Source of the DNA: Isoetes taiwanensis
Lineage: Eukaryota; Streptophyta; Lycopodiopsida; Isoetales; Isoetaceae
NCBI GenBank assembly: GCA_021234155.1
Contig: JAJEKV010000077.1
Coordinates: 2,029,802 to 2,093,801, forward strand
Direction: 5' to 3'
DNA length: 64,000 bases
Shown here one piece after another: positions 1-64,000 of this stretch (its first letter is position 1; the number at the start of each line of letters is the position of its first letter). Under the pieces are notes generated by a model. It saw nothing but the letters and a program-made list of their open reading frames with translations, did not search any database and had not been told where the DNA came from. The translations under genes and the position numbers were made by a program.

Positions 1-2690
1 AGAGAAATCCGCCACTTCCAAAGGAGCTACTGATTTTCTGATCCCAGAGCAAAAGATTCCGTGAGGTTCGTCCGAGAAATCTTGTGGGAAGTTCTACCCC
101 AACAAGCTTAGTAACCAATGACATGTTACCGCTTTACAAGAAGCAAGAGATGGAGGTCGCACAACATTTCGAGGATTCACCGGCATGCACTTCCATGCAA
201 AAAGAGTCACGCTTCAACCAAAGGACATGAAGTTAGCCAAGTACATCAAGAGGAGAGAAATAGAAGAGAACTTACTCTTTTTTTGTAACTAATGTGCTTA
301 TATGTGATGTATGAAAATTTTGAATAATAAAGATATATAGTCGTTTAAAAAATGTGTATTTCATTAGGTACAAGATAGATCTGGAGCAATGCGACATTTT
401 TAATAACACTCCAAGAGGCGCCAGAGCATAGTTAGGTCCCAACCTAACCCCTCCTCGCACTCTTAGAGTCATCCACCCAACTGACCTTTGATCAGCCCTA
501 CTTGCTCCAAACGTAGGAAATGAACGAAGAAACTTGCATTTAGGAAGAAAATAAATAGGAATTTACCCCTTCCAAATTTGATTCTTGGCATCCATTAGAC
601 AGAGATAGGCCAACATTCATTCCAAGAGTGCGGGAGGCCACTTAGGTTCCCACCTAACACCCTCCTCAACAAGACTCTTAGAGGCCCCACCTTCGGGTCC
701 ATAACTTGAGCTAGACATATCCAAATTGGCCAAAATTTGTTGCATTAGAACCCTAAAACTGTGGACAAGCCATTTTCTAGCTTCAAATTAACCTAGAAAC
801 ATTAGCCTTCATCCCAATTACCAAGAGTTTTAGAAACCCTAAAATTTTAGGGTACAAATTCCCTATATATACCCTCATAACCCCTAAACCGCAAACTGCA
901 CTGCTCCCCACAAGGGCATCTCCCCAGCTTCCTCTGGGCCTCCCCGGTTCCGCTTGATATCGGCAGACGCCTCGCCATGGCTGCATCCTTCATCACAGGC
1001 TTGGTATAGCTTCCCCCACATTGTCGAGGTAGATGTCAACATAGTATTCCAAGTCTTTCGAAAAGAATTTGACTGCTCGGGCAACTCAACTCCAATCCCT
1101 TCCACCGCCAAGTCCTGCAAGAATTCCAAGAGAAAGTAGTTCCTAGCTTGCAAGAAATACCACATGCATAGGGTACTTTGTACCAAAGATCAGATTGCAA
1201 ATAGCCCTTAGTCATGTACCCAACATTGCCAAAGTATTGCAAAACGTAATCAACCGCTACCCAAGCCTACATGACCCTAACCAGCAATAGAAACAGATTT
1301 TTCTCTTACAACACAACTTTAGCACTATATCTAGTCTATAGGGTCAAAACCGTAGTAGGCTTAACCATCAATTCAGCCACTTGAGATCACACTTTGGACG
1401 CAAAGAAACTTAACGACTACCGCTTGAGTATGAACAGACCATAGCGTAAGCATCCAAGAAAGTGAGGACTCCGAAAGGAAAGTGAGGATGACATGGATGT
1501 GGACCCAGAGGAGGAACGCCGTGGAAGGTAACAAGACATCACCCGCCTGGTTTCCGACAGACCACCCCGAGGATTGCACAACCAATCGGCCGGGAATAAC
1601 AAGTCTAGCACCCATCATAGTCAAGGCCAAGAGTACTTGTTGCTAAACGACATCAAAACCTCCCCAATGCGTGGACGAGGTTATGCCGCGATTTAACTCC
1701 TTCACCTTCTACTCAAGCAAATTTGGATTTAGAAGACTCCATCGACCAAGAAATCCAAGACTTTCCGTGCAAGTACGAGAGGCGCCTACATACACTGTGA
1801 CACACCATGTCGACATTGAAGCCTATGGCACTATCGAGGCATGATGACGGGAAGAACTCCCACAACAGGAGGAGTTTGTGGCACTTCAAGAGCAGATGGG
1901 AATAAGGGGAAGACAACAAGAGTACTTCAAGGGGAGTCTTCTTCTTCGCAAGAACAAGTATCAAAATTCCAAGGGAGAGCCACAAACTTGACAAGTGTAC
2001 TAACGCTTTCCGTGATTACAAGGAATTAGTCAAGTACCTGGTCGATCAAGATGCATCAAGGCACAGTGGGTACCTCGTGAGCACGGGAGGAGTACCGTAG
2101 CAAAGCACTCAAATATTATCTTCCGCTTCCTAACTGACGCAGAATAATAATATTTCACAAGCGCTCAGCCCACGCGAGAGGGAAGAAGTCGGCGGATGCT
2201 AGTAGCACTTTCTGGATTTGGCATGCACGCATCTCCACTATCGTAAAAGTTGACCATGTCATTTTGGTGAAGCGGAAAACAGCCTTGGGCATTTTTCGAC
2301 TTTCCGGCGGTACCCCACCTTCGACAAGGTAAGTTATAAGGAAAGAAAGCTCATACCTCCCATAGACGGGTGGAAGAGCTAGCATTTGCCATCCGAGGGG
2401 ATCATTTTAGGATATACTCGTGAACTTGGGAAGTACAAGAGGTACAGCCCAAGTAAAGAAGTTTTTGAGGATCACCCCGGACTATCAGTAAAATCAATGT
2501 AATGAAAATCATGACTATTGTATTAAGTAAATATATATCGGTTATATATCAATAAAAATGTAAGATCTTTTGAATTGCATTTTAAATGTCTTTTGGTATC
2601 GTTGTTTTAACAATCATATCATTCAAACACTTAATGCAACCAACAAAAAAGAACTCATGATAAATGGTGCTAAGGTAATAGGTGCGCTTA
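1..2690. other. Unassigned degenerate sequence
   Basis: No gene could be recognised on either strand. The reading frames are short and interrupted, with no family motif I could name. Some + strand stretches (about 1,480-2,030) read as charged, low-complexity peptide, as a decayed retroelement gag might, but this is not enough to assign them. An AT-rich stretch lies at about 2,480-2,640. Confidence 0.5.
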
Positions 2691-3145
2691 GAACAGCCGT
2701 GAATGTCCACCTTTGAATTCCAAGCCCAAGGCAATCACACACCAATGAGACAATTCCAGCCCTGATCCGCTCAAGAGTATTACGCACCGACGCCAGAGGA
2801 AGAAATCTCGCAGATGAGGTCAGATCTGCAAGAAATCAAAGCCATGTTGGCAGGCAGGGGAAGAAACAGGCAAGACCAGAATGTGCAACCCCCAGAGGCC
2901 CGCTCTCAACACAAAGGAAAAGAGAAAAAGAGGAGCCGGCGCAGATCTTCTAGCTCCAGCCCAGACAAATTTCTGACTCAAGCTCTGAGTCTGAGGAGGA
3001 AACAGTAAGAACAGCCGGAAGGGAAGAAAGAGTAGCGGTAAAACAGCCAGGCCAATCCGACTACCAAAAGAAGGTCGACTCGGCCTTAAGTAATGTTTGG
3101 AAGGCACGAAAACTGGAACAATTTTTCTGCTAAAACAGATCAGGG

Positions 3146-3612
3146 ATGGCAGCCGAAGCATGGCTAGACGAGATGAGTGAGTACGGAAATGCTTACGGCA
3201 TGAAAGACAAAGACAAGGGCAGGGTAGCCACTGCTAACTTGAAAGGGGCAGCCCGTATTTGGTGGAGGGGCTATGCTAAAGCCCATGGAATGAGCAGAGA
3301 CAAGTGCAGGTTTACAAAGTTCGCAAGGGCCTTCAAAAAGCACTATGTCCCAAGAGAACACAAGTGCCACCAGATGCAAGCCCCACGTGTTGCAAACAGG
3401 GAACAACCGTACGTAAATATATGAAAGAATTCATGAGACTAAGGTCAGATGTGCAAGCTCAAGAAGAGGAGAGAGCTGTGGAAGGCTATGTGGAGGGCCT
3501 GAATGAGGACTACGGAGATAGTCGAGTCCGAACCCGGGCCCGATCGGAAGTAGCAAAGGCCCGAGCCTACAAGGCACGGACCCCTTTAAAAGTGAACCTG
3601 GGCAAGTGGTAG
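3146..3612 (+). pseudogene. Ty3/gypsy Gag fragment, frameshifted
   Basis: Two overlapping frames (3,146-3,424 and 3,304-3,612) together give a retrotransposon Gag-like protein, the structural protein that packages element RNA. The first frame has AEAWLDEMSEY followed by LKGAARIWWRGYAKA, the aromatic-rich 'L.G.A..WW' signature of retrotransposon Gag. The second continues with an Arg/Glu-rich helical stretch (MKEFMRLRSDVQAQEEE). The frame changes near 3,400, so one indel has broken the gene. No intact CCHC zinc knuckle was seen downstream; 3,620-3,850 is only basic and Ser-rich. Confidence 0.7.
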
Positions 3613-4688
3613 GATAAAGGAAAAGCATATGGAGGCTAGAGCCCCGAGGGCAACCGGAATTGCCACACCGCCAAGACACCATACCTCGGAAACCAATGGA
3701 AACAGCCGCAGAAAAAGCAGGTCGCCTTCAAAGATAAAGGACAAGGGGGAGGCTCAAATTATTCAAAGACAGCCAAGCAGCCTCAACTCCATTCCAAAGA
3801 AAAGCGGGCAGGAATGTATAGAAAAACAGCTTGAAGCTTCCTGGTAGGTTTCCAAATGGGGGCATAGAACACACAACCGCCTCGCTCGGATGAATGCAAC
3901 TTTATGAAATGGGAGGTTGGGAGACCCCACGAATAAGAAGAAGAGGAGAACTAATGACGCGACTATATCCATGGTGAGTGTCACATCTTTGCCGCCATAG
4001 ATACGTAAAGCCAAGAGAGTTGCAATTGGGTAATATCCATCCATTGGTAAGATAGCCGCCAAATCCTTTATAGTCCCTCATAGACTATGGTAGTTCCCCG
4101 CAATTTCGCGATCACCAAGGATGGCTGAAATGCTAAAGTTGAAAACAAAGTGAAGTCTAAACCCGTGCCGTGAGTGTTATTAGTGAGCCATCAAAGCACA
4201 CCGCCCAAGAAGAGGGTGAATTTCAATATAGACTTACCTGTATCAATATTGAAATGGGGGCGTAAATCATGAACATAGGAAAATATGACCTCATCATAGG
4301 TATGGAATACCTCAACCCAAAGAAAAGCACAAATAGATTGTGGGGAGCTTAAAGGTAAAGCTAAATAAACCAACGGAAAATCATAGAAATCTCGTGTAAG
4401 CAAGTGACACCTATAATGCAATGCATGTCAAGTAAGAAATTACTTAGATGCATCAAAAGGGAGCAAGTTGCATACATCTTCAAATTAGAACTTCACAAGA
4501 AGAGGCACCTGAAGATAAAGAAGACAAGCCACAAGCTGTGTAGCCAAGTTAATAGAGGAGTTCCATGACTTGTTCCCCGATGAAATCAAGGAGCTTCCGC
4601 CATATAGGGGAGTGGAGTGCGAAATTGCACTTGTGCACTAAGCCCACCAAGAAGGCACCATATAGAATGACGGCTCACGAACTATCGG

Positions 4689-4697
4689 AGTTGAAGA
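4689..4697 (+). repeat. Target site duplication, left copy (SINE)
   Basis: AGTTGAAGA, repeated exactly at 4,924-4,932. It marks the SINE insertion into the gypsy reverse transcriptase. Confidence 0.85.
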
Positions 4698-4923
4698 TAG
4701 ATAGATAGATAGATAGATAGTAGTTTTAACGCCACGCCCACTAGGGCAAGAGATCCAACCGACATGTGACCACACACCACACTACATTGCTTGGTTGGGC
4801 CCCCGCCCAACCACCTTACATTGCGCCTCTGGGATTTGACCCCCAACAGCATCGAAAAGCGAGCTCGGGCGGCCTCAACTCGAGACCACATTGCTAATGA
4901 ACTAGTGTGTTACCACTAGACCA
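4698..4923 (-). mobile_element. tRNA-derived SINE with (TATC)n tail
   Basis: On the - strand this unit starts with an A-box-like TGGTCTAGTGGTAA near 4,921-4,908, has a B-box-like GGTCTCGAGTTG about 37 bp later, and ends in a (CTAT)n tail at 4,698-4,721. It is flanked by the 9-bp repeat AGTTGAAGA at 4,689-4,697 and 4,924-4,932. Removing the insertion and one repeat rejoins the reverse transcriptase peptide. A pol III-type promoter, a short length and a simple-repeat tail are the features of a SINE mobilised by a LINE. Confidence 0.85.
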
Positions 4924-4932
4924 AGTTGAAGA
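4924..4932 (+). repeat. Target site duplication, right copy (SINE)
   Basis: AGTTGAAGA, the partner of 4,689-4,697. Confidence 0.85.
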
Positions 4933-5559
4933 AGCAATTGCAAGAGCTATTAGACCTAGGGTTCATAAGACCTAGTGTTCTCCCGCTTGAAGCCCCCATC
5001 TTATTCACAAAAAGAAAGATGGAAGCTTGAGGATGTGTATTGACTATCGCCAATTAAACAAACACACAATCAAGAACAAGTATGCCTTACCCAGAAAGCG
5101 TAGATGACCTGATGGATCAGCTACAAGGTGCCGTGGTCTTCCAAAATAGACTTAAGGTCCGATATCATCAAATCAGAATCAAGGAGGAAGATATTCACGA
5201 ACGGCCTTCCTCAACAAGATATGGCCACTATGAATTCACAGTGATGCCATTTGGCCTATCAAATGCTCTCAAAGAACGTTCATGAGACTCATGAACGATA
5301 TCTTTCGGGAATTCCTTGACACATTTGTTATCGGTTCTTCGATGACATTTTGGTGTACAACAAGTCCCTAGAGGAGCATATCAAAGATCTGAGAAGAGTA
5401 CTTTGAGAAGTCGAGAAGACACCATCTTTTTATGGTTGTCGAAATGTCATTTCGCCACCGAAAAGAGTGGAATACTTGGGGCATGTCATATCGCCAGACT
5501 CCGATTCCAATCAACCCCGCAAAGATCCAAGCGTTGATTGAATGGCCACACCAAAGAAC

Positions 5560-6340
5560 ATACACGGTGATGAGAAGTTTTGGGCTTAGTAGTGTATTAT
5601 AGAAAGTTTGTCAAGAACTTTGCTAAGATAGCAAAGCACCTTTGACTGACCTCACCAAGGCCAAAAAGATAAAAGACCTGGGTGGCACATGGCAAAAGAA
5701 GGCTCGCTGTGATTCGAGAAGTTGAAGGAAGCCTTAACAACCGCCTCGCCTTAACATTGCCCCGGGATCCAGAAGGACAAACTCCGTTGCAACCGATGTT
5801 AGCAAGATCACTTATTAAGAGTGAGCGCCTTTTAATGCAAGAGGAAAGAGTCGTAGAGTATGCATTCACCAAGATGAACGACGCAAACTCGCCAGCACCA
5901 CACATGATCGTGAGCTATTGGCGCTGGTAAGAGTTTTAAAGATCCGAGACACTATCTATTGGGAAGAAAGTTCCAATTAGATACCCACCACCGTAGGTCT
6001 ACAAGACATCTTCACGCAAACCATTGTTGAATTTGAGGCAAAGAAGATGGATGGAGTTCCCCGGAAGAGCACGGTCGAGATTGTGTACAAGCCGTGGAAA
6101 CTCAATGTGGTTGCAGATGCTCTGGCCAAGGCACCCCTTAACAACAAGAGTGCATTGCAATGCCATATCAACACTCACCAATGAGTTTGGCAAGAAAATA
6201 GAAGAAACGTTGCCAACGGACAAGGACTTCCAGGAAGTATGGGCAAGCCTTTCTAAAGAGGCAAGATCGGACAAAGAGAGAGAAGCCTTCAAACATTTTA
6301 AGAAGGAAGGATTCTCATTGATATTCCTATGTAATATGGC
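5560..6340 (+). pseudogene. Ty3/gypsy RNase H and connection region fragment
   Basis: The peptide begins with 'GLVVYYRKFVKNFAKIAK' near 5,582-5,640, the standard link between reverse transcriptase and RNase H in gypsy elements, and continues through a frameshifted RNase H. Near 6,110-6,135 a frame reads as the degraded 'ADALS' end of RNase H. The last readable frame ends at 6,356. Nothing resembling an integrase zinc finger or DDE core follows. Confidence 0.75.
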
Positions 6341-6360
6341 CCCATCCAAGCCATAATTTC

Positions 6361-7085
6361 CTCGGAAGAATAATACCCTTCGTACAATTTCTTAAGGGAA
6401 CATCATAAAAGGAAATTTCGGCTCTCCACATGGTTAATGGGAAACTCAATATAGTGCAAGCATTTCCACAATAATTCCATCTAGGGAAAATATGATGGCA
6501 ATATGTAGGCCATAAGGTAATTTACAAATCATGTCAAATATGCAAATATGTAGCCATACATCCAAAGGTTGAATTCTAACATCAAATCAGCCCTAACCGT
6601 ATGTATTCTTCTATATCTTATGCAAAGTTGAGTGGGATCCCCAACTTAGTCTCAAAATTTTCCAAGGTCTAATTACCATGCTATAATTTATAGTGCAGCT
6701 TAACGTGTCGGCCTTTAGACATAGAACAACTAAGTTAAATAGATTTCAATGTTGAGTCATGCATTAAGCAATGCCATTTGAAGTTATTGGATGTGCCTAG
6801 AAAATGGAAGTGGCTATAAGTTAATGTATTGCATTACTAGGTCCAATACTTAACTGTTAAAATGGCATTTCCCCTTGGTTAATGAGGTTTTATTTAAATG
6901 TTTGCTTTTAAACACACTTCTAACTAATGTGAGCAAATTGAATCACAAAATTTGAATCTCATTTTGAGAGCCTTGAAATAACATTATTATCTTCAATATT
7001 CATTACGAAAGATGTTTTGCATTAAATCAAAATAATCTAAGTTCTGAACATACAAAAATTGAACTGTGTTTGAGCATGGGGAATT
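6361..7085. other. AT-rich sequence without recognised features
   Basis: AT-rich, no open frame of note, no repeat structure seen. Confidence 0.5.
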
Positions 7086-7089
7086 CTAA

Positions 7090-7310
7090 CCTCTGTAGTT
7101 TAAGGAGCCCTACTCCATGGCCGCGAACACAAGGCAACAAAATGCAGGTTCAAATTCTGCATGTTCTAGCATGTATAGACGAGTTGGGGAAGAGAAACGT
7201 TCGCGGCGGCCCCCCCCGGCCCCGCAGTTGTTTTTGTTGATATTCGTGCAGAGCATCCAACAGTGCCGAGGAACCCTAAAGACATACGTCCGTACATGTT
7301 TATTATAATA
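7090..7310 (+). mobile_element. Possible SINE-like unit
   Basis: TAGTTTAAGG at about 7,097-7,106 fits the pol III A-box pattern (TRGYNNARNG), and GGTTCAAATTC at about 7,147-7,157 fits the B box, about 50 bp apart, slightly more than in a tRNA. A GC-rich run of G and C (7,203-7,226) follows. No target site duplication or clear tail was found, so the boundaries and the assignment are tentative. Confidence 0.35.
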
Positions 7311-7329
7311 TGTAGCACAATAACAGGGG

Positions 7330-8360
7330 GTTCTAGGGGAACAATTCCTGAAACTATAGACCATATATCCCTAAAGCAATTGAATGGGTTGTTATAAAAA
7401 AACATAGATTCAAGATAAAAAATAATCACATTAGCTCACTGGGTGTATTGATTAAAGTAGTCTTATTAGAACATTGAGTTATTTTGATAGAGGTTTAAGC
7501 CCCCCGTATTTCATATTCTAAAATCTTAGGCAAAGACCTATAGAGGTTCAATATTCCCTCAAAACCTTAGACGAACTCATATTTCATATTTCAAAAGCAT
7601 AGGCGCCTTCAATAATAAATGACTATAAGCGAAACGAGAGGTGCCCAGAGGCCCCAACATACGATCTGGGTCGTAGGGTCGACGAATCCGACGGTTGTGG
7701 TAGTCCAGAGTGCACCTCGATTATATGTACAATGAGCTTTACAACCTTTGGTCTATTTCCGTATTTGAAACTAACAGTTAACAAGAACTTGCTAAAAAAT
7801 GAGTCGCGCTTAACAATGGCCAAGATCACCCAAAATTGACATCCAATGGTCCGAGCCTACTAATGAACAAGTGGGAGGTCTGGGGGTTTTAATTCAATGG
7901 TTCAATTTCCTGATATGTGGGATGTCATGTTCAATGGTGTAATATGTAATATTAATAATATTTATAAATGGACTCTGCATATGTAAAAAAAAATTTTTTT
8001 GCCCCTCCGAGGTTTAGGGGTTGTTTTGTAGAAGATGAAATGATGTAGTGGAACTACTTAGAAAATGGAATGCGGAATATGAAACAATATTAAGATAAGG
8101 TAAAATAAAGATTTTTTAGAAGAACATAGAATGCGATCATTCATATTATCTGTCAATCATATTACTAAAAATAATGGATGTATAGAATCATATTAAGAAT
8201 AATAATAAATATATAGACCCATTGACATGTGATCATATGCTTGAGAAACACCAATGCTACAAATCAAATCACACCACTAGTTGTGGCTTCCTATTTCTCT
8301 ATTAAATCAATAGAGACACTTGAGAATAGAATACACTTGAGAGCATTTGGTATACAAAAT
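7330..8360. other. AT-rich sequence without recognised features
   Basis: No gene, RNA or element could be supported. A-run/T-run stretches occur around 7,986-8,000. Confidence 0.5.
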
Positions 8361-8362
8361 AG

Positions 8363-9577
8363 TTGGAATGAAATTATAAGAAAAAATGACATTAATAAAT
8401 TCAAAAAATGGGTGTTGAACCACTATGATAATGTAAAATAGTCATAGATCTAACACAACAAGGTTACACCTATAATTGACGTTCATCAAAGAGCCATAAA
8501 GACACATTTATCCCATAACACCATAATAAAATAATGATACGACAACATTAAAACTCATGGGATTGAACCATGATTACAAAACCATTGGCCACCTGTCATT
8601 GTAAATTCAAGTGCAAGTAAATATGCCAAGAACCTCAAAACAAAGAGAAGTTGATTACCCTGGAGCAAAGGGAATACGAAAGATTGCACATGGTTTGCAA
8701 ACTCTAGGTGTTTTTTGACACTAGAAAAAAAGTAAGCCTCTCATATGAAAAGAAGCGGCCGCAATAGAAAGTAAGCATGTGCCTTGCATGGTGTTAGTAA
8801 AAGAGGAGCTCAACATGCATGCATTGCATGTATGTATGTTATGCATGCACTATGTGTATACATTGTGTGCATGTAATGCATGCACGTGTGCATGCTAAAA
8901 CCATAGGTCGGAATGCAAACAAACTAGAAATACACTATATGCTCTAAAAATTACATACGACAACACAATCATATGCAAACCATAGCGAAATGGCCATATA
9001 TTTATACGTTTTACGTGAAGCAAAATAATTGTGATGAAATTATAAGGAAGAAGGACATCAATAATTCAAAGAATGGGAGTTGAATCCACTATAGATAGTT
9101 ATAGAGCCAACACAACAAAGCTACACCTATAATCAATGCTTATATGGGATTGACCCATGATTACAAAACCATTACCCACCTATCACTGCAAATTCAAGAG
9201 TAACTAAATATGTCAAGAACATCAAAACAAAGAGAAATTAATTACCTTGGAGAAAAGAGAACATGAAAGATTGCACACAATTTTGCAAATTCTAGGCGTG
9301 TTTCGATGCTCCAGAAAAAATAAGCCTCTCATGTGAAAAGACTAAGTAAGCATGTGCCTTACAAGATGTTAAGTAAAAGAGGGGCTCAACATGCATGCAC
9401 TGCATGTATGAATGGTATACATGCACTATGCATGTAATGCATGCACATGTGCATGCAAAACCAAAGGGCGAGAATTCAAACTAACTAGAAATATACCACA
9501 TACTCTAGAAATACTACTGACATGCCTTCCCACAAATACAATAACACAATCATATGTAAACCATAGCAAAACACAGC
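8363..9577. repeat. Tandem direct duplication, two ~0.6-kb copies
   Basis: Copy 1 (about 8,363-8,986) and copy 2 (about 9,029-9,577) align along most of their length with small indels, about 666 bp apart. Shared landmarks include the sequence before 'attacaaaaccatt' (8,573 and 9,160), 'agattgcaca' and 'aagcatgtgcctt'. Each copy ends in a CATGCATG-rich palindromic stretch (8,813-8,900 and 9,388-9,458). I see no coding potential. It may be a duplicated piece of an unknown repeat. Confidence 0.8.
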
Positions 9578-9611
9578 TCGGTCTCTCCATTTCTTATTCT
9601 CACCACATCGG

Positions 9612-9629
9612 CCCTCTTCCCTATATCAT
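9612..9629 (+). repeat. Target site duplication, left copy (LINE)
   Basis: CCCTCTTCCCTATATCAT, exactly repeated at 10,002-10,019. It flanks the truncated LINE. Confidence 0.9.
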
Positions 9630-10001
9630 TTTTTTTTGAAGGACGTGAAACTTTATTAATCATCAAACGAGCAGCGAGATGGGGGACTGAAACCCGATGG
9701 AGGAAATGTCCACGTGAGCAAAACCACCCGCCACCTTTACAAAGACACAACATGTAAATGAGTTACATATAAGTGTTAATCTGAGATAGTGTACCCAAAT
9801 CTTATTCTTCACTTCATCCTTACGGAGGAAGATATATACGCTTTGACGATCGCGTTGCTTGGCTTCAATAAACACTTGAGCATCAGGGGCTCTATGGCCC
9901 TTGAAAATAAAGAGGTTTCTTCTTTTCCACGTTGACCAAATGATCCATGCTGAAGCTAAGTGAAATGCCCTCTTTGCCATATTGTCCCAAGAACTTGGGT
10001 A
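9630..10001 (-). mobile_element. 5'-truncated LINE, 3' end with poly(A)
   Basis: On the - strand this insertion ends in AATAAAGTTTCACGTCCTTC followed by a run of A. It is flanked by an exact 18-bp target site duplication. The remaining frame (9,980 to 9,663) encodes the far C-terminus of a plant LINE ORF2 protein: SAWIIWSTWKRRNLFIFKG matches the 'W..W..RN...F' block found after the reverse transcriptase. Only about 370 bp were copied, the usual result of incomplete target-primed reverse transcription. The 3' end resembles that of the LINE at 32,484-39,234, so the two are probably one family. Confidence 0.9.
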
Positions 10002-10019
10002 CCCTCTTCCCTATATCAT
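10002..10019 (+). repeat. Target site duplication, right copy (LINE)
   Basis: CCCTCTTCCCTATATCAT, the partner of 9,612-9,629. Confidence 0.9.
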
Positions 10020-12430
10020 GACTTGTAAGGCAAGAGATATAATATGGTTTTGGATATAGATGGCCTAAAAACCCTTCCCTAGCAGCCCCCCTTCCCCTCT
10101 GGATGCTGCTCTAGTCTTGGATACACTTATCATGCCTGCCATGTTTTAGAGGATCCAACCTGCGATCACTATTATGGGGACATCCGTGCATATGTCCTTG
10201 TAGACATGGATACAGGTTTTAGAGCTTTTGGAACTTCTGATGGAGACAACCGCCTTACTAGTGCTTGACAACCACCAGCCACATCTGCAGACATACTTTA
10301 AGGAGATGCCATGGTCCAAATTGAAGCAGAGATAACGACAGCCACATTTCATTTAGATGCCATGGTATAAACTGAAATAGAGGCTGAGCCACCACCACAT
10401 GTAGATTTGGATGTTGATATACAAGATGGAGCTCAAAACCATACACAGGGGCCAGGCTTCGGAATGCACACAGAGTACAGGTTTAGATCAACCCGATTAG
10501 GCCTGGCACTTGAACTCACGTCTTGTAGAGATCCCAGCAACATGTTCCACATCAGATACAGAAGCAGTTGCAAGTTTCTTCACAGACATGATGTGCATTC
10601 AAATCTCAAAAATCTTTACAGCACGAAGAGTGGGTGCCCATAGGTCAGATCGGCCATACCACGTTTTAGTACAGTTTTCGACGTCACGGGATAGCCTGCA
10701 TAGTATCGTGTCAAGGTGGTCGGACGACTCATTTCGTGCTCCAAGTTACCTATCATTGCACATGAACCACTTGCAACATAGTGGATTTGCATGCGCAAAT
10801 GGAATTTTGAGGCCCTAGATAGGACACTCTCAGATTTGATGGGCAATGATAAAATATGATCTGGTGGATTGTAGTATTGGGAGGGCGAGATTCATGAAAT
10901 CATGTGTTGCAAATGTTCATTTTTCCACTACACTTCAATTACATGGGTGTATTATTGTTTCGTGGGTGTATTATTTTTGTGAGCCGCCGATGACGGCATT
11001 TTCTGTGGAATATGCCGGGCGGGCAGATCCGTGCCTCCGATTTATCAAGATGGGGTCAAATTGACCCCATTTAATAGGGCGTTTTTGAAGCCCACACCAT
11101 TGCTTACAAATTTAAAAAAATACAAGAGGAACCAAGAAATACCAAAGAACAACCTAAATTGACGATTCATTTACAAATGTAAAACATGAAGATATACATT
11201 GATGGAGTCTTTAGTACGTAATGGCTTGATAGCCAAAGACAACAAAGCTAGTAGAGAAGAAAAGCATAAGCACAAAAGAGGAGGCGATGAACATGAGCGT
11301 AAGAAGCTAGGTCAGGTAAAAGCCCGTGAGCTTCCAACACAACATAGCTTCGATACAACACGCCCAACAGACGTGAGCCCTGAATCAAACCCCAACAAGA
11401 TAACCAATGCTCTTGCCTTACAAATTCGTGAGCTAAATTCCCAAATAACGTTAAGAACAAAGCTCAAGAGTTGTTAGGTGCTCTTAATACAATAATATAA
11501 ATAAAGCAAGAAGATGGAAAATAGAAGCAAAGCGGGGGATGCCGTACCGGCGGTTTTGAATGCTAAGGTCGATAAGATGCACCGGCGAATCTCAAATAAA
11601 AAAAAACCAAACCGATTGAAGTACTGCTAACCCGTATTTTGAAGTCGTGGATTTGAAGCCGTGATAACCAAGGCGATTTGAAGTTGTGATTTCGTTGTGA
11701 TAACCTTGCTACAACCGCGATTCACACAAGAAAGAGACCGGCTTAGGGGCAAACCTGACCCTCTTGGCCTCATTTTCGGGCCGCATTTAAATCCGCCATC
11801 GCCATTTTCTTCCTAAGATTTTCCTCCTTGCCCTTTTTGGCTATGGTGCCCCTCGCAAGAAAACCTCAAAGATACAAACGAAATCAAAGTGGCCGATCCT
11901 CGCGAGCCGGTTTATCGGCATGAGCGTACCGGACACCGCACATGGCTCCTGCGGGCCAAATGCCGGCGGCGCCGCAGCCGTCCGCCAAGCACCTTAGGGC
12001 AAAAAAAAATCGACCAACCACCTCCGGTAGATCGGGTTCATCCTCAACCGCCACACAAGAAGGTCCAAAATTGGCAAGCAAATGTCCAGCCACCATCGTC
12101 GGCCCCGGCAGACGACCTCCTATCCCCAATTCAACCTTCTAACAATAAATACAGTTCCTTGCCCTAACTCACATGCCAGCGTCAGCTTTCTACTTTTCTA
12201 GATACGAATACACTAAAAAACAACTAAGAATCTTAAGTTATAAACATACGAAAGTTGATCGTGCACACATTATAATGACATCTTCGCATTCCATTCCATG
12301 TAATGACACCGGATTACATCTAGAATATTCAGTCCACCTTATAAACTTTTACCCATTCCACACAACCATTACGTCAAAGGCAAGTGGGTTTGCCTTCCGG
12401 CAGTTTTTGCATCCATTCTAATCAAGAATA
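10020..12430. other. Intergenic, no recognised gene
   Basis: Open frames here are short and unlike known families. The + frame at 11,889-12,167 is Pro/Arg-rich and looks compositional. A Lys/Arg/Glu-rich frame at 11,199-11,477 has no recognisable motif and no splice context. Nothing else could be supported. Confidence 0.5.
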
Positions 12431-12438
12431 GCAAATCG

Positions 12439-12520
12439 CTATGCAAAACCTGTAGAATCAGGTTAACATCTTGCCTTGGCTATGCAAAACCTGTAGAATC
12501 AGGTTAACATCTTGCCTTGA
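12439..12520 (+). repeat. 41-bp tandem duplication
   Basis: Two near-identical 41-bp copies (12,439-12,479 and 12,480-12,520), each containing CCTGTAGAATCAGGTTAAC, about 300 bp upstream of the oxidoreductase gene. CCTGTAGAATCAGG is itself an imperfect palindrome. Confidence 0.9.
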
Positions 12521-12543
12521 CGTCATGGAACAAGAAGAGGTCA

Positions 12544-12651
12544 GGCATTCTTGCCAGCCCCTGACCTGCAGAATCCGGGAGCTCCGCCCTGACCTGCAGA
12601 ATCCGGTCATGCCTCTCCCGGATTTGCAGGTCAGGGGCTAGCAAGAATGCC
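12544..12651. repeat. Large inverted repeat (foldback) upstream of the oxidoreductase gene
   Basis: The arms 12,544-12,580 and 12,616-12,651 are inverted repeats of 36-37 bp with about two differences, separated by 35 bp. The motif CTGACCTGCAGAATCCGG occurs in the left arm and again in the spacer, with a variant in the right arm. It could form a strong hairpin or cruciform about 140 bp upstream of the inferred start codon. It may be a small foldback transposon or a regulatory element; I cannot tell which. Confidence 0.85.
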
Positions 12652-12787
12652 CTCCCCCTTCCCGTTCCACATCACTTACACTAAATAGGGTTTAAATTCT
12701 CGTTACTAAGGAAATGAAAATCCGACTCGTCGGCAAAATGACACGAAAGTCATCTAGATATTTTTGCATAGAGTTAAGCATAGTCCC

Positions 12788-15122
12788 ATGCTTCGGGCCC
12801 CCTCTTCAGTATCCATCTTCACTCATAAACCTCTCTGCGAATTGTGCTCGCATCTCAGGTAGTAGCTGGTAAACCTATCTATTTGTTGGATGCTGTCTGT
12901 GCCTTCTTTTTAGTTTATTGTGTTTGATCTGTTTATCCATTCTATTTTCATCGTATTTGCCAGCACAAGAGCCTCCGCTGTATGCGCAATGGTGAAGGGA
13001 ATAAGAATTCACGAATATGGGGGTCCCGAGGTAAGCAGCCTCCTTTTGCTTGATTTATAATAATTTGTTTGTCTTGTCTTGCTTTGTGTCATTTTGTTAT
13101 CTGGATGACGATCTTCTGAAAACTGAGGGAATATATAAAGCGTTGCAAATAATTGTCCTCTTTGATCTGTCAGTCTTTCATTTGCCTCCACAATGCTGCT
13201 ACTTCTCGGTTAAATCTTGCACTTTAAATAAAATTAGCTTTTGTTTTATGGTTTCCATCTTCCTGTTATATTGCGGCCTTGGTGGCTTTTATGATTCTGA
13301 ATTTGGAGATTTTCAAGTCTTCTCGTGATCTTCCAAAAAAAGCATTTTCAAACTTTCCTTGCATCAAATAACATTCCTTGCAATTGCAAGCTATAACTTG
13401 CTCATCATGCACCAATGTGTAGATTCTTAGAGTTAGTGTTGGTTGGTCTGTCTGGTTGCATTGTTGAAAACCCTCATTGGGAAGTGTTTATGTTTCACTT
13501 CACAAGGAAGTTGCTGCAGATCTGCTGATATGTATTAATAATCTGTTTGGTGGCTGCTGTCCTGTGCTTTACAATTTTTCTATAGCTTGCGTACCTCAAT
13601 CTTCCTCTATAGGTCTTGAAGTATGAAGAAATAGATGTAGACGAACCTGGTGAAGGCGAAGTTCGAGTCAAGATTAGTGCTATTGGTTTGAATTTTATTG
13701 ATGTCTACAATCGAACTGGTTTGTACAAGTCAGACAAGATGCCATTTATTCCTGGTAAGTAAATTGTAAATAACAAGCCTATTTAAGTGCTCTACTTCTG
13801 GTCGACTTGACTTTTATAAATTAGTATTTTTATCAATTAGAATCTGGTTAAGGTGCTTCAACTTATGTGCAGCTTTGAATCTTTAATATTATGTTGGAAA
13901 CTAATTGAGCTGCTTCTTTTCCTTGTGTCCCTCTATGCAGGTAGAGAGGCTGTAGGAACAGTAGCAGCAATCGGTCCCAATGTGAAAGAATTGAAAGTGG
14001 GAGATAGAGTAGGATATGCGGGAAACCCAATGGGAGCATATTGTGAGGAACAGATTCTACCAGAAAGTGTTCTGGTACCTATTCCTGAAGGCATCGATTC
14101 AGTAACTGCTGCAGCAATAATGCTAAAAGGAATGACTGCGGAAGGTCTCCTGCGGCGCTGTTTCAAGGTACTAGCTTATTGGCACAGTCTAAATATTCGA
14201 ACATTACGATATTGAGTTGTATGCTTTTTTATCTACTCTTGGAGCAAACCAAAAAAGAAACCAAATTCAATATGTCAACTACCACCAACCTTTTCCAGAT
14301 ATAATGCCTGGCACTTACTTTGTTTGCTTATTAAGTATATGAGCAAGACAATTGAATGTTTTGAGTATTTATAGGAATCTTAAGCTAGACATTAACAAGA
14401 TAGAAAACTTTTTGGTTCTAGATGAATAATTATCTCATCAGCAAGTTCTGATGTTTAAAACACTAGCTTTCAGGTGGAACCAAGGCATACAATTCTCATT
14501 CATGCTGCTGCAGGTGGAATGGGGTCCATGCTTTCTCAGTGGGGGCGAGCATTGGGGGCAACTGTGATAGGCTGTGTATCAACAAAGGAGAAGGCAAACC
14601 AGGCAGCAAAAGATGGATGTCACCATGTCATCATTTATAAGGACGAAAATTTTGTGGAGCGCGTGAAAGAACTAACTAATGGGAAAGGTGTCCATGTAGT
14701 TTATGATTCAGTTGGAAAAGATACCTTTTTGGTAAGATATGCCTAAATTTTGTTCTGAACAGTGTTACCAAATGAGTGCATTTGTTTACATCTTACCTTG
14801 TTGTGTTGATCATCAGGGCTCACTAGATTGCTTAGCATTACGAGGATACTTGGTAAGCTTTGGGCAAGCTTCAGGTTCACCAGATCCACTGCCCCTCTCT
14901 GCACTCTCTCCAAAGTCTTTATTTCTTACAAGGCCTTCAATGATGCATTATAATGCTACTAGAGGGGAGTTACTTAACAGTGCAAAAGAAGTATTTGACA
15001 GGGTTCTATCAGGAGAGCTGAAAGTTCATGTGAACCAGACTTATCCATTATCAAATGCAGCTCAAGCACATGCAGACTTGGAAAATAGGAAGACAACTGG
15101 GTCAACAGTTCTCCTTCCATAG
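12788..15122 (+). CDS. Quinone oxidoreductase-like protein (zeta-crystallin/MDR family), probably plastid-targeted
   Basis: Six exons are inferred from GT-AG junctions that keep the frame: 12,788-12,858, 12,964-13,030, 13,613-13,754, 13,941-14,167, 14,474-14,731 and 14,817-15,122, giving about 356 residues. The product belongs to the NADPH:quinone reductase branch of medium-chain dehydrogenases, which reduce quinones or reactive carbonyls. Visible features are the family N-terminus [14 protein letters not shown], the [12 protein letters not shown] block, [16 protein letters not shown], the Rossmann motif [10 protein letters not shown] for [15 protein letters not shown], and a C-terminal [17 protein letters not shown]. 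No catalytic zinc ligands are evident, as usual in this branch. Exon 1 and the start of exon 2 encode a Ser/Arg-rich, acid-poor leader ending SAVCA before MVKG, consistent with a plastid transit peptide. Starting at 12,989 instead would give a shorter cytosolic form. It resembles Arabidopsis At5g61510 as I remember it. The frame is intact, unlike everything around it. Confidence 0.93.
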
Positions 15123-16300
15123 AATCTGTCGTGATTAGAAGTTGAGATACGTTGTCATAATAATAAGAAGTTATAGAAGTGATGCTTCCTATTTATTACT
15201 TGGTGCTTTCTGAATTACCATTATGGAAAGGCAAGCTCATGCCCAAAATTGTCTACCATAATATGGTACTGTGTAAGGTTTTTCATGTGACAATAAGAAT
15301 GTTACATGCGTGATATGGCACCGGTGATAAAATGGGACATGGTATTTAGACATAAATATCTTCATACAACGGGGAGTCAAATATCTGGGAAATCATAGCT
15401 AGAGAAATGTTGTGGATTCATAGATGCATTTATTACTAGTGCTGAAAAAATAGTTACATTTTATTGCTTTTGTCAATTGGTTGTGCTATTGTGTTGCATA
15501 ATATCTTGCTAAGTCTTCTTTCGTTGCTTCATTTGATTAAATCTGGATTGCTATGGTGCATTCCTTGATGCATATAATTCTGATGGAAAGCTGATGAATA
15601 CTTGTCGGATATTCTAAATAGCAACGACTGCAGTTCTCTAATGTCCTTTCTATAATGGGGGTTTTCCAGCACTAACTTTTCTTGTTCGTGATTGGGACCA
15701 CAAAGAGGTACATTCCAATTTGTGCGAAGCAAAGTAGCCGTCAATTCGACAATGTGTTTGTGTAAACAAGCATTGAATCTGAAGCTGTCTTGTTGCAGAG
15801 TGAGGTACTAGGCTACCATCGTGGATTATTGTAAGTTGATTTTGGTGCGTCAATTGGAAGACATGCCATCTCCATAACAAATACCACCATTCAGTTGAAA
15901 AGATGCCCAACGTTGCTGGGCAATGTTTGGGTTCTGTAAATGTTGGCCCCACGGTTCAAGTTTGACGGGCACCCCTAGTTTTCCAATGACAAGGCACTTT
16001 TTTGGGTTGCCCCTAAGGGGGCAAGCCCTTGTTGAGGTGGGGTTTGTGGCATATGCTAGGTATATGCCAATATATACCTGAATATGCCAATGACCCGCTA
16101 AAACCCATCATAGGTCAGAAATGCTAGGTTGCCCTTGTTCTTTCGGAGAGGAACTATGGAAACCGGAAACCGTGCTCGCTCCTTGCTCGAGGTCGGATCG
16201 ACGAGGCCCTTAAATCTGCTCAATCCAAACCAAGACTATCCGCATATCGCCGCTACAATTTGGTTCGCGAAAGTGTGCAAAACCGCAAGATCTAGACTTG
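15123..16300. other. 3' flank of the oxidoreductase gene and intergenic sequence
   Basis: The 3' UTR must lie in the first few hundred bases. I see AATAATAAG near 15,158 but no canonical AATAAA close to the stop. The rest is non-coding as far as I can tell; short frames on - at 15,529-15,952 have no recognisable motif. Confidence 0.5.
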
Positions 16301-16309
16301 GGCAAGCGG

Positions 16310-18380
16310 GTTCGGTTCGTAATTGTTGAAAATGGACTAGATTCTGTTTCTGCCTTGGCGTATCATCTTATTTCGCTTGTTTGGTTCCCGTGGAAAACTT
16401 GCTTTGAAGCTAACCTTGCATTCTCCAGAGTACCAAAACCAAGTAAGTATACATGGCATTCGGTTATGGATTCTCATGTCAAACTAGGGTGAAGGTAGAA
16501 TAGCCCTCGGTTTATTTGTGAGATAGAAATTAAAGGTATAAAGGCGGACAAATTCATACTTAATAGCATCTTAAAAGCATGCATTAGCATCTCTGTTTCA
16601 TACAAAGACGCAGAGGTATATACATCAAGACATCATTGAAAATGGGTACCAAGATGATGTTTTGCTAGTAAGATACTCCTTGATATGTATGCCAAGAGTG
16701 GATCCTTAGACGCGCGTAAAAAGTCTTTGGCAATTTGCAAGTTCGAGATGTGGTGTCATGGGGAGGAATGATCTCGGGATATGCCCCGAATGGCAAAGGG
16801 CGACCTTGCTTTCAAATGTTTCCATAATGTGGAGCTACATAGTGTCAAACCGAAACGGGGTTATATTTTTAGGCCTTTTGAAAGCCGCCGCAAAGCGTAG
16901 GTGCATTAGAGCATAAAGCGAGATATATTCATGAAGGCATTATCGTAATGGCCTTGTATGTGACAATCGTTCTTGGAAACACAATTGTTGATGTTTATGG
17001 GAAGCTTGATAGCTTGAAGGAGGTACGTAATACATTTGAAATCTTTTGCAAAAATCCAGATGTTGTATCTTGGGTCAGTAATGATTGCGACCTATGGCCA
17101 ACATGGTGAAAGTGATTGTGCCATGGAATGTTTCAAGAAAATGCAAGATAGTGGCATAAAGCCAAGCAAAGTCACATTTTGAACGCCTTGAAAGCATCAA
17201 TTGGGATAATCCACATATGCCGGCGTGGTCATCCATGGACAAATAATTGAAAATAGATTTCGGGATCATATTGCCGTCGGTGCATCCTTGTTGACATGTA
17301 TGTTATATTGATAGCTTGCGTGAAGCACAAGGACTTTTAATATCTCAATTAATCGAAAACGCCAGATATGGGGCTAATAATTGCGGGATGCCTTTGAATA
17401 TTTTGGTCAAATGCAAGACAATGCTACGTAACCCGATAAGGTGACATATTTGGGCATTCTAAAAGCATGTACTAGTATACAACACATCAAGCGAGGGAGG
17501 TGCATTCATGAACGATTCTTGCATATGGATTCCACTTTGAGGTTGCTATAGGGAATACTCACGACATGTATGCTAAGTCCGGAAGTTTGAAAGAGGCAAA
17601 CGAAGTCTTTGACGCACATTGCAAACTCGTAATGTGGTGTCATGGAATGTGATAATTTCGGGATGCTACTGAACATGACTTAAGGTTGTCTTGTTTTAGA
17701 ATATTATGAACAAATGCAAAGATGATCGATAGAGCGGATGAGATAACATTTTCGAGCATTTTGAAAGCATGTGGCAATATAGGTGCTATAGAACATGGGC
17801 AAATTCACCAAAGAAATTGTCAAGAGTGCTTTCCACACCGGCATTGTTTTAGGATATAACCTTGTTGACATGTATGCCAAATGCGAAGCATAACGTAAGC
17901 ATGCAAAGTATTTGACTGGGTCATGAGATCAAGACACGGGCTCATGGGGTGCAATGCTTGCGGGATATGCTCGCCTTGGCAATCCCGGATCCACAAAGTC
18001 GCGAAGGTTTTTAGAAACATGCAAAAGGTTGGTGTAACGCCGGATGATATAGCATATGGACGTATTCTTACTTTTTCGACCACATGGGCCTCGTGGATGA
18101 AAGTCTCGGTATTTCAGAACTATGAAAGAGTTACATGGTATTAAAGCTAACGTACTTCATGTGGCTTGCATTCTAGGTAACTTAGGTCGCTCGAAGATTT
18201 AAAGAAGCGTAAAGTGTATTAGAAGTGAGTGCTTGTGGTCGCGATATATTCCTTTATATGATTTTGCTTGATGCATGTAGATTACATAAGAATGTGGAGT
18301 TAGGGACCCGATGCTTTCATGCCATTATTCATTTAAGCCGTTAGTCATAGAATGTCAATCCTTTAGACAGTAATGAGCTC
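16310..18380 (+). pseudogene. PLS-class pentatricopeptide-repeat (PPR) protein, decayed
   Basis: Reading through several + frames gives repeated PPR motifs of the PLS subclass, whose members bind organelle RNA and often specify C-to-U editing sites. Clear pieces are RDVVSWGGMISGYAPNGKG (16,744-16,800), 'NTIVDVYGKLDSLKEV' (about 16,981-17,028), 'PDKVTYLGILKACTSI' (about 17,434-17,480), 'NLVDMYAKCEA' (about 17,860-17,892), 'MLAGYARLGNPG' (about 17,950-17,987), and near 18,260-18,330 an E-domain-like 'CRLHKNVELGTRCFHAII'. More than ten frameshifts and stops interrupt it, so it is a pseudogene. No DYW domain was recognised downstream. Intron-poor, repetitive copies like this are common in lineages with expanded PPR families. 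Confidence 0.88.
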
Positions 18381-18444
18381 ATTGTTGCAACCTAGGTGGT
18401 GATTAAAAATGAGCCAATTGTTGCAAACCTAGGTGGTGATTAGA
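18372..18444 (+). repeat. Short tandem duplication (~35-40 bp unit)
   Basis: The block around AACCTAGGTGGTGATTA is repeated twice with small differences, just after the PPR pseudogene. Confidence 0.75.
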
Positions 18445-18966
18445 TTTTTGATAAAGATGAACATTTGGGGACCTTCTAACTCAACTCCCGTGCTTCAACC
18501 TCTTAAAAAAATTAGGTATTTCATACCATGGTAGACTATTCGGTTGCTAGTAATTTGGGGCATTGCCTATAATTGGCTACGTTTATGTTGGTTGTATGGC
18601 TATCCACCTCAAATAGCCAAAAACATTAAAGTAGATGAAACTTTAATCTCACCATCATTTGTGTTGGTAAGTAGTACGGGTTCTTGCGACTTCTTGGATC
18701 ATTAATATTAAGAATGACAAATTGTCTCCAGAATCGTAAAAGCACCCCTTCAAGAAATACCTTACGGATTTGAAAGGGCAAAAATGGTCTTTGAGAATTG
18801 ATGATGTTTGCTATCATACATTAATTACCCCTATAACAACCCCTACAAGAAATTTATTGTGACAGTTGCAGTGAATATTCCTTTGGTTTTAAATATATAG
18901 AGTGGGGTTGCACTCACTATACGTTTGATAATGCTAGTAATGTATTTGTGTCGCATTCTTTGACAT
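18445..18966. other. Intergenic, nothing recognised
   Basis: AT-rich, no gene or repeat supported between the PPR pseudogene and the left end of the MULE-like element. Confidence 0.5.
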
Positions 18967-18978
18967 GCGGGATTTGAG
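18967..18978 (+). repeat. Flanking direct repeat, left (putative MULE target site duplication)
   Basis: GCGGGATTTGAG, exactly repeated at 27,908-27,919. MULE target duplications are usually 8-11 bp, so the true duplication may be nine bases (GCGGGATTT) with element ends that happen to start GAG. Confidence 0.65.
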
Positions 18979-19040
18979 TGTAATTTTTTTGTGGTTTTTT
19001 GTCGCTGGGCAAAATGGGCTTTTTTTCAGACCGAATAATA
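18979..19040. repeat. Left terminal inverted repeat (putative)
   Basis: Reads inward through TGGGCAAAATGGGC, a T run, then CAGACCGAATAAT. The reverse complement of the right end has TGGGCACTCTGGGC, a T run, then GAGACTAAGATAA. The match runs about 60 bp with gaps and is T-rich, so part could be compositional. Confidence 0.6.
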
Positions 19041-20041
19041 TTATATGCAACAAAATAGAAAATAACATTGGCAAATTGCCTAAAGAGTTAAATAAACAGA
19101 ACAAATAATATTAATAGACTGAGTACTCAAACAACGCTTACTATAATAGTGCTATAATATACTAATAGTAGATGAAACACAAATAACATTTATCCAATAC
19201 AATAATACCCTAAGCTAGAATAACATCCAAAGACGAAACTGGAAACATTGGTTGTATCGTTCGTGAGATCAGCCAAAGGATCCCTCCCAAGCACCTTAGT
19301 GTATATGTAGAACAAGTGCTTGCAAGGAACAAATTGCTTCTTGTTGCTCCAATGCATGAAGTCCGGACGGTGCTGGCCCGGGTTCACGTTTTATGCTAAG
19401 CGTGTACACTTTACCTTCTCTTTGGATTGTGTAGTTGACATGCCTCCTTTGAATTATTGCTTTCCCCGCCACATCATCGACCACCATATCTTTACTTTGC
19501 TCAAGGCGCACCATCCCAAATTTGGTCAACTCCTTCCTTTTATTCACACGTCTTCCATCCCTTTGTCATGCGGACACTTTCGAAACATCATTATGTGATG
19601 TTTCCTAAACCGCACTACCGCAGTGAATGGTCGGTTGCATGTGAATCCCATCTAACCGGTATCCTTTGTTCACCAAGAACTCTATTTCATCCGGCCAGCA
19701 TGATTGCTTCCTCTTGCAACCGGCCATAGTTGTGGTCTTAGAGGTGGGTGCAACGAGAGCCTTATCGGGTACCATGTGCACTTCACATTATCCGGACAAA
19801 ACCAAACTAATTGTTCCCTGTGATCCCCCCGAATGTCGATTCCATAGAAGCTAGGTGCATAAAGAGAAGACAATCCCTTGTTAATTTTCTTGTTACATTT
19901 CCTTCCATTTTCAGATGTCATTCCCCGACATTTAACTTGGTGAAGAAGTTGTTGTTTTCTCCGATAGCCCAAAAAGTGTTGTGAACATCTACTTGTGATT
20001 ATGTATATAATCAGGCAGGATGTCGACATCCTTATTGCTAC

Positions 20042-20179
20042 TAAGGTTTTTCCCGAAAACCCTTCGGTGGGGTTTTTAATCCCGGTAGTATCGCTGCCGC
20101 TCTCTCTCTTTGTACTTGGGTCCCATAGGCGGTTGGTCTCTCGTGGACGATAAAATCATATTCTATTCTATTCTATTCT
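20042..20179 (+). mobile_element. LINE/SINE 3'-end fragment with hairpin and (TTCTA)n tail
   Basis: On + it has a hairpin region (GGTTTTTCCCGAAAACCC, then GGGGTTTTTAATCCCGG), the shared block GGGTCCCATAGGCGGTTGG, then GACGATAAAATCATA and repeated TTCTA. The same order, reversed, ends the LINE at 22,262-25,130. It interrupts the transposase gene. Confidence 0.75.
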
Positions 20180-21135
20180 CCATGAATCAAGATGTAGCAA
20201 AGAAAGCGATTTCGACCACCGGGATCATCTAAGCAACTCTTGGAACATTATGTGCTTGCTTATCAAGGCGTCGTTCGTCTTAACCCGTGTCAAGTTCCCA
20301 TCATTTGAGACTTTTTTTTGCTTCTTGGATATAGTTTGATCATTTCCACTGCTCACGAAACATGGATACATGCCATGTCGCCGACTTCACGATTAAAACA
20401 TTCGGTGAAGAACTTTTGACTTAATACCACTGCTAAGTTGCCCTTGCAGTTTGGTAAATAAAGTCGAAATTCCAGGTCCAGGACCAACATAGTTGTGCTC
20501 TAAATATGATTTGTACCTTGTGCTCTGCAGTAATGCTTCAGTAAGGTCAAAAAGACTTGCATCATATAATGTTAAGGTTCTAGTGTAACCAGTTGCAGCT
20601 AACCAACTCCCATGTCTGGATTCTGACAAATTTGTGTCAGGCATATACATAGCTGTGGATAAGTCTGTGCTGGCCTTCATATAATTTCCCCATCTACTTA
20701 TGGTGCCACCATGCTAACCATGAGGACAAAGAGTTTACATCACTTGGTGAAGCCTTGCCATGCCACCAATCTATGATTGATTGATACATCTTCTCAGCAT
20801 CATCTATTGTTTGACACTCTCTCCACTTTCTACAAAGCTTCAGATGTTCTTGTCTATATTCTGGATATATAAGACTCTTAGTATGGCGTTGTAGACACTG
20901 TTCAAAATGGAAAACACAAGATCTTTCTTTTTCAGTGTGTATTTGGCCATTATAAAATACTTCTCTAATTGCTGTCCAATTGGCTTGGGCCTCATCTGCC
21001 ATGAACCCGTGAAACTCTGCTGGTGGATAGTTCTTACTAGTCATGACCTTATTTAGCTTGACCCAAAATTTCTTTTGAGACAAGACATCTTCTGTTTTCA
21101 TGTCACATACAGCTATGGTCATCAAACCTCTAACA

Positions 21136-21221
21136 CTGTAACAATACGAAGTATTCAAGATATTATATATTGACTTCAGTTAAATGGATACTACCAAATG
21201 CAATATATAAATAATACTTAC
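21136..21221 (-). other. Intron in the transposase gene
   Basis: On - it starts GTAAGTATT and ends TGTTACAG. Removing it joins the CCC and AC of exon 1 to the T of exon 2, giving an in-frame Asp-Pro-Thr-Val and restoring a continuous conserved peptide. Confidence 0.85.
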
Positions 21222-21381
21222 GTGGGGTCATATACATGGCAAGCAAGGGTTGTCCAACCTTGAATGCGCTTCACGTGATCAAAATGCACCCATGCCTTTG
21301 ATAAATCACCAGATGGCCACATTCTGTTTACTGTGCCTTTGTTTTGCCTGTGCATTTATATTCTTTTTTAATTGCAGTGTT

Positions 21382-24300
21382 ATGGTAGAAACTAGGCGCA
21401 GCTCAAACAATTTTGTGTACACCTCCTTAGCAACTCCAACTAGGAAGAGTAGAGCTTTGCGTAAATCCAAAGATGATGGCCTCGAATTAGATACTATCAC
21501 GAGTTAATTGTCGCAAATGTGGATATTGTTCACATTGAAACAATTCGACGAGAGGTTCCACCAGCAGATGAATTAGATGATGTGCAAGATACAGATACAG
21601 TGAAGGCGTAAAACAGTGAAGGCTAACGATGGCAAATCTTCCAAACGAAAAGAAAGGATAATGATGATGATGCCATAGAGTTTCCAAAGAGTTTCACGGT
21701 ACAAATGATTTGTAAACATTGAAAGAACCGAGGATAGTGCATAAGACTCCACCCCTTTGATTCCATTATGTAGGATCATGTTAAATCAAGGCGGAGGATT
21801 GTAAGCAAAGAAGCAAAGGCTCGAGAGAGACATTGCGATCTTGTGACGGATATGTGATGGAAAAAGGTGGTTTCTTTTATCGATAACAACAACAATGGGT
21901 GGATTTTGTCATGTCACTTAATGCAATAAAGGCCGGATGGGGTCAATATTGGCAAGAAGAGAATGATATGTTTGAGGCCCAACTTGCAACAAATGAAGAT
22001 TGGAGTGATCTTCGTGGCAAGATGTTCTTATCTTCGCGGATGGGAATCATCGTGACCGATGCATGGATGCGTGAGATTCGGGATAGATATTCATTGGTGA
22101 GAGAGATGCACTTCTACGTGCAAGCTTCATTTGTGCAAATTGATCAAGAAAAAGAGTCCTGCGACTCATCCAGGGCAATGAAGAGAATTAATGAGTATGT
22201 ATTGCATTATTTCTATGCTAATCTTGTATGCTCTATATGTTATATTAAAAACCGTCGATGTTTATAGAATAGAATAGAATAGTTTTTTTATCGCCCAATC
22301 GAGACCAATCGCCTATGGGACCTGGGAAGGAGCTAAGCTAAAGAACTTATTATCGCCGGGTTAAAAACCCCCCTCGAAGGGTTTTCGAGGGAAAACCGCG
22401 GGCGATAATAAGAATGTCATCAAACCTGCATAAGTATACATCATCATGAAATAAATGTGTATGTACATGTCAAGCGTGCCCGAGGACATAGCTGATCTCG
22501 CGATGTCCATGACCTCTCGGTATGATCCTAGCATCCGTGACGGATGCCGCGGCTCAATGTCACATGTAGCGGCTGGTGCCCGACCAACTCAAAGATAGCG
22601 TCCGGATTTGATCATATGCCGGGCAACTTTGAAGGGTATGAGATTCATCCTCAACGACTCCCATTTAAGATTGACGTGGCGAACCCCGCCCCGACGCGGG
22701 CGCACCAATCCATCCGCCTGCCTCACCGGAAGATGATGTGCCCAATGCGAATGGAGGCAATGAGTCCGCTTTTTCATGGGCAAGTGGGTGCGCAGTAGCA
22801 TTGTGGGCCTCGTTCAATGTGGGATTTATGTGGCGCCGGTAGTGTGTCTTTGCCTTGACTGTTCAAGGGGGCGGCATCCCAAAGCTTGCCTGATGAAGCA
22901 AGCGCCAAGATATTGCCTCAAGCTATGGCGACCGCCTGCTTGCACATGTATGCACCTCCGTGCTCTCGCACATTCCATCTAGCCATCCATTGAGCTCTCT
23001 TTTCCCTCCAAAGATGCCTTGAGGCGTTAGGCCCCATTGCCATGATATAAGCTAGTTTTGGGAGACGAGCATCGGCCCATGTTGACCACCTTACCGAAAT
23101 AGACAATGTGGGCGATCAAGGGGGCCCTCCAAGAGGCAAGAATCCTCGTTTCGCAGTAGAATTTGATATGGGACTGTGGACTTCACCCCTAGTGCTCGTA
23201 CCAAGAAGGCTTTTCGCAGACTTGCCCAAGTCATTCCAAGTAGCGAGGGATACCACGGGCCCCATACTTCAACCCCGTATAAAAGGACGGGCTCTACTAA
23301 GACTTTGAACAGGTGTGGACTGATGGGTCCAATCATACAACTCCGGCTCTATGACTATTGTTTTGCATTGCATATAGTGCTTTCCACTACCGTAACTTCG
23401 TGAGCCGTATGGATGTGTCCCAAAGGCATAGTAGAGGGACGGAAACTCCACTCCCAAATATTTGTATGTGGATGCTACTTCCACATTCGCCCTCGGTAAC
23501 GGAAGGAGGGGATCCTCGGCCGTCGCGAAGATGATATGAAAACCACCTTAGTCTTGGCCAAGTTGACGTGCATATCGGCCGCTTGACAAAATGTGTCCGT
23601 GGCATCGAGATGTCGTATGTCGTGGCCGGTGTGTAAGCTAGAGGTCCACATCATCGCGATATATTAACCGCTTGATGATCCGGTAGAGAAGGTGAGCCCT
23701 GCCGCCCCATTATCGCAAAGCCGCCTCTCCAATTGATCAATGTAAAGCCCAAACAATGTTGGGGAGAGAGGGCATCCCGGCGAACCCCGATACTACTATC
23801 AAATGGTTGGTTTGTCTACCGCAACCGACCGGAGCATCTTTCATAAAGCCTGTACACTACATTCTCGCAAATCTACCGGAACCCCAAATTGTCGTAATCT
23901 TGCCCATAGTTTTTCCCCGAGGCGCGGTGTCAAATGCCTTTGCAAAATCCACGGCAACAATATAGATCCCGACGGGCGGTTCCTCTTTGTCTTCAACCGA
24001 GCTTCGCAATGTGAAGATGTGGTCAATGGTTGAGTGTCGGGTCTGAATCCCCGCCACGGGTGAGGGCCCAGATATCGCCTTTTCCGCCTTGGCCAATCAG
24101 CCGCCGAGAATCCCAAAGAAGCAATTTTGCAAACACCGAACCGACCATGATTGGTTGGTAACTGGTCGGTCGCGGGTCACCGCCTTTATAGATGGGAACA
24201 ACTCGCTATTGGTCCATCGTGACGGGAAGCCTTCCGTAATGCCTTGTTGAACAAGGCAACAAGATCGGTATTATGGACGGCCCTGCCCACTTAAGCAATT

Positions 24301-27300
24301 CCTGCCGCATGCCATCCGTGTCGGGGCTTTCCCATTGGCAAGGCGCCGTAAGCCTTGTTCCACGCCCTGAACTGTGGATTTCCAAAGACCGGGCCTTCTT
24401 GCGGGGGTAATGCATGTGCACCCCGAGGGTCATATAGCTGTTGCAAGTATTGCCTCCATCGCCGGAGTGATGTTCCCCGTGGGCTATGCGGCTTTCTAAG
24501 AACCCTTCGCCGTGAAGGTCCCGGGTGACGTTCCGGGAGATAAAACATTTCCCTTTGATGTGCCGCAATGTACCCGGCTTTTTAGCTTTAAGGAAGACGC
24601 TGCATTGTCCGGACCGCATGTGGGCGAAAGCGTGGTCCGCGGACTTGGCGGAGCAAGCATTTGTGTTCCTTGCACTCGCATCAAACCATTGATTACGTGG
24701 GAAGGTTGTGTTCCTCGAGGTCCGTCCGCGGGCGCTTATCCCAAAGCATCTCTCGCCGCTAGCCCTAAGCACATCGGTCCCGGTCGTCTGCATTTGCTCT
24801 AGTGTAGGATATTGCAAAATTTCGCCAGTCATCTATAAGATCCGGGCATAAGCCCCGCGATGTTCATAATCCAATCGGTGAGGCATGTGAGGAGTCGTGG
24901 GCAATGTGGGTTCGCACAACCCCGCCAAGCCAACTTCAAGTAAAGTGGTAAGTGGTCCGGTCGATCTCTTCATCCCTATTAGTTGTTCCCACTGGAAGTG
25001 CTTGACGACATGCATATCCTCGCCAGCGGGGCAAAGACATAGTCCACCACACTAGATCCTCCCCCCTGGTTTTATGTGAAGGTTGAATGAAACCGGTATA
25101 GTGAGGACTACACTTAAAGACATTCTCTATGGGGTGTACTGGGGATGACAAACTCTAACTTGACCAACTTCACTTCTAGTATTCCATTGGAAGAATTGAA
25201 ATGTAGTAGAGTGCAAGAAGCCAAGACTCACGAATGGCTAACCATGGTATCCTTATACACGTTACATTTTAGCCCGTATTCTCTATCGTGTACCTTAACT
25301 TGGAACGTATATGTTATGAACATTGTGTTTTTGTTCGTTATTCTTTTTAACATTTCGGTTTTGCTCTATGTATGCAAATTCAAAAATAGAGAGAAATTGA
25401 GGAAGCCACTTCCAAGTATTCGAAGTTACGGTCTAGAAGAAGCAAGAGCAAAAGCGTAAAAAGAGATAAAAAAAGTGGGTCACAAAATGGGTAAGTACTT
25501 GGCAATTGTGAATCCGTGATTTGGGAACAAATTGGGTAAATTTGGTCACTAGTGGAGTTGGAAAATAAGTACATAAATTTGATGTTTGAAAAGTTGTATG
25601 ACATGACAAAAGCCAAAGTACCAAACTCCACAAGGGATCGCTATCTGACTTGGATGACATCCTGGTACAGCCTATTATTCGGCAGCTACAATATTCCGAC
25701 CAATGATAGGGATTTTCATGAATGGGTTAAAAAGGAGACATGGTTGGAAACTCTTCTAACCAAGTCACGTGAAACTTTTGATGCAATTGTGTTAGATGAG
25801 GGCATTACAATCCAACCACTGGGAGATGATTTGCGATGTGGTTAAGACAATTTAAGGTAAAGAATGTGGGAGTGATATGTTTAAAGCTTACGAGAAGAAT
25901 ATGTCCCGCAATAAAGAAAAGTAGAAGATGCCTTTGAAATTGAAGGCTTCGAACGAAGTCGCTATAGGGTAAATGATTTTTACATTTATATGCATAGGAT
26001 TTAAACCTTCACTAAAATACATGTAGAAATATCCATTAAAATTGTTCTTTCCATTTTCGTGTATTTCAAGTATTGCCTCGAGAAGAAATATATTGACGCA
26101 TTGCCATTCCGCCGCAACAATGGGTTAAAGGACGGAGAAGACCTCCATGTACTCAGCCAAAGGAAATCATGACAGGAAAGGAGGTTTATCTGAGTGGGAA
26201 ATTCGTAATTGTCCTTGGTGGATTGATTTCCCACCAGGCAAATTTCCAGACGAAGAGGGAGCGTTGTTCAAAGAGATGACTGATGGTAGGTTGTCAGCAG
26301 GTGATGTTGATATTGATGCTGTGGATGATGGTAATCTTCGCGTCAAAAGGCGAAGAAAGCTTGCATTACCAAGAGATTCAAAGAAAGAAGTTAAGAAGAA
26401 CATTGTGAGTGAGACTACTTCCATGGATCACGGTTCTAGTGCAGAGGAGCCACAAATGCAGGAAAATGAGGATTGTGGTATCCAACAAGTTGAACGAAGG
26501 TATGCTAATGTTTCTCTGTCATTGATTTGTGCTGATGTTTCGGACATTGCTGCCACAATGAACTCTACTCAAGAGTCCATATTTAAGTCCATTAGAGAAT
26601 TTGGAAGGAAAGTGGCAATGGAAAACGCATACACGTGAGGAGAAACAAAGTGGACGTAAAATGGGGAGCCGATGTCGATATTGGACTTCCCTACAAGTGA
26701 AAACCTACGATGGGTCACTTGGTAGTTCCTGAATGGAACTTATGTAGCAAACAGGTTATTGATGATGCTTTCACTATAGCCACACTTTGTGTTGATGATT
26801 CTGGCTTTGTGGTATGCTTTTGTGGTATTAAGCAATTGAAGATTTTGGATGCTGCTGCAAAGAAACGCAATCTTGAAAGGCAACGCATGTACTTCATGGT
26901 GCAGAAAACTCCATGTGAGGTAACTCATGATGCCTTTGGAGTCTTTGAGAATAGTTGTTACTATTTCATTGTCTACACCAGGATTGGAGTTGATGTTGGG
27001 AAGATCAACTCAGTGGTGTATTCCATGAGGGAATTGAACCAAAACAACAATGTTCTTTTCAATGTGCTAGCTGAAAAAGATAGGTTGCCAGTGCATGATG
27101 CAAAACAATCAAGATATGGCTTGGAAAAATCAACAAAAGTGATGGAATTTATACTTCATTCTTTTTGTGTGACGGGTGGCTTTGCATTGGACTTGCTTGC
27201 TGCTCTATGATGGAAGCATGCGCGTTAAAAGGTGTTCATTACTTTGGAACTGAGAAGGATGAAGTGTTGGTTCAGTCTGTGCTTGCTTTGCAAGGTTGTG

Positions 27301-27398
27301 GGGCTCCTTCTATTGATCTTGACAAATCAGATGAGAGTGGAGATGAAGACGACATTGAGAATGTTCCAGTTCAGGATGTGGACGAACCGTTGGACTAG
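21382..27398 (+). pseudogene. Putative beta-class amino-methyltransferase gene (DNA N4/N6-type), broken
   Basis: Coding pieces on + appear to belong to one gene: a basic N-terminus MVETRRSSNNFVYTS...RKSRALRKSK (21,382-21,507) that could be a nuclear signal, an acidic linker, 21,899-22,216 (LNAIKAGWGQYWQEEND...), then after a LINE 25,145-25,250, 25,552-25,845, 26,147-26,635 and 26,650-27,398. The last part has the motif order of a beta-class N4-cytosine/N6-adenine methyltransferase: ADVDIGLPYK where DPPY is expected (about 26,662-26,698), GFVVCFCGIKQLKILDAAA (26,790-26,850), KSTKVMEFILHSFC (about 27,131-27,171), then a frameshifted motif I ('FALDLLA' plus 'SMMEACALKGVHYFGTEKDE', 27,180-27,265) and an acidic C-tail. 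Probable donors occur at 22,217 and 25,251. Stops at 26,699 and 27,208, the altered DPPY and the LINE make it inactive. MT-A70-like RNA methyltransferases are an alternative. Confidence 0.58.
22262..25130 (-). mobile_element. LINE (non-LTR retrotransposon) with (TTCTA)n tail, degraded
   Basis: On - the sequence contains LINE reverse transcriptase landmarks in order: 'DGMRQELLKWAGP' and 'LPVTMDQ' (about 24,206-24,330), 'GFRP..STIDHIFTLRS' and 'IVAVDFAKAFD' (about 23,930-24,050), a catalytic YxDD reading Y-R-D-D (about 23,646-23,657), and the C-terminal 'KVLVEPVLLYGVEVWGPW' (about 23,240-23,310). It ends with a hairpin (about 22,349-22,405), GGGTCCCATAGGCGATTGG-like sequence and repeated TTCTA at 22,266-22,282. 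Every frame is broken. The 5' end near 25,130 is estimated from where the methyltransferase-like coding resumes. It appears to sit in an intron of that gene, just after a GTATGT donor. Confidence 0.85.
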
Positions 27399-27846
27399 TC
27401 CGTGAGTTTTTCAGTTTCATACTTTGCTATTAAGCTTTTGATCTTTTTATGCATCGACATATTTACTAATATATCTAATTCTTATGCAGCACGTTTAAAT
27501 TACCGGTATATGCAGAAAGTGAAGCTCGATATATGTCCACGTACATGATTCCTATACATTTGAAGGACAAAAAAAGAAAAAAATGCAAATTTGTAGATGA
27601 TGAGGCACAACTAGCATAGAGTGCATACTTTTGACTCTATATTTTGTTGTTTATGTTATTTCACTTATGGTGTCCACCACTCTGTTTGTCAAATTCGTTT
27701 TCTTATGATAATAGAAGCTATAGGCATGCATTTGACACTAAATTCAACGTACATTCTTCAAATGTCAAATTTCATGTTAAGAAAGGTAGCTAGTTTGGGG
27801 CTGTTTGTATGCTTGGTTTCAATTTCAAGCGTTCAGATAAAATCTT

Positions 27847-27907
27847 ATCTTAGTCTCAAAAAAGCCCAGAGTGCCCAAATAAAAAAGCCCATGAAAAAGA
27901 TTTCCCC
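27847..27907. repeat. Right terminal inverted repeat (putative)
   Basis: Its reverse complement begins GGGGAAATC, a T run, ATGGGC, a T run, TGGGCACTCTGGGC, a T run and GAGAC, parallel to the left end at 18,979-19,040. It lies directly inside the right 12-bp repeat. Confidence 0.6.
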
Positions 27908-27919
27908 GCGGGATTTGAG
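27908..27919 (+). repeat. Flanking direct repeat, right (putative MULE target site duplication)
   Basis: GCGGGATTTGAG, the partner of 18,967-18,978. Confidence 0.65.
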
Positions 27920-28016
27920 CCCATTTTTTACCTTGTGTTCTGCTATGTTTCCGTACTGTGGGATAGATATTTTTACGCCATACCACGTGGCAAAGATCTA
28001 ATAGGCACATATATTT

Positions 28017-28146
<130 letters not shown>

Positions 28147-29430
28147 TGTGTTAGAAGTGATCATTACTTCACTAGATTTTTGCGACAACATCGCCCAATA
28201 ATATCCACGGAGATCCCTGTGTGATTTCTTGAGGGATATGATTGTGATTAGGCTATTTACCGAGAACTAACGGTGTGGTATCAAAGCAAGTAGATATGCT
28301 CAAGAAGGTGTTGACGGAATTTAAACTAGTGTAAAGCACAAGTAGGTACAGAGGAGGAGGAGGAGGGAGGCCGAGGAGGAGATAAGATTATTAGATGATA
28401 ATGTGGCATTGGGGCTGCCAAAGGCTGCAGTGCATTTGAGTTATTGATCAGAGAAACAAGGAGCAGTTCAATCTGCAAGAGGTAAATTGCGTAGGCTTGA
28501 ATTGGCCCTTTCCAGATCTAGAATAATATTTTAGGGATCAAGGATCAAATTCTTGTTGAAAACAAGAATCAAGTATCAAGTATCAAGTATTGTATTGTTT
28601 TAAAGTAGCATTTTTGATAGATTGTGAATCATGACTTTGAAGTATGATTTAAGCCACTTCACCCTCGAGTCAATGCTAGGGCAACCCTCCCGTCAAAGAC
28701 CTTGTTTTTGTCTTTCATATGACATTTCATATGACAGAATGTTGATCAATTTGAACCCTTCAACTGACATACAAAAATTCAGTTGATGGAAGACCATATT
28801 TCAATTATAAACTTAGAACAAAAAGGTAAGTTACATAATAGTAACTACTAATATAAATACACAGTTAAAAAGGTTAAGAGTAGCAGATGTGGGACTCTGG
28901 TTAATGTCCATTGGTGAATCTCGATGACAAAGACAATGACGGCCTCTCTACTCGGCGAAGGTTTCGCTTTGATTGAAACATGGTGGAAAAATGAAGCCAC
29001 AGAGCACTCTGATTGAAACATGGTTGAAAAATGAAGCCACAGACTCCGTCCACAGAGTCCACACACAGATGCCGTTTTGTGAAAAAGGGGGCGAAAGAAC
29101 CAAAGAAAAAAAAAGCTCGAAAGCATTACTGGGCTTATCTTTGAAAGAGCCGGTGTGCACCGGCGTGAGCGAAATGACTCGGATTTCCCAAATTGGTGGA
29201 TTCGTTGAGAAATGGGAGAATGTAGGAGGAATCGGGAATGTAGAAGTTTAAAAAACAAAAAAAACTTAATGTTACCTAATTCATTATTCTATTAGAGGTA
29301 AGGTACATTAACTCGATATGCCTATAAAATAACCCTAGTACTTATACAAAAATGAAAGGGAAATTTATATTTGCGACCTTTCAAATGACATAGACATTTT
29401 TTTCTTGCCTTTCTATATGACAGGCAAATT
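28147..29430. other. Non-coding, with repeat fragments
   Basis: No gene recognised. At 28,274-28,286 TGGTATCAAAGCA resembles a primer-binding site for initiator Met-tRNA (usually TGGTATCAGAGC), but no flanking LTR could be shown. The segment 28,597-28,720 has an inverted relative at 49,138-49,255. A 40-bp block around GATTGAAACATGGT is duplicated at 28,972-29,040. Confidence 0.5.
28597..28720 (+). repeat. Dispersed repeat, copy A
   Basis: Contains AAGTATGATTTAAGCCAC, then GGGCAACCCTCC and CCTTGTTTTT. The reverse complement of 49,138-49,255 carries the same blocks in the same order. The identity of the repeat is unknown. Confidence 0.75.
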
Positions 29431-29438
29431 GATATTTG

Positions 29439-30432
29439 TTACCCTTCATATGCAGGGCAATTTTGAACCTTAACAGATGTGTGACCAAAACCTTTTGGAT
29501 CTGATGCAACATTTATATTATCTCCCACAATATACTGACAAACTTTCGAAGAGAAATGTCTAGAATTGCAATTAGAGCAAAATGTAGGTAGACCAACCCA
29601 TCTAAGCTGAAGATTAATTTCTTTGCCAAAGAAATCTAAGATAGGGATGGAAGTGGGAACAGGCTTTGAGATATCCAATTGAATGTAACATTTAGGGGCC
29701 TTGTAGGGAGAGTAGTCAGTAGAGATATAAGTTCCAATTGAGTTGAAAATGACTGAAAAGCGGTCTTCATTCCAGTAAATGGGATTAAGTTCACTCATAC
29801 TGACAGATGTCATTTAAAGAAAGCTGAGGGCTCCATTTCAGAAAAATCAATTGATAGGTATCAAGTGTCGATCTGGCTGTTTTCAATAAGAAATTGGCAG
29901 TTCGAGAGTTTGCACATTCCACCAAAAGATAAGGGTAACTAAGCCAGTAGATTGAATTGACAGTGACACCTTTATTAAATTTAAGGATATGATCCCAGAG
30001 CTTGTCAATTTGGATCCCAACTTTATCCACACATATTACAACAGCAGTAGAAGAAAGGGAGCTAATTCTTGAAGCAATTAGAGGAGAATCAAGTTTGATA
30101 CCTCTAAACAGTTGAACATTTGGCTGAGTTCGAACTTGGAGGTTGTTAAATTCTTCTGTCAACTGCTGATCCGTGAGTAGAGGTTGGACAGGCCTTTGAG
30201 TTCCATAAGAAATGGGAACTCCCTCAGCATTAAGAACAGGAACTTGGCCATTGGAACCCGGATCTTTTGAAAGATTGTGCCAAGATGGAACATCTGAAGA
30301 AAAATGCTGCACGTCTTTGGAAACGAAGTTCAAGTCAGCAAAATCTCCAAATTTAAAGACCATAGAAGGATTTTGGTGATAAAAACTTAACTGGGTAAGA
30401 AGATTGGATCGTTCAACCGGAGAGAAGAGCAT
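29439..30432 (-). pseudogene. LINE ORF1-like protein (DUF4283 plus zinc knuckle), one frameshift
   Basis: Two - strand frames (30,432-29,791, 213 residues; 29,813-29,439, 124 residues) overlap by about 20 bp and read as one protein with a single frameshift near 29,800. The first contains the RNA-binding-like DUF4283 region (LWDHILKFNKGVTVNSIYWL, SYPYLLVECANSRTANFLL, LIFLKWSPQLS). The second has the continuation ('NPIYWNEDRFSVIFNSIGTYI') and a CCHC-like knuckle FCSNCNSRHFSSKVC that lacks the usual Gly before His. In plants this architecture is ORF1 of L1-type LINEs, a nucleic-acid chaperone that coats element RNA. No ORF2 follows, so the element is truncated. It is better preserved than most repeats here. 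Confidence 0.8.
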
Positions 30433-30566
30433 AAACTTATGAAGAAAAATGAGCGAATTTGCGTTTAGGGTTTTTGAAGTATTCGAGTTTTTTTTTGGGG
30501 AAAAGATTTTGAGAAATTTGAGACATAATGAAAAAGCTCAGGGTGAAACAACAGAAAGACAAAAAC

Positions 30567-30660
30567 AGAATAGAATAGAATAGAATAGAATAGAATAGGT
30601 TTTTAGCGTCCGCGGAGACCAATTGGCCTATGGGACCCAAACAAAAAGAAAGGAGAGGTC
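30567..30660 (-). mobile_element. LINE/SINE 3'-end fragment with (TTCTA)n tail
   Basis: On - this reads GGGTCCCATAGGCCAATTGG, GGACGCTAAAAACC, then about six TTCTA units (30,567-30,598). It is the same 3' end as 20,042-20,179 and the LINE ending at 22,262, truncated before the hairpin. Confidence 0.75.
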
Positions 30661-31630
30661 AAAAGCAGACAAGAATGAGAAGAGGGAAGATCCTAAGGCA
30701 AAGAAATTAAAATTTAGCAAGGAAGGGTTGAGAATTAGAGATTTCACCCGATAACATACCCATCCATAGCAATTGTAGACACAAAACAACAGGTCTAGCA
30801 TTCGGATTCCCCCAAAAGCTTCTCATTGTAGACTTTAACTGTAATTCTGTGCTCAAGATTTTCTCTGTAAACTCTAGAGATACCTGTAGCAGAAATATCC
30901 TTATGACCGACAAATTCTTCCAACCAAGATTCAATTATCTCAGTTTCGAATTCGATGCAGCTCGGAGAGAAGGAGTATTCAATTTGGAATAAATTCTCTG
31001 GAAACACCTGTTTGTGAATGAAGCTGTCCCAAAGATCTGAATCTTTTCCTTTAAGAAAACCACAGATTATCTTGGATTCCTACCACAGAATTGTGAAAAT
31101 TCGATTGTCCATAAGGAGTTAATTCATTCCAGTGCTAACCCTCTACAAGGGTAGCAGGCAATTGGCACTGGAAATCGATCAATCAGAGGCAAGGTAGATC
31201 GATCTCAAGCAAATTTTTCAAGAATTGGGATTAAACCGAAAAAAACTGCCATTTTCAAGAAAATAGGCGCACCACATTCTTTTTCCATATCATTAAGAGA
31301 CGGGTTCTTCTCTTGGAATTTTTGGGTGACATATAAACAAAACTTTAGAGAATTTGCAATGAAATGCATATGTAAGTTCGTCGTCATTTAGCTGGAGTAT
31401 TTGCCTAGGTCTGTATATTCTGGTCATCAAGCTATTAGCGTACTGTGACAATCTCACACTTGTAATACGTTTGGGGTCTAAGAATGGCCTAAATTCATCA
31501 GATCTAGCAATATAAAGGTTTGTTTAGCTGGGGCTATAAGATACCTTACCATGTTTCATCAAATTACATAATCGTCTAATTATAAATCACCCAGTTATTA
31601 TTTGCATCTAACAAGAATCAAATTTGGCCT
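30661..31630. other. Unassigned sequence with short - strand frames
   Basis: Short - strand frames at 30,707-31,007 and 31,205-31,387 have no recognisable motif. They may be remnants of a LINE related to the ORF1 at 29,439-30,432, but I cannot support this. Confidence 0.4.
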
Positions 31631-31632
31631 TT

Positions 31633-31850
31633 TGGGGCATGGTCTAGTGGCAAGACTCTAAACTGCCACACTCAAGATCACGGATTCAAACATGGCCAAT
31701 ATCGGTCTAGTAATGGGGACCTTAAAAACTCATTTTGAGTTCAAACATGGCTAACATCAGCCTAGTAATAGGGACCTTAAAAACCCATTTCGAATTCAAA
31801 CATGGCCAACATCAGTCTAGTAATGGGACCTTAAAAACCCATCTTGAGTA
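31633..31850 (+). mobile_element. SINE-like tRNA head followed by three 55-bp tandem repeats
   Basis: TGGTCTAGTGGCAAGAC (about 31,643-31,659) is a good pol III A box, and GGATTCAAAC (about 31,682-31,691) is B-box-like, about 42 bp apart, as in a tRNA. Three copies of a 55-bp unit follow, starting at 31,691, 31,746 and 31,801, each containing CATGG, 'TCTAGTAATGG' and 'GACCTTAAAAACYCAT'. Each repeat carries a TTCAAACATGG-like B box, so duplication may have started there. No target duplication found. Confidence 0.7.
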
Positions 31851-31859
31851 CTCAAAGAC

Positions 31860-32463
31860 CTCTTCTCATTCTCAGGTCTTTCAAGCTTTTCTTATTTTAT
31901 ATTTCCTTGGGAATCTTCTAATGCCAATGGACCTATTTATTTATTCGTTGATTTTTTACAGATAAATGCATTAGGTTTTTCTTTGGGCGCCATTCTCACC
32001 TATGAAGCTCGTAAAATATCTTTGGGATGAGTAGTCGAAATGGGGAAGATTAGAAATGCATAGTTGGCTAACTAATGCAAATGCTTGTTCTTTAGCATTA
32101 AAGCTTTTAGACGGCTTTCTTATTCGACACTAAAAACTCTTTCCATTCTCAAGGTATTTTGATTTTCTGATTTTTTGGAGCTCTCCGTAATGCTCTCATA
32201 CTACTCAATTCAGCTCTTTATAGGTTAATCCAGTAGGTTTAGGATCGGGTGCCAGAATGTCTTTGGGTGAGTATTCCTACTGTTTTTTTTCCTGTGGGAA
32301 TGACACGCAGATATAGGAAAGACTTTGGTAGGATCCTAAATTAATTGGCAAGTTATGAGTATTTTTTAAGTCTAAGGGCAAGCCTATAACAACATTTCCA
32401 CAATGCTTAATAAAAGAAGCTGCAGCTTTGCATTCCATAATCTACATCCATCTGCATGTTCAA
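31860..32463. other. Intergenic, nothing recognised
   Basis: T-rich, no open frame or repeat supported. Confidence 0.5.
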
Positions 32464-32483
32464 TAATGATCAATTCGTGATGA
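32464..32483 (+). repeat. Target site duplication, left copy (nested LINE)
   Basis: TAATGATCAATTCGTGATGA, matching 39,235-39,254 in 19 of 20 positions. Confidence 0.85.
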
Positions 32484-32899
32484 GAGAGACTGGGTCTCCC
32501 TCATTATGCGTCTCTAAAAGTTTTGGATAAAGATAATAATTTCTTCCTGGTTATGTTTGACTCTTCACTTGCGGTTGCTGAGTGCTTGTGGAGCGTGGTG
32601 TTGATCCTCTTTGGGGACATTATCTTCTATATTAGGTTTATTCTCCTGGATTCTTGCCAAGTAAGTCTGGTGCATTGCGCATGCCTTCCTGGCTTGCCTT
32701 AGAGGACTTTCCACTAGAATTGCAAGTGTCTGAGTTTATGATTGCTATTGCCAATGGATTGGGTTTGCATCTTATCCATTCTATTGTTAATGGTCCTCAA
32801 ATTTGTGTATCTCTTCCTACTTGTGTTTCTATTCCCGTGGGAGTTGTACGAAGGCGGGACGACTAAGGTAAGTTCAAGCTAGACTCGTGACTAGCTCCG

Positions 32900-33114
32900 T
32901 GTCCTCCACTTTGGCTGCCGCAAGGCAGTGGGATATAGCTGGTACTATCATTTGGACAAAAATACTCCCCAAGAGTGGACACTTGTGGATATACAACGTT
33001 TAAGGTAGCTTAAAACGTTTTATTTTTATTTTTGTTTAAGGTCCATGCTAGACTAATCTTGTACAGACTAGCTAGCTATATCCCACTGCCTTGCGGCAGC
33101 CAAAGTGGAGGACA
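32900..33114. repeat. 41-bp perfect inverted repeat
   Basis: The arms 32,900-32,940 and 33,074-33,114 are exact reverse complements (they contain CCTTGCGGCAGCCAAAGTGG), about 133 bp apart. The right arm is part of the ~320-bp array unit; the left arm is an isolated inverted piece of that unit. Confidence 0.9.
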
Positions 33115-33119
33115 TGTAT
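33020..33119. repeat. First array unit, left part before the transposon
   Basis: It matches the second part of the ~320-bp unit (AAGGTCCATGCTAGACTAATC ... GTGGAGGACATGTAT). The unit resumes at 36,365 with TATAGGCTTTTAAG, so the 3.2-kb element split this unit. Confidence 0.85.
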
Positions 33120-33239
33120 CACAAGGCCCCCAAAAATGAACTTGTATAAAAAGTTAGCATGAAAATCAGCATATATGTGGTTTTTTTATACAACAATTTA
33201 TAATTTAGAAAAAAAACATGTGTTCTTCCTGGTTATGCA

Positions 33240-33700
33240 AAACCAATAGTGATTCATATCATATTTTTTGTACTAATTCGAAATTTACACTAATTTTTAG
33301 AAAATCATCATTAGTTTGTAAGATTGTTTTTAAGTGTACATTGATTTAGCAAAATCATTACTGGTTCATATCGTATTTAATTACATGAATTCTACAATCG
33401 TACATTGGTTTTTTGAAATCACCAATAGTTTAAAACGCGTGTTTTATGCAATACTGATTTTGCAAAACCAATAATGGTTCATATCATACTTTTGTGTACT
33501 AATTCAAAATTTCATACTAGTTTATAGAAATCACTATCAGTTTGTAATGTTATTTTTAAGCGTACATTGAATAAGCAAAATCATTGCTAGTTCATATCAT
33601 GTTTAATTACATGAATTTTACAATTGTACACTTAGAAGATGTGCTTTATGCATACATTAATTTTGCAAATCCAATAGTGGTGATTTGTAAAGCCATTGTT
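33240..33700. repeat. Degenerate tandem dimer, 226-bp period
   Basis: Two adjacent copies share TTCATATCAT (33,253 and 33,479) and the following TACTAATTC, TTTTTAAG and TTAATTACATGAATT blocks. They lie near the left end of the 3.2-kb transposon, where subterminal repeats are common in CACTA-type elements. Confidence 0.75.
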
Positions 33701-33967
33701 ACTTTGTACTATATTTAATTATATAAATTTTAGATTTTACGATGGTCTTTGGAAATCATCATTAATTTATTGAATGGTTTTTTTATATACATTTTTAATA
33801 TCTCAATTTCGGATGCTTTTACACGGTAGTTGTCGATATGTATTGATTTTATATATTAGTTGTCTAGACCATAGAGATGAAACAAATCCAAAAATATGCT
33901 GGCACCTTGAACACCTGTATCTTGTGCACCATTGGGCACCCCATCATGTAATTGTTGAATGCTTCGA

Positions 33968-34910
33968 TCCAAACTTGCCCCATTGCGATGGGTCGTAACA
34001 AGCTAGGCATCGTGCGACCAGGCATGCCAAAAGGCAAGAAACGATAGTTCGACTGCGTGATTGCATCCAAAAGCCAGAGTTACCCTATGACACATGTTTG
34101 AGAAGTCGACGATCGATTAAATGCCCGGATTGCCAAGTACATGTTATCTTTACACTATAGCACTAGGCTGGAAGTGCATTGAGTGAAAAGGTCGACTAGT
34201 TGCTGTAGCAAATCGAGTTTGGCCCTGTTAGTCATAATAGATGGTCCCTAAAGTAAACTAAATGCTTTGGACTCATGCGCAAGATCAAAACCCCATTCCA
34301 AGCTCGCTAAAGTGGTCGAACTGGAGGAATATACCATTTCTGTGTCGTGACCCTATGTCGAGAAAGAGGGAAATTTGGGGGTTGGCACATCCTTGCGGTC
34401 AATGTCTATTTTTTCTTTTCAGAGGTGTTTCTGGGATATGTGCTACCATTTCAACGGTGGGATTAACAAATGGAGCTGTTTTGGTACCCCAATATTTAAA
34501 CACTGCTAAATATATAGGATTTAGGTTTTGGTAGCCTTCCCTATATCTGAAGGGTCGAAAGCTTGCATGCAGGGTTTCCTCGAGGGTTTGAGGAGAGATC
34601 CCAAGAGGGAGAGCAAAAAAACCCTCTGTAGGCATCGTTTCCGAACATGCCTCGTTGCGATGGCTCGTAACAAGCTGGACATCGTGTGACCGGACATGCC
34701 AAAAGGCACAAAGGGACAGTTCGACTGTGCGGTTGCATCCAAAAGGCTAGAGTTACCCTATGGCACATGTTTGAGAAGTAGCCAATCGATTAATCGCCTC
34801 GATTGCAAAGTACATGCTATCTTTACATCATAGCACTAGGCTAGAAGTGCATGAGCGAAAGGTCGACTAGTTGCCTCTAGCAAATTGAGTTTGGTTCTGT
34901 TGGTTTACAT
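33968..34910. repeat. Pair of ~270-bp direct repeats, 668 bp apart
   Basis: 33,968-34,240 and 34,636-34,910 align throughout, with shared blocks such as TCGTAACAAGCT, CATGCCAAAAGGCA and ATAGCACTAGGCT. Both are inside the 3.2-kb transposon. Confidence 0.8.
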
Positions 34911-36364
34911 CTTCCCAAGAATCATGAGGTTTGGTGTCAATCCGTGGAAACTTAAAGCCTTTCCATTTTTTGAAAGAATAACTGTTCAAGCAAAAGACAA
35001 CCAGAAACGGTCATATTTGGCCACACCATTTGCTTCTGCATGTAACTGAATACATGGTAGACCTTGTAGTTTTAGACTAGTTAAAGAAACTTTACTTTAT
35101 TAAAACAAGTTAAGGTCAGATAGATATAATTCTAGCGAGGTACTGAAGACCGGTGTTTGAAGATCAGAAATACACTCAAGAAAAATTTAGCAGTTTATAA
35201 GTTGAGAGTACTAAAAAAATCTGTTCTTCGCTCCTCTAATCTATTTTTCGATGTGCTGATTTTTTTTGCTCGACATTGTTTATGCAGATCCAGCAAGCCT
35301 CTTTGGTGCAACGGCTGCTTCATTAGATGGGATTTCAGCGATTGTCAGTATGGGAGAATCTTTAAGTTGAAAGAGTTGTTTATCTCTGTCCTTCAAAAAT
35401 GTACTCACAATTTTTTTGCTAATATGAGAATGGTTGAATGACTACCAATTGTTGTCTTCTTTTTCTTCTAAATAAAAACAATGATAAATATTAAAGTAAG
35501 ACTGTTTTATAATTGAACTTACCAATCAATAATCATACATAACATCATACTTTGTAATCAAACATGTTTTAGAGCACTTAAGTTGATTGTGTTAATATAT
35601 TAAGGTCAAATATCATGCGCCAATGTATGCCAAATCTCAAACTGGAAGCACTATTAAATACTATATATGAAATTAGGTATACTACACTGTTCTAAAATCG
35701 TATCGATTAATTATTTGAAATCATAGAAAAAAAACTCATTTAACAAATTTAAACCATGTCAAATTGCCATGTTATATGTTGTCCATTAATTACTACAAAA
35801 TATTCGAATAATTTATCGTCAATATACCGAGGAAGATAGATGCGATTAAATACTGTTCTATTAAATTTGATATACTCGTATCGGATATTTTAAGTTGTTA
35901 GAAAAACTAACTGAAATAATTATGTTTTAGTACCATGGAGAAAAATAGATTAACAAAGGACGTATGAGCATCTTGAAAACCAAGTACGTTTAACACGTTA
36001 TGTTTTGGTGATTAATCACCGTAAAAAATCACGATAATTATATGCTTAAAATTACCATGTCGATATACTGAGGAAGATAGATATTATCAAATATCAGTCT
36101 GCTAAACTTGACATACTAAATAGTAGTACATATTATATAGTTTAAGTTGTTATAGAAACCAATTAAAATTGCCATGTTTCAATACCATGTCACAAAATAA
36201 TGTTGGCTTATCACCTTAAAAAAATATGTTGATGAACCATATTAAATAACTAGACATGGTTTGTAAACTTTTGAACCCACTAACATGTACTGATTTATGA
36301 ATTTGATTTTCAACAACAAACCATTAAAAAAAAATCATATTGGTTCAATTTTGGGGGCCTTGTG

Positions 36365-38288
36365 TATAGGCTTTTAAGTTCTACCACGTCGGAGATCATC
36401 ATCGTATAACCCCAATAACCAACTCCCAAAGCTAAACATACATTGGCAAGGTTTGAACCCATGACCAAATGTACATTTATTTTGGCATTACTAGGCCTAT
36501 ACCAACTCACCACACATCCCTTGGGCAAAACTTTTGCCTTACATGCACACTTTGTAGGCGGGGATATCTCCGCCTAAGAAGTCACGAGTATTTTTTATTT
36601 TTGTTTTAAGGTCCATGCTAGACTAATCTTGTACGGACTAGCTAGCTATACCGCACGCCTTACTTGTGACCCAAAGTGGAGGACATGTATAGGCTTTTAA
36701 GTTCTACCACGTCGGGGATCATCATCGTATAACCCCAGTAGCCAACTCCCCAAGCTAAACATACATTGGCAAGGTTTGAATCCATGACCAAATGTACATT
36801 TATTTTGGCATTACTAGGCCTATACCAACTCACCACACATCCGTTGGGAAAAACTTTTGCCTTATATGCACACTTTGTAGGTAGGATATCTCCCGCCTCA
36901 AAAAGTCACGAGTATTTTTTATTTTTGTTTAAGGTCCATGCTAGACTAATCTTGTACAGACTAGCTAGCTATATCCCATCGCCTGGCGGGCAGCCAAAGT
37001 GGAGGACATGTATAGGCAAGTTCTACCACGTCGGGGATCATCATCATTATAACCCTAGTAACCAACTCCCAAAGCTAAACATACATTGGCAAGGTTTGAA
37101 CCCATGACCAAATGTACATTTATTTTGGCACTAGGTCTATACCAACTCACCACACATCCGTTGGACAAAACTTTTGCCTTACATGCACACTTTGTAGGCA
37201 GAATATCTCCCGCCTTAGCAAGTCCGCAGTATTTTTATTATTTGTTTAAGGTCCATGCTAGACTAATCTTGTACAGATTAGCTAGCTATATCCCACTGCC
37301 TTGCGGCAGCCAAAGTGGAGGACATGTATAGGCTTTTAAGTTCTACCACGTCGGGGATCATCATCGTATAACCCCAGTAACCAACTCCCAAAGCTAAACA
37401 TACATTGGCAAGGTTTGAACCCATGACCAAATGTACATTTATTTTGGCATTACTAGGCCTATACCAACTCACCACACATCCGTTGGGCAAAACTTTTGCC
37501 TTACATGCACACTTTGTAGGCAGGATATCTCCCGCCTTAGGAAGTCACGAGTATTTTTTATTTTTGTTTAAGGTCCATACTAGACTAATCTTTACACACT
37601 AGCTAGCTATATCCCATTGCCTTGCGGCAGCCAAAGTGGAGGACATGTATAGGCTTTTAAGTTCTACCATGTCGGGGATCATCATCGTATAACCCCAGTA
37701 ACCAACTCCCAAAGCTAAACATACATTGGCAAGGTTTGAACCCATGACCAAATGTACATTTATTTTGGCATTACTAGGCCTATACCAACTCACCACACAT
37801 CCGTTGGGCAAAACTTTTGCCTTACATGCACACTTTGTAGGCAGGATATCTTCCGCCTTAGGACCATGCTAGACTAATCTTGTACAGACTAGCTAGCTAT
37901 ATCCCACTGCCTTGCGGCAGCCAAAGTGGAGGACATGTATAGGCTTTTAAGTTCTACCACGCGGGGGATTATCATCGTTATAACCCCGGTAACCAACTCC
38001 CAAAGCTAAACATACATTGGCAAGGTTTGAACCCATGACCAAATGTACATTTATTTTGGCATTACTAGGCCTATACCAACTCACCACACATCCGTTGGGC
38101 AAAACTTTTGCCTTACATGCACACACTTTGTAGGCAAGATATCTCCCGCCTTAGGAAGTCACGAGTATTTTTTATTTTTGTTAAGGTCCATGCTAGACTA
38201 ATCTTGTACAAACTAGCTAGCTATATCCCACTGCCTTGCGGCAGCCAAAGTGGAGGACATGTATAGGCTTTTAAGTTCTACCACGTCA
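36365..38288. repeat. Tandem array of ~320-bp units with tRNA-like promoter boxes
   Basis: Units begin with GACATGTATAGGC at 36,682, 37,005, 37,321, 37,642, 37,932 and 38,255 (spacing 323, 316, 321, 290, 323). A first unit runs from 36,365, its start displaced to 33,020-33,119. On - each unit has TGGTATAGGCC (A-box-like) and, about 44 bp later, GGGTTCAAACC (B box), the spacing of a tRNA gene. The unit may therefore derive from a SINE. Short open frames repeated in each unit (MARFEPMTKC-type on +, MPNGCVVSWYRPSNA-type on -) follow the repeat and are not supported as genes. The fourth full unit (37,642) has a ~32-bp deletion. Confidence 0.92.
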
Positions 38289-39234
38289 GTGTAGTTTTGA
38301 GGAAGCTTTTTTGGACACAATAGCTATACCAACGTTTAAGGTACTATGGGAGTCCAACTCCTGTATTCATGGTACATCTTTGGGAGTGTGCATGTATGGC
38401 TAGTCACGTGCCTACAAAGTGTGCTCTATCATCGGTCAAAAGTGGCCCACTTTTTTTTTTTAAGTACAAACTACGTCTGCTTAATGGACCTGAGCTTGCT
38501 AAGATGTTTCCCAATGTTGAGGCTTTCGCTACTTACAGGTCTAGGCATGCTTTTGTCTCTACCTCTCCAACTGCTCCTATCCCATGTCACATAACATCCA
38601 CTTCACTTGAATGTCGTGTTGTATCATCTTCTTCCTCATCTGCCTCTACACTAGTTAATCCGCCAGTATTACCAGCCCTTGTGCCTTCTTCTCAAGCTAT
38701 TTCTGCACCATCGCCTTCTTCTAATGCATCCCCATCTCAGTCTATATCAGTAGACCCTCTTAATGAGGATTAACACTCTCATCTTTATGACATTGCTCAC
38801 AAGCAAGCATTATTGGAAGAAGGATGGTCTACTACACGCCAAAGAAGCTTGCACGTTGCAAAAATAGCTCGGCTCCTCAATCTGCGTTAGTTCACTCCGT
38901 AGCTCCAATATCTGCTACGATTGTTACAGTGGATGTCCCTGATTCAGTGACATTGAGACACCAGGGAGCAGATCAAGTTGTTGTTAATGATTCTATGGAT
39001 GTGGAAGTTCGATCTAGTTAAAGTAACTTTTCTAAAAATATGATTATATATTATTCTTCTCTTTGTAGGAGAGGAAAATAGTGTGAATTGCATTATATTG
39101 TCATGCTTAGACGGGTGGTCCTGCTCAGTTGGATCTAATTATCCACTGGGTTTTTTATTCCTGTGTCTGCATTGTATTATGTATTATGATAGAATGTTAT
39201 TAATAAAGTCTGATGTCCTTCAAAAAAAAAAAAC

Positions 39235-39254
39235 TAATGATCAATTCATGATGA
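39235..39254 (+). repeat. Target site duplication, right copy (nested LINE)
   Basis: TAATGATCAATTCATGATGA, the partner of 32,464-32,483 (one mismatch). Confidence 0.85.
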
Positions 39255-40226
39255 CCAGCAATTGGAATGCTATCTATAATTTCTACTGCTGTGACACTTG
39301 CTATTTCTCCTGCATTAGTCTTCTGATCATGTTCTGTCATGCTTCCACAAACCAACAATGTATTGTGATACTCATTGACATCACTATTGTGTTATGTACA
39401 AGTTTAATTTCCAATTTCCATGAGACTAAAGTTGAGCATGCTTCCCTACATTAACGTCTACTAATTTTGACAAGCCCTCTTAGTTTCTAGAGTCCAAAGG
39501 AGTAGAGGCAAACCGCTGGGTTAGAAAGCGGCACAAACCAGGAAGTAGCAAAAACCAGGTTTCTATTTAATTATTGGTGAAGGTTTTTGAATAAGTTATA
39601 AAACATTTTAGTTTCTTTGATCTCTATAAATATTCCATTCTATTCTATTCTATTCTATAAATATAGATGTAGTGGTTTGGCAGGTTAATTTAATTTAATC
39701 TAATAATAAGAACAATATTGAAATGATTATCAAAATGGCCATTTCCATTGTCATTTATAGATCAGAATTGCAGATTTTTGCGAGTTGAATTCGTTCTAAG
39801 TGTGAATTTGATAGGTTCCTTCATTTGCAGCCATCTTATTTTCGAAATCATTGCATGCATCTTGATTCCACTACATTTGGAACTTCTTGACAAACGAGAT
39901 GCTCCAGGTACAAGCCCTTTTGAGTGATCAAGCATTCAAATGTCTTTCTTTTATGTGTGGTTCAACTGTGGCCTCAATGTTTCCTTTAGTATGGTTCTTA
40001 TGTAATTTATGCTAGCATTTTTTTAGGGTAGGTTCACAAATTCAACTGTCAAATATAAGAAGTAATGATTCTGGGAAAGGACTCGCAAGAGACACAAAAC
40101 CGGGCTTGTCATTCATCACAAAGCTAAAGAAGATACAATGTTTGAAGACAGAGAGGGTAGCCCACCATAGAAACAATATCGGACTACCATTAAAAAAAAG
40201 AAATGTGCACAGCAATATAAAAGGGT
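39255..40226. other. Intergenic; contains an isolated (TTCTA)n run
   Basis: No gene recognised. An isolated run of about five TTCTA units at 39,632-39,657 may be the last trace of a LINE 3' end of the family seen at 20,042, 22,262, 30,567 and 57,188. Confidence 0.5.
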
Positions 40227-40312
40227 AATGGCGACAACTTCTCATCGGGATAAAACCTCGGCCTTTTCGGGTTTTCGAGGAAAACCCTAATGAGAAATGG
40301 TCGCCAACAACC
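40227..40312. repeat. Long imperfect hairpin
   Basis: GGCGACAACTTCTCAT pairs with ATGAGAAATGGTCGCC, enclosing TAAAACCTCGG ... CGGGTTTTCGAGGAAAACC. The inner part resembles the hairpin of the LINE 3' end at 22,349-22,405, while the outer stem differs but still pairs. Confidence 0.75.
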
Positions 40313-40789
40313 TTGAATGTGTTGCCCCGGAAAACCAAAGAGATGAGTTGATGGCTAACACAAAATATAAAGGTGACCCTTAAGAGGGCTAAGCCTCGCA
40401 AGCAACACACAAAAACCCCTAAAAAATACCCGCGGAATGGTTAGAGAAAAGCAAACTCATGCCCTCACGCAGCCAGGCGGGAAGGGAGGGAAGCAACGAA
40501 GAATAGAAGAAGAGTGCCGCGGAGAAGACGCCGATAACCGGGTAGGTGAAAGAGGAAATAGCCTTTATATAGTTTCGCCCTTTCCAGTAATGGCGATCCG
40601 GATGGCTCGGATCGATGCTATTCTGGGAAAGGACTCGCAAGAGACACAAAACCGGCCGACTACCAAAGAACTTCCTTAACTATAAGCCGAGGGCGAAAAC
40701 CCCGCAAGCAACACAAAGAACTCTAAAAAAACACCCGGAATGGTTAGAGAAAATTCAACATGTAGCGTAAAAGAGAGCATCACCCCAAT

Positions 40790-41080
40790 AGGGTGGAGAA
40801 TAGCAGAAGACACCCAATCCGTGGAAACCAATTACGAGAAAGAAATAGCGCGCCACCCTCGAGGTGGAAATAAACAAAGATCACCCGCAGGTGGAGATAG
40901 CATCACCCAACGGGTGGAAAACAATTATGCATCACCCAACGGGTGGAAAACAATTACGTAAAAAGAAATATGCATCACCCTGGAGGTAGAAATAAACAGC
41001 ATCACCCACAGGTGGAAATAGCATCACCACCATGGTGGAAAAAAGCGTCACCCAAATGCAACAGGTGGATAACAATCATG
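40790..41080. repeat. Short interspersed CATCACCC/GGGTGGAAA repeats
   Basis: Repeated units of the form GCATCACCCAACGGGTGGAA, an imperfect palindrome, occur about every 30-40 bp with variable spacers such as ACAATTA. Related copies appear at about 43,545-43,700. Confidence 0.8.
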
Positions 41081-41344
41081 TAAAAAGAAATATGCATTGC
41101 AAAATAATGCTAGACAATGTTATTTACAACATCACTAAAGATGATAAATAGACATTAATGCCACCATCACGTTGGAAATAAACAGCACCACCCAACAAAA
41201 AACGGTCCATAAAAAAACGCGACATCTAGAAAAAGATAAGCATCAATGTAAAACCATAAAAAAGAACATCAAGAACATAAAACAAACTAAAAGTGGCCAT
41301 TAAAATGTGCCCAATATAACAAAATTGTATATATAACAACGTAA

Positions 41345-41660
41345 GACATGCCATGTCTAGATAAAGAGAAGCATAAAAAAGGAAAAAATGATCCAATAGA
41401 AACCCATGTCGCAAAATCTCAATGTGGTGCCAAATGCAATATGCATCATATCCAGATAAAGTTAAATAGCAACACCATGCACAAATTAGAATGTGCCCAA
41501 TACAAGACCTTGTGGACAACAAACGAGGACACCCCATATCTAAATAAAGAGAAGCATAAAAATGAAAGATAATCCAATATAAACCCATGTCGGAAAATCT
41601 CAATGCAATACAAACGCAATATGCATCCTATCTAGATAAAGTCAAATAGCAAATATGCCA
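41345..41660. repeat. ~183-bp tandem duplication
   Basis: 41,350-41,500 and 41,532-41,660 share AAAGAGAAGCATAAAAA, AAACCCATGTCG, AAAATCTCAATG and AATATGCATC blocks in order. Weaker copies extend on both sides, so this is part of a decayed array. Confidence 0.8.
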
Positions 41661-43110
41661 AAGATATGTAATGAGCATACCAAATAGAAAAAGATCCGCT
41701 ACAAAATGCAAAACCCTCAAAAGATGCCTAGAACCGCCAGTGTGGAGTTGGGTCGCAGCACATAGCTGAGGAGAAGAAGAGAGAGCCACCACCCCCCAAG
41801 CAATCGGATAGGATAAAGGACGAGAGAGGAAAGAGAGGAGCGAAAAGAGGGGCCACCGGAGGCGCCGGGCGATAGTGACGGGCCGTGCATGCGAACGGGC
41901 AAGCGAAGCTAAAGAAATCATATGAGCACGGGCAAGGGTCTCGCCTGAGTGGCAGGGGAGAAAGGGAACTGTGGTCCTAAGAGTCCGTTCAAGCGTGAGG
42001 GAAGCTTCGCGATTGACGACGAGAGAACCGCCAGAAGAAGAGCCGAAAAGCCGTGGGGAAAAGCGAAAGTTGAAGAAGAAGAGCCAAAAACGCCCGCTAT
42101 GGAGGGCCCGCGATCAGCCAATGACCAAAAAGGGAGGAACATTAGAGAACAAAAACAATGAAAAGAAAAGGACGCCGCCACGATGATGAATCAAGGAAGG
42201 GCCCAACATAGTTGACCGATTTGAATACAAATGCCGGACCAAGTCCGTGAATGGGGCTACGGACCAAGTCCAAGAATGTGGCTATTATCCTTCCAACCCG
42301 GGGGCCAATATCTAAAGGGAGATAAGTCAACAAAGGAAACCCTTCATCATGGATCCCCAAAAAGAATAACGATAAATAAGAAGGAAGAAAACAAGTAACC
42401 GAGATAATAAGGCAAAAGAAAAAACTTACGATAGGGAATGCAAAAATGCATAGACATAAAGATCAACGAGAAACATGGAGGTGTTGAGTAGAGTGGCACA
42501 CCACGAAGCGAAGCGCGAGAGGATGAGGACCGCCAAGAACCGTGAGTACCTAACCTCAACATGTGGACCCCCGTGATATCAAGCAAAAAAACGGAGGAAA
42601 CGGAAAGAATGATAAAAAACTAGGGGCTAAAAGAACATGAAAAGTCAACCATGTCTAATAAAAGCAACGTCTCTAAACTTACACAATGAGTATGTAATAT
42701 CATATATAGGGAGCAAAGCTATGCACTAAAAAATCAGCCTATCATCCGAACATGACAAAGTGGAGCTAACTAAAACAAAGAAGCTCCCAAATCCATAAAA
42801 TTGGTACACCTGGACAATATCACCCGGCCACCCATGTTCAAGAATAGAAAATATAACTTCATGAAGCAACAAATAAGTGCGCTTAATAAAGTGAACAAAG
42901 GAACCAACAAACACTAGAGCTCCCCCGATGATCATGCCAAAAAGAAGAATCTTAAACACAACCCCCAAATATTCAAAACCCAAGATCGGACCAAACCAAA
43001 TATAGAATATACATATAAGAAATTTAGCCACAAAGGAGAAAGAGGTGGAAAAGATGTCACAAAAGACTTGAATGGAAATGAAAAAAAGTCGCAAAAAAAT
43101 TTTAATAGAA
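41661..43110. other. Repetitive A/G-rich sequence, no gene
   Basis: Purine-rich on +. Long - strand frames here are rich in Phe, Leu and Ser because of composition and show no family motif. Confidence 0.55.
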
Positions 43111-43117
43111 CGACAAG

Positions 43118-43217
43118 AGGGAGGGGAGGGAGGGGGGAGAGAGAGAGAGAGAGGAGAGGGGGGAGAGAGAGAGGAGGGAGAGAGAGAGAGGAGGGAGAGA
43201 GAGAGAGAGAGAGAGAG
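43118..43217. repeat. (GA)n/(GGGA)n purine tract
   Basis: A run of GAGAGAG and GGGAGGGG about 100 bp long, purine-only on +. Confidence 0.95.
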
Positions 43218-46200
43218 TCGCCACAAATCTCCAAGCCGCTGAGTTGGGTCACGAGGCACGAGCTAATGGAGCGAACAATAAAATGAGGCGAATCAGATAA
43301 ACTATAAGCCCAAATTTCGCCACTTAAAAAAACCTGTGGGTCGAAGCCGCACCTAAGCACGAAGCGAGGGGGAGACTAAGAGGAGCCGCCAACCCACTGC
43401 CGCCGAAGAAATGGGACATGTAGAATGCACCCATGAGCCATTATGAGAACAAGAACGCATAATGGCATGGTAAGCGGCAAAAAACGACAAGCACTAAAAA
43501 GGAGGTGAGCCGATTAGAAACGATTCCGAAAAAGAGAGGACAAAAGATCACCCAGAGGGTGGAGAAAAGCATCACCCAAATGGTGGATCTAAAAAACATG
43601 ATAAAATGTAAAATTGTGTACAAATAAAGCTAAATATCAAATATGATGTGCAATAAGTACAATGCACCCGGGGATGGAGAAAGCATCACCCAAATGGGTG
43701 GAAGTAAAAGACAATAAAGGCGTGTTTAAGCCCAAGGATAAAAAATGAAAAGAGGAATGCAAGCCAATGAACAACCAACAAGAAAACCACGCATAAGAGC
43801 CCAACGGGTAGAAAAATTGTAAAACACGACGCCTTTAAGCAACAACATGAACAATGCTATAATGCCCAAACATATGGAATAATTTAACACAAGCCATGTA
43901 GCAATATTGAAAATAACTAAGATGGCATACACAAGTTAGGTAACAATACGTAAACAACCGGCAAATGTACATAAAAAGTCAAAGTGCAACCCGCAAATGT
44001 GGTGAATAAATCTCGCAATCAAAAAAGAATGAAACCATGAGAATGCAAAAAGATATAAAATAGAAAACAACAAAGACCCCGACCAAAAACAATACATAGG
44101 CCACGAAAAGAAACTAAAGTAAAAAATGCGGGCCGTAACATAAACAAGAAAAATCAATCTGGAATAACCTGCATAACCGCTGGAAGAGTGCGGTGCAAAA
44201 AAAAAAACAAGATAAACCACAAGTGCAAAAAATAAACCCCAACAACTATGGGAAACCTGGAATGTAGAAGATAATACCAATTCAATAACGATACCACCCG
44301 AGCCAAGTGGAGTGCATCACACATAAGATACAAACACAAGTGCAAAAGATAAAGCCTAAAAACCACCATGGGGAAATCCCAAACATAGAAAGGAATGCCA
44401 CATATAACCACATGGGAACCACAAAAAAAAAAAAAAAAATAACATACAAAAGAGATACATGTCAGAAATTGAGGCCCCATCGCAACCTACCATGGAAATG
44501 GAATGCATCAATGTAAAAAGGACAAATGCAACCCTAAGATGGTGGCCACAAATCTATAGGCAATAAAAAAGATAATAAACCAAGAGATCAAAGCAGCCAG
44601 AGAATTATGAAAACAAGACAACATCCCAAGGAAACCACCACAAGACAAACCGAGATAAAAAGTGAGCAAGAACATAAACAAGAGAAAACAAAATGAGGAG
44701 AGCATAGACCCATTTAAATAGTATGGTGCATTGAATCCACGATAAAAACACAAGTGCAAAGAAGAAAAATCCTAAAAACAACGAGGCATAGGTGAGAAGT
44801 AAAACTTTTAACTAACAATACGCTAAAGTTTGAGAAGGTTCCAAATATTGCCCACAAAAACAACTCAACAAGGAAGATGACCTTACCTAAAATGAGAAGA
44901 CCGCTATCAAAATAGATCCCAATGGAATGCAACATAGGATAATAGCAAGGGAAACAACAATAGTGATCTAAAACATAAGGTGCCGGAGATGAGAATGACA
45001 ATAGATGTAGTAATATTAAGAAGGCTTAAGAAACCCATAGAAATATGTGAATGAGCATGCAAAACAACGATGGAAAAACGACCGCTGTAAGTATCCAAAG
45101 AGACGTAAAGTATAAGAGCAACAACCTAATATCACAATGAAAATAATGATTCAAAGATTAATATTAGGACCAAATTAGGCTAATATGGGCCAACACCATA
45201 TAAGAAATCAAGTAGACCATTTTCCGGATTAGCATGCCACAAATGACCAAACGCGATCAGTATAAGTCAAAAACAATTTATACTTGCAAAAAAGACATCG
45301 ATAGAGAAAACACACCACAAATCATAATTAAAACCGCATAACTCACAAGTAAAACATACCGGAGGAATACAACCATGTAGGTGTGATAAAGAAACAAAGG
45401 TGCTAAAAAGAAAATATAATAAACTATATTTTAAAAAGCTAAAAGAAATGGTGAACAAAGGCAAGATAGAGAGTTCCATAGAAAACGATGTGAAGGAAGC
45501 ATAAGGTGGAAGGTAAAATTGCGGAATTAGAAGAAGAGAACATGAAACATGGGCTCAAGATTCATCTAGGTAGGAGATTTGTGCTGAAAAAGTAACAAAA
45601 GTGATGTTGGTCTATGAAACAAACGAAAATCTAGGTTTGAAAAGTTTAAATCAAGATGTGGCCAACATGGAGTAACCACACGCCGGGGCCGCAACCACTA
45701 TACGCCCTTTACGTGCCCACCGATCCTAAGATGTGAATCGCCCGCTTGTACAGCCTGCGAATCGATCCGCGGTACACGCCCATCGACAAATTTTGCATCA
45801 TACATAAAGGGTGAATAGATCAGAAATCTCTATGGAAGAAACTCATGGCTGCTTATTTAAGCATGGAAAATTAGTGGCATGGATGACAAAATCTTCAAAG
45901 GCAAACCGTGACCGGCCACAAAGAAGAATGATGCCATGGTTGAAAACCTCCACTGAACCGGTGAAGAGGGGCTTGAGCAAGTGATGTAAGCCTAGAAAAA
46001 CGATGGAAGGACTTTGGCCGATAATGCACAATAACCGACCCAAGCTAGAATTCGATGAAGGAAAATGCCCAATTAGTGGATGGCTAAAAAGCTCATGCAA
46101 GTGTAGATCTAAAGGGCAAAACATGGAATTTGGGCCGCCCGGAGGAAAACGCAGAAAACCCGGTGGAGGGGAGGTTGATTACGATGAGAAATGGAGGGAA

Positions 46201-46250
46201 AACCCCACCGATACCCCAACGACCAAGAAAGCCTGAACTCCCCGCGACAA
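43218..46250. other. A-rich degenerate repeats, no gene
   Basis: Blocks such as ACACAAGTGCAAA followed by AAACCYTAAAAAC recur at 44,217, 44,332 and 44,748 with variable spacing, suggesting an old tandem array. The - strand frames of 60-114 residues here are hydrophobic only because + is A-rich. Confidence 0.55.
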
Positions 46251-48000
46251 CCAACTCAAACAGAGATGCCAAATATAAATTGATAGAGCGAAAAATATGC
46301 TAAACAAAGATCGGAATCGCAACCTCGTAGTGATCTCAAACGGGCCGCAATGTTGGGCAACCCCGATGTCCGACTCGCTGGAAAAATAATGCCACGACTT
46401 TGGTCAGACAAAAAGCTTTGAAGCGTAAAACATCCAAACACAAATCAATAACTTAAGTGCAAAGAAATTGGTAAAAAGAACACCGGCATTCAAAACCGCA
46501 TAGCAAAATAGAGGAGATGGCCCATCGATATGGTCGATGAAGAATAGGATTATTGAATTTGGCCATGCATGAACAATGGGAAAAGCGACTAAGATAACTC
46601 CATAAGTTCCATTGCCCATAAATAATATGGTAGTTGGGTCGCTGCCCGCGGGCTTTGGTTAATCTAGTGTTGCCACGCGGTCACACCATTCCATTGAGAA
46701 TGGTAATTTGAGTCGCTGATACTCGCGATTCCTGGGCTTCCATCCTAATAGCACGTGATCTCCGCTTTTCTTTGTTCAACGCTTGCCTGCTTTTCCTTGA
46801 TTGCCCAAGACCTAACAAAAAGCTTCCTCTATTTTCTTATTGATGCTTGGCAACAGCCGATGGCGAAGCTTGGCAACCCGATTCGAACAGGGCTTGGCCT
46901 GCCGGAAGCTCTTTTTTGCATAGGATATAAGCCTTGGCATACCAAACACAAGGCTTTACCCGGTGAGGAACAGGGGCTTAATAAGCCAAGTTTGCATTTG
47001 TTCATAAAGCAAAGGCTTAGCAAAATACGGAGTTTGTCCGCCGAATTTGAGCTCGCTTTTCAGACTTCAAGATTCAACGGCAAAGGGACTTGAACGAGTT
47101 GGAACAGAGCAAAAAGCTTCGTGGTTTTTCGTGAGCAAAACGAGCAAACAGGTTTTTAGAGCAAAACAGACTTGCTCCGCTTTTAAGAGCAAACATGTGG
47201 ACTTGCCCTACGCTTCTTTTTCGTGAGCAAAACAGAGCTTGCTTTTTAGAGCAAAATTTAGCAAATAATTACCCCAGCCATGAACTTCAGCCAACATAGA
47301 CCACAATGGAAAAATTTGTTCCCTAACCATTATAGGAGAAGTTTGTTTGTTCGTTATTCGCATGATTGTGACCCGTGCCCCCGTTCCGGGGACCCCACCG
47401 CCCATGCCGGAATGGCATCCTAAGTGCCTTGAAGCCATACATAAATGCATGCACAAATCACCTAAGACCAAATTGGAAAATAAGCACCACGTAACTCATA
47501 CATAATCAAAAACCTCCCTCAACGATATTCCGCCATGAGCATGAAGCACAAACAACAAAAAGTAGCTGAATCAATAGAGAGTACAAACAAGCATCACAAA
47601 TCTCTATGCCACACCATGCTAAGTAAATGATCATGCATGGGAGAGAAATAAGAGCTTTACTTTGAGAGAAATAAGAGCTTTCATTTCTAAAGGATGATGG
47701 TGAGGGCTTAAAAAGGAGGAAAAAAATACAAGAGCTGACCACAAAGGGACGATGGTGATGTGGCAAAAATAAGGAAAAGATCGAGGATGAGGAGGATGCC
47801 GATGACTAAAGGAGGGAAGCAACGGCAAATGCATTTGAAGCAACGAGAATAGAAGAAGAGTCACCAGAGAAGACTTATAACCTAGGCTTTAAAGAGGAAA
47901 TAACCTTTATATAGCAGCTCGGCCCTTTCCTGAATGGCGACCGATGGCCTTCGGATCGATGCTATAGTCTAGTTTATACTTATCCCTCAAGACATTCCGA
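46251..48000. other. Unassigned sequence with AGCAAAA-type repeats
   Basis: No gene recognised. Imperfect repeats of TTTTAGAGCAAAACAGA-like words lie at 47,105-47,265. The direct-repeat copy described above occupies about 47,810-47,966. Confidence 0.5.
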
Positions 48001-49137
48001 TTTTTCATGAATTGCACCGCTATCCGTGACTTCCGGCAGTGGTTGGGCAGTTTTTGTTCACTCATACATTTCAATTATGTACCGCAATATGTTTGACTAT
48101 ATTGATGGTGCCACTATCTTCCTCTTCACAATCCAAGAGCCTTTTCTTCTCTATCAAATGAACTCTTTCTCGATTCACTTTTCTTCCATTGACTATATTC
48201 CAACAGTCACAGATTGATAATATATTGTGGATTGAAACAAACAAAATGATCGCGCTCATTGCCTTGCACCTCCTGACAATCCGTCTTTGTCTTTTCTACA
48301 ACAAAAATAAATACTCTTCTTCCTACTCTTTGAGCAGAATCGATGACATGGTGGTTGACTTCTCATTTGAATTTAATGCCTGGGGAAAACAAGTAACTCC
48401 CTTTGTTGATGTCAATGTCCCTACCCTGCCACTAGGACTATTTAGATGAATGAATATTTCTTGTATCGAATGAGCTCTTTAGGAATAAGGATAATCAGGT
48501 ATTTTTCCTGCAATTCAAAGATTATTATACACTAACATCAAGATTGACATTAAAGATGAAGAACGTTACCAGTTAGGATTTGAAAGTAGGATTTAAGCTT
48601 CATGATGAGATTGCTTTATATGCAGGGTCACTTTTGAGAACGAATGCGACATGCAATTCATCAACCAGAAATTGGTGGCAAGGCAGCCCAATTGAAGAAA
48701 CCTTATGTACATAATATATTGTCGTTGTAAAGTGCGCCAAAATAAACATCTTAAGTCTCTTAGGTACTAACTTTGAAATTGAACTTGAGGAGGAATTGAA
48801 AAAATCTTAATCTTTTCTTGCATTTCTCAGTTTTTTTTTTTTCCATTAAGTTTTTCAAGAAAATATGGGCAATTTTGAACACAAGTGAAAGTAGAAATGG
48901 ATTAACATCAGTTGCCAATCAATCTTGTTACTCAGATTACTTTGTTGAATGTATATATAGGTAATAGATAACACATGCCTTTTATACACAACAAGGTATT
49001 TGCTGTGAACCGAGTGCATTACATGAGTGCAAAAAATATGCAGGACAAAAATCTTCCCCTTTATCCACACCTATTAGTTATTCACCTTTTACAAGATCAT
49101 GCAAACAATAGAGAATGCTAGTTGTCATCTTAAAAAA

Positions 49138-49255
49138 GAAAAACAAGGTGCTGCGCACGGAGGGTTGCCCTCCATGGCCGGAGGTTGAGGTGGCTTAAAT
49201 CATACTTGAAAGTTATGTTTTTATAATCAATCAAAATTGCTATTTTAGAACATTG
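49138..49255 (-). repeat. Dispersed repeat, copy B (inverted relative to 28,597-28,720)
   Basis: Its reverse complement contains AAGTATGATTTAAGCCAC, GGGCAACCCTCC and CCTTGTTTTT in the order seen at 28,597-28,720. Confidence 0.75.
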
Positions 49256-51238
49256 TCATTTTGTGAAGATGATGCTACCCATTTGTATCGCAGAACTCCT
49301 CCTTAGATGGTGAGCTCCTCTTGGACTAGGATCCAATCGACACATGGACATTGGGGTTTGAGTGTAACGTATTGGTGCAGTGGTGCTCGTGATGGAACAA
49401 GGATGGCAGAACATAAGGAGAAGTCTAATAGAGGGAGAGAATGGGAATACATGTTTTAGAAGTGACTTAAATCATCGCTCAAAGTCATGTTTTGACAATC
49501 GATTCAAGTTGCTACTTAGACAATAGAGTACTTGATACCATGAGTTTATTAATAGCATGGAGTATTTGATACTTGATAACATAATAAGTGTATGAAGAAT
49601 TCAAATAGAGAAGTAAGAGGAGGAGGGGTGCAAAAGAAGTTAGGAACTTCGACATTTTAAAGTGAAGAAGGTTGCTAAGAATTTAATAGCATGAAACACA
49701 TGGAAATTGCAAGCCAAGGAAAGTCGCTTTAGAAATGCGAAGGCATGTCTTTTGTTGCTCAATAGTTATGGGTCGTGGTTGTGAGTTTGGGTCTTGACTA
49801 ATGCAATGATTTGGAGTCCGTGATGGAGCCTCTAACATGCATTTACCCCCCTCGACTCAAGCACGCTTTGGCCTTGGGATTGAGGATCTATCTTCATTGT
49901 AGCTAACGCGCCTCCAATGGATAACCAAGAAATTTGTCAAGCAATGCTCCTACCATCGCGGGACATGTAGCGCCTTAGATGCAAAGGTCGATATCGTAGA
50001 ACATTGTTAACTCATCTATCATGTCGCCGTTCCCGCACATGAAATAAGGTGAGAAGCAAGGACAATTTTGGCTTAATTTTTAGTGGCAAAAGATATACCT
50101 TGGTATTTTCTAGAATGTGTGTAGCTAAGTCTTTGTTTTGTGAGTGTCGCTACTACATCATTGTCTAGGAACTATAATTCATCCCGAAACCCAGCTTGAC
50201 AGCATCACAATCTTGAATGCCATTGAAGCAAACTAATAAACTACCTCAACAGCCAAACAAGTGAAAGTATCCGCCATATCCAAATCAAATAATTAATAAC
50301 CAAAACAATAATAATGAAGAAGAAATGAAATGCGGCCTAATGCAGAAATTAATCACCTAGCAAATCGTGCGAAGAATTGGCTCACCCTTTATAGCTTCGC
50401 CACATATTTAAAAGAGGCAAAAAATCTGACGCATAAACAAATAGAGCGAATGCATTGGTAAGTTTGACTTTCAAAAACCATTTTTCATTTCATGTCATCT
50501 TATGTGGCCATTCTACTATCTAGGATAATAAATCTCTTTTAACACCGTCCTGCCTTTCAAACTTTTGATATAGGTAATCGGCGATATTTTGTATAATGTG
50601 GTATAACAAAATGTCATTGAAGAATATGTATTTCAAGCTGCAAAGATATACGCACATTCAAGTAAGGACTATCTTTTCTTGTAGTTTGGAACTTGTCTAG
50701 CCTATCTGCACGTCTTTGGTTTGATATGAGGAATGTTCTTTGTTTCAATCTTCTATCCGATGTATAACTTTTTATTTTTGGTTGTCTAGGTTTTATTTGA
50801 TTGTTGCCATGCGCCACTACCAATGGACTTTGAGTTTGACGAAGGGCAGCAGCTTGCTAGGTTCTGCATAGGTGAAGTCTAGAACTTATGAATGTTTGCT
50901 AAGATACAACAAAGCAATGCTTGATTCGCATGAAGTCCTGAAAATCTAACCTGGTTTTGAAGTTGACTACTTTTGCTCCTTTCAATTCCAATTTACTCTT
51001 CCTATATTTTCAAAAAAATGTGAGATTAACCAAACCTTAAACCATTGAAAATGCATGCTTTGCAACTAAAAACATGTTAATGTAAGCCCCCTTTAATCAT
51101 TTAAAGCGAGGCCATCCATGCTTGTATCTTAAGCTGAAAAAATGCATGCTAATGTAAGCCTCAGAATTTAAAGTGAGGATCACCCATGCACGGTAGACAA
51201 CTTAAGCAAAATTCAAACATTGATGAAATTTCCAAGTT

Positions 51239-51304
51239 TGTGTACATTGTAAGTGACAATATTTTAACATTTGTGTACATTGTAAGTGGCAATATTTTAA
51301 CATT
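51239..51304 (+). repeat. 33-bp tandem duplication
   Basis: Two copies of TGTGTACATTGTAAGTGACA-type sequence ending ATTTTAACATT, differing at one base. Confidence 0.9.
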
Positions 51305-53383
51305 ATGAAAAAGCCGCCATCAGATTTTCAATTCACGACCATGGGTCCTAGAAGTTCTTACATAGCATGTAAAAGGATTGAGGTTCATCATCCACTATGT
51401 GAAACCATTCAATTTTCATGTATTATGAAAGTTGTAACAAATTTGTCCATAATAACACAAGTAAATTAAATTCACGGGGAAATTTTTGAATTACAATGTC
51501 GACTTTGGCAAACCTAATCGTATTGTCATTGAAGGAACATAAAAGAACGGCTTCCCTAAGCATCGGGTTGTCCCACATAAAAGCTAGAACGCCTTGCCAT
51601 ACTCGAAGTTTCAGTGGATCCAAAAAGGCAGAAGATACAAAACATTTGGTAAATTTTTTTCTTGAAAATGTCATGGCCTCTCGCCTTTTAACATTGACAA
51701 CAATGCACCACGACTACTTAAACTATTGAAAGTAGCCACGCCAACCTCCATGCCGTAATAGTTCCATCCTTTAACAATATATACGCATCTAGTCTTAATA
51801 CAAAGTGCCAAGTGAATAGTTTGGCAGAATCGCAATCGTGAAAGCATGCCATGAAACCCGCAATTAGGTCTTAAAACAAAAGAAAGCCTTGCATTACATC
51901 CAGCAAATAATGAGTCCCCATGCAAACTTGTCCCTTAGGTCCATCACATCTTGTCGTAAGTGTAAGCTTTCGTCATATTCCATGCCCTCGTATATTAGAA
52001 AACATCGTAACAACTTTCAAGAACATAACAACTATCTACGAAGGAAAGGTTTAACTCCATTTTCAATTCATTTCAGAGGCTAACAAACAGCCAACCCGAC
52101 TCTATCATTAAGGCAACATCTCCATCCATATTAACTGATGTACACCGACATAACCTGATGGGCTAATAATTAATTCACCATCATTGCAAAAGGGTAGCGG
52201 TAAAAACATAAATTCCTAGCCATTAGCTCTTATCGCATTGTAAATGCATTGAATGGCGCTTCTGTTAATCAAGAAATCTCAAAGAATTTAGCCAATCAAT
52301 GACACTGCCACAGATCATAATTATACAAAAAGCTCTAAAAATTGCAAGCCACAATCCAAGCTCTTGTTTGAAGAGCAAATCAAACATAATAATAATGAAT
52401 TTTCAGGAACTGACTCAATCCACGTAAGAATTGTTCAAATTCTTACATACCATGTGCGCATAATTACAATTTTATTTTATATAAACTCAGAAGGAGAAAA
52501 AACAGGTTGCCTTTAGTATTAACAATCAAGAAGTCCATGAGGCATGCACGGAATACTAGATGCTCATAAGCGATGACCGTCGTGGCATAGCCCTTGCCAA
52601 ACTTTTAAATAGAAATTCTCGTCAAGAACCTCTTCAACTTGTTCCGCTTTCATAATCAATCAACGGCGGATTGGTCCAAAGAAATACAAGTAATTTCCAC
52701 CACAAGATGCGTGTAGGTAACTCATCAAGCAAAGCCTATGATAATCGGTGAGAGCCGATAATCTAGCTGTGGGTGCAACCGGGTGAGGCAGCTTGCTCGT
52801 TGTAAAGGGGATTAATGCCCCCTGTTTGCCCTATGGCAAAAAATGCTCGCTTGGCTTATTTGTCGTAACAGGGCCTCGCAAGGGGAATTAACCCCCCTCG
52901 AACCAGTAACATGTAAGAGGTCACTTCCACAAATCTTGGCGGATACACTAACATTCAAAACACAATCAAACCTCAAGAAACATTAACATACACCCTCGAC
53001 TTCTAATTTACCTTATGCCTTACCAAGTATGCCAAGATCTACTTAATTCTTGCTCTGTTTAATATATCTACTCTAAACAATTCATTGTTATAATAACTGG
53101 TCGCATTCAGCGTGATTGTTGCAATAAAAAGTTTAAAGCCTCAATCACCGAGAATCTACAACTCTCCACACCAGATTATAAGCAGCTCAGTTCGCTTCCC
53201 TATTATTCCTTGTTCATTACACAAATGGTGGTTCTGTAAGACTACCCAAGACATCTATGGACTATAGTTATCATTCTAAATCGCTAGGGGTTCATAAAAT
53301 CTTTTCTTTCTACTTTCGTACTTATTCTGGGACAAAGGACATCTCTACATTCATCCTTTGATTCAATCATAAGACTAAGCTTT

Positions 53384-53690
53384 TGAGGTTCTGGTTCTGA
53401 ACTCGCAAGACACCTCTCACAGGAGGACCCCGGGATCTAACAGAGAATCCTGTGGACTATGTCAATGGACGCAAGAAGAGAACAAGAAGAAGAAAATGTA
53501 ATTAAAAGAGAACAATGAGGAAAATGGATAAGCTCTTGATATCAATGATGAACATACATGAGCTCTCGAATTGGAGTAGCACTCTAAAGAGAATAAAGAC
53601 TCAAACTACCCAAACTCATGTGCTAGCTCTACTCATATATATAGTACAATGGCCTTGGCCCAATATAGACACTCGACCGATCTCGGCCAC
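53384..53690 (-). repeat. LTR, 3' copy on the minus strand
   Basis: It shares TTTGAGG, GGTTCTGAACTC, GATCTAACAGAGAATCC, AAGAAGAGAACAAGAAGAAG and ATGTGCTAGCTCTACTC with 63,687-63,975. On - it has a TATA-like TACTATATATATGAG. The boundary beyond 53,690 is unclear. Confidence 0.85.
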
Positions 53691-56600
53691 CGAAGGGGAG
53701 GTGCCCCGCCGCAGTGAATGCTAAATGTGCCTCTGAAAGTTCCCAAATTACCTTACGCCGACGCCAAGTGATTCGGCCACACTTGTCCGAAGGCCATTGA
53801 TCTGGGACGCAGGCTTTGATCAAGGTGGTTCTGGCCGCTTGGTCTTCTGGCCGGGCTTTTGTCGACCGACCCACCGGGTTAGATCCTTGCCTTGACTTGG
53901 TCCTCACTGCGGAATGCATGAATAGTCCCGGTACTGTGATGACTAACACTTCACCAAAATGAGACACTCACCAAGAAAAGGAGGAAGTGCTTCCGAGGGC
54001 GGGAAGCCGCTACCGGTGCGATCCTCACGCGAATGAGGCTCAGCCATTATGGTAATGAGCAATGAGGTCCCGCGTTTGAAGAGCATCGTGGTGCTGTTTC
54101 CGCGCGTGATGGGCCTCAATGAGGAAGTGAGAGCCGCACTATGCCTTCCGTGGCAAAGATGGGCGTCCAAGGAACAACCGGGCACCTGGGCGAGAAGGTA
54201 AGAAGTCCGAGAATCGGCGTACCATGCCGCACCCATTGCAAAGGAAAGATTGACGCCGCCGATGAAGAGCCAGCAGGATGCATTTGAGAGCACGTAAAAC
54301 CAGCTGACGGGTGGACTGGTCCGTGAGGCGATTTCAGAAGAAGGTGGTCAAGACCATGCAAGGCAATCGCAGCCTTTGCCAACCACCATTACCTATATAA
54401 CCAATTTTCAAAGAGTGTCCAAAGTGGCATTATCCTCCCAATTGGAGCCGCCCGACAAATCGTGATCCCACCGGAGATCCGCCAGATCTCGGGAGTATGG
54501 AGCTCTACCAGCCAGGCTATCCAGACCTTTAAAAAGGGGAGACGCCAAATAAGAGAGGAACCGGTGGGCGCAGGGACTCCTAAGGAAGCATATGGAGGAG
54601 GGAAGCATGCCCGTGCGGCTGCGCAGCCATGTCCCTAAATGCTTGGACAGATTCCCATCCGCAGCACGGCCACAATGGTCCCATTCCTCAAGTAGAGAGT
54701 AATTGATGACAGAGGATTGACCCAACCCGTGGGGATGGTCTTGCTTTCCGCGAAGGCCAATGAGTTGATTGTAGCCTCCTGCGTCGATATAACCGGGCAA
54801 ACTCAAGATCATCGTGGTGCTTCATTTGTTTGTTTAATTGCCTTAACGCTTCAACTCCGCCACAAGAGGTAAAGTGCCGAGTCAGCTCGCATGTACTCGC
54901 TCAAAAAGTCCGAGATCGAAAGCAGATCCTTGAAATATTTGTTGGTTGTTGATAACAACTTCGCTAAGCATTGAGTTGCCTCGAAAACACGCATGGGCCT
55001 CATCCCGAATTTACTGCGGAGATCCGCCAGTAGAAGTCATGAAAAACACAAAGCCATAGGCCGAACAACACCTGAAAAGTGACCAATTTCGATCTTCAAG
55101 TGAGCCGATCAAAGACTAAGAGTGCACAAAATAAACCCTTTGTTCTATAGAAAGATCCGCCGATTCGCGAAAGCCCCAAACTGATGCGTCTCTGCTGATG
55201 AACACAAGCATTGGCACAAGTAATTACCTTCAAAAGGAAAAAAGGTGTCAGCTGGCCACCACATACCAAGATAGCTGGAAGAGTAGAGAAGTCCACGTGA
55301 GTTGGTAGCAATGTCAATATAGCCCTCCCTGCTTGTTTTAGGCTTCTTCACAGATTGAACTGCTTGCCGGAGTCGTTCAAGGTCACGATCCGATTCTCCT
55401 TTCTAACAAAGACTTATGATCGACACGGACCCGCTTACCAAGAAGCGCGGGTATGAAGAGGATTGCCCAGAGTATCGGAGGCTTAAGCGGTAATCTCAGC
55501 GCCATCCATGACCTGCTTCGAGCCCAAAAGTCAGTCCGAGGGGACTTAACCGATTGGTCGGGCCAAGGGAAAGCCGAAAGCCTAAGGGAGATGAGTCGAA
55601 AGGCCACGCCGCGAGGTTTTGAACTTGAGGCCGAATTGTCACAAAGCTCGAAAGTACAAGGTGTCTAGCTTAGCAATGTCTTTCTCCTGTCACCCAGAGG
55701 GTATCTTTGGACTTGTTTTTGTTCCAATAAGTCCACGGTTTGGAAACAGCCTGATTCAAGTAAGTAGCTGGTCTGATCCCCGAAAGCACTTTTGAGATCT
55801 ACACGCTTGTATAGAGCCGCCAGGTTTTTTCTTGAAGTTGGGCCTCCAAAGTTTGAACATGGGCAAAGTGGGCAAAATTTTGAAGGTCTTTTGAACAAAG
55901 ATTTTAAGCCTCCTTCCAGGACAACACCATTCATGAGAGCCTCCCAGGATGCTTGTAGTCGCATGGCAGCCGCTTGAACATCTTGCCGGAATTTGTACGA
56001 GCCGCCGAGGATGTGGAGGGTGCGGTGGCCCCGCGTCGCTTTGTCCGAGATTGTTGAGAGGCATGATCGAATGAAGGCGGGTCAGAGGAGGAAGAGGATA
56101 CGCACATGCGTGGTCCGTGTTGAACATGATCAGGGTCTCATGCGGAAGGTACCGTTGGGTTTGACGCCGAATGCAAGTAGAGCTACCGAGTGGGAGGTAA
56201 GGGCGGAAGGGCTCACAAGAACAGAAGATAATGACGCAATGAGGGCCCTAAGATGCCACCCACTCGGAATTTCTGCAGACAGAGGAGGGGTAGCCCTAAC
56301 GCGGCCTACTTGAAGAAGGCTAGAGAATAAAAGCCGAGGCCAACCGGACATGCGACATTGCGAATGGCGTGATGACCATATTATAGAATCCACTTATTAA
56401 TATGGGTGTTCTTGATGGAATACCTAAAGCAATTTTCGCCACGTAAAACTTCACAAAAGTGTCGTGACTTTGCACACAGGTGAGGCGCATGCCGTTGGGG
56501 CTTCTGGATAAGCAGGAGCACCGAATCAATGACGCCCATGTCCCGTAGCGCCCAAGAGACGTAAGGTTTTTGCAAAGGAATACCCGGTCACCGTAAATCA

Positions 56601-57840
56601 AATGCCGAAAGGCAAATGGTGGTGCCATCGACCGCCCGAAAACTTCCCGCCGCCGGATCTATATATGAGCGATGAACTGCCAATTGTTCCTCGAGAAGGC
56701 TGGGAGCTCCATTTACAGAATTCAGAAAAGTTTGTATGCTCTTACTTCCTGACTCGACTCAAGAAGAAGAGCCTCAAAGGTGGGCCGAGAAGGACACGAC
56801 TCAAAGAGTTTCATCCCTTGAAGCAGAAGCTTGAAGGGTAGGTAATTTGGTGCAAATGCATGACCTAAGAGCGCTTCACTGTATGGAACCGTGGTGGCTA
56901 CATGAGAGCAGAGAAATGTAAGGCGCAGAGACAAAAGGTTAAGGCGCGCAAGTGTAGTAAAGGGCATGATGAGGGCGTAACCTTCAACCGCTGATGATGC
57001 CGTGGCGCATGTGGCGCGGCGGCATTGAAAGGCAAAATTTGGCTAAGTCCCCAAATGGTAAAGGGAGACGCAAATGAATCCAAGTGGGAGATGAGATTTT
57101 AGAACATCGATGTATTACCAAGTAAAGGACACATATTAATGTTCGACGGGGCAAAAGAAAGAATGTCATTTAATGTCAAAACTCGGCGGACGATAAAATC
57201 ATAATTCTATTCTATTCTATCTCTATTAAAACTAAGGTGTCAAGGTACTATGGCTAGATATTATGCAAGGAGAAAAGATTCTCCATTTAGAAACAGCCTT
57301 GCATTGCAACCACGCGCATGCACTTTTCCCATTGGTCCACGCCGACAGAGAGTTCCTCGCTTGGCTATATAAGAGAAATGTAGGTTGAAGCCGAGACACC
57401 GATGTATGCCAAGATGTTCTGCCGGATTGTGCGCATGTGCCTAATTATGCTCCAAACCTGGAGTGGACACGGTAAATGGATCAGTTCGACTCTACGCCAC
57501 AATCGTGCAATGCTATGGATCTGCGGTGTGCCTAAGATGGCGAGCATGCCGTATCCCCATACCAACGGATGGAGGTGATTCGCACCGCTACCGACCTCGA
57601 ACAATCGTACCACATCTCGCGGATCACCGCCCAACCCGAGAGGGTGGCCTCCTTAGACGTTAGTAGATAGGCTCGAGCCCGCTTTTGTAAATAGGGCACG
57701 CCTACAAATGAAGAAATGGCTCGCCTACATTTTGTAAAAATCACCATAATATAAATATGCCGCCGGGTTTAGGCCACTATCCGCTGTGTTGGTGTCCGAA
57801 CAAAGATCTCGCTTGTTGATTTTCACTTCGTGGTATGAAA
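53691..57840 (-). other. Post-integrase region of the gypsy element, unrecognised frames
   Basis: Several broken - frames (53,629-53,967, 53,943-54,293, 54,408-54,812, 55,665-56,127, 56,320-56,628, 57,365-57,747) have no motif I can name. Position suggests the extra ORF or envelope-like region of Tat/Athila elements, but an inserted second element is possible. Copy 57,188-57,225 of the (TTCTA)n 3' end lies here. Confidence 0.45.
57188..57225 (+). mobile_element. Minimal LINE/SINE 3'-end fragment with (TTCTA)n tail
   Basis: GGACGATAAAATCATAATTC followed by TTCTA units matches the last bases of the copy at 20,042-20,179. Only the extreme 3' end was inserted. Confidence 0.65.
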
Positions 57841-57899
57841 TGTTTTGAGGCCGTGCCATTAACTGTAGGTAATGGAGTTCATCTAACTCAAAATTGAAA

Positions 57900-58972
57900 C
57901 GCTGGCTGCACCACTTTAATTTGATATGCCAGCTTCATCAAACTTTAGCTTACCCTAAAATTTTGTACCGAGAATCATAAAGAAGAAACCAAATCGCTTC
58001 TTCTTTGAATGTTTTGCCTCGACGCTTATCATGTAAAGATTTTTGCAACTATTGTCCATGAAGAACACGTAATATAAGTATCCTTCTAAGTTCATCCAAC
58101 TGCTCCAATTGATAAACCTTTCTTTGAGTGGCAAAGAAGATTATGGGCTGTGAGCTGCTTGAAAATCCGAGAGTTGAAGGATGGCTCAAAACGTACGAGA
58201 GCTTCTTGACCATAAAACCAATTTGAAAGGAGTGCACCTGTGAAGCTATTTTGAAACAAGTATTGTAAGCCCTAAAGAACAAGAGGAAGCTTGGTTTGCC
58301 GGGCCAAGTACAGAAAGCGCCACAAATTTTCTTGAGAATTGCATCAGAGTTTTGTTGGTGTCAGCCAAACCACATTCCCTTTGAGGATAGTGGCGTGTGC
58401 TCTTGTGATGATGTATCGTGAGGTGATAAATCCCCACAAATTTTCTGATGGTATGATTGATAGCCTGACACCACGGTCACCGACCAGCCCGGTGGGGCGT
58501 ACCAAATCGCTGCAAGGATGATTTGTTGATAGATGACCTTGGTCGCGGTTTTCTGCCGCAGTTGTTGTCTGAAGTGCTAAAGCTTCCTCCATTTGGTAGC
58601 GTGAGGTCATGAGAACTAAATGTAGCGGCACGGTGTGCCACAGAGGTCGATGGGTCCCACAAAATCCATTCTCCCCATTTGTTGAAGGGAAGCGCATCAG
58701 CGCCAAGGGAAGAGCCGCCACGGTCGGTGGCCGCCCCACACGCCGCAAGCATCACACGGCGGCGCGGCGTGGAGCTGCCTTTGAAGAGCCGGGCCAAAAA
58801 ATAACCAAGAAGAAGGATTTTGGCGTACCGGTGTCACCATGAAAATGACCACCACCCAGCCCTTCATGGGCTTAACAATATCCGGACCCTTATGGGAGAA
58901 CACAGTCAAGAAATCCAGATCCTTACTCCTTTTGTAAAGATGGCCTAACCATGGTGTGTAGTCACGGACCAT
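57900..58972 (-). pseudogene. Ty3/gypsy integrase, broken
   Basis: On - the order of motifs is an integrase: the zinc-finger remnant CDACGVWGGHRP (about 58,700-58,745), 'WILWDPST' and 'SHDLTLPNGG' corresponding to the first catalytic Asp region and its 'DYxTKW' block (about 58,590-58,680), 'RFGTPHRAG' then VGDRGV (about 58,460-58,510) for the second catalytic Asp, and farther on 'YGQEALVRFEPSFNSR' (about 58,160-58,220) matching the 'VYG.EA..P' block after the core. The catalytic Glu could not be placed confidently. Frameshifts between blocks make it inactive. Integrase inserts element cDNA into the genome. Confidence 0.8.
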
Positions 58973-60330
58973 GGAGAAATTGGTGTCGACGGATTGTCGC
59001 TATCGAGAGAGCGGCATCCTCCTCGGTGGAAGAGCGCTTCGTGAGGAGATATCGCTGAAAGTCATGGAACCAATGTGGTGAGCGCCGACCGCAAAGAGTT
59101 GAGCGCCGTGAAAGGCGCCCGGAGACTCCTGAGGGATCATCCGTAGTGGATGCGTACATAGTCCGACAAAATATGAGATTTGCCCGCCTTGTGAATACTC
59201 TCAAAAGGTACCGCAGAAGAAGGACCCAACGAAAGCAATGCGCCCCTCGCGGGCATGGATTTGTTGATCAAATAAAGAAGTGCTTGGTGGTCAACAAAGA
59301 ATTTGATCCGGGATTGCCCAAAAGATAGTGACTAAGCTGCTTGGACAAAAAAAATTAAACCCAAGGCTTCACGCCGGCAGAGTAGTTGCGCCGCCAGAAT
59401 TGAGTTCTACCGGGCGACTGCTTGGTTTGTCAAGCAGGCGTGATCATATTCTTGAGAAAGAACAAAATTTACAGTGCCGAGACATCTACATGGACGCGGA
59501 AAGGGCTTTTCCATTGAGGAGTGAACAAGAACCGTGGCCCGAAAGGCAAGAGCTTCAATCAAGAAAGCAAAGATCCACTGAATTTAAGCCCAAAGTGGAT
59601 TCATCACCCGAGTTTATGAATGGATCCGCAATGGCTGCAAAGTTCAGGAATGAAGGTGGAGTAATAATTTACCTTACTCCAGAAAGAGCGCGGTCTCCTG
59701 ATATTGGCCGGTGCGTGAGCCGCAGCACAATAACCGATTTTTAAGCAGATCCGGTGATACCTCGCGAGCCGACAACGCAGTCCTACCGTAACACCCGGCG
59801 ACGCAAAGGTGCATTTCTGATTTCGAGACCAATGCCTGACTCATCACATTTTCAAAAGACGCAGTTCCAATTTCATCCAAATGGTCACCTATGGAACTCA
59901 GAGGCGCAGAAGTCATCTGAAAAATTTGTAAGAAGGATTTTCTTCATAAAATCATGAAAAAATCGAGCATGATGCTGAAACGCGGATGGAGAGTTTGATA
60001 ATCCAAAAGGAACCACCTTGTAGGCAAAAAGACTTACCCCGGTGAAAGAATTTGAGTTGATCGGGACTTCTTTGATTGAGATCTCGATTGTAGCCTAAAA
60101 ACCATCCATGAAGCTGGAGTACATCCATGTCCAAAGAACCTCTTCCGTAACCTCGGCCCCGTATGGCAAAAATGACGCCGTGTGGCCTCGATTGAGTTTT
60201 CTGTGAGTCCACGCAAACGCCGATCTTTCCGGCTGTGTTTTAGTGCAATGATTCATGGGGGTCACCCATTCGTAATGTGTGACCTCATAGATCAAAACCC
60301 GCGTTAGCGAGTTTGTCAATTTCTACTATC
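58973..60330 (-). pseudogene. Ty3/gypsy reverse transcriptase and RNase H, broken
   Basis: On - 'LNRGHTASFLPYG' (about 60,150-60,200) precedes 'SSFMDGFLGYN' (about 60,080-60,112), and a degraded 'PFGL.NA..TFQ' segment follows (about 59,960-60,020). The catalytic YxDD reads F-S-D-D-F at about 59,909-59,924, and 'SSIGDHLDE' follows in another frame. RNase H remnants continue to about 59,000. Stops and shifts are frequent. The FMDGF.GYN form differs from the DLKSGYHQ-type RT at 5 kb, so the two gypsy elements belong to different lineages. Confidence 0.82.
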
Positions 60331-62140
60331 ATCAGAATTGGGGTTGAGCCAGACCGCTGCTGTTAAATCCGATCGCATCAGATTTGGTAGGAATGGTGAG
60401 TTCCCCAAGGCTTGTTGATCCCCAAGATCTCGTAGCTCCAGCGGTACCGCCGTGTTTGAACTTTGGAAGAGCCGCGATGCCTGCTACGTATAGGTGCCTA
60501 AGATTTGCGCACGCGATAGCCGATTGTTGGGTCCACGCCCACAATCTCACTTCGTGAGTCTCAATATGGGGATAACTTCCGTGGTTCCACAATATGAGCG
60601 TGAGGTTGAAGCATAACAGATGCGGCACTCGCGTGAAAAAGAGGTTGGCCGAAGTTTCATCAAGCAGAGGCTGCTTCATGACAAAGATGCACATCTGGCT
60701 GCGGAGTCGCAGAGGGTCGCAAGATCCTAAAAAGTGATCAACACTGGATCGACTGCAAGGAGCGTAAGGTCAAGCAAGCAGCCTACCGGCCTGGACAAGA
60801 GTCATTTCTCCCCAAGGATCGATATTCGGGTAGGGATGATGAGGCAGACTCACGTGGAGTTCCGAATACGGATGATATTCCGGGCGCCCCTAACTGTTGG
60901 AGGAGAGAGGTTCAAAGATGGCTCAACCGGAAATGACCCGCCTCGCTTCCCAAGTCCATGGGCGGTATTGGAGGTGACTATCGCGATGACTAACTGATCC
61001 GCGGCCCGTTAATGGATAATTTTGGCCCGGCGGAGAAAAGGTCCGCCACCAACATTTCATATAATCACCGATCTTCCAGCTCTTCCAAACACCAAATTCC
61101 GGGAATCTTAGACTACCAATGTTGATGCGGAAGAAAGAGGCTGCGGACGTTTTGTCGCGGATATGGGCTATCGCCAATTTGATGTCATATGGGGCACGAG
61201 AGCGTTTTGATGCCTATTTGTTTGGCGAGTTTATCCGCGGATGAGATTGACCGACTACCTCCATCAATTTGAACATGATTGACTTGTTGATTGCCCAATC
61301 GCGGGCATGCACCGTAAGGTAGAGGTAGCAAATGTACCTAATCAAAACAGCTTCTGGAGTGGTAAACGTCCTTTGTATGTGACAGAGTTTCCAAAATTAT
61401 GCCAAACTTAAAAGCAGAATTTTGATTTTTTGCCAAAATTTCCCTCTCCTTTTGGAGTTCCGCAGGGCACATGAGAAAAAGGATCAGCTGATCCATGTGT
61501 GCTCGAGTAAGCGTGGTAATGAAGCGTTAACTTTTGAGTAGGTCAACCTCTCGCCGCGACATTTGGATATGTCTCAGAGCGTGGAGGTTGAGACGTGGAA
61601 GGTGCTTGCCTTTGTTGAGCTCTAGTGGTGGTATGAACATTAGCCAACGCGCGCCTTCGCCAGCCTTTTGCATGAGGTTCAAAATGCTTGGCGAATCCTT
61701 AGGCATGACATGCGCATGAGTTTCTCCAAGTCGTGCAAAGTGAACCTTTTTTCTTCTTCATGAGGAATGGTGTCGACCGCGAAAGGCAGTTGGGCGCGCC
61801 ATTAGGGAATAATGGTTAGGACGGACGCTCGTCCGGGCGCGGAAACCAAACCAACTCCAATTTGATGGTCGGATCGAGGATTAAGAGCCCGAAAATTTCT
61901 TCCCTGCGGCTTGTTGATTCATCCGGGAGGCTGATTGGCAGGAGCTGGTTGATAGCGTGATTGCCGAGGCGCCCGGTATTTCCTTGGCACAGACGGGCCT
62001 TGTTTGCTATTAGCAATCCAGAGTTGGTAAGCCGTGAGGCGGACCGATGTGGTTCTGATTGGTGCCGTGAAGCCGCACTCCTGGCCCCGTGGAAGTTGAG
62101 GACACGCCGCGGGTGGTATGACTTATTCTGACAGCGATAA
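60331..62140 (-). other. Region between gag and RT of the gypsy element
   Basis: A protease should lie here, but no Asp-Ser/Thr-Gly active site could be identified with confidence. Frames are short on both strands. Confidence 0.45.
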
Positions 62141-62149
62141 CACTGAGCT

Positions 62150-63540
62150 TTAGAAGATCAAAAGGAGGACGTGTGTTGGGTCCCCGCAGTTGCTCCCGCT
62201 TGGCTCGTGAGCAGAGTTGATTGGATTGGCGCCGGCAGCGGGTGGCTGGCCGATATTGGCGCATTGTTGCTGCGTTGTTGTTCGTGACCATAAAACCGGG
62301 GCCATATGTAATCCGTAGGATGAGTGCGAAAGTGCACTCTTCCTCGCGGTGCATGATTGCACATGTTGCATCTTTTACAATGAGGCGTCATTGGTGGAGT
62401 TGCACTCATTCGCCAAGTGGCCTTTGATATTTGCGCATATGGCACCGTGATCCGCATCAGCGCCATGGATCGGGCGCGGTTGAGGTTGAACAGCTACCCC
62501 AGGCAGTCCATGACGGTGGAATGAAAGGGAGCCCCGGCCACGCCTACCTGAGAAAACATTGACCAAGATCGATAGCCTGCTCCCAAAGTCTTCTGACGCA
62601 GTATTCAAATATGAGCCTGATAGCTGAGTGAAGTCCTGGAGAAACCGCATCAAGATCCTCCAGGTGGGGGTACTCCTTGAGTTTGCCGGAAAGGCACGTG
62701 AAGACGATTCCAAAATCCCTAATTAATTCTCGTGGGCTCTTGCTGCTGAAGGTCATTGAGCGTTTTGAGATGAAGTTGGATCATCATCCGCGGTCCCATA
62801 GCGTGAGAAAGAAAGCGCCTACCGACCAATCTTTGTTTCAAAGGGCTTTTGTTGGACATGAGCCATTGATGAGGAGGGCCACGCAGGTGGTGGAAAAGAT
62901 GTGGAATTTCCGCTTGAGGTTGTGCATGACCATTCAGACAGCCAGAGCTCCTCAAATTCTTCCATGTTAGCCCGAAAGCACTTTGGTCTAAGGGTTTGCC
63001 TTTCTTTGCTGCTGTAAAGGTGGGATAAGTCAGCCTTAAGGGTCTAAAAAAGGTAGAGGTGAAAGTGCTTACCGGGACAGAACCGGATGGTGGATTATAT
63101 TGAGGTGGAGTTGGTGGTGGCATTGGTGCCCAAGGACCTTGATGACGCAGGTGATCCGCGGGGAGGTACTGAAGGTGCCCAGCATTAGTTTTGAGTTTCT
63201 GGGTAAGGTTGTAAACAGAAGAGCTGGGAAATGTAGTGGAAGGGAAATTCCCGGGAGAAAAGAGACATGTGGATATTCCCTCGCCACCCCGGAGATGTGA
63301 TGGCTGTGAAGGCAGGCTTATACGTGTAAGAATGATGGATGTAGGCATGTTCGGGGTATGAAAGTAAGGTTGAGAAGGTGGAGCTCGATAGGGCTCCCGA
63401 GCACGATGAGGATCGAGGTCGGGAGCAATGTTTGCACGCTTGAGGTGGGGAATTTGACTCCAGACATGACACGCAGGGGTGGGTGGCACCAACGAGCTCC
63501 TAGACCGTAATGTGGCCTCCCTCAATGTCATAAGATCCAC
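62150..63540 (-). pseudogene. Ty3/gypsy Gag with CCHC zinc knuckles, broken
   Basis: The longest frame (63,540-62,719, 273 residues) is Pro-rich at its N-terminus and later has KNLRSSGCLNGHAQ and LRGPPHQWLMSN, corresponding to the Gag core 'f.G.A..W'. Frames at 62,713-62,375 and 62,466-62,158 carry knuckle-like segments ICANIKGHLANEC and CKRCNMCNH, one frameshifted before its last Cys. Gag packages element RNA into particles. The position just inside the right LTR and the minus orientation agree with the pol domains downstream. Confidence 0.75.
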
Positions 63541-63686
63541 ATATCACTTAACAACTTCCCGCCGCGATGACGCCTGCCGCAGACTGCTCGGGGAAAGCCC
63601 AGTTCTTCACAAAGCGAAGTTTCGGACCGACATGGCGACAGTAAGAAAGCGAAAGCGAATCGCATCTCGCAATGGGCGCATAAAGG

Positions 63687-64000
63687 TTTGAGGTCTGGGT
63701 TCTGAACTCCTCGCAAGACAGCTCCTCCGTGAGGACCCGTGGATCTAACAGAGAATCCGGGACTATGTCACGCTGATTTGCAAGAAGAGAACAAGAAGAA
63801 GAAAAACAAACAATGAGAGGAAAAATGATAAGTTTCCTATGAGCTCAAGAATCTAGAGAAGATCTAAAAGAGAGCCAAGACTCAAAACTCATCTAAAACT
63901 CATGTGCTAGCTCTACTCATATATATAGTACAATGGCCTTTGGCCCAATATATAGACACTCCGACTGATCTCAGCAATACGTAACTGAACGAAGTACCGA
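63687..64000 (-). repeat. LTR, 5' copy on the minus strand (truncated by the window end)
   Basis: Aligns with 53,384-53,690, including the TATA-like region on -. Similarity fades after about 63,975. No clear tRNA primer-binding site was found just inside it. Confidence 0.82.

Follow-up and report, generated by a model that had tools for sequence, protein, structure and literature searches.

The locus described here raises the question of whether a Mutator-like element (MULE) can carry, head to head with its transposase, a DNA methyltransferase gene of its own, and of what use such a gene would be to it. The window is the whole 64,000-nucleotide stretch of the Isoetes taiwanensis genome (contig JAJEKV010000077.1) that was analysed.

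The element in the window

Imperfect terminal inverted repeats bound an element of 8.93 kb, 18976–27907 of the window (Table 1). The inverted ends reported in the initial annotation were confirmed as two 41-nt arms, 18985–19025 and 27858–27898, which are 73% complementary. The flanking direct repeat, given there as 12 bp, is present at 18967 and 27908 but measures 9 bp. The longer reading arose because GAG, the first bases of the element, is by coincidence also found 3' of the right copy of the duplication; GAG was assigned to the element since it recurs in 11 of the 15 left ends available for comparison.

These other ends come from 20 copies of the window family, fetched as 10-kb stretches, in 15 of which the left end was found again. 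Eleven read GAG followed by TGTAA (L019 after a one-base shift of the alignment) and four (L016, L020, L022, L023) read GGG followed by TGTAA. The flanks are unrelated in 11 of the copies with this end, which, together with its recurrence in 15 of 20, places the end beyond chance; the four GGG copies have nearly one common flank, and separate insertion is not established for them. L009 bears its own 9-bp target duplication, CTTTAATAG, and in L015 seven of eight bases of the duplication agree.

The window copy is a degenerate relic of a MULE-type element. Remains of a transposase (-) and of a methyltransferase-like gene (+) do lie head to head, as initially described, but they are not two intact neighbours: two nested insertions, a loss of 2.1–2.6 kb and a broken methyltransferase frame set this copy apart from an intact pair. 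The lost stretch, present between the genes in L009 and L011, carries there the 5' exon of the transposase, or what is left of it, together with the noncoding sequence in which the palindromes described below lie; the window copy has lost them. Frameshifts near 26680–26700, close to motif IV, break the methyltransferase frame, and a short deletion near 27200 takes out most of motif I. The smaller insertion is missing in all 16 sister copies aligned across its site, the larger one in all four (L009, L019, L021, L028), and L009 has an uninterrupted site at the latter position. Five of the six ORF pieces of the larger insertion had no Pfam family, and the sixth matched only LysM14_C (E=0.036), below the Pfam cut-off. 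The smaller insertion has sequence in common with one end of the larger.

Accessory-gene sequence was detected in nine of the 20 family copies (L009, L010, L011, L015, L017, L019, L021, L025, L028) and in none of the other 11 within the 10 kb of each that was read; one of these 11, L014, has a methyltransferase match 10.6 kb off. A transposase break near window position 20998 is common to L020, L022, L023, L026 and L027, which on their sequence look like deletion derivatives. Two copies for which both ends could be seen, L009 and L015, retain other portions of the accessory gene but lack the methyltransferase domain.

Table 1. Features of the window element, of the long-open-frame copies L029 and L030, and of the intergenic palindromes by family
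Feature	Position	Strand	Remarks
Window: left target-site duplication	18967..18975		GCGGGATTT, 9 bp
Window: left terminal inverted repeat (transposase side)	18976..19025		GAGTGTAATTTTTTTGTGG...
Window: transposase 3' remains including SWIM-finger region, degenerate	19262..19939	-	tblastn with L030 transposase
Window: nested insertion, ~0.2 kb	19991..20188		sister alignments break off near 19990 and restart near 20189
Window: transposase catalytic-region remains	20237..21134	-	49–64% identity to L030 transposase
Window: deletion junction	21321..21332		comparison with L009 and L011
Window: accessory gene, first coding part, degenerate	21386..22195	+	MVETRR...
Window: nested LINE-like insertion, ~2.8 kb	22266..25070	-	LINE label by eye
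Window: accessory gene, middle part	25366..25833	+	
Window: methyltransferase domain remains	26144..27395	+	motif IV region DFPTS
Window: right terminal inverted repeat (methyltransferase side)	27858..27907		read inward, GGGGAAATCTTTTT...
Window: right target-site duplication	27908..27916		GCGGGATTT
L029: transposase frames	5979–7136 and 7559–9268	+	
L029: accessory-gene frames	3722–4585 and 1452–3722	-	
L030: accessory-gene frames	4956 down to 1758	-	
L030: transposase frames	5488 to 8865	+	
Palindromes, window family			mostly TCGG..CCGA; at least 2 sites
Palindromes, L029			ACGG..CCGT; at least 2 sites
Palindromes, L047			AACGG..CCGTT; at least 2 sites
Palindromes, L048/L046			TATGG..CCATA; at least 2 sites
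Palindromes, L049			AACGG..CCGTT; three sites, one possibly coding
Palindromes, L050			one AATGG..CCATT and one AACGG..CCGTT
Palindromes, L030/L045 family			none in L030; one in the part of L045 read

Pairing of the two genes in the genome

Taken alone, the window copy with its nested insertions could pass for a decayed transposon into which an unrelated gene had come by chance. The host genome (1,658,258,908 bases in 1110 contigs) was searched with a transposase piece and a methyltransferase piece, the best 150 of 654 and the best 150 of 423 candidates, respectively, being scored, so that the pairing counts are lower bounds. A methyltransferase match lies within 10 kb of at least 42 of the best 150 transposase matches (two of the 42 being pieces of one element), against 0.27 expected by random placement. 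In 41 of the 42 it lies upstream on the opposite strand, and in one downstream on the same strand. Conversely, at least 44 of the best 150 methyltransferase matches have a transposase match within 10 kb. For 108 of the best 150 transposase matches there is no listed methyltransferase match within that distance. The methyltransferase pieces in the pairs range from 27% to 100% identity to that of the window.

It is thus strongly supported that many families of this genome pair a transposase head to head with a gene of the beta-class amino-methyltransferase fold, as first proposed from the window alone. Given these numbers, the nearly uniform orientation and the copies L029 and L030, a chance neighbourhood has a negligible probability and was rejected.

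L029 and L030 are the two copies found in which both genes, in long open frames, lie between the same ends; their exon boundaries (Table 1) are predictions from the open frames. L029 ends in GGGGGAATTTTT and GAGTGCGACTTTT, with terminal inverted repeats of 79.7% over 59 nt and a target duplication of TGGCATAAGG. The L030 element spans 1192 to 9104 and is flanked by CGAATGGCA. Both resemble the window element in their ends, GAGTG where the transposase lies and GGG(G)AA at the opposite end.

The transposase

Target-site duplications of MULEs are given as 8–11 bp, often 9 bp, in a survey of these elements (PMC6446971). Duplications in this range were found at the window element, L009, L029 and L030, and terminal inverted repeats at the window element and L029, the end motifs recurring in L029 and L030. 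A C-terminal SWIM zinc finger scored above the Pfam cut-off in one of four proteins (L031, 19.7 bits against 19.6) and below it in L030 (16.2), and was not listed for L029 or P0001. The latter is the one transposase relative found elsewhere (34% identity over 99%). The Pfam MULE model was not listed for the transposase proteins at E-values up to 5. By eye, the stretches MADEAQANW...CxFH and TN.SES.H resemble the D..CxxH and E boxes of MULEs.

The accessory protein

The N6_N4_Mtase profile scored above its curated cut-off (26.7) in two of four copies scanned, L030 (37.1) and L033 (29.8), fell just below it in L034 (26.5) and reached 16.7 in L029. The motifs are arranged IV – X – I, motif I being rich in glycine, as in the beta-class amino-methyltransferases. 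The VIA-align listing for the structure model of this domain, which may omit further matching families, includes PDB 8s9m, the rotifer enzyme N4CMT. By sequence and model, the C-terminal domain is shown to have the fold of the beta-class N6-adenine/N4-cytosine DNA methyltransferases; the assignment of the elements as MULE-type two-gene units with a methyltransferase-fold protein draws jointly on the statistics of pairing, the profile matches and the model of the structure.

Motif IV reads D[LF]PT in all 18 readable loci, never DPPY or SPPY, and the catalytic pattern (D/N/S)PP(Y/F/W) is absent from every one of them. The 18 consist of all 15 rows of an unselected alignment, L011, and L021 and the window, the motif of the last two being located with a pattern permitting D[LFP]P[TY]; that search also matched L010, but on the opposite strand, and this row was treated as a chance match. 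Of 15 loci readable at motif I, 12 retain its G-x-G and three (L034, L035 and L036) have a degenerate form, L043 being left out of this count since its C-terminal part lies in other frames. Because of its motif IV, the protein, although a fold member of the amino-methyltransferases, is doubtful as a catalyst.

Relatives of the methyltransferase part were not found at E ≤ 0.001 in two protein searches (4732 and 6943 candidates), nor by tblastn against phages, nor in viral contigs. The same part bears signs of purifying selection, which disfavours a passively captured fragment. Captured fragments are frequent in MULEs (PMC6446971), and a host or bacterial gene piece carried along in the manner of a Pack-MULE is the explanation that this frequency would suggest. 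The pairing, orientation and spacing of the two genes, however, recur across families whose methyltransferase pieces are as little as 27% identical, and with the signs of selection this makes passive capture very unlikely; it was rejected on these two grounds.

The N-terminal part is separate, and a DGNHR box in it is, by eye, reminiscent of ParB. No ParB match was obtained in Pfam, PHROGs and NCBIfam also being tried, and ParB was not among the PDB sequence matches of the N-terminal profile. Using hhalign against four ParB sequences the probability was 0.2%, with 0.04% for the unrelated control A2, and the structure model of this part (pLDDT 41) was set aside. The DGNHR box, on which the likeness to ParB depends, suggests a lead.

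Palindromes between the genes

Between the genes of L029 a repeat around GGCAACGGTGCCGTCCCC is present six times, and L028 carries TCGGTGCCGA three times. A common pattern derived from these two loci, CGGTGCCG, occurs 26 times in L009–L047, against about two expected from base composition; the counting is partly post hoc, and 22 of the 26 fall in the window family and so do not count as independent. Every one of the 26 is situated in the intergenic region or upstream of either gene, L012 and L013 having no accessory gene in view and L047 no transposase exon. The form CGG[CT][GA]CCG was set before three further families were examined, in which it was found three times (L049), once (L050) and not at all (L048). 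In L048 a palindrome-centred repeat of 26 nt is present 12 times instead, in six cases reading TATGGCGCCATA, and the class was widened after this locus to N-GGYRCC-N', in which the outer bases are complementary.

The widened class gave 43 sites in 17,878 noncoding bases of 14 stretches, compared with seven in gene sequence totalling 34,011 bases (for L033, L034, L036, L038, L039 and L041 the whole gene stretch of about 2 kb, introns included) and 15 in the part of the window that lies beyond the element. In nine of the 14 stretches the count exceeded all 200 shuffles and in L029 all but one. The test was weak for L046 and L045, where seven and eight of 200 shuffles, respectively, reached the count, and it failed in L013 (36 of 200) and in L030, which has no site. 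The window family supplies six of the 14 stretches, L046 and L048 overlap and represent one element, and the boundaries used are approximate. The L049 stretch (1–600) may take in the first ~110 coding bases and with them one of its three sites (503); those of L012 and L013 lie upstream of the transposase only, no accessory gene being seen there; and for L045–L050 the transposase 5' exon is outside the stretch read. L044, with no match to the 5' part of either gene and no site, was left out. An earlier test on exact 12-mers that tolerated one mismatch gave a weaker result: the best counts were four (L029), three (L030) and seven (L028), against shuffle maxima of three (20 shuffles each), and the best words were not the palindromes.

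In most sampled families, then, two or more GGYRCC-centred palindromes lie upstream of the accessory gene, with outer bases that differ between some families and are alike between others (Table 1). Because the palindromes are repeated beside that gene in most of the families sampled, such an element may be able to tell its own DNA apart and mark it. Self-marking is inferred here from sequence: the position of the palindromes upstream of the gene speaks for it, and the D[LF]PT motif weakens it.

The location of the sites also bears on a second transposition gene, comparable to mudrB, in which the methyltransferase fold would hold the DNA as a binding scaffold while the element integrates or is excised. 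Maize mudrB is apparently needed for integration (PMC6446971), and divergent pairing would secure co-expression of such a gene with the transposase. The palindromes that were found, however, lie between the genes and not at the element ends, where a transposition complex assembles, and we consider this role unlikely.

Proposed role of the accessory protein

It is reasonably probable that these elements form a large set of MULE-type two-gene families in which the accessory protein is kept as a reader of the palindromes of its own family, either as a methylating enzyme or as a pseudo-enzyme. Each would be a cut-and-paste element with a SWIM-finger transposase and a divergently transcribed accessory gene. 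The product of the latter would recognise the candidate GGYRCC palindromes and there methylate the DNA (N4mC or N6mA) or, given D[LF]PT, sit on them as a SAM-binding pseudo-enzyme, although the transposase or a host factor may be the binder instead. Occupancy or marking of the palindromes might switch element transcription or protect it from silencing by the host, much as VANC does for VANDAL elements, and the element promoters would thereby be kept active or tuned.

Two forms of this proposal can be weighed. That the D[LF]PT protein writes N4mC or N6mA at GGYRCC, as a private family mark that would keep the promoter apart from the 5mC silencing of the host, is a tentative and rather doubtful reading, under which the outer bases of the palindrome and the protein would diverge together from family to family. 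A catalytically dead protein, still binding SAM and DNA and acting as a sequence-specific anti-silencing or autoregulatory factor like VANC, is a serious possibility, if short of probable. It agrees with the replacement of DPPY by D[LF]PT in 18 of 18 readable loci, the D, P and T being kept, with the palindromes upstream of the accessory gene, and with the binding of VANC to short repeated motifs in noncoding regions of its own family (PMC10398659). The retention of G-x-G in 12 of 15 loci and the purifying selection, on the other hand, exceed what a DNA tether would need.

These elements make it directly testable whether transposons of eukaryotes employ DNA modification of the bacterial type to control how they are silenced. 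Specificity could be read from natural variation, since the families differ in the protein and partly in the candidate target site. The assembly (1658.30 Mb, 204 scaffolds and 909 contigs) is described as built with nanopore reads (PMC8566536), and modified bases at the palindromes could be sought in these existing raw data, if kept.

Comparison with known systems

The initial annotation knew of no described MULE with this pairing. For a MULE with a DNA methyltransferase this stands, none being found among the matches listed in the literature searched (most subscription journals and all preprints lay outside it); it does not extend to MULEs with SET domains or to algal transposons with similar genes, both of which are known. 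Publications already describe accessory genes of this kind in algal transposons, and anti-silencing genes in MULEs. For the combination of a MULE-type element, a vascular plant, many families, a uniform non-canonical motif and palindromes beside the gene, no description was found in that literature.

SET is a protein-lysine methyltransferase domain of another fold, and its targets are proteins, not DNA. Fourteen members of an oomycete MULE group, MULE-Phytophthora_1, are listed with it, and the Isoetes elements have in common with this group and with MuDR (mudrA/mudrB) an added domain or second ORF, and with several MULE clades the SWIM fingers and duplications of 9 bp; neither "methyltransferase" nor "methylase" occurs in the main text of the survey that lists them (PMC6446971).

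Dam-like enzymes are carried by DIRS elements. Retrotransposons with cytosine DNA methyltransferases have also been reported (PMC5890265), and these retroelements likewise are mobile elements with a DNA methyltransferase of their own; they differ in the enzymes, which are C5 (or Dam-like), and in the class of transposition. The N4CMT of bdelloid rotifers, with a catalytic SPPY, is a host gene that silences transposons (PMC8885841), whereas the Isoetes protein is transposon-borne and has D[LF]PT.

To our knowledge, no methyltransferase fold is known for VANC. This protein removes silencing, and its binding sites are short motifs that recur in the noncoding sequence of its own VANDAL family (PMC10398659). 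Both systems join a MULE to an accessory gene and to short noncoding motifs that differ between families (PMC10398659, PMC13317346); unlike the VANDAL motifs, the candidate sites here are palindromes with a common GGYRCC core. By analogy, VANC would be the closest functional parallel.

The closest structural parallel is the accessory gene of the Ectocarpus element Sola1-1_Ec32, the 1104-amino-acid product of which is described as ParB-like plus amino-methyltransferase and is likened to transposon proteins of green and red algae (PMC12477816). In both cases the gene lies on the strand opposite to the transposase, and its product has an N6/N4 amino-methyltransferase domain and a separate N-terminal part. 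Sola1-1_Ec32 has a Sola1 transposase and belongs to a 21.5-kb family of a brown alga, whereas the Isoetes elements have a MULE-type transposase and form many families of ~8 kb in a vascular plant.

Sister copies

Among the 20 sister copies from the same genome, the transposase match is broken at the equivalent of window position 20998 in L020, L022, L023, L026 and L027, and within the 10 kb read per copy these five gave no match to the methyltransferase-like accessory gene. They are probably deletion derivatives. The flank of the left (transposase-side) end is nearly identical in L016, L020, L022 and L023 (TCATT.CAGAGGGG), being either part of a longer end in that subfamily or a sign that these are copies of a larger repeat.

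Nested insertions and repeats

Two insertions are nested in the window element, and repeat comparison within the window (I1, I2 and I5) revealed that they have an end in common, in opposite orientations. Two sister copies, L028 and L010, possess a second, pyrimidine-rich repeat array (TTTTACTTG...) in the noncoding stretch between the divergent genes.

Nested insertions and repeat arrays
Feature	Location	Strand	Remarks
LINE-like insertion (putative)	window 22266-25070	-	AGAAT-repeat end
Short second insertion	window 19991-20188		AGAAT-repeat end of the LINE-like insertion, inverted
Pyrimidine-rich array	L028:5057-5268		between genes, transposase side
Pyrimidine-rich array	L010:5155-5406		between genes, transposase side

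Outside the element, a long GATA microsatellite (28017-28136) lies approximately 100 bp beyond the right end, and two 37-nt direct repeats, 95% alike and 40 nt apart, occupy 28967-29043. Strong AT skew (0.40-0.49) extends across 6 kb (40001-46000), possibly representing one long retroelement.

Relative outside the genome

Beyond the Isoetes taiwanensis genome, searching with the transposase yielded one relative (P0001), carried on a 4.1-kb contig and showing 34% identity over 99%.
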